From contig NC_049993.1 of NCBI RefSeq assembly GCF_000003815.2, positions 10,477,244-10,541,243 of the forward strand: DNA of 64,000 nt, given 5' to 3'. Made by a program: the position numbers and the translations under genes. A model generated the notes under the pieces. That model was not told the DNA's origin and made no database searches. It worked only from the letters and a program-made list of their open reading frames with translations. Shown piece by piece: positions 1 to 64,000 of this stretch (within the stretch, counting starts at the first letter, position 1; the number at the start of each line of letters is the position of its first letter). This stretch comes from Branchiostoma floridae. Taxonomy: Eukaryota; Chordata; Leptocardii; Amphioxiformes; Branchiostomatidae.

Positions 1-1486
1 TTTCCCGTCCACGCTAGGATAGGTGTTCACCAGAGAGTCCCCTTCCATACTGTATGTCACCTGCAGAGGGTTTGCATTTTAAAGAAGCACACTAATATTA
101 TTGGTATTAGTAATCCATAAGTTAGAAGCGACATAATAATGTGGTAGATGAAATGTTGTGTGCTTCTTGTCGTAATTCGGACCAGGTCTTTTATCTATAA
201 CAATTACGCTGTATCGAACTCTTGAAATAGCAATGACTATGTACATCTAATACACATATACCCGATAGCTTAAGCTGTATCTATATAAGAAGGTCCATAT
301 TGGTTTGATACCATTCCGTGACCTTTGTGTATTCTGAATTGTACATTTTGGCTTTTCCTTATGTCTTATCAAAAAGGTCACTGGCACTGCATTGGCATGA
401 TGCTGATTGCCCCTAGCTACCCATGGTGCCCCGCGTCTCCCAGGATACAATGGGATCCTACCCACCATCCTTGTCGTGCCCCACGCGTCCTTCTCCTCGC
501 TCTCCACGCCCAGGGTGAAGGTGTTGACTGACGTCTGGCCGAACTCTGTGATCTTATAGGTGAACGTGTCCCCGGAAACTGACATCTCCACCGAGTATTC
601 TATCTCCAGGACCTTTGGCAACATGTCGGGCGGAACACCTGCGGTAGAACAGGATATGTTCGCCGCTCAGTTTCATATTTGCACGGTTGACAAAGTTTTT
701 TTTACCCAGACAATAGTTTTCTTCAACCTGACGATTCTAGGCCTGTCCGTCTCACACCTCAGGGAAATCCTGATGACAGATGGTTCTATTTCGCACTGCA
801 GCTAGGTGTCGCTGCTAACAGATGCTATTTGAAACATCACCGAAACGTTGGATAGAATGAAATACTTTATTTGCACAAAGAACTCTGATATCTAATGACT
901 TACAAACTTTAGTTAAGCTATTGACGGATATAGATTTTCTGCTTTTTGTTTTGGAGGAGCTTTTAATGAAACTTTCTTTCTTAATAGCTGGTGTTAGATT
1001 TGTAATTAAAGTTACAGCAGCGGGAGGTGGTGGCTAGAGAGCTACAATGAAACATTGTTTTCTAGAAGTGACCTGACCAAATGTAATGCAAGTTTCAGTT
1101 ATTTTTTGATAGGAGCCAAGTTTCAGTTATTATTAATAGAGGGTATTGGTTTGTGTAGCAACTAGTAATAACGGTTTTGAAAACTTATGATTCTAAATCT
1201 AGGAATCTTTGTGATGCAATCCCTGTACCATGAGGGAGCAAAAAGTCTTTCGGGTCTGACCCTACCACAACCCCTAAGCTTGCCGGGTATCATTTCTGGA
1301 TCACTTAGCTCCAAAGAACGTCGTCATGCCACTGGGCAGTTCACATTACATCTGTAAACATTTGACAAGCACAAAAGAAAAGATTCGCCTAGCAAACCTA
1401 CCCAGTTTCTGCAGAATCTCGCCGTAGTTGTCGGAGTTCCCGCTCGCCTTCCAGGTCCCTGTCTCCTTAGCTATGTGAAAAGGCAT
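1..1486 (-). CDS. FABP-like lipid-binding protein, copy 1 (3' end outside window)
   Basis: Cytosolic fatty-acid-binding-protein family member, expected to carry a hydrophobic ligand inside a ten-strand beta barrel. Exons on the minus strand: exon 1 1486-1402 (starts MPFHIAKETGTWK), exon 2 638-466, exon 3 from 60 to the window edge. The rest of exon 3 and exon 4 lie outside the window. Splice sites: exon 1 ends G|GTAGGT (phase 1), exon 2 starts after CCGCAG and ends ATG|GTGGGT (phase 0), exon 3 starts after CTGCAG. The N-terminal GTWK matches the family G-x-W signature. Exon 2 carries the family core (SGDTFTYKITEFG, then NTFTLGVESEEKD) and exon 3 begins VTYSMEGDSLVNTYP. Exon sizes and phases equal those of copies 2-4. 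Closest by eye to the liver/ileal FABP branch (K-x-LG-V-P-x-x-M start of exon 2, LEGD-like turn), but the ligand cannot be predicted. It is the leftmost visible member of a head-to-tail cluster. Confidence 0.85.
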
Positions 1487-1595
1487 CTTGTAAGGTGATT
1501 AGAGCTTCTTGTGAGGAGAACACTGAGCAGGTAGACACGTAACACTCACGTCTTGTAAATACCACCAACGCTGTCTTTAAGGAGCAAACAAAATC

Positions 1596-1660
1596 AGGTC
1601 ATAGGTGGGGTGGGCGTGGCTAGAACAGGGTCCGCTAGGCCTTTGGTAACTATTGGCAAC
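1596..1660 (-). promoter_or_regulatory. Putative promoter block of FABP copy 1, shared with copy 2
   Basis: Lies 110-175 bp upstream of the copy 1 ATG. In plus-strand order it holds an AGGTCA nuclear-receptor half-site (1596-1601), a GC box GTGGGCGTGGC (1610-1620), a GCTAGG segment, and a pair of RGYAAC motifs four bases apart (GGTAAC 1645-1650, GGCAAC 1655-1660). The GC box, GCTAGG and both RGYAAC motifs recur in the same order upstream of copy 2 (6208-6278). Function is inferred from position and conservation between paralogues only. Confidence 0.5.
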
Positions 1661-2113
1661 CGTCAGTCACTCTCACCTGTGCAGCTGATATAGCTTGGGT
1701 CGTCGGTGTCACGTATCAAGCGACATTACGTATCGCATTTGGTGTATTTCTTTTCTGGCAATATGAGTCACCGGCGTTATTCTACCTACATCCAAGGAAA
1801 ATCAAGTTTTATGCCTGACTGCTTTATTTGCACGTCACTTGTAACATATGTGTTGAAGCGACACCTGCCGGACACATGGTAGAAGTACATGGTGTACTAG
1901 CAGCTATTCGTCAAGCAGATGTTGCGAGGGAAAATCGCATGTTATGTTATCTTGCAACATTTCCTGCATGGGTTGCTTGGGGAAAAGCCGGAAAGCTTCA
2001 AAATCTCTATCTTCCCTCCAATTTCAACTTGCCTCTGAAACCTAATTCTATTATCATAAGTACAAGAAAAAAGCTTAATGATATACGATATACATGTAAT
2101 TTTTTGTGTTTTT

Positions 2114-2447
2114 TACAGTAAAAGTGACGCTAATTTTGAAAACAAAAATGGTTAATGGAAAGGGGAAACCTAGCAAGAGAAGAATCCCTCACATAATCAA
2201 TGTTTTGAATGCCTACTCTTGTCAAGAAATTTCCCCAGTCAAATATAAGAACGTGCCTCGCAATGTGCACCGAGTGACATAATTCGAAATCCTAGTTCTC
2301 TTTCCATAGTCTCAAGGCTCAGCATATTTTGTGCAATTATCCGAGTGATGCAACAAAGCGAAGTTATCCAGCTACGAGATTTTGGGATTCCGTGCAATTA
2401 AAGAAGTGTGCGGTAATCCGTTGTGCAATTAACTGACTTTTACTGTA
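2114..2447. mobile_element. pogo/Tigger-like MITE
   Basis: A 330-bp element (2116-2445) flanked on both sides by TA. Its ends are inverted: it starts CAGTAAAAGTGACG and finishes TGACTTTTACTG. TA flanks and CAGTAAAA-type termini are typical of Tc1/mariner-pogo elements. It has no coding capacity, so it is a non-autonomous copy. Inside are several GTGCAATTA repeats. Confidence 0.6.
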
Positions 2448-2900
2448 TACTGTACATCCCATTTTGTTGCCAACGGGTCTGCTTCAATATGATGTTTTGA
2501 TATCACTGTTATAAGTAGTCGCTTTATTTGTATGCATAAACAAGTGAATAAAGTTTTTCAGTCATTAAACCTGAATAATGTATATCCATTAGATAAAGTG
2601 ACCCTCCAAAATTATATTCAGACATTGCAGGTTACATTGATAATGCACTTTACACCAGTCGCTATGATACCCTTTAAATGTCTTACCGGTCGATGAACTT
2701 TGCCCACAGTAACTTATAACATACAGTTTTTTGTCAGAACACAACGATCAGCCGATTGTTCGTCAGCTACAAGTGCAGGCGTTAGGTCACTACTAGCTGT
2801 TCTTTACAGCATCTCGTGGTTGAGCAAGGTAGATTATTTTGGCTCTATGATCACAGCGAATATTTCTCCAGTACCTTTAAGAAACACAACAGAAACGCAC

Positions 2901-2984
2901 CAAGTTTTTAATGACCTGACGATAGTTGTCGGAAAAGCTGTCATACTTCCACTTGCCACACATTTTCGCCACGTCGAAAGGCAT
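2901..2984 (-). pseudogene. Orphan FABP exon 1 with a 1-nt length defect
   Basis: Reads MPFDVAKMCGKWKYD..., clearly a FABP first exon, with ATG at 2984 and a good donor (GTGCGT) after 2901. It is 84 nt long, while every other copy has 85 nt, so it would end in phase 0 instead of phase 1 and join the family's exon 2 out of frame. The likely lesion is one A lost from an A-run near the 3' end of the exon (plus positions 2905-2909). I found no matching exon 2, 3 or 4 between it and copy 1. It may be the remnant of a lost copy, or a misassembled/mis-sequenced exon. As an alternative first exon of copy 1 it would also be out of frame. Confidence 0.65.
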
Positions 2985-4017
2985 TTTCCGGGGTGAAGTA
3001 GGGAAACAATGACAATGGGCCAATGGACTTGAGAAAGATCGTTCACGTTGAGATGCTCAGTGCCTGTCTGCACGTGTAACCAGGGGTGTGGAAAAAGATG
3101 GCGTCACATGGCTTGGACTTGGACTATGAACCCTTGCAGGGCCTTTTCATATTGATTTCACGTCTTATGTACAGACGAGGTGTATGAGACCTAGCTATTG
3201 GCAAAGAAAGATGTTTCAACTTGTTTAAGTTGCTGACCCAAACCATCCTTGGATTAGAGGATGTCAGTGTCCACAATATCAAGATACGTATAGTGAGAAC
3301 AAGGACTCTTACATAACGTCCTTGGTGAGAATCAGCATCTTACGTTCGTGCTGTACATTTCACACTAAGGGGGAGGGCGTAAGACAAACGGCGTTTTAGA
3401 ATAAGTGGGGACTTAACAATACGGAATGCAGCTGTCGTATTGAGGTCACTTAATTGATTGGCGTCGAATGGCAGCCCCTCCAGATCCCCGCCTATTTGTA
3501 AGCTCCTCGCAATTCAGCCCCTGGATGTGATGAGAGAGTAGTAGTAGGGACCCAATCACAATAATAACTTAAGAGGGCATCAGGGGCAGGATAATGATCC
3601 TGTTCTTTAGGAATCGAAGATACTACCTGGATCTGTTCTATAGTATCTGTCCACTGCAGGCGTCATGATATTCATATAGTAGGAATATAATAGCCGGAGT
3701 GAGTGAGTGAGAAATATCTTAATTGAACACAATCTTTATAACACAACGCGTATCATATTGCGTTCATAGTGACATAGCAAAAAGCCATATAACATGTGAA
3801 GCCGCTGAGACAAACGGTTGGTAATCATTTACTGTTGGTCCCCCAGGTAGCAACTCGCACGCGTGTTCTCGGTGTTAGCCAAATGTTGGCGTCGTCTGGT
3901 TACGGGGGCCAACAGTGTGTACAGATCAGGGCAGGTATTGTTGCACTTAACTACTCAAACATGTCACTCAAACGGCGCGTTAGGCAACCATAAAGAACTC
4001 AATATATCACGTCACAT

Positions 4018-4023
4018 TTTATT
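4018..4023 (-). terminator. Possible polyA signal of FABP copy 2
   Basis: AATAAA on the minus strand, about 590 nt past the copy 2 stop codon at 4610. No closer canonical hexamer was seen. Weak, because the distance is long and the hexamer is common in AT-rich DNA. Confidence 0.25.
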
Positions 4024-4609
4024 TGTATCTGATACAGGCAAGGGAATGGGTATATTTGCTACGTAAACTAAATTTTCTCTACCATGCGTACATTTGACAA
4101 TGAGTAATTGTTCTATTCTTATTCCGCTATATTTTTCTCATGGCAAACTTTGAATACCCGGTACCCCGAATATGGTCACCAAAATGTGCGAGAACAATAA
4201 CAATCTAGAGTTAGCAGCGATAAAAACTAGTAAAACAAGTGACGAAAAATTCAGAAACTCTGGTGACCATTGTCAGACTTATTTCAGTTCTGTTCCAAAA
4301 AATTCTTCTTTAAATGATTAAGTCCCTCCCTGTCGATAAGGGCATAACAGAAAGATCATGTATATAGGAATGACACTTGACCTGTAACACTTGACCTGGA
4401 AAATAGCTTTCTGTAACGCAACCAAACATGAATTGTGAAAAGTCACTATAATAGTAGTTGTTGCTGCAAAACTTCCATTTAAGTACTGTGCCACAAAAAG
4501 CTATAGCCTGTATGATCTCTATGGAACTTTCGCAATTCTGTAAACTATCAAGCACGGGCATCTCGTAGAAATCTTGGTTGGTGTTGACAAATCTCTTGCC
4601 AGCGGGTTT

Positions 4610-6093
4610 CTACACACGGACGTTCTCCACCCAGCCTTCCAAGTCACCAACCTTAAACTCCTGGAGAGAAAAATCAACAATAATAACTTACTATTGTGTA
4701 ACATATGAAACTCTTGTTATATATATATATATAGAAAAAATACTTAAATCGATCTTAAATTACATTGATTATCTTATATTTTGTATTCCATTAATATCGA
4801 CCTCGGTTCGCCTTTCAATTCATGTCCGTTGATATATGGAGGTAAACGACGTTGTATGGCAAATTTGAACGGGTTTCCTAGTGCCCTTTCAGGCTGTTGA
4901 GTGTTGAGTATGAGAGGATACGGTGCGTTTGTACAAGATTTATAAACGTGCTAGATTCTGTTGATATTGGCACAAGATAACGGGGCTTACTGCAAGGATG
5001 GTGTTGTCGTTCAGCCAACGGCGGGAGGTCCGTAGTGGCATGCCCTTCCCGTCATAGTTGGGATAGTTGGACACCAGGGCATCCCCTTCCAGGGTGTGGA
5101 TCACCTGCACACATACCATACATGTATCTAATAACAATAATTATTGGATCTTCCGTTGACACCAATATTGCACATGACGTGTATTTCTGCATGGCATATT
5201 TCTGTTCTTTGTCGGTCCCTTATGCCCTCTTTTTCTACTAGAATAGACCACATTAAGACGTATTACACAAAGTTACTAACTTATCTGTTTGATATTGATG
5301 TATTACTAGTATGAGAATAGTTGACTTTTAAAGTATCATACCAACCTTACGACTGCCCATTGAATCCTTCTCTTCTGCCTCGACTCCAAACGTAAAGGTG
5401 TTCACCGACGTCTCGCCAAACTCAGTCATCTTGTACGTGCAGGTGTCCCCAGAGACGGTAACCACCACGTCGTACTTTTCCTGCTTCACCTTCTCTACCA
5501 TATCCGGCGGGACACCTGCATCAAGAAAGCAAAATGTTGGACTCTAATTTCTTTTCAGTCTTCAATGCATCTGTATAGTTTGAGAACTGATTTTTGCACA
5601 CTCTCAGAGTCAGACGTGAACGTTTAGTACACAGAAAGATCGCATGTAATTTGCTTGAGGTTTGGAAGACAATATGCTGATTTATGCCCTTGTTCATTGC
5701 AATTGGGATCGCTAAGCATTCCGTAATGTTGCTGTGCACGCTACATACATGCATATCCGATGTCCTGTGATTCTGCTGTGATTACATTGCAGCTTTAGAG
5801 AATTGAAAGCCTTCGGGTAAATCATTTACGCATTGCCCCCCTCCCCCTGTCCACAGGCTTTCTATACAGTAGTCCCCAAATTAAGTTCACCCATATTGGG
5901 TAGCACACTTGAGTTGATCACTTTCACGCAACGTGAACACACACAAAAGACAGGGGTACAAGGCCTCCACAATGCACCGCAACACACATTCAGTTCCTAC
6001 ACACCTACCCAATTTCACCAGGCATTCTGACCAGTTGTCGGAGGATTTGCTGGTCGTCCAGGTCCCTGTTTCCTTGACCAAGTCGTAAGGCAT
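4610..6093 (-). CDS. FABP-like lipid-binding protein, copy 2 (complete)
   Basis: Complete gene of 139 aa. Exons: 6093-6009, 5515-5346, 5104-4991, 4660-4610. All junctions are GT-AG with phases 1, 0, 0: G|GTAGGT, AAG|GTTGGT, GCA|GTAAGC; acceptors ATGCAG, GTGCAG, CTCCAG. The protein starts MPYDLVKETGTWT (G-x-W signature). Residues 30-85 hold SGDTCTYKMTEFGETS and NTFTFGVEAEEKDS, exon 3 holds VIHTLEGDALVSNYPNYDG, and exon 4 ends EFKVGDLEGWVENVRV-stop. The size is slightly above the usual 127-135 aa. The C-terminal Arg-x-Tyr that binds the fatty-acid carboxylate in FABP3/4-type proteins is absent, which fits a liver/ileal-type pocket. Exon 1 uses NW where the other copies have NY. The upstream region is similar to that of copy 1, so these two look like the more recent duplicates. 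Confidence 0.92.
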
Positions 6094-6207
6094 CTTGGAG
6101 AAAAATTACAACTTCTTAGTAGACAAGCTCAGAAAAGGCAGTGTGGGGACAAAGTCACCTGGCACTACCGGTAACGCTGATCAAGATGGCTGAACAAATA
6201 CAGCGGA

Positions 6208-6278
6208 GTGGGCGGGGCATCCAGGTCTCATACAACAATCGCTAGGTCATTAGTAACCAGTGGCAACCGCCTGGGTCA
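6208..6278 (-). promoter_or_regulatory. Putative promoter block of FABP copy 2, shared with copy 1
   Basis: Positioned 115-185 bp upstream of the copy 2 ATG. Plus-strand order: GC box GTGGGCGGGGC (6208-6218), GCTAGG then AGGTCA (6244-6249), AGTAAC (6252-6257), four bases, GGCAAC (6262-6267), and GGGTCA (6273-6278). It aligns with 1610-1660 upstream of copy 1, with strongest identity over the GC box and the RGYAAC pair. The GC box would suit Sp/KLF factors and the AGGTCA-type motifs nuclear receptors. Binding is inferred, not shown. Confidence 0.5.
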
Positions 6279-7184
6279 TTCGCTTCAGCTTAGAGAAGCA
6301 AGTAGGGAGTTTTTGTTAGCCTGCCCCCTCCCCAACAGAAAAGGAGAGGGGGCGCTAGAAATAAAATTGATTTTGAGTGCCCTAACAGGGAAGTTTGGAC
6401 GACGTTGTGTCACCAGAAATAAATTCATCGACCTGAATTTACAAAATATATTTTCTACCCAAGAAACTCCCCTCCCCCAGCGCGTGTATGTGTCCTAGAA
6501 TCTCGAGGCTAACTCTAACCAATCAGATTTCTTGTCTTCCTGATGATTTATCTGTATCATAAAAAAGTAATGACTTTCGAAAACCAGAGTCTGAGGAAAA
6601 GTCCAAATGACCAAATTACGTTCTTAAAATTCGATTTTCGTGGATAGTAATGGTCTCTTTGTCACCATTATTGATATACATCTGCAACGTGATTTGATTA
6701 GTGCAGAGGGCATTAGATGGTTATGAAGCATCTAATGGTGACAACTTTGTCATGCCCTATACTTGTAGTAATTTCCCTTGACTAGACCCCAACAAAAACA
6801 GAAACCAGCAGAAATTAAAAACTTTAGTGACAGAGTTCATAAGAAAAACTCTGTCTAGTCTGGTGTGGAACTATCTACATGTTACTTCACTTCATGTTTC
6901 TTGATGGGGCTGATTACCTAAACTAATGCATAGATCAACAGATAAAGAAGTGGAAGCCGAACAAACGACTGAGATTAACAGGAAACTACATTAGTGATTG
7001 GTCATCATGTCATTTGTCTCTCGCTTATCTATTAGTGATTCATCGTACATGTATTACTTTAAAACATATTTGAATGGTGTTGGCTTTAGAATGTACATCC
7101 CAAAGATATCATACTCCTTGCTCACTGAACACCTTTCCCTAAGAAAAATTAATAGACTCGATCGATGTGTTAAGAACCAATAGC

Positions 7185-7190
7185 TTTATT
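7185..7190 (-). terminator. PolyA signal of FABP copy 3
   Basis: AATAAA on the minus strand, 130 nt downstream of the copy 3 stop codon (7322-7320). This is a normal 3'-UTR distance with no competing gene between. Confidence 0.6.
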
Positions 7191-7319
7191 GATGCTCACA
7201 GTGTAATAAAACACAGTGGAAATGCCTTAAAGCATGCCACTAGTCTCTTCAACCAAAAGCTCGTTGCGGCCTCCAATGTGTGAAATCTTTGTCGTCGAGG
7301 TCAACGTCTTCTCGGACGT

Positions 7320-8942
7320 CTAGCACCGCTTGGACGTTGCCCAGCCCTCGAGGTCACCGACCTTGAAAGTCTGCAATAATCAAAGAAATATCAACATTGT
7401 TAATGTCATATTATACCATAAACTATGTGTGTAAGCGTATATGCTATTACAAAGCTATAGCCAATGATATTAATAATTGTAGGTCTGTCAAACATCATAG
7501 TATCTTTTTTTACTAGACCTGTCACCAAGCCAGGAGATTATAAGAATAATCACATACTTCTGTACGGTAAACAATGTTGCTTTTTATCAATACAATAACG
7601 TATTTCATACTGTATTGACTGAGCTTATTAATCCTTATTACCCTTACCACTTTTATGGTGTTGTCGTCAACAAAATGGCGACTGGTGTGGACAGAGAGCC
7701 CCTTCCCGTCATGGTTCGGGTACACAGACACCAGGTTGTCTCCTTCCATGGTGTAGGTCACCTGAAGGATATAAAAGAGTTGAAAGAATTTTCGGATGTA
7801 CTTTGACTTATTATTATCATTGTGCAACCAGCAGTTTCACACAACTATAGTTCCAACATCATATAGAAGAAACAACAACACAAGTGAAAATGTTGTCAAG
7901 CTAAATAACGCGTTCTGTGGATGTTCAGGAGCTCTAAAATCTACACTGTGTCTGTTCCTTACCTTTCGTTTCGTGCCCATCGGGTCCGATTCCTCGCCCT
8001 CCACACCCAAAGTGAAAGTGTTCTCGATAGTTTTCCCCATGGCCTCCACCTTAGACGTCATGACGTTCCCTGACAGGGAGGAATTGACGGGGAATTCCGC
8101 ATTCTTCAGTTGGTCCCACATTTCGGCTGGAACGCCTGCAAAATTGAAACACAAACGTCAATATAAGCTTATAAGCATTCAACCCATTCTGAATGTTAGT
8201 GGGCAGTCTGAATCTACACCCCTAAAACATTTGAAAGTCAGTTATCATGGTTATCAGAAACTTTAAGATATATAGACCAATTTAGATACGAGCTCATTTG
8301 GTGGTCGAATGATGCAGTTCTTTGTAACACAAACCCTCACACAACACCCTAACACAAAGCTTAAGGTACTTTCCACAATACAAGTGTGCTTTACCGCAAA
8401 TCCGTTACTTCACCCCCAAGGGAGTGAAGTATCGTTTTTGTCTTGTCAGTCTGTCTGTCTGTCTGTCTGTCTGTCTGAGATTTGACTATGTGTCTGAGTG
8501 TTTCCTCTGATTGTCTCCCATAGCAGTATGTTTAAAGGGAATGGAGTCTGATTTCTGATGGCATTGTTAGAGAAGGCAACCTGAACAACCAAACATGGCG
8601 GTTTAGTGGGGTCAAGGGGCGTGTCGCACTTTACCTCGGTTGCTGCTCTGGCTTCGAATACAGTGTGTGGCCAGTTTTCTAATCAATTGCAATATTTTTG
8701 TGTATAACAAATCGTAGTGATCGATACATCTTCCCCTTTGTACTCTAGTCTACAGTGCTGCTGTCGCCTCTTGTAACTCGAGCTGTTTCCTTAGTACCAA
8801 CTTGACTTAACGGACCACAAAATCAGTACGTCTAAAAGAACGGTAAAAGATACGCACCAAGCTTCACCATGATGTCCTTGTAGTTGTCTGAATTTTCCCC
8901 ATGCTTCCATGTTCCTGACGATTTGTTCACGTCGAAAGGCAT
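7320..8942 (-). CDS. FABP-like lipid-binding protein, copy 3 (complete)
   Basis: Complete gene of 140 aa. Exons: 8942-8858, 8135-7963, 7761-7648, 7370-7320. Junctions: CTT G|GTGCGT, AAG|GTAAGG, GTG|GTAAGG; acceptors TTGCAG, TTCAG, TTGCAG; phases 1, 0, 0. Starts MPFDVNKSSGTWKHG. Exon 2 begins GVPAEMWDQLKNAEF and ends with GVEGEESDPMGTKRK. Exon 3 reads VTYTMEGDNLVSVYPNHDG. Exon 4 is TFKVGDLEGWATSKRC-stop. The short tail K-V-GDLEGW is shared with copy 2, and the protein ends in Cys, as in copy 4. As in the other copies, the C-terminal Arg-x-Tyr of FABP4-type proteins is missing. The upstream side carries a tandem nuclear-receptor half-site at 9111-9122. Ligand unknown. Confidence 0.92.
8449..8477. 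repeat. (CTGT)n microsatellite
   Basis: About seven uninterrupted CTGT units in intron 1 of FABP copy 3. Just upstream (8408-8430) is a small inverted repeat of ACTTCAC type. Confidence 0.9.
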
Positions 8943-9110
8943 GTTGTGGAGAGTTGTGGTTTCCTCAGGGTGAGAGAGAACGGGTCGGGCCTAGTCTGGT
9001 GGACGTTCACTCAGGTGTGTGAAAACTTCGACGCTGTACTGCTGAAGTACCGACTCTTTCGTGGGCCGTCGTATCTCAATATTATGGTTGACGTCTAGGA
9101 CTTGTGAACT

Positions 9111-9122
9111 AGGTCAGGGTCA
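9111..9122 (+). promoter_or_regulatory. Tandem nuclear-receptor half-sites upstream of FABP copy 3
   Basis: AGGTCA directly followed by GGGTCA (a DR0 arrangement), 169 bp upstream of the copy 3 ATG. Vertebrate FABP genes are known targets of PPAR/RXR and HNF4, which bind such half-sites, usually with one spacer base. Use here is an inference. Confidence 0.35.
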
Positions 9123-10070
9123 GGCGTGTGGTCAAATGGCACAGTAAGATACATAGATTATGTGCTAAAATGTTCGTTTTTTGTAGAGAAACACTGATCA
9201 AGTACTTGAAACACTAAACAGAGGTTATAGATTTAGTCATTTGAATTTTGAAGGACATACTCGATCGATTTGAATTGAAATGGCTTAAATGTAAACCTAC
9301 CAAATATGGGCATGCGTTAGGTGCTAAGTATAGACGAATGTAAAAACTCCAAATATGGACATTCGTTCGCTTGGTCGAATGAGTCATTGAAAAACAAACA
9401 ATACCATTGATTAATGTGATGTTTAATCGCCTTTTATTCTCAGGCCTAGGTGCTTGGACAAGTCAGTATGCTCTTAGTTACACCAAGCGTATAAAGGGTG
9501 TTGATTTGATAAAGCCCCGTGGACAAAAGGGTGGTAATTATTTACTAATCGGTCTGCACACAGGTGGCATGGCGCGTAGACTTCACGTACCATTAAAGCA
9601 AAATATTCTCGCCGTCCGGTTCTGAAGACTACAAGGGCATAGCACACAGAACAATGGAACACTGTGCAAAGGCACCGCTCATATGTCACGCTTTTGTTCA
9701 GTATAGCTACACACATATCAAAGCCATTGATAGACAGCCATGCTAGAAAATAGGGGGCGTTGCGGAGTGAAATGGGCGTGTATGGGGGAGGCCTAATAGT
9801 GGTGTGTGTGTGTGTGGGGGTGAAATGGGGAGGGGGTATGGAAGGCCTAATAGGGGTGTATGGAGGGTGAAAAGTGGGGTGTGGAAGAAGGTGAAATAGT
9901 GGTGTGTGGATGGAAGATTTAACAGGGACAAAGTATCTTAAAGTTTGTACTTCTCGGTCAGGGTAGAGTGTAGTATTTTAAAGCTGTACAAGGGCGGACG
10001 GGATGGAATTATGATAATTATGAAAACTACTAAAAAAATAAACAAAACTCAAGAATGTGTTGTGAAATAT

Positions 10071-10076
10071 TTTAAT
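10071..10076 (-). terminator. PolyA signal variant of FABP copy 4
   Basis: ATTAAA on the minus strand, about 250 nt past the copy 4 stop codon. This is the second most common animal polyA hexamer, and I saw no nearer AATAAA on this strand. Confidence 0.35.
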
Positions 10077-10328
10077 ACCACACAGCCTATTACAGGAAAT
10101 ACTAATCAATGATAAAAAGTTCATCGACTTCAGCAACTTACTAAATCAAAAATAATACAAAATCTAACATTAAACAAGACATGGCGAACTTGAACAAACT
10201 ATCAATTAATTCAATATTTCACAAGAAATGCATAGCAACAAAATGTTGTGAAAAATCACAAGCTAAATCACAACTCTTCAAAAGCTCTTCACGGCAGATT
10301 CGCGGCAGTGACGTCACAGCTCGGTGCC

Positions 10329-12754
10329 CTAACACCGGATGTGCTCCACCCACCCCTCCAGATCACCTGCTTTCATATCCTGGAGTAAAAAAATAGACAT
10401 TAATCATCGCTAAAACTGTCTATACATGTGTACTATAAAGCCGAACTGATTGCAGGTATTCCTTAAAGTAACAGTCAGACAAAATGCAAACTGCGAGAAT
10501 ACTGAGTACTGTCTCAAGAACAGCAACTGTGTAAACAATTAGTTTTAAGTTGATCATCGCAATGTGGTATTACTTTAGCTAGTCCATTCCTAGTATAACA
10601 TTCCAGATGTGCCTCTCTGTGCTTCAAGTTACTTAATCCTGCTTTAATAAAGATACTTACGATGCGTATTTTGTTGTCGTCGATAAAGTGCCGTCTCTGT
10701 GCCACAACAAGCCCGTTTCCGTCAAAGTTAGGGTACGTGGCCACCAGACAGTCCCCCTCCATGGTCCAGATAGACTGGGGTTGGGAGACAACGAGGGAGA
10801 CACCGAGAAGAACTTAAATATCGGAGGGAGTCCTACATAGGTCTTACGTCCATCTTGGCACACATAATGTACCCCTTCTCTGTATCTTTGTATCTCTCTG
10901 TCTTTCTCCCCCTCTCTCTCTCTCAAACACACACGTGCGCGTGCACCCCCCCCACACACACACACGGACAGACACACGCACAGACACACACACAAACACA
11001 CACAAACACACATACACACACACACACACACAACGTTCATCTGCCCATTGTGATTTCACATAGAGGTTGTCCTTTGTTGTAGCATACATCTTTCTATCTC
11101 CTAAGCTTACCGGAGTCTTCTTCCCTGTGATCCCTTCCTCCACGCCCTCCACCCCCAGTGTGTTAGTGTTCACAAGTGTTTTCCCGAGAAAGTCCACCTT
11201 GACCGTCAACTCCTTCCCGGAGAGCGAGACGTCCATCGACATTTCGTTTTCCTGGAACTTCTGAATTGCCTCAGCAGGGACACCTGTAAAGTGACGACAC
11301 GTTGTAAGCAAATGTAGCTTTAATAGAGCATGAAGGAATTTCAACTTGTACGTTGTGCATCGTCGTTTCCGATTCCTTTGCCATTTTAATAACTGCTCTT
11401 GCTTCGTAACCCTTCCTTCTGGAAGTGTCGTTTCCGGTCTGTTGATGAAGAGGAAAAAACGTTCAGTATGTCCGATGCGACACAACTGATGGGTAAGAAG
11501 TATTCATATAATCCTTTAATCCCTTTAGTGCTTCTTTTTGCCTTTCACAACGTTCATGAAAATAAAACATGATAGTACATTATTCTGAGTTTCCTAGTCT
11601 CAATTGGAAAAGGGCATGTGTGTGCTTAAACCCGTTGATATGTGGTAATGACGTTTCCGTAATTATGTTAAGGTCATGGTGCACTAACTCGGAACTGGCA
11701 AGAAAATACTGTGTCAGTGTCAATCATCCCTGAAAGATGAAGTGTTCGGAGCCATTTTGTTGTAGTGCAAATCAGCATGTTTGTGTGCAATCTATCGCAA
11801 TGATTTTTCATTCCATGAGCAGCACAATGTACTCCACGATATGTTTGTGGGGAGGGGGGCGCCGGAAACATATGATAGCTTGGGTAAAGAAAATCACAAT
11901 TCTAGTAGTAATACTCCACCTGTTCAAATGTTACTTACGATAAGACTCCAATTACCTGTGTAAACTGGTTTGACATATAACTAATTGTTGAACTACTGAC
12001 ATGGGCAAACAGGGCTATCAGATGACCACAAAAAGTCGAGGGAATTTGCATAAGGTCTTGTTTAAAAGGTCTTTAGTATTTTCGACCTTTTGTTCGTCTG
12101 AAACGAGTATCCCCGAGTCTATAGAAGCAATCTCTGACCTCGTTCCAAATAAAGCACTTTTCCATAATGTTAAACCTAAAATCGTTGAAGAACTTTTCAT
12201 GACATTTGGAAGGACTTTTCGTGTGTTAACATATCCTGTTGTGAAGAAATATCATTCAAGGTTAGTGCCCAACGCTTTGCAAAGTTTATACCTTAGGGTC
12301 ATGGCTTATTATTGTGTGCATGTACTGTCAATTCTATTGCAAAAACTACGGAAAAACCTTAACAACTTGAATCCCCACCCCACCCCATAGAAAAGTGGTA
12401 CAATCATTTGCCCAACTAGAGCTGTCATGCGTCGTTTACCTTTACCCTATATATTCCCAATGGATGTCTGAAGGCCTGTCATCGGGTAACTTGATGCCAA
12501 GGCTCCAGCTAACCAGCACCGGTATACGTTGTAATGTGGACTCCGTTTAACTTGACTGCACAATCAGAATAAAGATTATCATCTGTGCTATTACGAGCCC
12601 ATCAATGGGAGATTCAAAGCTAGTCTTGTGTTTTGAACAAATATGCATATTACTGTCAAAGTAACTTACCAAGTTTCTCCATGATTTGCTGATAGTTGTC
12701 CGAACGTCCACAGTGTTTCCACTTTCCGTTCCATTTTGCTACGTCAAATGGCAT
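10329..12754 (-). CDS. FABP-like lipid-binding protein, copy 4 (complete)
   Basis: Complete gene of 140 aa. Exons: 12754-12670, 11283-11111, 10774-10661, 10379-10329. Junctions: CTT G|GTAAGT, CCG|GTAAGC, ATC|GTAAGT; acceptors TTACAG, CCCCAG, CTCCAG; phases 1, 0, 0. Starts MPFDVAKWNGKWKHC (G-x-W signature kept as GKW). Exon 2 begins GVPAEAIQKFQENEM and contains SLSGKELTVKVDFLGKT; exon 3 starts SIWTMEGDCLVATYPNFDG; exon 4 reads DMKAGDLEGWVEHIRC-stop. It is the most divergent copy (Ser instead of Val at the start of exon 3, KTP instead of KRK at the end of exon 2). Intron 2 carries a CA microsatellite and intron 1 is the longest of the cluster at 1.4 kb. It is the last member of the cluster on this side. 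Confidence 0.92.
10925..11033. repeat. Imperfect (CA)n microsatellite
   Basis: CA-rich tract with a short poly-C interruption, inside intron 2 of FABP copy 4. Reading frames through it give only His-Thr runs and are not genes. Confidence 0.9.
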
Positions 12755-14587
12755 CTTCGTTTTGGCGATGTTCTGGTAAAATCAGATCTCACTGTTCACT
12801 TCGAATCGTACTACCTGCCACCACGCTATGACTCTGAAATCGAGCCTTATTGTTAACGAAGCGTGTCGCCCTGTGACCTTATGAACGCCGTCGCTAGGAG
12901 GCCACCATTGGACGATCGAATTTCATTACATTTGACCTAAATGCGCAAAGCCTGCTGGTCCAGCATTTAAAAAAGATGGCGAAAAAACAGCCTCTCATGC
13001 CTGAATATAAGTGTAAGCAAATTCACTATATTCAAAGTCCATGTTAAATGACAAATGATTTTTATAGATTAAGAACGAATCACAATGGCACGTCTTTTTA
13101 TAAAACAGAAATGAATTTGTATTTCACCAACTCTCGGCTACCTTCCTATATCCCTTTACAATGAATGAGTGAATGAACTCTATTTGACAATTGTACAATG
13201 TATGGCAATAACTATTACACAAAGTACAAAATAACGGTATAGACTATAGAGTAAAACTTAACATCATATTTACTATACAATAAGGAGTAGCATATTTTTT
13301 ACATAATGTTTCAATCGAGTGGGGTTAATCATGAGTGTCGGTATCTTTTCTAATAACAAGGCAGTCTTTTGTATATCTATATTTTGGCGTTGTGGGAGTT
13401 ATTGCAATTTAAGATATATTCTAATCTTCAATATAGTCTTTTCGTAAATCTTTTGTACTTGATTCGAGAAATGTAAATACCTTATGACGTAAAACATTAT
13501 ATCTAGAACATTCCATGACAAAGTAAGTAACGCTTGTTATCAACTGTGCTTTGCTGTTCTCTACAACACTCAGCTCCACTGTACCAAGTAATGTGTATAT
13601 CGGGTGACGCCAGGGGCATTAACATATACAGGACACAGGAAGGACAGAGGCAAAGATATGAGAACGCAAGACCACTTCTAATGTAGATAACGTTATATAC
13701 TGTTTGAAATTCAAAAGCTTTTATCCAATTTGAATTCTTTACCTGTGTGGTGTAGTGCGATGTCGTGAAGACGCGCGCATTTTACAGATTTTTCACATGT
13801 CGTTATCGAATTCTTTGTTAGAGGTCGAAAAACTAATAGACTTGATTAAATTATTTCTTCGTTATGACATTAGTTATGGTTACATTGAGTTAAACAAATT
13901 CTATTCTTCCAATTAAAACATGATTATTATCAAATAATTGTATATATGAAAAGCTGGTGTTAATTTCTATATGTCGTGATTAGTTTCAAATTCAAACATG
14001 AATTGAAAAACACAGCGTCGTTGTTTGCAAATGTTGCTCACCTTCAAGTAAAACGGGAAAAATCAATACTTAGCGGGATACCGACTTGGTGATTCGCCTT
14101 CCCATATCTTAAGCTGTGACGTCAAGAAGACGTCAAGACGATCATTGCTGAGTAAGATAAAAGAATCGATAAGATCTTGTACGAGCTCATGAGTTGCAGA
14201 TGCTTAGTTCTAAAAATTGACAGGATCAGACTGGAAGTCTTAAAGATTGGAAAGTCGTGACCTTCTTGTTATTTTGTTCCTTCTGACGTTCCATTCCCTC
14301 CTGCTGACAGTAACATTTGCCGTATGCTACCGGCAGCTTTCAGCGGGCACCAGGCAATCACGCTATCTCGCCATGGCGCTAAGCCACTGCGCTTACCCAA
14401 ACCTGCATTCTCACAGTGGGTGGATTCTACTGCGAGGTGGCAAACGAGTTTAAAGCTCCAGTAGCTGCAGAAAATAAGTGTGGCTGAATCATGTTATATC
14501 GCGGTTACTGGATACTTCAAGTAGAAAAGCTGGAAAGAATGGTTCTTTCCTTACTCTCTTTCAATAGACTTGATTATTTGGTCCATT
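12755..14587. other. Gene-free stretch upstream of the FABP cluster
   Basis: Only the first 200 bp look regulatory: a TGACCT half-site (12874-12879), which is AGGTCA on the gene strand, lies 120 bp upstream of the copy 4 ATG, and another TGACCT lies near 12937. The rest is AT-rich, with no convincing exon, RNA gene or repeat. Confidence 0.5.
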
Positions 14588-14687
14588 NNNNNNNNNNNNN
14601 NNNNNNNNNNNNNNNNNNNNNNNNNNNNNNNNNNNNNNNNNNNNNNNNNNNNNNNNNNNNNNNNNNNNNNNNNNNNNNNNNNNNNNN
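14588..14687. other. Assembly gap (100 N)
   Basis: Exactly 100 N, the conventional size for a gap of unknown length. It means order and distance between the FABP cluster and the receptor gene rest on scaffolding. Confidence 1.
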
Positions 14688-14706
14688 TTACATGTTAGGT
14701 TGACAC

Positions 14707-14787
14707 AGTAAAAAAAAAAATACAAAATGGAAAGCCCGATGAAAACGACTAAAAAAACAGCCGGAGCCTAACCTCTGCTTGGAGAGT
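14707..14787. mobile_element. MITE family A, end fragment
   Basis: One terminal part of the family A element seen complete at 27260-27434. Shared features are a GTACAAAAT-like stretch, GAAAGCCCGA, AACAGCCGGAGCC and the terminal AACCTCTGCTTGGAG. The other end is lost beside or inside the N gap. Confidence 0.6.
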
Positions 14788-16815
14788 AGTTGTAACAGGA
14801 TTGGGTATGGTGTTTCAGAATCCAGTAAAAATAATGGGGCGGTTAAAGTTTTGAACATTATATTAACACTTCTCTTTGTAGTTCGCACGTGTTTCCAAAA
14901 TGATTTTTTTCAGAACTAAAAAACGGGATAAACAACCAGTCATCATTCAATGTCAGCGGATAAAGAGCGGGTGGAAAGTTCTCAATCCTCTCAACCCCTC
15001 TAGTTATTCGGAGTCTTTGATATAAACCACATCCTGATAAATGTGCTGTTTCCGGGCACAATACAGTGATAACATAATTTCAAAGGTTATTGCTCTACAT
15101 AATTGTAGTAAACCTGTATCAACTATCTACGTGACACGTGCCCAAAAGGCGGGTGAACATGTGAGAACCCGGCCCGACTGTTCTCAGTGATAACTTAGTG
15201 TGATGGGATCCCGCCCCCCGAGGGGACCGCCGGGCGTGATCCCGATGGAACCCATCGCCCTTTTCTCCACAAAGCTCTAAGCTCACGTACTTCGTCAAAG
15301 TCAAGGAATGATCTTAGCACACGAACTTGACACTTGAGTTGTATGGAGATAAGAAAGTACCGCTGGCGATACAAATGGTTGTTCGCACAAAACATTTATG
15401 CAACGATTTATTTTTACTCCGAATGGAATTACTCCAAATGGCTACAGATAAGGATACATTTCCGTTTGTCGCATCTTGGCTACTTTCTAGACACATCTAT
15501 GTGAACAGGCAACATAACTAGCTATGACTAGCCTTTCATGATTTTGTACGTAGGCCGTGCTCTGATAAGGCAGTACTAAAATGATGAGTCCCTAGCAGCT
15601 ACTATCAGAATGTATAAATGTGTTCCCTAATGTTATTTTATTCGCTTTGAAGCCAATAACCTCAAGTAATAAATCTTTGAATTCCTAGAAGATTTCTTCG
15701 TTATTATACGTTACTTCAGCTGTTTGTTAGTAGACAGGATTACTCAAGATGTGGGTTTTAATACAATTTTGTAGAACATAAGTCTTAGCTTTAACTTAAT
15801 ATTATGCATTATGAGTGATTCGCTTCAATTTGGCAGACGTGTACTCTTAATCTAAATTGCTCTCTTATTTTTAGTTTCCATGAACAATATTTAGTTTCCA
15901 GACACCGTTATTTTACGAACTTCAGTCCTGTCACGCTCTCTCTTAATCTCCTTAGATGTAGTGAGGTGTAGAAAACATGCGCGCGCACACATACGGTTGT
16001 TCAAAACTCACTTGCCATTCCCTTCAGCAATCTTTCTGCCTAGCAGCTGATCTTGCTGATTTAGAAATATTTTGTACGTAGTATGGCGTACCACACGGGG
16101 CGCCACACCCGTCACACAGACGTGGAGAGGAATATTCATCCTCACGCATGCGTCGTGTTAACCGCAAGTACGGGATTTCAGTTCACGTTGGCTGTAGGAG
16201 AAGGAGTCGGCCGTCTGTATCATGACACTCTATTGAGAGGAGTCCGGGCATGACAGAACAGGCGAGCAGACGACCTTATCTCGTCCTCTACTTTACGGGG
16301 AGCCCGAGAAGATCACTCACGGCTTGTGCGATATGCTGATTACAACTGTCATCCTTGGTCTCCGCTGTTCTTCATGAATACAGAGAGCCCGTTAAGTTGG
16401 GTCTTTGCAAGCTTCGCATCGGGTGGTCCGTACATCATGAGGCAGGGAATTACCAGATTGTGTGATCAACAATATCAAGCAGTAGAATGTTTTAACCTAA
16501 TCTAGACTAATCGGGGCTGCTTGACAGCTTGTTCACGAGTTTCCTAGCTGTAGTCTTGTGTACGGACGACTCTCATGAAGAGAGTCGCGCGCCCCGGAAT
16601 TCTCAGCTGTAGTTTGCATAGAGCATTTATGCGGTCAATATGAAGTGTGAATAGAAGCTGCCCGCCGTAATTACAGTGTGGAAGCCCACTGCATCATCAT
16701 TGATGGAGACCGTGTTCTAGCAGACACCACCTACGGACAAAGAAACGCGATCCACCGGCGTGTCTTCTCGGCTGGACTGAGAACGTCGCTTGGCTCCAGC
16801 GTAGAAAAATCGGAG
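14788..16815. other. Gene-free stretch and presumed 5' region of the GluN3-like gene
   Basis: No coding exon recognised. The reading frame of the receptor's first exon stays open upstream to 16678 but has no in-frame ATG before 16816, so this part is taken as 5' UTR. The last 700 bp are richer in CpG. A short hairpin with arms GACTCTC/GAGAGTC lies near 16567-16588. No TATA box was identified. Confidence 0.4.
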
Positions 16816-19800
16816 ATGGCGTTCTGTACTGGCTTTGTCTTTGCTACCATTTTGTCCTGCACTTTAACGAACGTTGAATGCTGCACTGCAGAAAACATTT
16901 CTGACGCGGCCAGGTTTCGAATAGGTCTCTTGTCTTCCAATGACTCTTACAAGATCAGTCTTCGGAAAGTTCTGGAGAGGAGTAAAGTTGGCGGGAACAG
17001 TGTGTTTTCGGGTCTCAGTGTTGAAACGGTTAGTCTTAGCACGGGTTTGGACACCCTGACGACCATGACTACCATGTATGAACATGTACTGTCTATGATA
17101 ATGACAACGGGGTGGACTCCAGAGTTACAACGACAAGCTGCAATAGCGTCTTCCGTCGGTATTCCGTCCATGCACCTTAACATAGAGCCCTGTGGAGATT
17201 CCTATTCAGAGGTAAGCGTATTAGATGATGGTAAAAGGGTTTTCTTGTCTAAACTTTACTATACTAAACTAGACTATAGCATGTATACTTAAGATTCATA
17301 TCCTGTTCAGTATTATAATATAGATCGTAGTCTTCTAGTTTGCATCGTTAACCAGTTACACCATTCATTTCAATGGCCTTTTGGAAAGACAATAACCAAG
17401 GCGTGTTTCTGGGTGGAGTGTGTTATTCAGGGATGGATGGTATGTGATATTCAGGATACGATCATGCCAATCAAGTAGCTGTAGATCGAGATTACATTCA
17501 CAAGTTTCCTTGATCCCCCAACTTGCATATTACGCTTCTTTTTCTTTCTTCTGCCTGCTGCCGCACCAAGAGATCTACCTGCATAGTAACCATCTCCAAA
17601 TGGGTGATAATAACGGCTGAGATAAGGCACCGTACCGAGAAACGCAATCCTTGGATTTGCATAAACGTTAACGTTGTTTTTGTGTCCTTGGAACATCGTT
17701 CCTGCTCTCTTCCTTTCACTTAACTCTTCCACAGAGTCGCAACAGCTCAGATAAACTCTAGATCGATGTCGCTTTGCATCATGATTTAATATAGCCCGGT
17801 TCTTAGACGGTTGTCTTATATCATAATATGTAGCACTTCTTACGTGTCTTGTGTTACCTACAAGGAAATCGGATTTGCCAGCACCCATTTCATTACGTAA
17901 ATTACGTTACGTGTAGCTTTCAAGAAAAGTTTTCCATTACCTTTCCACGATTCCATGTGACGACTGTCCTCAATTGATTAATCAGATCATGTCGTTTACC
18001 TTAATACAGCATTAGTTACTGGCTAGAATGTCTAATGCCTTGTCTTAATTTAAGATATTTGTTGCCTATCTTAAGCAACCGGAAGATATACACAACCGTA
18101 TCGATATTTAATAAGATGTACGTATTTGCTGAAGATATATAAGAATTTTCTCAAATAAGTTTTCTTGTCTCGGAATTCCCCACGAATTGCTTTCTGAATG
18201 GCAATGACGTCATGATTGGGAGTGACCTCCTTGACCTCAGTGGGAGTGAAGGTCACAGGACGAGTTCAATATGAGATAAGTGGCGGGGCTCTGAGAAACA
18301 GGATTGGACGTATGATTCCTCCCATGCCCTGACCCATGGCGCGGTTGACCATGTAGCTGACCCTTGACAAAATCCCATTTCTATACACATTACCCTTTTC
18401 AATCGCGCGGAAATTACGGCGTAAGTAGTCATTCATCAGAAAGGAACTACTACGAAATGTGAAAACGCTATCCCGAATATTTTCCCTCAAATCTATCTTA
18501 TATATGTTGATATTGTTAACGGTGGACACTTGAACAGTTGAACTTACCATGATATTGTTTTAGTCGGTTTCTTATAATATCCTTTCTATTATTATTATTG
18601 TTTATTTGTAAAAGAAAACAGAAACAAATTAGTAGCAGCACGGAAAAATAACATCCTGGGGAGACCAGAATTAGAAACCTATAAGTTTCTTCCTCGACAT
18701 ACGCAGATGAGATAAGATAAAAGAAAAGGAACATCATAATATCATATTTAGATACACGAGAAGATAAGGAAATTTGTTGGACTACTACTTAAAGAAATAA
18801 TGCTATCAAAATGAATATCAAATTTAGGGGTAGTTCAAGAAAACCAAATGATTTTATTTGTTTGTATTGCCTACTTTCCAACATTGGACATCCATTTTAC
18901 CCACAGAACGTCTGCAGCAGAAGCTAGAACCTCATTTTCATCTGAGTGAAGTGAGGAACTTGTTTTTAAGTGCCTTTCCCAAAGGCGGAGCATGTCAGGG
19001 GATCCTAACCAGCATCCTATATGTAACATCGATGCCACCATCACCCAAAACTTTCCTCAACACTATGTTCCTCTTATTTCCTCTTACTATTCCTCCCGCC
19101 TTGTCTAACTTTACTTCATGGTCCTCAGCACTTTGTCTTGTTTTCCAGCTAAAGGCAAGATACCCCATTTCTTTTTCCATAAAGGACACGACCACGTCTA
19201 TCGTCTGTAGCTATTTTATGTTACTGTCGAGTTTCTTTGTGTTATCTTTGGATGTGACACAGATAATGTCTCAGCCACCATTCTTCTCTCTACTCCTCTC
19301 GAACTGAGCGAAGTTATGGTTCTTATGGCTAAAATACAATCCGTCTTCCAACCGCAGTAGCCATATAACAGTGGCTGAGAGAGCAGTAACCCATTCCACA
19401 GCCGCCTATCATTCAAACCTTGTTCAGAAACTGCCTTTCCTGCCAGAGATTTTATACGGTTATGGCTGTTTTAACAGCTTAACTCCATGTGTCAACACCC
19501 ATAAGGCATGTTGATTTGATTATATGAAGGACATCCTCTAAATGGACACAAGAACTGATGCGAGCGTTCAAATAAAAAATATTCACCAAAACGGAGGTTG
19601 AACATATGACTGAAAACACAGAATACAATATACCAATTCAAAAGCAGTTGATTCTTCAGTTTTGTTCTTTCACATTTTCTTTAACCTTGGAATATTCTAG
19701 TATTCGTTTTCCAGCATTTGTGTTTGCAACCTACGACATATATTTGCTTATTTTGATCGTTTTCCAGTATTTGTGTTTGCAATCCACGATATATATTTGC

Positions 19801-22800
19801 TAATTTTGAAGCTGCTTTGTACAATTTACAGTATGGTTGCAAACTTGTTGTTATTTCTTGAAAACGGCCAAGAATCGATGCGCGCGCGGATGTCATCCAT
19901 ATAATAAAATCAACATGTCCTACCTAGTGCGAGAAAACCATGCCCTTAGCCGTATACATGAGCTGCTGTTGCAAACCTTTCACTATGCGTTTCCCTTTTT
20001 ACCCAGTAGGCGGTAAATGGTTCGACTCTTAATGACCAGAGGCGTTTACCCAATTAGTATCGACTTGGAGGGATCCCATGCAGTAATTATTTGATAACGT
20101 TACACCGGCATGAATACATTCAATCAATTAAATATATTCAAGACAATATGACTTTCTTTCTTTTTCAATTACTGAGTACCATGCCGTGATAAGGTGCAAA
20201 ACTAAAGACATAACATCGTTTTCACTGTTAAATATGTATGTTGTAGATGTGCGATCTGAAATAATCATGCGGCAAATTTTGAATAGATATCTTTTTTTTT
20301 CCAGCCACTGTGATAACACTGTGATGAACCAAAACAAACGCTGCTTTTGGTGATCTGAGATCTTGGTCCATGATAATGTGATTTGTCAAAAGTCAAATGT
20401 GCAAATTGTATTAAGTTGTGAGCCCTGTAAAATTATGTGGCCTCCTCTGGGAAATGATAATACTTAATGGCAGAAATATCATGAAATGGGAAAATTGTTG
20501 TGCCGTAAATACCCAGCACTTATGTATATATTTCTCTCTCTCTCTAGGAAGTATTAGAGATGCTGTATACAGTGTTATTGAGCATTTATCAGATATTTGT
20601 AGTCTCAGAAACTAAACAAAATAATGTTGTACTAAACCATCTAGACACGTCTTGGTACATTGACACTCAGTCTGTTACATAGTGCTAAAAGTACTAGTCA
20701 TATGTAATGGTTTTAACGTACTTAGAACATTGCCGATGATCGGTTGGTAGCTATTCAGTCCATGTCCAAACCCCGATCCCATTTCTATCGTCTTTGTCAG
20801 CAGGGCTTAGGCTTTTCGGCACGGACTAATTGGGCAGCCTTGACTGGGCGTTTCAAACAGCTAAAGCAACGCCTAGATGGATTAACGAAGCATTACGCTT
20901 GGGCTCAGAATTTGCTTAAGAAAGATCAAGAAGGTGGAGACTTTCAAAGTTATTAAAGACGTCTCTAACTTCTGCTGAGAATCAAGATTGCAGATGACAA
21001 GGCGAGTTTGGTAACATGGGCGTTGAGAGGATAATCGATTCTATCCTCGTCACCCTTGACTTTAGCATCTTTTGGCGCGAGGATATACGAGTATGCTCTT
21101 TATTAGACTCTTTGCTCTTTCCAACGAGGTCACAAAAGTGCCATGAAGTTAAACTCTAACTGAGTTTCCGCCTACACAACGAAAAGGGTATGAATTGATA
21201 AGGGATCATTAATGCACATGTATATGTCAAGTTAGGTTTCCACACGTAAAGGTCAATTTCCTTTCATTCCAGGTCGCGGTCAGAGTTCGGTATAGCTTAA
21301 ACAAGAGTGACATCCTGGGCTTAACCCATGCAATCCACTTAACAAGTGTTGACATATCAATAGGGACGAAAACGATCCCGCAGAGGTTTATTTATGCTTG
21401 GAAATATCTGGAGTTATGACAACAAAAACGAGATTGTCACATCCCCTTAGTTTGATGGACAGTTCACCTTGGTGTGCGTTTCGCGGATCACCTTAGAATT
21501 AGAAGATAGATACACCCATCAATTTCTAGTAAAACGTTCAGGGACCAACAGAGAAGTGAATTCGTCCGGCATCAACACCAATATTAACACCCTTAATCGC
21601 ATAATTTCCTTAGTATATGTACAAGGATACTCTCACAACTATGGCTGTGTGGTTTGAGGTGCTTCAAAATCCCTTCCTATTTCCCATGATACAATTGACC
21701 ACACTTCACTTGTCTTCCTGTCTTGGTACTTTTAGAATAAATCAAAGTGTCCTCTTCAGTAAAGAGGATTTCCTTTTTTACGTCACTACTAAGCTATAGC
21801 TTCATCATTGTCAGATGTTTTCCTCTGAACAACTGGCTTCAATTGGTTTTTATGTACATCTGTATCAATGTCGTCCTTATAAAATATACTACATTTTGAA
21901 TAGGAATGACAGGTCCTGCTGGGCTTGTCTAGAAAGCGTATGCGGTAGTTTATAGCATGACCATTGCTTGCGAGGACATACTGAGAAAAAAGAATCAACT
22001 TCTCTCTCAAGTTTCCTCCCAGTTTCTTTCCCGCCAGCACATTGTCCGTGTGGCATCTCATCATTTTGGTGTTGGTGTATGACACAGTATAACCTTTTGA
22101 GATGTTCAATTCAACTTTGTAACTTTCCCAAATGTTGTTGTGTTTTTTTTTTTCAAACTACTTTTCATAGACGTGGAAGAAGTTTGAAAGAAAACTCCAG
22201 ATGGCTCCTGCAGTTGTATGGTCAATGCCCAACTCTCAAAAGTCATGGTAATCTCCATGTAAAAAGTCCAGTAATGTGTGCCGTGCTGATCTCCTTGTAG
22301 ATGTAGTGAAGGGCACTGGGTACACATACATCAGTAAGCAGTCACGATCAGGCATCTGACCCTGAGGTCTGACAATTTAACTTGATCAGGAGCGTGGTTA
22401 GAGTCTGAATATCAAACAGTCTAATACTGAAACCACTCCTACGGACATGATTGCAAATATCAAATGTCCTCTTAGCAAAGCTGGCAATGTGACTACGTGG
22501 TATATAGGGGTTAGGAAAAGTGTGAGAGTGAGCAATTATTTCAGACCGACTCGTGCGAGTACCCTTGGAATACGTTCGTTGGCCTGCATTCCATTTTGTA
22601 GGTTGGTTGTACTATAATTCTGTATGGCGCAGTAATCCATGTGCCTGAAAGTAGGGAACAGGTCATCAACTATCCCCTAGTGTGTGTGCCGTGCAGAAGT
22701 GGGAATATAGCGAGACCTCCGCTGAACCCTCCTCACTGGTGTGTATTAGACAACCATATCCGTGTCTGAACTGTCAAACTGAAACTATTGCGATAATACA

Positions 22801-25800
22801 TGAATGCGACAGAATAATGCCGTAATGTATGGTATGGTAGAACTTCTTTAGACATGGTGCAAAGTAGGGGAGGTGTTGTTTGGCTGATTTGCAGAAAATG
22901 ATCGTGCTTTTGTCAGGTATTGCCAAATACTGAAATAGCATTTCAAATTTCAGTCGTATCAGCGTAGATATCTATCACAACATATCCATCTTCTAAAAGT
23001 ATGAAATAGTGTGAATAAAGGCCTATGTGTAATAAATCATATCGCCTCGTTGGTAATAAATCATAATAATACCTATACGACACTTTCTAGATCTCTACGA
23101 CAAAAGATCAGTGAATGGACCAAAATGCATTGAGAGGTTGCAATCTGTGTTGTTTTGCACTGGAATAGCATTGATAAGCCCACACACATGATATATGACC
23201 ATGAAAGGTGTAGTATGAGTTTGACAGTTTCAACGGTTGATATTAGAAATGCTCCATCATCTGGCAATTCTAATGCATCATCGTTTTGGGATGAAACTTC
23301 GCCATGATGCCCTCCCTGGACTGGTTTTAGATCACCTAGCCAAGAGGTAATACTGATTTGTTGTAAAGTTTAAACTTTGTTCCAACACAAAATAGAGAAG
23401 AACTCACCATATTCTCTACCTCTCTATTTCGTATTGAAATAACGTTTAAACTTTATAATAATGGGTTCTAGCAGCATACATGAGCTTTCATTCAGGTAAT
23501 ACTGATTTGTCCATTTCAGGATCAGACCGCTCTGGACACCTCGGGATTGTCCACACCATTACTTTGTGTTTTCCCTTACCATGTCAAAACGTCTTTATTT
23601 ATATGAAACTGAATCTCATGTAAGTCTCCATTTTTAATTTCATTAAGGTTGGTTCGCAGGGTCTAATGAAAGTGTATAGTCTACTGTAAGACTCTACAGT
23701 TAGGGATTTACTTCTTGATGGCAAAATGTATCCCTACTCCTTACTTTCATTGCTCTGGGCTTATAGACAGATAACGTGAGGAAGATATATGGCAGGGAGA
23801 TATCTTGGTGATTCTGCCAAGTGTCTAAGGCCTTATCTACTGGATGTATTTTATTAGTCCATTGGTCATTTGGTACGTTTGACAGAAGAGAATGCAGATG
23901 AATACACGTAACATTCTCTGCATCTGAAGTTTTGCTTGTCATAGAGACTGAAGAGACACTTTTCTACTCTCCAATGTAGGCAGGGCGTCATGCTGTAGTC
24001 TTTATCGGCACCACAAATGTACAGCAAATTTTGTATACTCTTCTACATATCTACAAATAATAAATAAGTGGATACAAATAATCCAGTACACGTACAAGTA
24101 TATAGATAAATCAAACTGTTGAGTTGAAAGTTAGGCTCTCCGTCATTCTCGAAACCATTGCTACACTTTAGAGTGATTTTCCTCCATTCCCCCGCCTCCC
24201 TTTTATTGGTCTATCCATCATCTCGCACGGAATGATTAGACAGGAGTTCAGTGACTCTTCACCTGAACTTGTGCGGAGTAAATTGGAAGGCATGATAATA
24301 AGCTGTACTTCCATGCTGCTGAGCACCATTCTCTCATTCCAACGAGCAAAGACTGAACAGAATAGAACGGAAAATCCACCCATTATCCAGGAAAGCAGTG
24401 TCCCTGTTTGACCCACTATTGCCCTTGAATAGTTTGCTGGTTTGTACGAATGTCTCTATATTTTATGTGACAACTAAATATTAGGTATCATAAAATTCCA
24501 TGCATACGCTGTTCCACCAAGAAGCATGACAAACATAAATCTGCAACTGTAAAAGTATGGATGATGCCAGCGATGCCAGTCTTAACAGATGATTTAGATA
24601 CGCAAGTATACATCCTTTATGGAATTCATGAAGGTAAGGTGTGATTCCATAACAAGACAGATATCTAAAACACATGAAAAGCATGCCCTTAATATGAGTA
24701 TTGTAAAATAAAAAGATATAGACGTATTTCTTTCTAACATGCATTTTCACATTCACCCGTGGTTCCCGCGGCTGGTGTGTCTCGTATGAAGTAAATTCCC
24801 GTACCAAACACCTTTCAACAAATTGCACCTCCCCCTCTATAGAATCCCCCCATAGGGCAAAACCGCTTATCGACAAAAACACACCTCTAAAAACCCCAGA
24901 CGTACAATAAAAGAAATGGAAGGGCTAAAATTGTCTTTCATGTGCGGTAGAGACATATAGTACTGCTTCAAAAGTACAGTTATCCATAAATGCAGCGACC
25001 CTAATGGTTATTCTGGCTTTAAAAGTATTTAGTCTAAATGCAACATATCCTTAGTGGACATTAAGGTAGCAGTTTTCAAAGTGGTGACCGTTGAATTACT
25101 AGATTACTTAAGGCAAACCGACTGTTTGTGGCGTCATTACGCGGTGGGGCGTAGCGCCATACAAGTCCAGTATTTATTGGCTAAAAGGAACAAGAAACGG
25201 TTACCCGGGGTGACATTGTTTGTGTGAAACACACGTTTAGTATCTCAATGTTCTGTCCCTCATTTTCTGTTTTAAAGACAGGAATCTATTTTCGACTCCT
25301 TCAGAGTCTTATAAAATTGATTATGAATAACATGATTTAAGTTTGAACATTTATGCCACAACAAGACATTCCTTTCCGTATTCAAGACATATACTGGTGT
25401 AGCAAAAGTGACACTAGTATCATGCTAGACTAGTACAATGTATCACAAACAAAGTTGGTAACTACATTCATGGCTTCCATATTGGTACCGCTTTTACAAC
25501 TATCTAACTAATTTCGCTTCTATAACTACAGTCCTGGGTACCTCGCAAGTGACACTTGTACAATAACGGTCATTAGGCTACATCACAACGTTACATATTC
25601 GCTCATGTTGGTAATTTTTCGCCATGTTAACCATCTCCAAAGAATTTGTAATTTTTTTTAAATTATTGAGCGCGCGGATGTCGTCCATAAAATGTACTTG
25701 CTCTGGCCTTACTAAATGTACCAAAACAGGACATTCCTGTTGTCGTGACTTCACAGCTGTGAACCTGAAAGAAAGCAATCTTCCTTTCTCAATTTGTGCA

Positions 25801-28800
25801 AATGTGTTTCACATAAAGGATGCCCCAGCTCATGCTGAGCAGAAGCAGGCTGTAATTGCCGTCTGCAAAAAGTAGTCTCCCTGCAAATCCGTCCCATTTT
25901 CGGATCAATTAGGCTCCACCAACGAAGATAGGTGATAATCCATAGCATTGCTGTCAGAACTAAGGCAGCATTAAAAACAAATTACCCATTATAGTTCAGG
26001 CATCATGTATAGTTTATCGTACACAAGTCGTGGGCTCCCTTTTGACTAGACGGCGATCGCGCTGCGCTCTCACTGCGATCTAAAACTGAGGTGTGTAACC
26101 TTCGATTCCATACTGGGTATATCATACAAAATGTAAAAGTGTGATAAAGAGACGCACAAAGTGTTAAAAGATTCGTAAAATTCTGTACAAATCTGTCAAA
26201 TTAAGTCACAGAGAGAGCTCGGCGAGAGCGCCCTCTAGTGGAAAGTTAACAAATATGTACGAATTTGTTTTGCTGTTTTTTTTTATTTGATGTATTTGTA
26301 CATGTTGATAGTAATTTACAAAATATATACATGCTTTTTTTTTATATTGATGGTATCCTCTTATCATTCTTCACTTCATATTTTATTACATCCGAGCAGA
26401 AGTGCTCCCCAGCAATGTAAAACTGAAACGGACTAGGCACTGGTTTTTCAACATCATCTCAGTACAGTCACTGTGTAGCTGTAGCGTTTTAAAACCTGAC
26501 GTTCAGCACCAAGGACGTCACCAATACCGCACCAAGACTCTTCCTTTGGGTTGGCCCTATAGCAGAGTAAAGAAATCTTACTGTTGCCGATGATCCATAA
26601 ACATGAGAGCTTTGCTGCACAAACTTACTTTCGTCTCTATCACTCTCTCTCTCTCATTCTTTTCTATCTAGTCTAGTGAGGGGATGGGGGCTGAGTTGTC
26701 CCGAATCCCTGTGTAGACCCCCCCCCCCTCACTCCGCACACACAAACACTGCAGACAAACTTCAAGTCTCATTGCATATGTGGCCTGCTGTATTTTGATA
26801 AAGTTGTTCAGGTAATCCTCGTATCACGCAGCTCAAAATTACTTTTCGATTGCTGTTTGGTCTTCGATGTTTGCTCATCCTGGCCGCCCAGAACTGGAAA
26901 GTGCCTTATTTCCAGAGAACCTTAGCGTGACAGGCATATTAGACTGACTACTGTATAGTGAACTCTCGAACGCACATCAGACATTAAAACAAAACTTCAG
27001 AATTATTAAAATTAGGTCCCTGTCACACTAGATGACGATATCGCTGCGAATTAATTGGATTTGTTTAACCCATGACCTCATATCTGAAATATTAGTAAAA
27101 GCGCAAAATGTAAAAGTATGAAGAAAAAAACACTAAAAGCGTAAAAAGGTAGTTTTTTCTTATCTATGGACATTCTTGGCGATCAGTAACGTCTACACCC
27201 TGGTGGAATGTGGTTCTTCGGGTTCTGGCGAAAAGATTTTCGGTTGTTATGGTTTTAAAACTCTCCAAGCAGAGGTTTGGCTCCGGCTGTTTTCAACAGT
27301 ATTAGCCGTTGGTGTCGGGCTTTCTATTTTGTACCGTTTTTTTTCATGTTTCACGGCCAAGAAAGCCCCATAAAAACGGCTAAAACCACAACATAAAATA
27401 GCCGGAGGCAATTGCAAACCTCTGCTTGGAGAATAGCTATTAACCCTAGACTAAGTACTTTTTGCTATAATTTCGGTGGATTTCGAAGGAAATTAAGAAA
27501 ATAGGAGAATAATTTTTAGCAACAAGAACGTTCTGTAGGCTATTAGCTATGATGGTTCACAGTAGCTGTCATTCTGAATCCAGTTTCTAGGAAGACGGTC
27601 GAAAAGAGGTTTGAAAGATCGAAACAAGGTTGAAGCCCCTAACGGTGCTGCTGATTGACACGGCTTGTGCAGATAATCTATTTCCTGTCGTGATTAGTTC
27701 CGGAAGGGTCAGCCGCGCTGTCCGTCTAAGGATTGATCAAACATCATTTCCGACAACCTGATGAAATCACGCTGCCCACAGACGCATGGGGTACACCTCA
27801 CTGCTAAACCTTTCAAGAGTTATAAACCATGTTAGGTGGTATCTCACTGCACTTGGGGCACCGGAGTTCGTTCACTGCGGCACTGTTGTGCTTTTGTCGC
27901 CGATTTTTTATAGCTCAATTATTGCGTAATACCGTAAGTAACATACTGTTAGAAGACAACAAAATACACAGACAAAACGTATGAAACTTTATTTCTGAAA
28001 CTCTTTGAGTAATCTTTTGAACCCCATAGATGTCATCTTTAGATATGAGGCTGGGTATGGCAACAGGAATTTCAGATCGCATTTGGAATAACTATGAGCT
28101 AAATGTTACATTCATCAGTTAACAGCACCGTTGTATGATTATTTCAAAGATTACAATAAGAGAAGACAAAAAGAAACCACCAGAACAATTACATAACTCT
28201 CAGTCCAAAACTTGCAGAATCGCGCTACAAATACACATCGGAATCAACCTGTCTTATAGGGTCTTCGCACTGAAACCGAATTAGCAGGAATCAAGCAGAA
28301 CCAGACAGAATGAAGAATTTGCAAAATTCGTGCCACATTCGGAGTCATTCGAGTGGGCATTCAAAATGGACATTATATCCCCTTCACAGGAGAAGGAATG
28401 AGCCAGAATGCCGTCAGAATAAAATTATTTTCTATTCCTGTGCATTCGTAGTGTATTCTAGAAATTCTCATTGCATTCCAGATATTCTTTTTCACCATGC
28501 ATGCATATGTGCGATTCTTCTATCGTTTGAGCTCGCCATGTATCAAATTGATCACGAAGTGCAACTCTGCTCTAAGCACTGTTATTACTGGCCAGGATGG
28601 GATGGATTATAGGTCGCGTGACCAGAAATGATATATACTTAAGCCAGATCAAAGTGTCTAAGAACAACCGGCTGCCTTGAAGTCGGCTTCCACGGCGTAA
28701 AGTTACAAGTGGTGGGATAAAAGGGAAAAAACAGAGAAATATCATTATTGTAAACAGGACGCGTAGTTAGCGATAGCCAGCCATAGCAGAACTGGCTGGA

Positions 28801-31800
28801 ATAGTATTTTGTGTCTGCAAAGTTTTGAAGTAAACTATGGGATCATATGGGCTAATTATACGTATAAAATTAAAGTAAAAAGTGAAGTAATAGAATATAT
28901 ATGCTATTACTTCTAATCGACTATAAAATGCTACATTTAGTAATGTGAGCTTTGTCTTCTTCTTTTAAAGTAGTGACATTGTATGCCGAATATTCAGCCT
29001 ATTCCGAGAAGTATGTGCGGTTGTGCATGATTCATGGCCAAAGGTTGCAATGCAGCAAATTGGACGTGAAGTACGACAATCAAATTCTGCCTGAAGCGCC
29101 CCTAATACGGTGTGGGTGGAATTGATGGCCGTTCTCTTGACCAGGGAGGGTAGGATCAGTCGGATCAGAGTTTCCTGGAAAAAAGGCTTACGTTAACAAT
29201 CATCTCTAGTCTCTACTTGTGGAGCATTCATTATTCAGTAGAGAAAATGCACAAATGTAAACCAGATAGTCGTTATGTGGTTTGAGTATCACACAGTCAG
29301 GCTGATCTTTAGAACATGCTAAAATAGTAACATGTATGCGTTTTGATCAATGAACGCCATGAAAAGAAATCCTGCAAATAATGTACTTTGATCCTTCCAC
29401 GAGTTGGCATCATGCAGAGATTACCGAAAGTGCTTCGCGATCGATGCCTGGAAGCAAGGTGTTATTTCAGAAATAACCAAACCATACGCGCTCTGTTATT
29501 AATGAATAACTTACTAGTTTTCGTGTGATATGTCTCATGTATTGAAAGAACGTCATTGGCAGTAAATTGTCCCACAAAATTATGAATGTCGTGCTTTTAA
29601 TAAAGATGTTTTTTATAGGTTCGAAGCAATTTCGACATACAGAGTTTTTAACGTTTTCTTGCAGGCTTTAACATGTTTCTTTGTCCTTAAGGGTATTGTC
29701 AGTGTGAGAGTACCAAGACAGTTTCGCAAAAGTTTAGCTCTCTTAATAGAAGAGAGCTAAACTTTTCTCCAACAGCTTACGACGTTCCACACTCAAGTTC
29801 CCCACAGGCAAGTGACGTGGCCAAAGCTATTATGTATGCTAATTATAATGAGCTTCCCCCGAAGAAGTCATGTACAGCAGTATTGGAGGGAAAGATTAGA
29901 CAGTCTACAACAAGAATGTGTATCAGATCACGACTCGTTTGCGAGGGATCCAACAGACCACCTTAAACAGGGACAGGGGGCGCCACTATCTCAGACCTCT
30001 TTATGACTGTGTCTTGTCACGTGACAATGTCTAACCAACCGTCACGTGACAACGAAACTCCAAGATGAGATCTACCGGGTTGATAAAGGGACAGAGTGCG
30101 TCTCGAAAGTTTCCCAAGCTATGAACTTTAGTTGTGAACAAATGTGGCATAAATTTCTGTCAAAAGTAGAACAACAACGTTATTTTTCCACTTTCCAGGT
30201 GCCTCCCAGTCTGACCCTACAGATGAGATGGCCAGCCGTCCGCCAGGCTAACGTCATCTACCAGATCCTAGAGGACAACTACTGGTGCAAGCTCAACCTG
30301 GTCACGTGCTACCCCTCCCCTGGGAACAAGTTCTTGAGAACGTTGATTGGTCTGATGAGAAAGGGCGACCTGCCAATCAACTCTCTCATCAAGGTGGACT
30401 CGCCGTGGGGGGAGAGTGTTGGGAGGAGACTGGCAGAGCTGGACGGGAACTCAGACCCACATGTTGTAGTTCTGGACTGTGGACCGTCAGATGGTCAGCA
30501 CATACTGCTCGTGGCGAGTCAGCTGGGGTTAACGCGGTCCCAGTTCGTGTGGATCGCCACCGAGGCCTTTCTGACCAAGGACACGCTGAGTCAGGACACT
30601 ACGCAACTTCCGGTGGGGCTTGTCGGGATACGCAGCGCAGAGTTCAACCCGGTAGACAGGATCCATGATGCTCTGCTCCTGACGACGAAAGCGCTGTTGA
30701 ACATGCAGGAAGATGGGTACGATATCGGGCAGACAGAGGGGGACTGCTGGAGCGAGGATCTCACCCCATGGATACAACAGGGACAGACTCTGTATAGGTG
30801 AAGCCTTGATTTCCGTGTAAAAAGTTCATATCAAGTCAGTGCTACTTTTGCTACTCTTGTATAGCTGCCTAAAACTATTCACGTAGTTGACGTTGTAGTC
30901 GAGTAGTCAGTAGTTTCAAGGTACGAGGTAAAGAGCGCTATAGTTGATAAGTGGTTTTGGTCGATCGTGAAGGGAGGGAAACTGATGAAAGGTCTTATAG
31001 AAGAGGACCACATTCGATCGGTTTCCTTGCGAGATTGTCGTTATATCAAAGCGTTTCTGACCACGGTTTTGATTGAAGTTCAAATTCTGTAGCACAATCG
31101 ATGCTGGCAGGCTAAATGTATTGACCTTTAAGCGTAATTGAAGTTACAAGGAAATGCGAAAGCAACGCGAAAGATTTTTTGTCAAACAAACTATATGTTT
31201 AACTTCTTAATCATCTGTATAAACTATAAGCTGTCACGGTTGTGTATCTCCAGGTATATGATCAACACTACAGTACGTGGCAAGACGGGCAGAATATCGT
31301 TTGACAAGTACGGTCGCCTAGCAACGTCCACGTACGACATCTGGACCGTGCGGCTGACGTCCAGTGAAGAGAGAAAATGGGTTCATGTAGGTTCGTGCCT
31401 GGGCAATAGTGGGGTCATACTCCTGGGGTCAAACCTGGTTAAAGGTGGACTTCTACTGCACTTGCGGCACTGATGCGGCACTGCGGGGTTCGTAGATGAC
31501 TCAACAAATTTTCTTCCGTTTTGTGTATTTTGTTGTTTTCTAAGTCATACTTTTACGTATTACTCAATATCGGAATTATCAAAAATCGCGAAAATAACAA
31601 AACAGTGCCGCAGTGAACGAACCCCGCAGTGCCACACCGGTGCCCCAAGTGCAGTGAGAGTCCACCTTTACTGTACCACCCATTTGGGTTAATTTATCCT
31701 TTTTTGTCATTTATAAAGAAGAATATGAATGTATAAATACTTTTACTTGATACCAATTGTTCTTTGATTTATATTATGAGACCTTAATAACATCTTGCAT

Positions 31801-34800
31801 TTTAGTTCTTGTTCCTTTTCATGACGTTATGGGTAAGAATTTTTTTGAAGGAAGTATATGATATCAAATATGATTCAATATGATTGCTTTGAAAAGTGAT
31901 GTTTTCGAATTTCGTTCCAAAGTTCTGGTGAAACAGAGGCAACGTGAAAAATCAAAGGGTTAGGTATGCAACAAAATGTATCCAGCACAAATGACATTGT
32001 TATATCCACATCTAAACACAGGTACTTCACTTGATGACAAGCTGAGGTGGAACTCTCCATTGTGGGTGCGAAACACGAACGCTTCACTGACAGTCCTGAG
32101 AGTCGTGACGTTAGAAGAACACCCGTTCATCTTTACACGGAAACTGGACGAAAATGACCAGTGTCCGGCCGGGACGATGTGCACGGTACCGAAGAACAGA
32201 GACGAACATAACGTAACCCTGGATCCAGCCTCCATAGAGGTGGAGAAGAAATGCTGTTACGGCTTGTGCCATGATCTCCTGCACAAACTGAGTCAAGACC
32301 TGAACTTTCAGTACGAGCTGTACGTGGTCAGGGACGGGAAATACGGAGGGATGAAGGACAATCTTTGGAACGGCATGGTGGGTGACCTGTTGTACGGCCG
32401 GGCAGACATGGCGGTCGCCTCCTTCACAATAACGAAGAAACGCAGCGAAGTCATTGACTTCTCAGCGCCCTACTTCTACACCAACCTCGGCATTCTCATC
32501 TACAAGAAGGAGGCTCCAACGCCTCTGGCATCGTTCATGAAGCCGCTGGATTGGTCCATGTGGGTGGGGATCTTTGTAACCCTGCACCTTGCCGCCATAT
32601 TTGCCACCATTTACGAGTGGTGCAGTCCGTACGGGTTGACGCCCAAGGCGAGGAACAGGCCCAGGATTTTCGGCTTCCCCTCGGCACTGAACCTCTGCTG
32701 GTCCATCCTCTTCAGCCACACGGTCGCCACGAAGACTCCCAAGTGCTGGAGCAGCAGGTACACACACCATCTATTACTTGTTGAAGGGGTTTCTGACGTA
32801 GATTATGGTACATTGTGCTCCCCTTCTATATGGCTATAACTTTTAAAAGTTCTAATAAATAGATAAAAATGAGGAGATCATTCTATTCTTTGTGATAGTA
32901 ATATCAACGACAATGATAATAGTTATCTTAAACATTAAACGTTAGCTTTTCAGTCCATCATGCAATTTGTAAGTTTCTAATTAAGTCTTTTAAGTCTAGT
33001 CTGATATTGTATGTTGTGATAGTGATAATGTTACCACGGATGATATGATTATCTAATACTAACCAGAATATAGAACGTATGATGATAAAAGAACATTCTA
33101 TTTATAAAGAGATAAATGTTTCAGAAACAAAGCATTCCAAATTGCTAAAATTATTTGGCGGATGAGGTTTTATAATCTTATCGATGTTTGTACCAGGTTT
33201 CTGATAAATCTATGGGCAGCCTTCTCCGTCATCTTCCTGGCCAGCTACACCGCCAACCTGGCGGCCTTCATGGTGGATGAGAAAACCATCAACGAACTGA
33301 ATGGGATAGATGACCCCAAGGCGAGTATCCAGTCTGGATATAGTTATCTTTCAGGATTTAGAGTGTGCAATTTTCTTGCTGCAATGCAACGTTTTTCCGC
33401 AGGGAGGTGTTTCAGCATAGTCTGTCGTTTCGAAAACAGAGAGTGGAAGAAACGCATGTCTTTGTGTAATTTACTGTCTGTTTAAAGTTCAATTGTCATC
33501 CAATTCCAAGTGTACTACACACGCTGATATTGTAAACCAAAGGTTTGCCCTTTGTCAGGACAACTAACCCATACGTGCCAAAATCCGTGTGATAATTAAG
33601 CCAGCTTTAAACATGAAACATGTACTGTACCAATACAAATGGGTTTTGATTGTACTATTCCCTGTAGTTGATACGGCCGTCCAAGGGTTTCCGGTTCGGG
33701 ACGGTCCGCCACAGCAGTCCTGAGGCCTTCATGCGGGAGTTCTACCCGGCCATAGAGATGCACATGCGCAAGGACGGCAGCAGTAACACTGGCGAGGCGG
33801 TCGACAAACTAAAGTAGGAAAACTGTCATTGTGTTAAAATAGGTTAAGTTACTATCGACTGAGTCATTGTTTGCAGACGTAGGTATGAAGGTTTGTGTCT
33901 TGGGAATTAATGCAATTCTATATAGTCTGCTATACAATTCTATATAGTCTGCCATACAATTCTATATAATCTGCCAAATGAACAATAAACAATAAACAAG
34001 CACTGACTGTTCTACCAAAACATCGGCATCATTTCATCACAATACTGATACAATCCCATATGTTTGTGATTTTGCATATTACGCGACACTAGTATTGGCT
34101 GAAATGTGATAGGAAGCCTGTAACGCCCCCTGTCCCTGTTAAGTGAAAAACAACACAGAAAAACTTTGTTTCTAGCAGTCTCTTCTTGAAATGTCTCCCC
34201 TCCAGAGCAGGCCATCTAGACGCCTTCATCATGGACCAGGCTATTCTGGAGTACGAGGCGCTGATCGACCCGGAGTGTAACCTCAAGGTGGTGGGCAAGC
34301 CGTTCTCGCGAGACGTGTACGGGATCGGGCTGCCCAAGAACTCCTCCCTGACGTCAGAGGTCACGAGGTTAATCCACCACTACACCAGCACGGGCTACCT
34401 GGACCGGCTGTACAGGCAGTGGTACAACAGCGTCCCCTGCAGCGTAGGGAACGAGGGCATGGAGCAAGTAGGGAACCTTACTGTAGCAAATTCATGCACT
34501 GCATAAAGTTTTGTCTAATAGATAGATACAATATTCAGTAAAAAAACGGAAACTATGGTGTGCATATGATACTTGTATCGTGATCGTATCTAAATTACGA
34601 ACAATAACAAGACAGTTGTAATATTTGATATTGTCCTGTTCGACCGAGCTTTTATATATGCGTATGTACTGGTGGATAGGTATAGGGAACTATTGTGGCC
34701 ATTTACGACTATACAAACCCCCCATCTCTGTACAGTATATGCTGTTAAGAAACAACCATCTTTGTCTACGTGACACCTTTTATCTGTTGTGCCCGTCCTT

Positions 34801-37800
34801 AGTACTGTCATTAGACTAGTTAGTGTTCTCTGAGTCAGACATTCCGTGTGTAGACGATGCAATGTTTCTTATGATTTTCTGTCTTATCAAGTATAGTGCC
34901 GATGCAAGAACATGCTATCTGTGCAGCAAATATGGATAAATATACATTAATTTGTCATCTTTCCCACACGCAACCGTATTGTAGAAGGAAGCCATTCAGG
35001 TTTGCTCCTTAACTTCATAAGCACCACCTTGCACAAGTGCACATTTTCCATTGCTGCTATGCTGGCATACGCATGAGGGCGCTGCCGTGTATACCAGCTA
35101 CTTTTAACACTTGCATGCAGATCATAAATGCACTTCTGTACAAAACCGCACAATTTCGGAAATTTTCACAAAAAGTGGTTTCGTCATTTTACGATTGATG
35201 ACTCTACGATTGAATCATGCAGTCGATCCGAAGCCACACTGACTTGATTTTATGGATGACATCATTAAACAGAACAAAGTACCTCCTGAAAGACGCTACC
35301 TGGTGTTGTAATTGGTTTGTTAAACTTAATCTCTAAGCAGCTCTCTGCAATATCCACCTAGCCAAAGAATTTTCGAATGGACCCGTAAATTCTTTTTCTG
35401 GACAAAACCACCCAACCCCTCACACATATAAACACACCTACAGATAAAAAAGCAAAAAATATAATGTTTGGATTATTATCTATTGTGATCTTTTGTGATC
35501 TTGTATTAAGTAAAGAGCCAAAACTGATCAGAAAAATTGGGTGATTTCTACACATATCCTTACCCTACTCATAACGTACAAGATATGATGTAAACGTGCA
35601 TGTAGGTAGAGCTTCCACGGAGTTAATTGGACTCGTCGAGCGGTGATCCTGTTTTGTCCACTAGTGTTTTAAAAGCTTTTAAAGGTCATTCCAGATGTAT
35701 CTAAAGCCGTCCAGACCAGTTTGAAAAACAACACTCTGGCTTTAAACCTGATTATTGTATACCTTATCATTTTACAAGTAGGGACCATATACCCTATTAC
35801 AGCCTAATCTGCAGTACCGCTCCCGGCCGCAGCCAGAAAAGTGGCTAAAATGACCGTCAAATTTGTAAATTTCGGTCCTTTTGAGAATGGAAAAATCGTG
35901 CAAGGCTCTCAAAGGGTTTGATAGTTTAGAGCTTCATTGGTTATGATTTTTAAGAAAAATGATAAAGATATCAAGGATAATTCACAACCAAAACAATTGT
36001 TTATTAGCTGGTTAACGATATATTTCCTTTGCATGCTATCAATACAAGAAATTGTCGAGTTTGGAAGGGCTTTTGTCTCTCAATTTCCGGACTTCCATTC
36101 TAATTTTGTAAATCGCGAAGACGTCAAGCAAATGCGACGGTGTTTCTGTTTGTCGAACAATGGACCTACTGTCCTTTCAAAACTGTTGTAAGATGTATGA
36201 AATATCCAACGGTGCAATATAACATTGGACGCTTGGTGGAGCCGTTTGATGGGCTGAATTTTTGTTACAATGAGGCCTCTCAAACAAGACAACCTACCCC
36301 CACCTCTCATCGTTCTGTTGCGCAAGAACAGACTGGTTTCAAAGTGCTCACTCAGTGAATGTCATCCATAAAATCGAGAAAGTGTGACCTAACGTACGGC
36401 AACAACAAAAAAGCAACTCAGTACCATTGCCTGCATTTTTGTCAAAACGATCTATATTGACTGATGAAGCATTTCCTAGATCCTATTCACAGTTAAAACA
36501 TGGGCGTGTTCTTGTTTAGTAGTCTTGTGTGCTGACTTATTTATGCTCTGTCTAAGTGATTATGACGTGTATGAATGTTATAGAGCAGTGTTTATTTAGA
36601 TGTTATATAGTGGTATTTATTTGAATGTTACACAGTGGTGTTTATTTTGTTGTATATTCGCCGTGTGTTCTGTACATGGTAGTCCTCACATCACCATTGT
36701 AGGTATCGTACGTTTGTGAATAATGTCACCAAGTATGTTGCTGTGTTTACAAAACAGTGTCAATCACCTTGTACCGTTGTTTTGATGTGGATTATCGGTC
36801 ATTTGGGTGGGTATGTTGTTGTTTCCCTGTATGTATTGCAGCAAGGACCAATCAGATCACTGTATCAGAGCTACGCTTTAGGATATCCACGGTAAGTATT
36901 GAAGGCGGGGGGTGGGGTGGCAAAGGGAACAGGAAGGGGTACTGATATCAAGGGGTGGGATTCTGCCAAGTCAGAATAGGTGTCGACTATTGCCCGTTTT
37001 TTCGTCCATCCATTTGCAGAAGTTGGAGCTGGATGTTGGCCACTTCACGGGAGTGTTCGTACTGCTGCTGGCCGGGCTGGGCTGCGGCATTCTCACTCTC
37101 TTCATGGAGTTCATCATCCACAGGTTCCTCGTCCCGCGCCTGCGCACTAACGCCACCACCACGTGGTTAGCCATCAGTCAGGTAAGACCTTAAAGACTAT
37201 GTTATAAGAAAGCCCACAAACTTTATGAAGGGTTTCAAAAATTAGCGACAAAAACACAATGGACTTTGTGACATCGTTTTTATTTTCTACCCCATCCCCT
37301 ACTACAGTTGTCTTCAGCTAGCGTTCACTAACAAGCCAATTCACGGTTCAAACTGCGCATGCGCCGAGAGATGCAATGTGGGTAATATGTCAACGATGTA
37401 AGCTTCTAAATCCAACTTCTGAACAGTCCAGATTTTGATTCCTTATGGACCCTCGACTTTGATATTACTCATAATGTACCTTATGGCACATGCGCAATTC
37501 TATCCTTGAACTGGGTTATTGAAAGAATAAGACAGTTTCCATTGATAATTTCACTTAAAAGCTTGGACACGTTCTTCCGAGCTATATTTGAATATATCAG
37601 TCCACTGATGAATCTATGAGGTCCTATGTACCATGTTGTACTGATGCCGGATTGTCGCGTACAGAGGTTCCACCGTGCTCTGAAAACCAAACCGGCCAGA
37701 CGTGTCAACACAGCGACTTTCCTCAGAAACATCGGCATCTCCGGGCTCACGGGCAACCTGGGAAGGTAGGAAGGTTCATTAAGCAGGGTTCATATGTGCG

Positions 37801-38791
37801 TATACAAATGTGTATTCAAGTCCGTATGGGGTGCTGGTGAAATTCTAAGCCTCCAACAGGCTCCACAGGTCGCTAGAAAAATAGTAGAAATTGGACATGT
37901 ACAATATAGACACATAACATGCCAGAGACGTTAGCTATCCGAGGAATATGTATTTGTATGTATTTGTCCAATTTTTTTTTTTCCAGCGTCCCGTGGAGCC
38001 TGGTAGAGGCTATTACTTTATGCGGACCACATACGGACTTGAATAGACACACACACGTGTGAACCCACCTTTAGAAATGTAGTTAAAATGTCGACAGTAT
38101 TGGGGACAATGCGTTGCTACTGTTGTCTCTGAGATTTCTTTAAAATCTTGGTATGTTAACATCTCGCAGTTGTATCAAAATTGACATGCAGTACGAAGTA
38201 CAAACCTTCTTCCTATTTCCTTTGCACATTTGCAAGTGATGATTTGGTGGTGAAAAATAACTTACCATACTCATCTTGCCCAGGCCACCATCTTCTTTCC
38301 GAGATAGCCGTGCAGAAGAGGAATTCTATGACTTTTATAAGATTCTCAGCGACACTTCCAAGACGCCACTCAATAACGTCAATTTTCAGAAACTCAGTAC
38401 CATCGTCACCAAAATAAACAGCGCCAAACAGTCGAACATTGCCATCCAAACCGATGACGTAGAAGACATTGTAAACCATCAACTCAGAGACATAGACGCC
38501 AACATACAACTGCGCCTGCGCGTCTTCGAACGTGATCTGCACGACATGCGTGAGCGTCTTGCGCAGGCGCTGAGAGAAAAGGAGGAGTTACTGCGCAGAC
38601 TCGCCGTCCTGGAGAACCCCACCGCGCGTGCGCAGATGGAGACGCCTCTAGTGAACGGCTCGCCGGTCGTGATCCGGTGTATCTGCGGCTGCGCGGAGTG
38701 TAACGTGTGCAACAGAAAAATCACGACGTTCGAAAATGACCAGAATTTGTTCAATCAGAACCCTAAAGAACAAACGGCATGCGACGAGTGA
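16816..38791 (+). CDS. GRIN3-like: GluN3-like NMDA-type ionotropic glutamate receptor subunit
   Basis: Ten exons: 16816-17211, 30199-30797, 31254-31390, 32022-32757, 33197-33320, 33668-33813, 34206-34467, 37020-37181, 37665-37765, 38284-38791. They encode 1056 aa, and all phases join. Order: signal peptide ([13 protein letters not shown]...), N-terminal domain to about 377, ligand-binding S1 about 404-545, M1 555-577, pore loop 594-618, M3 625-647 with SYTANLAAF (639-647), S2 650-797, M4 about 809-833, coiled coil about 953-998. Amino-acid-binding residues sit where expected: Thr513 and Arg518 in S1, Ser680/Ser681, and Asp723 in [28 protein letters not shown] and LDAFIMD are GluN3-class; GluN1/GluN2 differ. 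The coiled coil resembles the vertebrate GluN3 tail. Vertebrate GluN3 subunits bind glycine and assemble with GluN1. Oddities: Ser609 at the N-site, a GC donor after exon 5 and a Cys-rich tail (1020-1030). The ATG chosen starts a signal peptide. Confidence 0.93.
17451..18550 (-). other. Possible decayed coding sequence, unidentified
   Basis: Minus-strand frame 18550-18071 stays open for 160 codons except for one in-frame TGA at 18268-18266. A second open stretch of 145 codons follows at 17888-17451, with a lysine-rich segment (GRRKKKKR) near its end. I recognise no domain or catalytic motif in either. A broken transposon gene is possible; chance open frames are equally possible. Confidence 0.2.
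19706..19810. repeat. 53-bp direct tandem duplication
   Basis: Two adjacent units starting GTTTTCCAG, each containing TTTGTGTTTGCAA and ATATATTTGCT, differing at a few positions. Intronic. Confidence 0.8.
23346..23510. mobile_element. Foldback element bounded by 16-bp direct repeats
   Basis: Inverted arms of about 36 bp (23364-23399 and 23421-23456) that begin or end with AAAGTTTAAAC and meet at AATAGAGA. The 16-bp direct repeat GGTAATACTGATTTGT is present at 23346-23361 and 23495-23510. The right repeat is 38 bp away from the arm, so it may not be a simple target-site duplication. Confidence 0.5.
26502..26522 (+). promoter_or_regulatory. Degenerate RE1/NRSE-like motif in GluN3-like intron 1
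   Basis: Left half TTCAGCACC is perfect, then two bases, then GGAC; the expected AG after GGAC is replaced by GT, and the 3' end is CACC. It shares 15 identical bases (TTCAGCACCAAGGAC) with the core-perfect element at 40262-40282. Alone it is weak. Confidence 0.35.
27260..27434. mobile_element. MITE family A, complete copy
   Basis: About 175 bp with terminal inverted repeats of roughly 20 bp (CTCCAAGCAGAGGTTTG at the left, CAAACCTCTGCTTGGAG at the right) and subterminal inverted GCTCCGGCTGTTTT/AAAATAGCCGGAGGC. No transposase. The 66-codon plus-strand frame across its left half is not a gene. Confidence 0.8.
27833..28027. mobile_element. MITE family B, copy 1 (3'-truncated)
   Basis: Starts with the family terminus AGGTGGTATCTCACTGCAC, contains GGTTCGTTCACTGCGGCACTG-type sequence and the AGAAGACAACAAAATACAC core, and breaks off after GAACCCCATA. 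The right terminal repeat is missing. It lies in the receptor's intron 1. Confidence 0.8.
29728..29766. repeat. Perfect 17-bp hairpin
   Basis: AAAAGTTTAGCTCTCTT (29728-29744), loop AATAG, then the exact reverse complement (29750-29766). It is too short for a typical miRNA precursor. It lies 430 bp before exon 2 of the receptor and may be a minimal foldback transposon remnant. Confidence 0.85.
30016..30052. promoter_or_regulatory. Pair of identical palindromic CACGTG boxes
   Basis: GTCACGTGACAA occurs at 30016-30027 and again at 30041-30052, 25 bp apart, about 150 bp before exon 2. GTCACGTGAC is the ideal CLEAR/E-box motif of the TFEB/MITF/USF bHLH-zip factors. Function not established. Confidence 0.4.
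31440..31670. mobile_element. MITE family B, copy 2
   Basis: 231 bp in intron 3 of the GluN3-like gene. Termini TAAAGGTGGA and TCCACCTTTA are inverted. Inside are the inverted pair CTGCGGGGTTCG / CGAACCCCGCAG and a TTTGTTGTTTTCTAAG core also seen in copies 1, 3 and 4. Confidence 0.85.
33911..33977. repeat. Three-unit 22-bp tandem repeat
   Basis: Units of ACAATTCTATATAGTCTGC type repeated three times in intron 6 of the GluN3-like gene, followed by AACAATAAAC repeated twice. Confidence 0.85.
36573..36648. repeat. Three-unit about 26-bp tandem repeat
   Basis: Units GAATGTTATAGAGCAGTGTT and variants, each ending TTTATTT, in intron 7 of the GluN3-like gene. AT-rich and non-coding. Confidence 0.75.
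36842..36891 (+). other. Candidate 50-nt cassette exon of the GluN3-like gene
   Basis: Preceded by a pyrimidine-rich stretch and TATTGCAG, and followed by ACG|GTAAGT, so both splice sites are good. Exon 7 (ending phase 0) joins exon 8 (starting phase 0) perfectly without it, and that join gives the same spacing between the VPC motif and M4 as vertebrate GluN3. Inclusion of 50 nt would shift the frame and reach a stop inside exon 8, before a usable M4. It could be a poison exon, or a chance pair of splice-like sites. Confidence 0.3.
37849..38010. mobile_element. MITE family C
   Basis: 162 bp in intron 9 of the GluN3-like gene, with 26-bp inverted ends (37849-37874 starting GCCTCCAACAGGCTCCAC; 37985-38010 ending GTGGAGCCTGGTAGAGGC; about four mismatches). 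The right arm creates a splice-acceptor lookalike (poly-T then CCAG), which is not used in the gene model. Confidence 0.75.
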
Positions 38792-38811
38792 CGTCCTGTG
38801 GTTCGTCCTTC

Positions 38812-38817
38812 AATAAA
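38812..38817 (+). terminator. PolyA signal of the GluN3-like gene
   Basis: AATAAA begins 21 nt after the stop codon (38789-38791). This would give a very short 3' UTR for a neuronal receptor transcript. Further signals downstream may be used as alternatives. Confidence 0.6.
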
Positions 38818-40261
38818 CACCGTAAATTCCACGACTCTTCCCGATATGGGTGTACATGGATTCAATCGAGGGGACAGCCGGGGTGCCTCAGCTAGCCTTG
38901 CGACATTTCTGTCAGTGTCACATTCTGTGTCACCTTTTGAATGGGAACAACGCAGCGCGGATACGGATGGTGGATAATATTCGTCACAACCAGGAAAGCC
39001 TTACTGTTCACATGGGATTATCATCAACGATAAGGAACTGTCGTTCTGGGATTTCTCGCTAGATGACGCACATGTCCGTGTAAGATGACCGCCGCGTTGA
39101 ACTTCAACTACAAATACTCTTGAGATACGAATGAGTGGACAGTTGAACACATAGGTATTGTTCAGCAGCCTATATGCCTGGCTACTCGCTCCCCCTAGCG
39201 GTATCTAACGCCTTTGCAGTGCCGTGGTAAGTTGAAGACTTGTGCTCAAGTTTGTCAACCTTCATTGATTCTCTATCTGGAGATACAGGTAGGTTCCTGT
39301 TACTTGTCAATAATGTACATATGTATCACAGAGATTTAAGAAGACTGTAAATTTCTTGTATAGACGTAAACAAGACTGCTAACTTCTCGACTTCAAGACG
39401 ATCGCCAAAGTTGTCTTTAGCTACAAGCACAACATACACAGTGGAAATGATAACTAGCTGATGCTAACTGTTTAAACCACTGATAAGGTAATTAGTTACC
39501 GATGAAGTAGTAGTTAGCCTTAATGCTTTGAAGGTTACACAAATTGTTCTACCAAAACTTGAAGAAATCTACTCTTGGACACAACTAGACAATTTATGAA
39601 TGGGACACTAGATAGTGAAATCAGCTCTTTTATTTCGGGCTTCAATGTCGACCATTTAAAAGGGCGAATATATCTTACCCTTAAGTTCACGTTCTGTATT
39701 ACCAAAGAAGGGTCGAGCTCTACCCTGTGTAATAAGAAATGTGTCATGATATATTCTATGCCTATATCAACTCCAACATCTTTAAATCCAGAGACTGTTG
39801 GAAACTATGATAGAAAAGAAATACGTGTATCTAATGCTAACAACGTGGCAGTAGGGGATAGTCTGATACCTGCTCTGTCGAGTATCATGCAATATTCTTG
39901 TAGACAATAATCAAATAAAAAGTATTTGATATGGATAGATTTTGGAAAATGTTCCTGACAAAATCTGATTTATCTCGCTCCACAATACATATCAATACGC
40001 CGGTCTACCGTAGATATGTACATGAGTATTTTAAGAGTGTACATGTATATGTACAGAAACGTATAAACTTATAGAAAGGCATGGTATGGTGCACCATGTT
40101 TTATTTGCTTCCAGATGACCCTGAGGAAAACTACATTGTATATAATGTAGACCTTCTATGCGTATTCTACATTAGACATCACCAAAGGAAAGACAGTTTT
40201 GTAGTCTGTTTAGTCTTCTTTTCTGAGCTAGAGAGAGGGTGTGCTGAAGACGTCATGTCCG

Positions 40262-40282
40262 GCACCTGTCCTTGGTGCTGAA
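40262..40282 (-). promoter_or_regulatory. RE1/NRSE (REST/NRSF-type) silencer element
   Basis: On the minus strand the element reads TTCAGCACC, AA, GGACAG, GTGC. All 15 specified bases of both RE1 half-sites (TTCAGCACC and GGACAG) match, with the canonical two-base spacer; only the less constrained 3' tail differs. It is 1.45 kb past the polyA signal of the GluN3-like gene and 13.8 kb before the second receptor gene. In vertebrates REST binds such sites in many neuronal genes, including the NMDA receptor gene GRIN1. Whether this organism has a REST-like factor is not known from the window. Confidence 0.65.
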
Positions 40283-43200
40283 ACCACCAGTAGTACTTAG
40301 TGTCAGGGTGTCTGTCAGGATATGGGCCGTCAATCGTAATTAAAATGTGGCCGAATAAACTATCAACATCAGTTTTAACAATGTATGGCATAAAGTATTG
40401 CATTTTCATGTCGTAAAGTACTGTATTTTTGTGGACCACGTGACTCTATGAAGCTCCAAACAGCTAGTGCTCTCTTCCGGACGACACTGAGATGTGATGG
40501 GCTGTCAGGGGGACAGGGTCAGACAGGGTTGTGAAAAAAGCATTTTGTGAAGGATGTTTGGTATCCGCATCCTCAAGTCTATCATGACTTTCCCCTTTGT
40601 GGCGGACTGCCGCGTGATCTTTAAGGAAGGCATTCGATATTTTGTCCGTATCTCAAGCTTCATCCCAGGAAGTTCTTCTTGGTACCATAGGAAGATGTCA
40701 GGATTTTATTTTGACAAAAAACCTAGTAGGAATTTTCAAAAATTTGTTGCCACAATTTTAAATCGTGGCTTATTCTTGCCTCCAGGTATGCACTGTAGCC
40801 CAGCTGCTTGCGTACCCCCACATGTCCCTTCTTGGTTTACCCCAAACGTCAATCACACCCCGGATAACCTGAGTCCTCGTCTGGTAAAACCGAAATGAAG
40901 TGGGATCGATGTGGCGCTATATCCCGGCATACAGGGAATAATCAATACCATATTTCCTGAGCGACACTAGATGGAAATTAAATTCTGTGCGATTTTATTT
41001 CTAACGTTCTAGACAAGAGATATTTGTTAAAACTGTGCTATCTTTGGTAAAATATTGAACCATGCGTCCTAACTTATCTATAACAGGGAATAAATGGAAC
41101 ATTTGTCTCAATCTCTTGTATTCTAACATAAAGTATTCACTTCCTTCCCAGATGTTCCTTATTCAGGTTTAAAGCGTAGATTGTAGGCAGAAACATAGCT
41201 TATGGAGAATAGCAACCTTTCAATATGTTACAGTTCGCCGTGATGTTAGACGAGCATTGAATAGTAACTACGCACACCATATTACGTAACATAACTCTTG
41301 CGCAGATTCGTCCTAGGTTGAATGTCATATCATTCACTTATTCTTAGATATATTCAGTAAATTTGCAAGGCTACCACGTTAGTTCATGACAACCTGCGTT
41401 ATCATCATGAATACGAGAAGAGGGGACATTTTTCCCTGACTTGTTTCACGGTTGAGCCCTAAGAAATATTGATCGAGCCACATATCTGACGCCGATGTAC
41501 GTTGTTCCTTATTCCATGTACACCGGTCGAAAGTCTTCTTCCAAAACCCTATCGATTTCATCTTGTCCTATAAATAGCTTTCTGTTCACCCTAAAGCCGC
41601 CAGATGCTTAGATGCACTCAAAAGGGTCAGATACAGGGAACCCGGATGATAAGGGATTTACAGTGAAAGTGGAAAAGGTCAATTTCAAGATATTTTCTGC
41701 TTGGTTTGAGCGGTGTAGAAGCTCACTGAAATTGATTACCAAATTTATGTAATCATATTGCTCTTATAGATAGACTTTATTCCTAGACAATGGAATTAGT
41801 AAAGCTGTAGCTGGAGTTAATTTTGACATAGGAGTCGGGTATGATATACTCTGCCGCCATGACCAAAATCAAGTGCACAACACTGCCAAACATACGATCA
41901 TGGTTCTATTTTTACTAGTATTGTGTCATAAGTATGTCCTCTTTCATTCAATCAAAGCTTTACCTCGAGGCCGATACTGGCTACTTAAAAAGAGCATCAT
42001 TAGACAACAGACGACAATTACTGTTCTCTCGGCACCGCTTAGCCGATATTGCCCGAAGATTGATGGCCGTGATAACCTTTAATTAATTGGAACTAGCGAG
42101 CGAAACGCGGCTGGAAAGAAATCCTATTAAGTGCAATACCCTTTCATTAGCTGACGGTCAAGGTCGGAAATAGTTTAATGTACTCTCGGCCTACGTCACG
42201 TTTGTCATTGTTTACTTCTGCGCATGACATGAAAATGCAACTTGGCTATTGCTTATAGGCCCCATGTAGAACAGGAATCACTAAAACTGATGACAAAACT
42301 CATCAGACATAAATGACCACAGAATAACTCAGATATTGAGGCAGTTCTGAGTTAGAAGCGAGCAAACATACTATCTCAAAGACCTATCGATTATTTGTAG
42401 TAATTGAGACACTTTAAACTATACAAAACCGTCTTACAGCATGTAATAGTACAGGACATATAGATGTTTTATTTGTGTGCATATAACATAAACTACGAGG
42501 CAGCTATAGACGTTGCTGTCTGTGCTGTCACATAGAATGTTCCTCCTTCTCTGCTTGATAAAAGAGAAATGGCTCTTACTCACATCACCCCCTGAAGTGT
42601 TATCTAAAGCGTGCGTCAACATCCGCCATTTTTCTTCTCCTTTGTTGTCAAAGGCATATCGGCTTCCCGGCAGCCCCCGCGCCAATCTGCAGCCCGGTGA
42701 TAGCGGTGCACCCTGGGCGGCGCTCCAAACCCTACAGAAATGTTATCAACCAGCGCGCTGCTGGAATACTAAGGAGGGAGGAGGAAGGGACTGTTCAATC
42801 TTCCTCGGTGAAGTCTTAAAGAACATTTTTGCACGTTGTGTTGCGTGAAGATTGGGGCAAAGCAAAAAGTTTCGAAAACTGGGCTTTTTTCACTCTAGAT
42901 GAAACCAACATCAAAGGATTATACTTCTTTATGTTTCAGATTCAGGGCAAATATCAATTAGACAATAATGATGAACAATCCTCACAATAACCAGATCCTA
43001 TACTTCAGTACTTATAAACGGAACTTTGTATCTCGACTATACTATTGGTCAGTCATTCCAACATGAAGAAGAGCAGAGAGCAGCAGCTAGAGACGGATGA
43101 AATTTTCATATTTATTGCTTTGTTCGTTTTAATCTTTAAAATAGATTTGTGCTAAAGCCATTCATACTCTTCATTTCTTGTCTCAAGCCAGTTATTTCTT

Positions 43201-43503
43201 CTGATTACGTCACCAGGAATAAAAACTACTTTGGGAAATTGCGCAGCATGACTTATAGCCTCAGATTCGTAACGTAGCCGTTTAAACCTGCGCGTCCTCC
43301 AATGAAACTTTGGACCGCCGGCTTGACGGAATGATGGGGCTTAATTTGGTAGATAATGCGCGCATTGATTCCCGGGTGCATTACTCAAACGAAGATGAAT
43401 GCTGAAGTAAGCAGCCTATTCGGCGACGGTGGGTGTCAGACCGGCACTATCGTGGCGTTCAGCGTATTTTGTCCGTTAGGGGCAGCCGTATCTTACCTCT
43501 ATG

Positions 43504-43715
43504 CACTTCCGGGACCCACCATTAGTTCATTATGTACCGCAGGAATCTTGTACAACCCGCGGTCATATTTTCAAAGGAGTGCAGATAAAAGAAATTTTTC
43601 TTTGCTGTCTACACTTCCGGGACCAACCATTGGTCCATGAAATGTGATAAGAATCTGAAACAGCCGGCGGTCATATTTTCAAAGAACTTGATGGAAGATA
43701 AGAAATTTTCCCCAA
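43504..43715. repeat. About 108-bp tandem duplication
   Basis: Two adjacent units, 43504-43611 and 43612-43715, each starting CACTTCCGGGACC, with CGGTCATATTTTCAAAG in the middle and AGAAATTTTTC-like sequence near the end. Units differ by substitutions and small indels. Confidence 0.75.
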
Positions 43716-45249
43716 ACTTAGTTTCATGTCGGCAGCTATAGTATGACGCACATACAGACATTGATGGGTTGATTTATGTGTTGTTTGCATGCATACATGG
43801 GTTACATTAGATGTAACATATTCAGACCAGTAGTCCCAGTGATTTTGTCCCCGTGATTGTGTCCTCTCGGGGCGATTTGCCCCCCTCCCCAGGGTCAAAT
43901 TTTTTAGTGGTTTTGTCCACCGTCCAAGCCAAACCCGCCAGCGATTTCGCCTCTACCTCGCTCCCTCTTGTGATCCCCGATTGAAAACTGTTTTTAAAGA
44001 AGTTGCTCAGTCCAAATAACAAAATGCATTTCAGCATGGGTGGATAAGGTTGATACATAATTCCAACCATCTTAGTAACATAATGGTACGCCTATTACTA
44101 GTGTGTGGATTGTTTAAACGACCAGAAGGGGCCGGTTGTAGCATTTCTTGTTCATCGTGAATATCCATGTGTTGGGTCACGTATTTCCTTTTAATTTATG
44201 ATTTTGCTTTCTTTTGAGTGTTGATATGGTATTTTTCGTTCATTTTTAGACTTCAATAATCCGTCTCTGTTTTACGGCCCATTCTTTTTGGTTAAGAATT
44301 AAGGACAAGGCGTATTAGAATTATGAGTTTTCGTGAATAATTCTAGTCGCTGTGTATGGGAGACATGTAGACTATGCTTTGACATATTTGCTCTTTGTGG
44401 TAAACCTTAGCTATTAAGAATCCGATCGCGCTTGACCAACTTCAGCTTGGATTATATGAGAACTCGAGCAATTGCATGGAGGATATACAGAACATTCTAC
44501 TTACTTCATACTATACAGAATACGGCTGAGAAATAAGGGGTTGGTGGTGGCGAAATCTCCAGAGTGGGTGGCGCGAGATCACACCGGGCTTTTTTTGGGC
44601 ATCCTGGGTTCTGGTGATCAGGCACCTGTAACTCCTAAACTAGGTACTGTATAAACATTTAGGTTTGGACCTACCAGCAAAACTGTAAATTGATTTGCAA
44701 GATAAAGAAAACCTATTCATTCCACAAGGACAATCAATTAAGGAAACCAGACGAGAACCATGTTTGACTTCTCCATCGTTCAAAGACTCTACCCTTGACA
44801 AGCGCAGTGTTTTTAATAGATTGTGGACTTATCAGGTGAGCCAAAAGGCTAGTGAAGCACTTTAAAGTTCCACCGTTAGATACCCCGTATTCATCATTTT
44901 TATTTTCTAATCGTTCCGTAGAGACATATTACGGCAAAGGCTAGTGAAAATGCCGAACCAACGGGTACTTCAGAGATTTGCGTTTCAATCTTCTGTATCC
45001 AGTTAAAAAAAAACATATATGATAAACTACACTGCGAAAACCTTTTCCAGAAGGATACCTGCATACAGTAGTAGGGAGAGTTGGGTAAATTGTATTTCAG
45101 TTGAACTCCAAAACAAAAAAAAATTCCTGGAAAATCTTTGATTAAGCATGCCTAGTACGTGTTTGGCAGAATAAGGTCCTGAAGTAGCGATATACTCGTA
45201 TCTGTTGTCATGTAAACACCACTGATATGGCCAGATTGATGCTATACCG

Positions 45250-45272
45250 CCGTATCTGTGTCACAGATACGG
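45250..45272. repeat. Perfect 11-bp palindromic hairpin
   Basis: CCGTATCTGTG, one base, then CACAGATACGG. Intergenic; no known factor site recognised. Confidence 0.8.
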
Positions 45273-45680
45273 TGATATATGTATATGACTTTACTATGAG
45301 CAATGGTGTTGCGATACAGTAGGCGTGAGTTGAGAAATCGCTCAATGGTGACACAAACATTGATAGATCATCATGTGGCTGTAAATTGCTCGCCCTAAGC
45401 CCTTCATCAGGTGGAAACACTATGCCCTAGTCTATGTCCAAATGATCATGTACTCTTCAGGGAGCTTTTTATGATGCGAGTACCTATTCTGATGGATATC
45501 TATGGCGTTTATATAGGGCAAGGTCGTATATCTTCTTGCTCTGAAGAATATTATGGCCTTGATGATATTATATGAATGTAGACTCAGAACAAGAGACCAT
45601 ACCAAGGTCAGTTGATACGAGAAGCTAGTTTCTGCATTTGTATTAAAGGAATGATAGGTCTTTATCAACTACGTAACTAA

Positions 45681-45861
45681 GGGCGCAGTCACATAAGTCA
45701 TTTAGGGCAGGAAGATAATCATGCACGTCTCCTGCAAAGTTCAACTGTTGTGGCAGACAAAATGATATTTTTGGATCCATGTCGGTGGTTGGTTTCGTCA
45801 TAGTTTGATTGAAAATCCTAAGGTATCAAAATCGTACGACGACCTATGATACCGCGCCTTA
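45681..45861. mobile_element. MITE family D, copy 1 (reverse orientation)
   Basis: Left end TAA then GGGCGCAGTCA. The interior, read on the minus strand, shares CGATTTTGATACC, AACCAACCACCGACATGGAT and CAGTTGAACTTTGCAGG with the copy at 50540-50751. The right end is degraded (CCGCGCCTTA). Confidence 0.7.
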
Positions 45862-47839
45862 CTAAATCAAATATTCCTCTAGATAACGGACTTGATCAGT
45901 CCTTATATATACATTTGAATAAATGCAAGCCATCAGCAATGTCGATAATCAATTATATACAAGTTTATACTTGTAAACCAGGCTCATCGACACGCTTTAC
46001 TAATGAACCCGTACATGGCGAGGCTTACCAATAAGTTTTCAACTGTTCCATCAATTTTCCATCAAATACCACGTTCAGATCCCATAGATCATACTGACAC
46101 TAAACTACTGATGGATGTGGAATTATACCTTACCTGACATTATATATCTACCCTGACATGGAGAAGTGTGACTTCTATATGACTCATTAACATTGGATAA
46201 TAGTGCTGTAATCCGAGGGGATTCCGGATGCAGGGAAGAAAATCCCGTCTGTGCTTTTTAATTCTACTAGTGTCCCCAGAGTGCTTCTCTGTCGCATTAA
46301 GGGTGTTGTGCGAACTGTTTGAAACCAGATTGGAAAACGATGACGATACATGCAACACTTAACAGGAGCAACACTAAACAGCCATCTTTCCAACACTTTC
46401 AAGAGTGATTTATATCCAAAAGTACACCGTTATGTGCTGTATCGTCCCTAATTTATGTTGTAGAAATACATTTTGTACGTCTTTACTTCGAAAACTTCGA
46501 TTCTACACGTTGCGTCTTCTATTTGGTTTTTATTTTCTCGGTTATCAGAAATAGAGGTTTACAATAAATCAATAACTCATTTTGTTCTTGATTTATTTTC
46601 CCCTTCTTGACGATGATATCTAGCCTATTGACCTACGAGGGTCCAACATGTGCATGATGGCTTTTAGAATTAAGTCATAATTCCAATGGAAATAATGTGT
46701 CGTCCATTTTTCATACGCATACGACCTAAATCGCAGCTAAGCCAGTTGAAAAATCATCTAAAATCATGCGCTTAAGACGACCACAGTTGTAATTTCAACT
46801 TGTAACCTTCAGTTTTTGGCGGCCTTCGTCTGTGTTTGACTCGAGAAGGCCTGTGTGAGATGTCTTCGGATTTGTGATGTAGGTTGGTTTTAATTTGTTT
46901 CTGACCTTTATAAGCATAATTTTGTTTCTACTTGATCTTTGGATGTAGAATTTCGCTTGAGTTTGTTAGTTTTTGATGTTAAAACTTCATGAAAAGATGT
47001 CTGCTGTCTGTTGTTGTTTTTGTATTTGTGTAGTATTCACTGAAGTAAATGAATATAAAAACTGTTTCTCATGCGTACAAATTGCTTGGGTAATATCGAA
47101 TCAGAAATATATAAACGGGTATATGTAGCCGCCATGCTTGCTTGTAACTTTGAGAGATTCTCATTAAAATGTATATCTATCCTCATAAGTCTCGCCATGG
47201 CTCGACTACGCACCGCGGGAATGTAAGCTTCTTCCTGGAAAATATACACATTATGGAAAGATTTTCCCGGAAAATAGTCCAGACTGCGCATCGATTCCCG
47301 ATCAGACCTTGAGGTTACAGTATGAGACTTGACAGGCGTCTTAAATCTGTTAAAGACCCTTGTCTTAAGCACCCAGAAACATCCTTGAGACGGTAAGACG
47401 ACACCTATCGTTACCGGGAAAGACGAAAACAAAGGCCAACTTTCAAGTCGTTTGTCACGAGCAAAAGTCAGTTCACACTACTACAGTACTGGCAATGATA
47501 CAAGTGGTTGACTACTATGCTGTCTGTGAGTGCAGGTCCAAATGCAGTGTGGATAGAGAAATTCAACCAGTTAACTAACCCAATATAACTTACTACTTAT
47601 CATATAGGCTTTGGAATGATAGTTGTAGTTTATTTAATCAAGGCAGCAATTGTCTGCACTGTAATATTCTCGCTGCCAAGACAAGACAAGATGATGCATC
47701 CTGGTAGGTAATCAGCAAGTCGCCAGAGCTATTAAAGCTTTCACTATTCATGTCGGGAATCAAATTCTTTTTGAGACACAGCTGATGCTTTGAAAGGTCA
47801 AATATATGTTTGTGCTCATGTTTCTAGGTATGTAGATTC

Positions 47840-47852
47840 GTGTGTATGTGTG

Positions 47853-47901
<49 letters not shown>
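47840..47901. repeat. (GT)n microsatellite
   Basis: About 30 GT units with a few interruptions. His/Thr-repeat reading frames on the minus strand are products of this repeat. Confidence 0.95.
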
Positions 47902-47904
<3 letters not shown>

Positions 47905-48391
47905 TTTGCTTTTTTGCGTAAAGAGATTCTATATACGTGTGCGTGGGTGGGTGTGAGTGCGTTTCCGTATGTTTGACGTTTGTGTTCAGTTGAAAGGGCA
48001 TCGAACTCATTAATCATTTTTGAAAACTAGTGGAAAGGCTCATTTACTTTTCCTAATAGACTCCATTTACCCGTGTGAAGAGTTAATATTGACAGTTGGG
48101 ATTTAATGTGAGTTGTTTTGAAGTGATTTCTAATATCTCGGCATTGTTTCAGTGATACTAAAAAGTCGAGTAGACTGGTTCCTTGATAACCGTACGCTGT
48201 TTATCACAGAATCAGATCGTAGATGTACAGACAAGGCGCAATCATTCCCCGCTGTCTCTGAAACCAGTTATAACTTTGTTCCGGGGAATTGGTAGGAATT
48301 AGATTTTGTTGGTGATTAATCTGACGACAATGCATCAAACTTGTCTCTGTGAAACCGCCTCGTTAATAAATCCCCAGGCACTTACTCCCAT

Positions 48392-48487
48392 AGCAGAGGT
48401 TCTTGACGTTTTTGACGTTTTTATGCGTTTTTAACGGGCTTTCTATTTTGTACCGTTTTCGTTATACCTCGCACCCAAACCTCTGCC
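48392..48487. mobile_element. MITE family A, short copy
   Basis: About 96 bp with inverted ends AGCAGAGGTT / AACCTCTGC and the shared internal run GGGCTTTCTATTTTGTACCG. It sits directly beside a family B element. Confidence 0.6.
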
Positions 48488-48493
48488 GGCACG

Positions 48494-48729
48494 TAAGGTG
48501 GTATCTCACTGCTCTTTGTGCAGAACTGCGGGGTTCGTTCACTGCGACACTGTTGTGTTATTTTTGCCGATTTTAGACATTGTGTAATAGGTAGAAGTAT
48601 GACATAGAAGACAACAAATACACAAAACGTAAGAAAATTAGTTTTTTTTTTCTCTGAAATTCGTTAAATAATCTTTCGAACCCCACAGTGCCGTACCGGT
48701 TGCCCAGGTGCAGTGAGATACCACCTTTA
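48494..48729. mobile_element. MITE family B, copy 3
   Basis: 236 bp, complete. Ends TAAGGTGGTATCTCACTGC and GCAGTGAGATACCACCTTTA are inverted, with internal CTGCGGGGTTCGTTCACTGC / GAACCCCACAGTGCCG. It ends in TTTA/TAA-like flanks. Confidence 0.85.
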
Positions 48730-49791
48730 CCTCGGGGTGGATCAAACCTATTTGCTTCCTAAAAGAAGGAATCTCCCCTGGTATTGTCGCGCCAACCGGG
48801 TGACGTCTCGTGTATTCCAGCTTTCATTAAGAGCAGCGCCCAGGCAGATGCGCATACTTTTCATCAGAAGCCAGGAATAATGACATCTCTCTGATGAAGA
48901 CAAAGCAAATGGCTCGTTTGGCGAAGTTAAGTGGTCGGCAGGAAAATGACGAGGAACAGATATGATAAAAGTGTATGGTGGATTATTCATAACAAAGTAA
49001 ACGTATTGGCACAGTAAATGATTTTGAGCTAAGACGAGGAAGAATTAACATGATTGATCCAACATTCACAAGTAATCTATCGCTTGAAAAGGTTTATACG
49101 TAGATTGAGAATCAAAATGTTCAAAGCTTTAATTTTGATGAATGTTTTTCTATCGTCAAATTAGTAGTTATTAGAAAAGCTTTGCTCACACCGCGCTGCC
49201 ACTTCATTTTATAGATGACACCCACGCATTAATTATTGTCAGTTTGCACAAAAGAAACATTTGCGACGTTATTGTAAACCGTACAAAGAAGCTGAAAATT
49301 TAATAAATGCCTGTAGTAACTTGAAAAATAAAACATCATAAAAAGGACATTAATGAGCAAAGCCTTCCAAAAAAAGAACAAAACTTAAGATTCTATTGTT
49401 CGGTTTACTCTGTGTGTTCAGTCGTTTCTTCATCCTTCTTAGCAACATAAATAGATTTCATAACGAAGGAAATTCTTTTTGCCTTTTTTTCGCACGCTCG
49501 TATCAGATTTATACTGCCCATAGGACTTCAACCATACAGTCAAATCAGTATGGACTTATATCACCCACCTGTACTTTTAAGACGATTTTAGAGTCACATA
49601 TTCACAACCCTCCCCCCCCCCCCATCTGTAACTAAATGTGTTTAAAGCCATGACGGACTGGATGAATAGCATGTTGAATATGAAAACCGCGGGACCTCGT
49701 GATTGGGAAGATTACACATTTTATCTTATCTCACCTGTTCAGTCGGCACAGCGGCACATGCAGCGCGCCGGGGACACAGGGAAGAAGCCTA

Positions 49792-50078
49792 TAGCCTCCG
49801 CTGCAGTCTTCGAACGGGGCTGTTTTTGGGGGGAGGCTCGCGATTTTCAACATTGGCTAGGTTCTCTAATGCCGGGAAAGGGAGTTTGGCGAGGAAGGGA
49901 GTTTGCCGTGGAATGGATCCGGAGTTTGCAAACTCCCTTCCTCGGCAAACTTATAACATTTTTTTCCCGACACAAGAGAATTCCTAGCCAGAGAATTCCT
50001 AGCCAACGTTGAAAATCGCGAACCAGTGCCCCCTAGAAACATAAAAACCAGCCCGTTCGAAGACTGCAACGGAGGCTA
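49792..50078. mobile_element. MITE family E: long foldback element
   Basis: 287 bp with inverted arms of about 80-100 bp. Left arm starts TAGCCTCCGCTGCAGTCTTC, right arm ends GAAGACTGCAACGGAGGCTA; both carry CGCGATTTTCAACxTTGGCTAGG. Inside are a nested palindrome (GGAAGGGAGTTTGCCG / AAACTCCCTTCCTCGGCAAA) and a duplicated GAGAATTCCTAGCCA. The long frames that cross it are artefacts. Confidence 0.8.
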
Positions 50079-50539
50079 GAACAAGCCGCTTAATTGCCTC
50101 CTATCTGTCCGTATGTGAACAGTACTGCACCTGCCCACTGCCGCGGTGACAATGGACCCTTTTCACTGGGGATTTCATTAACTCTGCATCATAAGCATGT
50201 GAAATGAACCCTGGTGGATTTGGGCTTTCTGATAATCCTTAGTACATATGATAATTCAAGAATGAGAATGTATATTAAGTGCACGAAATCATATTAAGTA
50301 GATTAACATTTGATAATGATTTAATGCTTATAACGAAGCTTATTTACGGAATATTTCCGTTTCCTGAATCTTGTTTTATTTTCGGAACAAGCACTCCTAC
50401 CTTCATTGCACACCGTCATCGTTCTGTGCCCCTCCCCTTCTCTTCCCGATACAGTACGCAAGAAATTCTCCTCAGTTTACATAGGTCTAATGTTCTCATC
50501 CCATTCATAAATCGTTTGACGTTTTCACGTTTTACCTAA

Positions 50540-50751
50540 GGGCGCGGTCATATAGATCGTGCGATCGTCGCACGATTTTGATACCATTGGGTTATCAAGC
50601 AGGCTGTGACAGAACCAACCACCGACATGGATCCCAAACAGCATTCTGTGTACCAAGACAGTTGAACTTTGCAGGAGAGGTACATTTTTGTTCTCCCAAA
50701 TGCCCAAGTTGGCAATCGCACGACGATCGCACGACCATTGTGACCGCGCCC
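50540..50751. mobile_element. MITE family D, copy 2 (Harbinger-like, TAA duplication)
   Basis: 212 bp with perfect inverted termini GGGCGCGGTCA / TGACCGCGCCC, extending imperfectly to about 38 bp through TCGTGCGATCGTCG, and flanked on both sides by TAA (50537-50539, 50752-50754). A 3-bp TWA duplication is typical of PIF/Harbinger elements. No coding capacity. Confidence 0.8.
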
Positions 50752-52507
50752 TAACTTTCCCTGCCTCCATGAATGGTCAAAATGCACCACCGGTGAGGCA
50801 TTGAAGTGCGGTCAGCATTAAGATTTTCTTTACTACGTATGGATTTCTTGTACGTACTGGGAAATATGCATCTATCATTCATAAATTCAATCATCCAACA
50901 TCTGTCTACAACTTTTGATCCAATCACTTTCTAATTCATTCTGACCCACTTTTATGCTCCATGTGGATAAACAGATCTCAACTATCCACTTACATCAATA
51001 TGTACGGAAACAGTGCAATATTGAAAACTAATCAAATCCCTCCATCCTTTTTAACCAGATCATGATGGATGACTTCAGCTCTATGAATCCATATCTTATG
51101 ATGGACATTTAATGAACGCATTCCTGATTTTATTATAGAACACGCTATCTCCATAAAAAGATCTACAATGTATACTAAATACGCCAATAGGTCCCATTTC
51201 CTGTCATATGATCAATAAATAAAGCGCATCCCATCATGTAACTTTGTATGCATTGATTCTATCATCTGATTATGTAAACCCCGAAAGACATAATCATAAT
51301 CAACACCTCTCTACATTCCCTAGTCTTGCTTAATGGACGACGATACCGCGGTTATCATATCAAATACATTGAATTGTAACGCCTATACATGTACAGATGT
51401 GGCAAAAACATTCCAAGTCCGATGGTTGTTTTTTTTAATGCTAGACGATTCAATTTTCTTCTTCAAATCTTCTATGTTGACTCAATGTTGTGTGTAAACT
51501 GCCCGCCCCTTTAGGCTTAGGTCACATTTCCAAACTGGGGCCCAGTCGGGCAGCTTTCGGGAGCAAATTTAAAATGAATGATAAAAAGACACCAAATCAA
51601 AATACACAAAATGTCAAAATAAGATTCATGGACATGATTGTGTATATTTCTAGGCATACATTTCAGAGAAAATTCGTTTTTATCTATAGAATTCCTTGCG
51701 CACTCTGTTAAATCATGGGTCACAGTAAGGTCGCCGTGAGGTCACCGTACAGGTAGAAAGTGTCATTTCGGTGAGACATCATCGCATGTATTTCCATGTT
51801 TTGATTGGACAGGAATAGCTGTATATAAAGATGTTACACAACACAGTACGTCATTTACCCTACTATGGGACCTTTTGACCCAATACATTGTGCGTCTTCT
51901 TCGGTGTCACGCGCATGTGTCAATGACGTGTCAAACAAATCCATCCATTTCCACACGGACACAGTCACATGCCTGGCTTCCCCAAAAGTCAATCTACGAA
52001 CTGTAATCAGATTTGCCACGGCATAACACATAGTGATCATGACAAATGCCTGTCCTAGATTTCTTCCTGTACAAATGCTAGTCCATGCCGGGTGTCGGAA
52101 TGACTCCCGAGGGGAGGGATTAAACAAGCTGTGCGGCGGAAGGTGACGGATAACCCCGGGAGTTACCATGTTAGTCACGGTCACGTCTGGTCTGTAAAGA
52201 CATAGAACGGCCGTCTTAAGTCTTTATTACACAGCAGAGACTACTTTCCCCTCGTTTCCTTGGGTGACATTCCTAGTGATACACCGGAGGGTGCTTGTAG
52301 CGGGAAACTCCCCCGCAAAAGACTTGAAATCTTGTTTTATTAGGCCAGTGCCTCCGTAAAGCCTACAGAAATCAGGAAGCGTCTTATCTGTCAAAACATC
52401 ACTTTGTCCTTGGAGGAACTTCGTGACGGCCATTCACGAGAAAGGCTTAACAGGTAAAGCGCAAAACGTTATCATTGCTCTGTTGAATATTGTTAATGTT
52501 ATGTCCG

Positions 52508-52537
52508 CCTCCCCCCCCCCCCCCACACACACACACG
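52508..52537. repeat. Poly-C/(CA)n tract
   Basis: About 17 C followed by six CA units. Simple repeat. Confidence 0.95.
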
Positions 52538-53283
52538 TACAACACGCATGCACTTAACACGCACCCCTTCCCAAATTTTACAGCTGACATTTGCAAAACG
52601 ATGGAGGGAAAGCAGAGAATGCTGACGGAGAACAAAAATGGCAAATGAGTTATAGCCCACTTACCGGGGATGAATTCGTACCTCTTTGAGAGCTAGTCAG
52701 ACAGTATGACGGTTTCCATTAATTTTGTGTTAAAGCGAGCTCAGCAGAGTATAGAATAATGAGCCTATCAGGGAAACCTACAGCTCAAATGTGGCCGTAT
52801 ATGTCACAAAAGTTATCCCTCTCTTGCACAGTGCATGTAAACTGCTAAGTTTTGTCCAGCATTTAACTGCAAGTCTGTAAACTTCTTTCAACAAGCAGTC
52901 AACGTTTTTAGACAAAAAGAATTACTATCCACGACTTTATGCAATTTCAAAATTTATTCGTTAGCATTGCTCCAACGTAGACGACACCCTCTGCATGTCT
53001 ATATTCTCCGTACGGGGTCAGAACATTGTAACCGTTCCGCCATCCACGGGTAGTCAATGAGATGCCTTGATTTAAGATTCATGTTATGCCATAAAATCTG
53101 GCCATAAAACTGATTTGTGAATCGCTAAACCGTCATTTCAGCCAGCCATTCCATTTTTAATCCCTGCCCCGTGTATAACAACCTGCAGTGAAATACACCT
53201 GTTCATGACAATGAATCGCCTCAAACGCCGGTTTTAGAAGCTTTTACAGCGTTTTATGGTGTGTCGCTTGATCAGCGCACTAC

Positions 53284-53290
53284 ATATAAA
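53284..53290 (+). promoter_or_regulatory. Possible TATA box of the second receptor gene
   Basis: ATATAAA, 744 bp upstream of the ATG at 54034, at the start of a CpG-richer region that runs to the coding exon. A start site about 30 bp downstream would give a 5' UTR of about 0.7 kb. Weak. Confidence 0.25.
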
Positions 53291-54033
53291 CCTGGAGACT
53301 CCATGGGGATTGGATTTTATACACCGAGACGATCCATCCTAACCCAAAGTAGACTGTGCGGTTGTGTCTGCGCAAGCCCGAACCTCTGGACTCGGGTAGA
53401 ACGATCGAGCAGGTGCCTCCTTCAGTGCCGATCACGTGAACAAGACGCCTTCGTGCTCAGAAATCGTTTGTGGTCAGTCAGCTGACCAGGAGGAGAGGGA
53501 GAAGACCAGTTGTGACGTCATGAGGGGCGAGCTGTGTGGACGGATATCCCATCACCTGGACCGTGGACAGGTGGGCAGCAGCGGGGATGTTGTAAAGCGG
53601 CGCTAGGCGAAGTGTGACCCGGTTTTCTTGTTGAGCACCTGCGCGGGGAAGGTACGTGCGGAGCCGTGTTCTTGACAAGCTGTACTTCCGCCGGCTGTGA
53701 CGTTTCAACTGGTGTTGGTGATGTGGCTATGTGGGGAATGATACCCGCCGCACGCCTGTGTGCTGGGAATAGGCGCGTGGATGCAGCCATGAGAAATGGA
53801 ATGTTGCCGAGAGGGAAGTCGCGCTCGGAGAGACGGCGTGACGTAAGATCCGAAAACAATCTCCCCTCCTCCGCCTCTCCCAAGAAGCCGTTTACCATGC
53901 GGAACGTTTCTCTGTAAGAAAATTAAAGAAACATCGATCCGGCAGCCGGCGACCACGGAGGATGCACGGAGAATGAAAGCGGAGACTATTGTTATTGGGA
54001 CCACGAGAACCCCTCGGTATTAGCGTTACAACC

Positions 54034-54450
54034 ATGTCTGCCTTACTGAAACACCTGTGTTGGTCGCGGTTTGTCGTGTGGCTGGCAACCTTGATGATGG
54101 CGATCAACAACATCTGTACCGTCGCGCAGGAGTCGAACGACAGCATGTTGACTCTCGGCGCGGTGTTTCCCCAAGAAAACGTCTCGGAGTTCCGGCGGAC
54201 CATGGAACGCGCCATCGCGGACTACAAAAACGACTACCCCAACATCAGTGTCAACCCCCTCACGGTAACTCCGGGAAATAACCCACAGGAGATGCTGAAC
54301 GAAACGTGCGAGTCTCTGGCCGGGACTAACATAGCTGCTCTGCTGGTGGTGGGGGAAGCCAGGACCTTCCAGATCCTGTCCCTGTACGGCGCACATCTGG
54401 GCATCCCTGTGGTGGGCATCAGCCTGAAATACCTTTCCTCGCCCCAAAAG
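54034..54450 (+). CDS. Second NMDA-type receptor, first coding exon only
   Basis: 139 codons from ATG (context ACAACCATGT) to the donor AAG|GTAAGA, phase 0. It has a hydrophobic signal segment (FVVWLATLMMAINNI, residues about 13-27), then an N-terminal-domain start: LTLGAVFPQENVSEFRRTME, a central IAALLVVGEARTFQILSLYG, and LGIPVVGISLKYLS just before the intron. Architecture, length (139 vs 132 codons), intron phase and the GIP motif near the exon end match exon 1 of the GluN3-like gene at 16816, so I take it as a tandem paralogue of the NMDA-receptor class. The subtype cannot be fixed from this exon. No further exons were found up to 64000, which is plausible because the paralogue's first intron is 13 kb. 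Confidence 0.7.
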
Positions 54451-56208
54451 GTAAGAGCCTTGCCTTCCTTTAACGTGCGTTAGGTAGGACCCACCTTGCC
54501 TATGTTGTTGTTGTACCTTCGTATGATATTTCCCAACAGTCATTTACCCACAGGGGTAGTTTATGGACAGATGAACAAGTTAGACCGCAATTAAGCCCAC
54601 AAGTAATGTAGCGTCACTTAATTGCTACATTAGAGAGTAATACCTGTACATGTGGCACAGTAGAGAATTAACACGGCGTTAGACAGTGCAAAACTTCGTA
54701 TACGTAAGATGTATATAAAAGACACCGGTCTTTAGTAGTTGGCATAATAAATCAGTAAACAACATTATGCATTTATTCTGCATGTTAGTAGAAGATGTCA
54801 CAAGATTTAGCGACGACATGGTTTCTGCATCTATGTGCATATTGCTTTCATTAGATCAAACACCTTCTGGGATTTTGATTAAAACCGGGTTAAAAGTGCA
54901 TCGCATCATCGGCATAAATTATCAGTGGAATGCGCAGAGAATGCATAATGACAAGTGACTGTTGCTAATTTCCCCGTTATGAGGTTGTCAATATAATGAA
55001 TGTACAACGAGAATTCTTCAAACATCTTTAGTCTTCAGCTTTAACAGACGTGTCGGCATTCAGCTAGCTTTGAAGATTGTGATACAGTCTTCTAAACGGG
55101 AAACATCATCGTAATGAAAAAGGATCGATACTGAAGGATCAGCCTAAAAGACGAATCAAAGGACGTTTTGTCGGCACTATTAAGCGAGTATTGGGGCAAT
55201 GTCTTTATGGTTTGTCTGTATGAGCACGTGTCATTTACAGCTGTGCGGACTTTCCGTGAGGTTTACGATCACATCGTGTAATATATCTAAAACAATACAC
55301 TGCGACATAAACACTTACAGTACGTGGTCGGATTGTTTACTTCGAGACTGCAAACGAAGGAACATTGTATCATTACCGATGTCATGTTGGGATACATGTA
55401 CGTGAAGTATCATATTTCCTGCTAACGCACAAAACTAACTGTTGATATTTTCTAGCCAGCGTAGGATCATGTCTTTTCCTTGCCTTAAGATGCAAACTCC
55501 ACATCATATATATATATATATGTATAAGTCCGATCCTGCTTTTCAATACGTTTAGTGCTATAGATAACAGACGGCTGGATGATAAAAGACCTTTAACATG
55601 CTTTCTTTGTGGCCTTTCGGACCTAATGTAACCATAAGACTCCTTACTTTACAACCGTCGTACTATCCGGGTCCTTTGAAGACATACTTATAACTGATAA
55701 AGATATATTATCTCACAAATGCATTGGTGATCCTGCAGATATGAAAAATATTAGACATGCTGCTACCAATATCTTTAGACACAGTATTTGTCGAAAACAG
55801 TCTTGACAGGAGTTTGTAGTACCCAAATTTACGCGACTTCTTTCCAGCTTAAGTCTGTCTGCTAGCTCTTCGAAATCTTCCGTGTAGCAATGACATGGTA
55901 AATACATTATGTTTTACTTTCTAATAAACTCATTTCCCTAGTATTACTAGTAATTAAACCTTATACCAGATGCGTTTCTCTCACATTCAACCACATGTAC
56001 TTTCACATATTTGTGTTGTTATGCGCGTATTCTCAAAAGCTTAAACAGAAGAATTGTTTTATTTCTCAATCTCGAAGACACATTTGATGTCTTTTAGCTA
56101 CATGTATATATATATCTCATTTTCGTTGACTTACGTTCTAGCTTTCCTTCCTTTTTGTTCCTATCCATTCAAATGTGATCCCGAGAAACCGGCAGCATGT
56201 TGCTTATG

Positions 56209-56462
56209 AAAGGGTGGTATACGTATCTCAATGCGCTTGGGACACTGGTGCGGCACTGCGGGGCTCGGAGGATACACAACGAATTTCAGAGATAAGGAAG
56301 TAACTTTCTTACGTTTTGTACATTTTGTTGTCTTCTAAGACTTAAGTATTACGCAATATCTAAATTATCTTTACGAATCGGAGAAAATAACACAACAGTG
56401 CCGCAGTGAACGAACCCCACAGTGCCGCACCGGTGCCCCAAATGCAGTGAGATACCACATTA
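56209..56462. mobile_element. MITE family B, copy 4
   Basis: About 254 bp. Left end AAAGGGTGGTATACGTATCTC, right end GAGATACCACATTAA. Interior CTGCGGGGCTCGGAG and CGAACCCCACAGTGCCGCAC, plus the TTTTGTTGTCTTCTAAG core shared with the other copies. The left end is more diverged. Confidence 0.8.
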
Positions 56463-58621
56463 ATCACCAAATGTTTGAAATCTTGTCTTCTATACATCCT
56501 CAATGTTATATAATCTTCAAGTTTCCAATGGGCAGGTACTGTAGAAAACATGAACCCCGGCTCGCAGTGTTTCCTGCCGACAGGGGAGCCCGTTAGTATT
56601 CCGTACCACGGCGGGGTTCTGCCGGATGAAAGCGCCAGACTTGCGGAGCATTAGACGCTGTCATGCTTGTAATAACGGGGTCTCCACAATGCAGCGTACC
56701 AGTCGTTCTCTACAAAATTGGCTTTGTGTATTCCCTCTCCGTGGAGGGCACTGCGGACTGATTTGACAGAGGAAGGCAAATCTCCTTCCCGACTCGCAGA
56801 TCGATTCAGACTGGAGACGGAATAAGCTGTCTGTGCCTTCCCCTGCCCCAGTAATGTCTCATGAGGGCGACATTGGACGATCGAGTCAGAATGTGGAACA
56901 CAATACCACGTGAGACAATGCCCATTTCAAACACTACAAGCCAGCGTTGCACAATTGTTTTGCCATTTTGTTTTTGTCGTTATCACAATGAGAGCGCTAC
57001 CACAAGTCTGTTTCGTATCATTCAATCAAGTTCATAATAGCAGTACAATGCAACATATGCTCCAGTATGGCATGGCGTTATTTGAGATCATGAAACATAA
57101 CGAATAGGTTATAGAATGACTGAATACTGGCTCATATTTGCTTGAGCATGAGAACAGTATTGGAATCACGTCAAAACAACATCTACGTCAAAACAGCAGA
57201 GTAATACAGAGGAAATCTTTCTTGACACGACAAAAGTACAGCGACTTTCGTAAGGTGTACATGTATAACAACTTTTTACAGTACAATTAAACAGACATAT
57301 ATGGATATCTATACGGTATAAATAAGTCGTACAGGGAAGTTTAAAAAATCGTTTTAAAAAGCTATAGGGACTAAAATCAGCTCGCTGCCATTGCAATACT
57401 GGTCACTGTAGCATCTCCAAGACCATGTATATAGGACAAGGAGAAAACAAATCAAGAGTATAGCATCAAAGCGTGCGCTAATGGATGCACATGACTGTAT
57501 CAACGGAAATAGTGCAAAGCAAATGGAGCTGAAAATAATGGTGCAAACATTGTCGGCAGCTCAGCGAAAAGTAGACTGTTTACTCGGCACCAATCTCAAG
57601 CAATTATGCTTAGAAGTTCCAGCTCACATGTTCCGTCGGCTGAGATTATTCAGTACCATGTAAGTGTTAGAGTGCTACATCTGCAGCGCCCGTTAATGAG
57701 TCCTTATCTGCGATAGGCTGTTTATGGATGAGCGCCGTACTTGATTAAGTAGTTGAAGAGCAATCAGCGCGATGCACGCATTTGTGTTCGCGTGAATATG
57801 ACTTGACTCTCCGTGCGTCATAACGCATTAGGAAAACATGGAAAATCAAGTGCGTTGTCGTTCATTATTAGCAGGGCAAACTCCATGGAGAATGACAACA
57901 TAGCGTTTGTCTCAGCTTCCTGCGGGCATAGTTTTCTCAATATTAATAGACCCCATGCTTCAACGGAAAGCCTAGTACCAGTACACAATTTTCGGTTAGA
58001 ATAACTATGCACCAGTTTAAATTTCCCTGCAAGTTAGAGTTATACTTACGTGGACCGAAAACAACACTGCATTGGGTGATACAATGCTAGAGAACTGGCT
58101 GTTGCTATGATGATGGATACATTATCATAAAAGAAAAGGCAAACGTTAAAAGGTATTGAGGGTGGCTCACTCTGCCACAACATGTTGGCGTACATTCGGT
58201 GAAGTGAGATGAAGTGAGCTATTCTGCCAGCCTGGCGATTGCACTGAAGCTTCCTGAGGATGCCTCTTCCATCAAACACCCCTGGCAGCCTGATTGAAGT
58301 CTGTGGAGCGTTCAGCCCGTCCAGTGCTGTTATCCGTCTTTACTTCCATTTCACTCCTGTCAGCCAGCTTCTTTCCACCGCTCGTTCGATGAGAAGTCAA
58401 ACTATGTTACATGACAATCCAATTACACCATGCCTTCCCAAACGATTTCTCGGAGAGGTCAGACTACTCAGGGAATTGACATTCAGATGATATTTCTTTC
58501 CATTTTTGTCGACTTGTTTTGCTTGCCGTTAGTCGGTCAGCTATCCATATAGTCTGAAATACTTTACTGACTTACATAGAGAAAACATTCCAAGAAAAAC
58601 AGCAACAATCATGTATCAAAT

Positions 58622-58679
58622 GACTGTCCTTGGCAAGCTTCATACTATGAAGCTTGCGAAGGTCAGTTCATACTATGAA
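58622..58679. repeat. Palindrome cluster
   Basis: GCAAGCTTCATA, one base, TATGAAGCTTGC is a perfect 12-bp inverted repeat (58633-58657), extended with two mismatches per arm to about 22 bp. A second copy of the centre, TTCATACTATGAA, follows at 58667-58679. Confidence 0.8.
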
Positions 58680-61600
58680 TCGTGACAGGTATCCAATTTG
58701 CACCTTGGGATATACATCCTGCCACCCTTAAGTCTAATTCTATTTGAATATGCAAGACATCACTGTGCAAATATTGCCACCTAAATTCCCTTCCCCACAA
58801 TCCATTAGAGTAAATCTGACCACGTCTAGAGTTGACTGATGGTTCTCACATCGCCCCTTAATGATTCAGCTGGTCATCCGGCTTGTGGATTAACTCACAA
58901 TCGCTGCTGAATTGTTGGGGGACGATACGGTGCTTAGCTCCGCAATCAAAAAGGAGGTCAGGTCGAAAATTGTGGCAGAATAGCAAACAAACGAGCGAGA
59001 ATCCGTCTGGGACTGTAATTGGCCACCGAAGGCACCCGTGCAAACCGATCAGGTGTTCTAGTTCTGAGTTTGTCTGGTACTGCTGTCTGGGGAAGGCTTC
59101 TGCCTTCAAACTTGTCTGTACACTGATGAGATGTGATCACTCAGATCCTCGTGAACAGGAAAGAAAATTAAAGGAGCAGTCGGAGCATAATTCAATAGTT
59201 CCAACGTCACATGCTTTCCTCTGCCTAATCAGGCTCAGTGTAATACGCTGTACCCCAAAATTAAGTCCCTTTGGCTAATCGATTTTCGTGTAGCTAATGA
59301 AAGCCTATGAGATGCGATGAGTCGAACAAGTTGCCAGAAGTGCGCATAGGCTCTGGATATCAAGGGCGTTCACATCTGTGGTTCGTTTGTTCACGTCATT
59401 GTAGAGGTGGTATTGACGCATAGGGGGTGTTTGTAGGATACATCAATGTCAAAACATAGTAATGACAGATTGGATTCATATTCATAGTGTGCAACGTTCT
59501 GATTACTTGTATTAAAATCGAGTCCGAAAGTTGGGTTATCTAACAGTACATGTATAAGGGAACAAGTGTAGTGGTCACGTAGGAAACCTGTTGTTTAGCT
59601 TTGTTCGTAAGGTTTAATGTTACATGCTGGTTCTAAATGTTGTCTTGCTTAAAATTCAGGATAGAGCAGATTCACACAAAAGACGTAGTAGCTGGAAAAC
59701 CGCACATATAATTTAACAATAATGATGGACGGTAGTGGACACACCAGCTACATTTTCATGGGTCAAGAGACATAGATTCTGCAGTATTTAGATTTATTCT
59801 GTACACGATGATTTGTGCTTTATACACGAATGTTTCCCTTTAAAATCTCATAGCCAAGCGACCCCATTTCATACTGGTTATGGCGCCGTAACACACCGAA
59901 CGAAAATCATTATTAAAAAAAAAGGTGTTTAATTCATTTAACACCGGATCCAATCATAAATTTCGAAGGAAAATTCACATAAAATTGATCAACAAGATTT
60001 AAACATCCCAAGATTGCAATGTTACGAATATTTCCTGAGGGAATTTTGGGTTCAAAATGAAATCTGCAATCTCTTTATGTATCAAAATGACAGATTTTCA
60101 AAATGCATTTCTCAGGATTCAAAATTCAAATGAATTTACTAGACTAGTATAGTATCAAAGGAATTTGTATGCCTCATACGGGAGAGTTTGGAAGGGCTAC
60201 ACCATAATAACGTTAAATGACCAAATGATTCCACCGAGTGAGCGAAATAACCCTTTATTTGTTCTTCTATTGCACGCAAGGATTATTCCATTCTTCAGAT
60301 TCAGACTAAAAAGTTAGTCCATTTTCTAACTTTCCCCAAACCCTGACGTTTTGAACTGTAATTATCCGTACTGGAAGGAATATATGTTACCAATGTCACA
60401 TGACATACCAAATAACACTATTCTGGAATCGTCGCTCCATCTTTCAAATTATTTCGAAAAATCAATCCCCTTTCTCTCTTAGCTATATTATTCACATGTG
60501 TAATATGTATTCATGACGCGGTTTCATCTTCACGGTCACTGAGTGCGCACGGTACGGCTGCTTTGATAACGGTTAACATTAGCAATGCACATTACCTGCA
60601 CTATCTACGTGCCTCTTTCTCTCTGTTACACACCTCTTCTTCACGGATTGATGCACACGGTCAATGATTATCACTCGGGCAATTAGGATATAGCTGAGAT
60701 AGTTGATATTGTATGGTGTGATTTGAAAGTTACCGACCTGGGTTCCCTTAATGCATGAAGTGTGACAATATGTTTTGATTGGACGCCAAATTGTGAGATT
60801 GTCCTTCACGTCCCCCTCCACCATCAAAAGTAGCTTAACGAGCTTTTTGCCGAATTACAATTTCACGAGCAATTTGATATAGTAAGTCTTGATGGGGTTT
60901 TTCCTGCATTTTACAGACCGTTATCATGATGAGCATAGTTCGTGTGGAAATCAACAGCAATCTCCATAAAACAGCACTTCATTGGTCACTCCATTAACTT
61001 GATCATCATGATTAAAGACTTCTCAAAAGTGAGGATATTTTGAAATGAACCCATGTCAAAGGAGAACACAAGTTTTTTTTACATCACAATGATAAAAAAA
61101 TTAGATGTACAACTATTTTGTAAATGCAAATTTTCTATGATTTCATGTAACCTCAATATTTAGCATAAACGGCCATCCCCTTTTCTGTATACGGCTTTCT
61201 GTACAAAGGAAAATTTATTTAAAACTTGACCTTTTGACAATTTACCAGTACACAGTCTGTGAGAACCTCGGAAAGATTCCACATTTCGCATTACACATAT
61301 AGTATTCATTACTAGTATACATTACTATGTATACATGTAATACAAAACGAAGGTCTAAACAACTCGAAAGCAACAGTACCACAAGAATTTGTAAACTCAA
61401 TTGAAAAAAATATACCACATATATCTTACGTGGCTAAAGTTGTGCAATCGTATCATAGATATACAGGTCGCAGTAGGTACAGTTAATCGACAAAACATGT
61501 AAGCTAGTGTGCTATTGCACTTTACCTTTACTGTTGATATATTGATGTGATCTCAAACGTAGTGATATATACGTGCTCCTGCCGGAAATACCACGATATC

Positions 61601-64000
61601 AGCACTGCCTAGAGCGTGTAATATCAAGTGCCAATAAACCTACGACAGTGGGATTGATCTATGTAAAACTTTTAGCTTGCAAACAAAAAAAATCATGCTG
61701 ACATTAGACATTGTTGTGAAATTGGATTTTAATTACCACGCTTATAAAAGGTTTCCATCTCTGATTTACACTCAGACGATTCCTAAAGATAAGCATTATT
61801 TGATATCAATGTGCAGTTTCAGGTCTTATATTAACTTCATACAACGCTATATATGTGTTTCTCCACCTGTTCATGTCTACTTGCACTCATGAACATTCAA
61901 GCGTTACATACATTGATTAAGATGAACTACTTCATAAACAAACAGATTGAACTGTTCCCCTCAATACAGTATAGAAGATGCACACAATCGTTACTCCATC
62001 TTGATCGTTCCCTATCGGCCGGAACAATTCATTTTAGATAAGTGGAGATGTAGATAGGGCTATTTATCTGTGTATATAGAGTGGTATCTTCTCACAGAAC
62101 ACTAATTCATATTCCTTCCCTACGTCACATTGCGTTGTGAAGTGAAATCCGTTCTGTACAAGGCTCGTTCAGTTGAGGCATCATCTTAGATCTGGACGAA
62201 GATGATTATCCATGTTGTGTCTGCTGATGCGTGATATGCGATCGATTAGAAGGGCGTAGATCATAGTCCTCAAATACAGTAGCCCACTATTATACATTTA
62301 TCATTCATCACGATGCTTTTTGGATGCGACATTTAGAGTCAAATGTTGTGAGAGTGTGGATGTTTCATCAGTGCGTGATCCTTAAACTTTGCATTAAAAC
62401 CGGATCAGATTGTATTACTTTAACAAATCTGAGATTGAGATAAGACCCAATTCCTTCATGCCTTATTTCTCCGAAAATATCTACTTTGACAGGAAACAAC
62501 GATTTGATATCTCCTGTCAAATGTGTTTCTTATACATGTCTTGGTTTGCCATGGTTCATTGGATCAACCTGTACGATCTTATCGAATTGTCATTGTCGGC
62601 ACGTTCTCCATTCCATCGGTGCCGGCCTTTGCGGTCCTCTTTTGTACTATTAAGTGGAACCATCCCGTCCGAACACGCAGCTCTGCGGAGCTTCAGCTTA
62701 GGTTTCAAAATGGCTGCGGGCTTAACGATCTGCTGGGGAACTCGTGAGCATCTCAAAGGAGGAGATCCACAGCCCCAGCACCTCCGGGGCTCCTGATGCT
62801 GCACACATATGGATGTGAGGAACCGGCAGTGGCTTCGCTGTCGTCTCGGCTTGCTTTAAACAAAAAGAAGACACATTCCAAAACACTGTATAAATCATTA
62901 CCAAATGTGCATGTATAAGAACTGACTCAGGGGGGCGCTGATATGGATGCAGACATGTAATCTTGGAACCTGACGATTTTTCCACGATCAGTCTAAAATG
63001 ATTTATGACGCTTGCGGTGCAGCTCTGGAGCACACATGACAGATATTCCGTCAAAAATATTACGTTGGCGTTATGTAAAAGCAATTGTAGGTCTTATGCA
63101 ATGTCTGAATGATTCTTAAATATTTCAAGAATATATGTATTCAATGTATTATGTAGGTAATGTAATTTGCGGTTTAATATGTAATAAAAATTTACTAAAA
63201 TGTACGTTGCTTTTGGCAAAAAAAAGGTTGGACCGGTTGAAGCTAGAAGGCAGCGTCTCTGAGACAAACCCAAGGAGAAATGTTTTATGCGGAGCAGCAC
63301 CCTTACGAGTCCAATCTGTATGCAGACAGCATTAGCGGACGTCGTTACCTGGCTCCATAACGATCCCCCGGTGGATAGGCCTTTTATGACGTCTCTGTGG
63401 CGGCTTTGTCTATCGTTTGTAAAAGGCTGCTGCAGGTAAAATGTTAAAATGATGGCTTTGTTCGTGGGATCTAATTGCTGTGATAAAGATGTAGTGTAGT
63501 GTATGGACGAGAAGAGATGGGCTGGTAAACTATGCTCAGATACCACATTTATGCTGATTCCTTTATGTTAGCTACTATACTGTGCAAATAAAATAGTTGA
63601 CTAGAGTATTGACTACGTGGGGTTGTATAGTCTTTACAGTATATAGTCTTTTAGTCTGACAGTAAACTATCATCTTTGACCTATCCACAAGACGCAAAGA
63701 GATACTTTTCCAAGATGACGTAAAGATGTAGAGCCATTATCTTGTCTTTTACATAGCTAACCTTTGAACTACCTTCATTCTACCCCCGTCTTTTCTCTTT
63801 TCCCGTCATTGGATGTTTACATCATCAATGTCGTCTTCTTCTAGTACTTCCTACGTCTTAGTACAAGAACTGCAACCCTTTAAATTTGGACCAGTTCTCG
63901 ATGTCTCTCGTTAGGGCAATTTGCTAGCCCATGGTGCGAACCACAACATCTCCACTGAAGCTGTGCGTCCCTTTTTCTATATAATGACCTATGGACTCCA

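Follow-up and report, generated by a model that had tools for sequence, protein, structure and literature searches.

The window analyzed here, a 64-kb stretch of amphioxus DNA, contains on its plus strand several open frames that by their similarity belong to an NMDA receptor gene of the GluN3 type. The frame at 30025..30801 (+) covers an exon of the amino-terminal domain (Pfam ANF_receptor, 2.4e-11), the frame at 31964..32839 (+) an exon for ligand binding and pore, which matched NMDA 3A structures with an E-value of 8.7e-85 and Lig_chan-Glu_bd with 6.2e-31, and the frame at 33108..33485 (+) a further pore exon (Lig_chan, 1e-11). The frame at 38261..38791 (+), which gave no Pfam match, is probably the last exon of this gene, as judged by its position and reading frame. 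It ends with a TGA stop codon at 38789-38791, and an AATAAA sequence is found at 38812-38817. A frame at 16651-17292 resembles a first GluN3 exon by eye; Pfam and a further search gave no useful match for it. At 53977-54480 (+), a second ionotropic glutamate receptor gene appears to start, with a weak match to the amino-terminal domain of GluD1 (E 0.073). Two frames on the minus strand, 7522-8157 and 10514-11503, are similar to each other and look like exons of fatty-acid-binding proteins by eye; no match was obtained with Pfam for 7837-8157 and 10844-11503, or with PDB for 7522-7836. A scan of the window with Rfam at gathering thresholds gave no match.

Downstream of the GluN3 gene, at 40266..40282 (-), lies a perfect core of the RE1/NRSE element, TTCAGCACC-AA-GGACAG, without a mismatch at the 15 fixed bases and with a 2-bp gap. 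The full string on this strand is TTCAGCACCAAGGACAG, which confirms the preliminary description in that both half-sites are present in the canonical spacing. Its placement about 1.45 kb beyond the end of the GluN3 gene also holds, given the stop codon of the probable last exon. As the apparent second receptor gene begins about 13.7 kb past the site, the site may sit between two receptor genes. Including the 3' extension, the 21-mer spans 40262-40282 on the minus strand, but the extension itself, GTGC at 40262..40265 (-), does not match the CGCC that the vertebrate consensus has at this position. A second left half-site, TTCAGCAC, is located 34 bp downstream on the same strand at 40241..40248 (-) and has no right half; it is possibly the relic of a tandem unit, although this is a guess. 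A near-RE1 sequence, TTCAGCACCAAGGACGT, with 13 of the 15 fixed bases is found at 26502..26518 (+), 3.5 kb 5' of the first recognized GluN3 exon, and thus in an intron or upstream of the gene.

From the base composition, 5.6e-5 matches to the 15 fixed bases and 6.5e-4 matches to the 13-base core are expected on both strands of 64 kb; the figure of 0.002 that had been given before is the value for equal base frequencies. The site is indeed far above what composition would yield by chance, as had been claimed, but such a model of chance is wrong for this genome, as will be seen below. Scoring with an approximate RE1 matrix gave 26.7 for the site, the top score of the window, and 23.2 for the near-RE1 sequence, whereas the best score in 100 first-order Markov simulations of the window did not exceed 18.5. 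A matrix scan against randomized sequence had been suggested, and its outcome is in agreement with the site assignment.

In the whole genome (513,431,437 bases), the exact core TTCAGCACCNNGGACAG occurs 7,427 times (3,462 + 3,965 copies), whereas the reversed pattern, which was the sole control for the shared 15-base cores in these counts, was found once, with about 0.45 copies expected by base composition. When up to one mismatch was permitted, 16,728 copies (7,961 + 8,767) were obtained, as compared with 22 for the reversed pattern. The 9,301 one-mismatch copies are distributed over 45 possible variants, which corresponds to about 207 copies per variant versus 7,427 exact copies, so that the distribution peaks sharply at the sequence of the vertebrate consensus. 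The mean density is 0.93 exact sites per 64 kb, so a lone site in the window is ordinary, and the argument from rarity for a link to GluN3 falls.

The preliminary description had named an abundance of equally good sites elsewhere in the genome as evidence against it, and this is what we observed, with site-bearing loci numbering about 4.9 per Mb over the first 8.7 Mb of contig C1. The particular connection with the NMDA receptor gene that it had proposed is therefore not supported. The genes recognized within 5 kb of sampled sites do not help this connection either, as they encode a rhodopsin-type GPCR, a P450, a WD40 protein, a C2-domain protein, SMG8/9, and DRC7, and thus appear mixed and not plainly neuronal. 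This sample consisted of eight hand-picked long frames from seven of twenty 10-kb loci, which gave six genes at six loci and one frame without a match. In locus L040, a long frame at 1-1902 (-), about 3 kb from an exact site, resembles a LINE-type retrotransposon by eye. The density of site-bearing loci makes the position beside GluN3 compatible with chance; however, the motif is thousands of times more frequent than base composition predicts, and we therefore regard it as highly improbable that the site is just a chance occurrence near a neuronal gene. A chance origin of the motif itself is refuted by the genome-wide copy number.

Among the spacings of the half-sites, the 2-bp gap predominates. 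The 7,427 matches with a gap of 2 bp compare with 500 (237 + 263) for all gaps of 3-30 bp pooled, for which the control gave 15. Among the 101 matches listed for gaps 3-30, 56 are in fact canonical cores that are followed by a further GGACAG. In a stricter test, the third gap base was not G, which drops all canonical cores together with other matches bearing this G. This left 70 matches (25 + 45; control 14) at gaps 3-30, 37 of which are clean and distinct and spread over 28 gaps. Set aside before this count were 17 matches that ran into a second core, 12 canonical cores with one mismatch, 10 of which have gap 8, and 4 identical array repeats. Human REST also accepts a gap of 8-9 bp (PMC9903721). 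In the stricter set, gap 8 is the commonest alternative with 5 of the 37 clean matches, and gap 9 is absent from them; with G as the third gap base, three further clean matches at gap 8 and one at gap 9 are present among the matches listed. Gap 8 also accounts for 14 of the 45 non-canonical matches among the 101 listed, mostly mutated canonical cores with a following GGACAG, and for 4 of the 21 clean non-canonical ones listed. Beside the 7,427 cores with a 2-bp gap, the 8-9-bp gap is rare. Of the 56 canonical strings listed, 12 continue into a doubled right half, GGACAGGGACAG; the list itself selects for a further GGACAG. In L052, L054, and L067-L069, the core is directly followed by this second right half, an arrangement that would permit the 2-bp and the 8-bp gap together.

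The canonical vertebrate NRSE is a 21-mer, TTCAGCACCACGGACAGCGCC, that ends with CGCC (PMC3529185). In amphioxus, this 3' CGCC is found on 9 of the 7,427 exact cores, with about 13 expected from base composition in a calculation by hand. It is thus at background level, and the site class is an RE1 variant. Isolated sites were defined as exact cores without another core (with up to 4 mismatches) within 500 bp, and 20 of them were obtained from L001, from L009-L048, and from a 10-kb part of the window. The first gap base is A in 16 of these 20 and the second in 13, and no flanking consensus is evident across the 20 sites, including the positions after GGACAG.

Exact copies are of two kinds, namely isolated sites that have only the core in common and tandem minisatellites whose spacers are largely unrelated. 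Of the first 100 sites on contig C1, 33 have no neighboring site within 2 kb, and the remaining 67 fall into 10 multi-site loci; by density or by share, and from this one contig end only, single-site loci extrapolate to about 1,900-2,450 in the genome. The loci L002-L008, which overlap L001, were omitted from the locus counts. Adjacent cores (up to 2 mismatches) that are 17-120 bp apart occur in 31 loci. Their start-to-start distance is at least 24 bp throughout and is most often 43 bp (63 pairs), a unit present in 10 of the 31 loci. The next class, 26-27 bp (29 pairs), was favored by sampling, as L050-L069 had been taken from a list rich in units of 26-28 bp. The spacers vary in length and sequence, and crude clustering resulted in 28 groups, a number that is an overestimate because short spacers could not be grouped, as seen with L055, L056, and L063, which are identical and yet remained separate. 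L010 also contains, at 13-738 near its RE1 array, other dense minisatellites with 22-bp and 60-bp units, and their consensus has no RE1 core.

Within the arrays, the core is better kept than the spacer. In five of five arrays aligned to their repeat consensus, the mean frequency of the major base in core and spacer columns was 0.982/0.901, 0.956/0.910, 0.973/0.878, 0.985/0.947, and 0.915/0.894, respectively, an estimate of core retention that is biased since the loci had been picked for exact cores. These five arrays come from the six array loci, of which L013 has no core-bearing array.

The arrays raise the question of whether all copies could go back to a single ancient repeat, either a dispersed minisatellite or a small mobile element, in which the 17-mer is present by accident, with the isolated copies as relics and a core that is read by no protein. 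The clustering of two thirds of the first C1 sites in multi-site loci and the recurrence of the 43-bp unit would fit such an origin, as would the spacers that L009 shares with L010 and L066, and L052 with L054, in addition to the identical ones mentioned above. Among the matches listed, L009 furthermore shows array-wide alignments with L012 and L001, and homology between array loci is restricted to the repeats. Amphioxus is also known for its mirage minisatellites (PMC3087553). When the cores were masked and 400 bp of flank per side were compared for 43 sites outside the six array loci, 29 pairs had some similarity, and two of them were nearly in register (offset 2 bp), both joining the multi-core loci L031 and L047. 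However, no two of the 20 isolated sites have similar flanks in this comparison, as they are alike in the core only, the spacers of the arrays differ widely in length and sequence, and agreement with all 15 fixed RE1 bases and with the 2-bp gap would have to be one more coincidence. Taking these aspects together, we consider a dispersed repeat without a reader unlikely, albeit deserving serious attention.

With regard to the protein that may read the core, the preliminary description had asked for a REST-like zinc-finger gene. Using the human REST fingers, we obtained 613 matching stretches with fingers 1-8, 147 of 3,717 first-look candidates being scored. The best of them, C15:4002029 (E 2.3e-41; L049), has a Pfam match to zf-C2H2_REST, but was rejected as REST because by eye it is a generic poly-finger protein with TGEKP linkers and helices that differ from those of REST. 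Fingers 2-4 and fingers 7-8 together with finger 9 gave no standout among the candidates scored (150 of 6,013 and 150 of 6,613, respectively). With scores for about 150 candidates per search out of several thousand, a divergent orthologue could have been missed. Clusters of poly-zinc-finger sequences that match REST fingers are present, among the matches listed, on contigs C158, C10, C16, C323, and C200.

Finger 9 of REST alone gave a single match, C4:20253627-20253704, with 50% identity and an E-value of 0.0015. The 4.8 kb around it (L070) contain clustered C2H2 fingers that are distributed over several frames (L070 1036-4108), and the final frame closes with a finger in which GDYVCIYCDRSF immediately precedes the stop codon, a layout that resembles REST. 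This C-terminal finger scored 67 against REST finger 9, whereas the other nine scored fingers of L070 reached at most 39 and nine fingers of L049 at most 26. The other L070 fingers are not in the order of REST, with a finger split between exons left unscored, and the gene is therefore only a lead. The prokaryotic NCBIfam library gave no match on the L070 exons. In summary, no clear REST orthologue with collinear fingers was present among the candidates scored in the finger searches, and the REST-like gene that had been sought is represented by this one lead.

It is in principle conceivable that a different, lineage-expanded zinc-finger protein has converged on the RE1 sequence. The many REST-like poly-finger stretches, including the zf-C2H2_REST match in L049, would provide candidates, and the lack of collinear REST fingers in our searches, together with the fact that L070 resembles REST chiefly in its C-terminal finger, is in line with this idea. 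However, the same 15 fixed bases with the same gap would be improbable without common descent, and we thus regard convergence as quite improbable.

The excess of cores with a 2-bp gap throughout the genome argues for a REST-type reader. We therefore favor, with some reservation, the view that the site belongs to a class of several thousand functional RE1-type sites, many of them amplified in tandem, which are read by a conserved REST-type zinc-finger protein. A multi-finger protein of this type would read TTCAGCACC-NN-GGACAG as vertebrate REST does and ignore the 3' CGCC; once bound, it would bring in co-repressors and silence the chromatin around the site. Many sites would have been copied in tandem together with a spacer, resulting in arrays in which the core is kept and the spacers diverge. 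What we infer is that the core is bound, which type of protein reads it, that repression follows, and that selection accounts for core retention; the arrays may act as repeated silencers. More tentatively, and as a possibility that we hold to be rather doubtful, amphioxus could have a REST-type system that predates the vertebrates and comprises several thousand perfect cores, many of them in native tandem silencer arrays that form genome-wide repressor platforms and retain the binding site while their spacers turn over. The suggestion that the site bears on the age of the RE1 network can thus be maintained with regard to the core excess in an invertebrate chordate, but not with regard to GluN3. 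Compared with the local claim, the abundance of the RE1 core and its arrays across the genome is the stronger and stranger observation.

RE1 and REST are usually treated as a neuronal silencing system of vertebrates, in which RE1 silences. Among the titles and beginnings of abstracts listed for open-licence papers, we found no report on RE1 in amphioxus. Thousands of perfect cores in a cephalochordate would date the recognition code to before the vertebrates, would suggest that the 3' extension and the common split-site mode were later additions, and would be an example from nature of a transcription-factor site that has been multiplied in the form of minisatellites. A review from 2023 mentions surveys of the motif in humans, mice, rats, and fugu, as well as a Drosophila gene that is REST-like (PMC10605157). 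The latter, Charlatan, is a zinc-finger repressor that is termed REST-like there (PMC10605157), and it can be likened to the putative amphioxus reader by this name alone, as a zinc-finger repressor outside vertebrates.

With the RE1/NRSE that is bound by REST/NRSF in vertebrates, the amphioxus sites share all 15 fixed bases, both half-sites, and the 2-bp gap, and also the preference for A as first gap base, which is A in the canonical site (PMC3529185). They differ in that they are without the 3' CGCC, rarely have the 8-9-bp gap, often form tandem arrays, and have a reader that is putative. In mammals, RE1 copies were spread by transposable elements. The amphioxus sites resemble this in that repeats raise the copy number of REST sites, but here the flanks of isolated sites are unrelated and the arrays are minisatellites with differing spacers. 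The mirage minisatellites of amphioxus (PMC3087553) are likewise tandem repeats with partly overlapping unit lengths; however, mirages duplicate exon-intron boundaries, whereas the arrays described here have in common a core to which a protein putatively binds.
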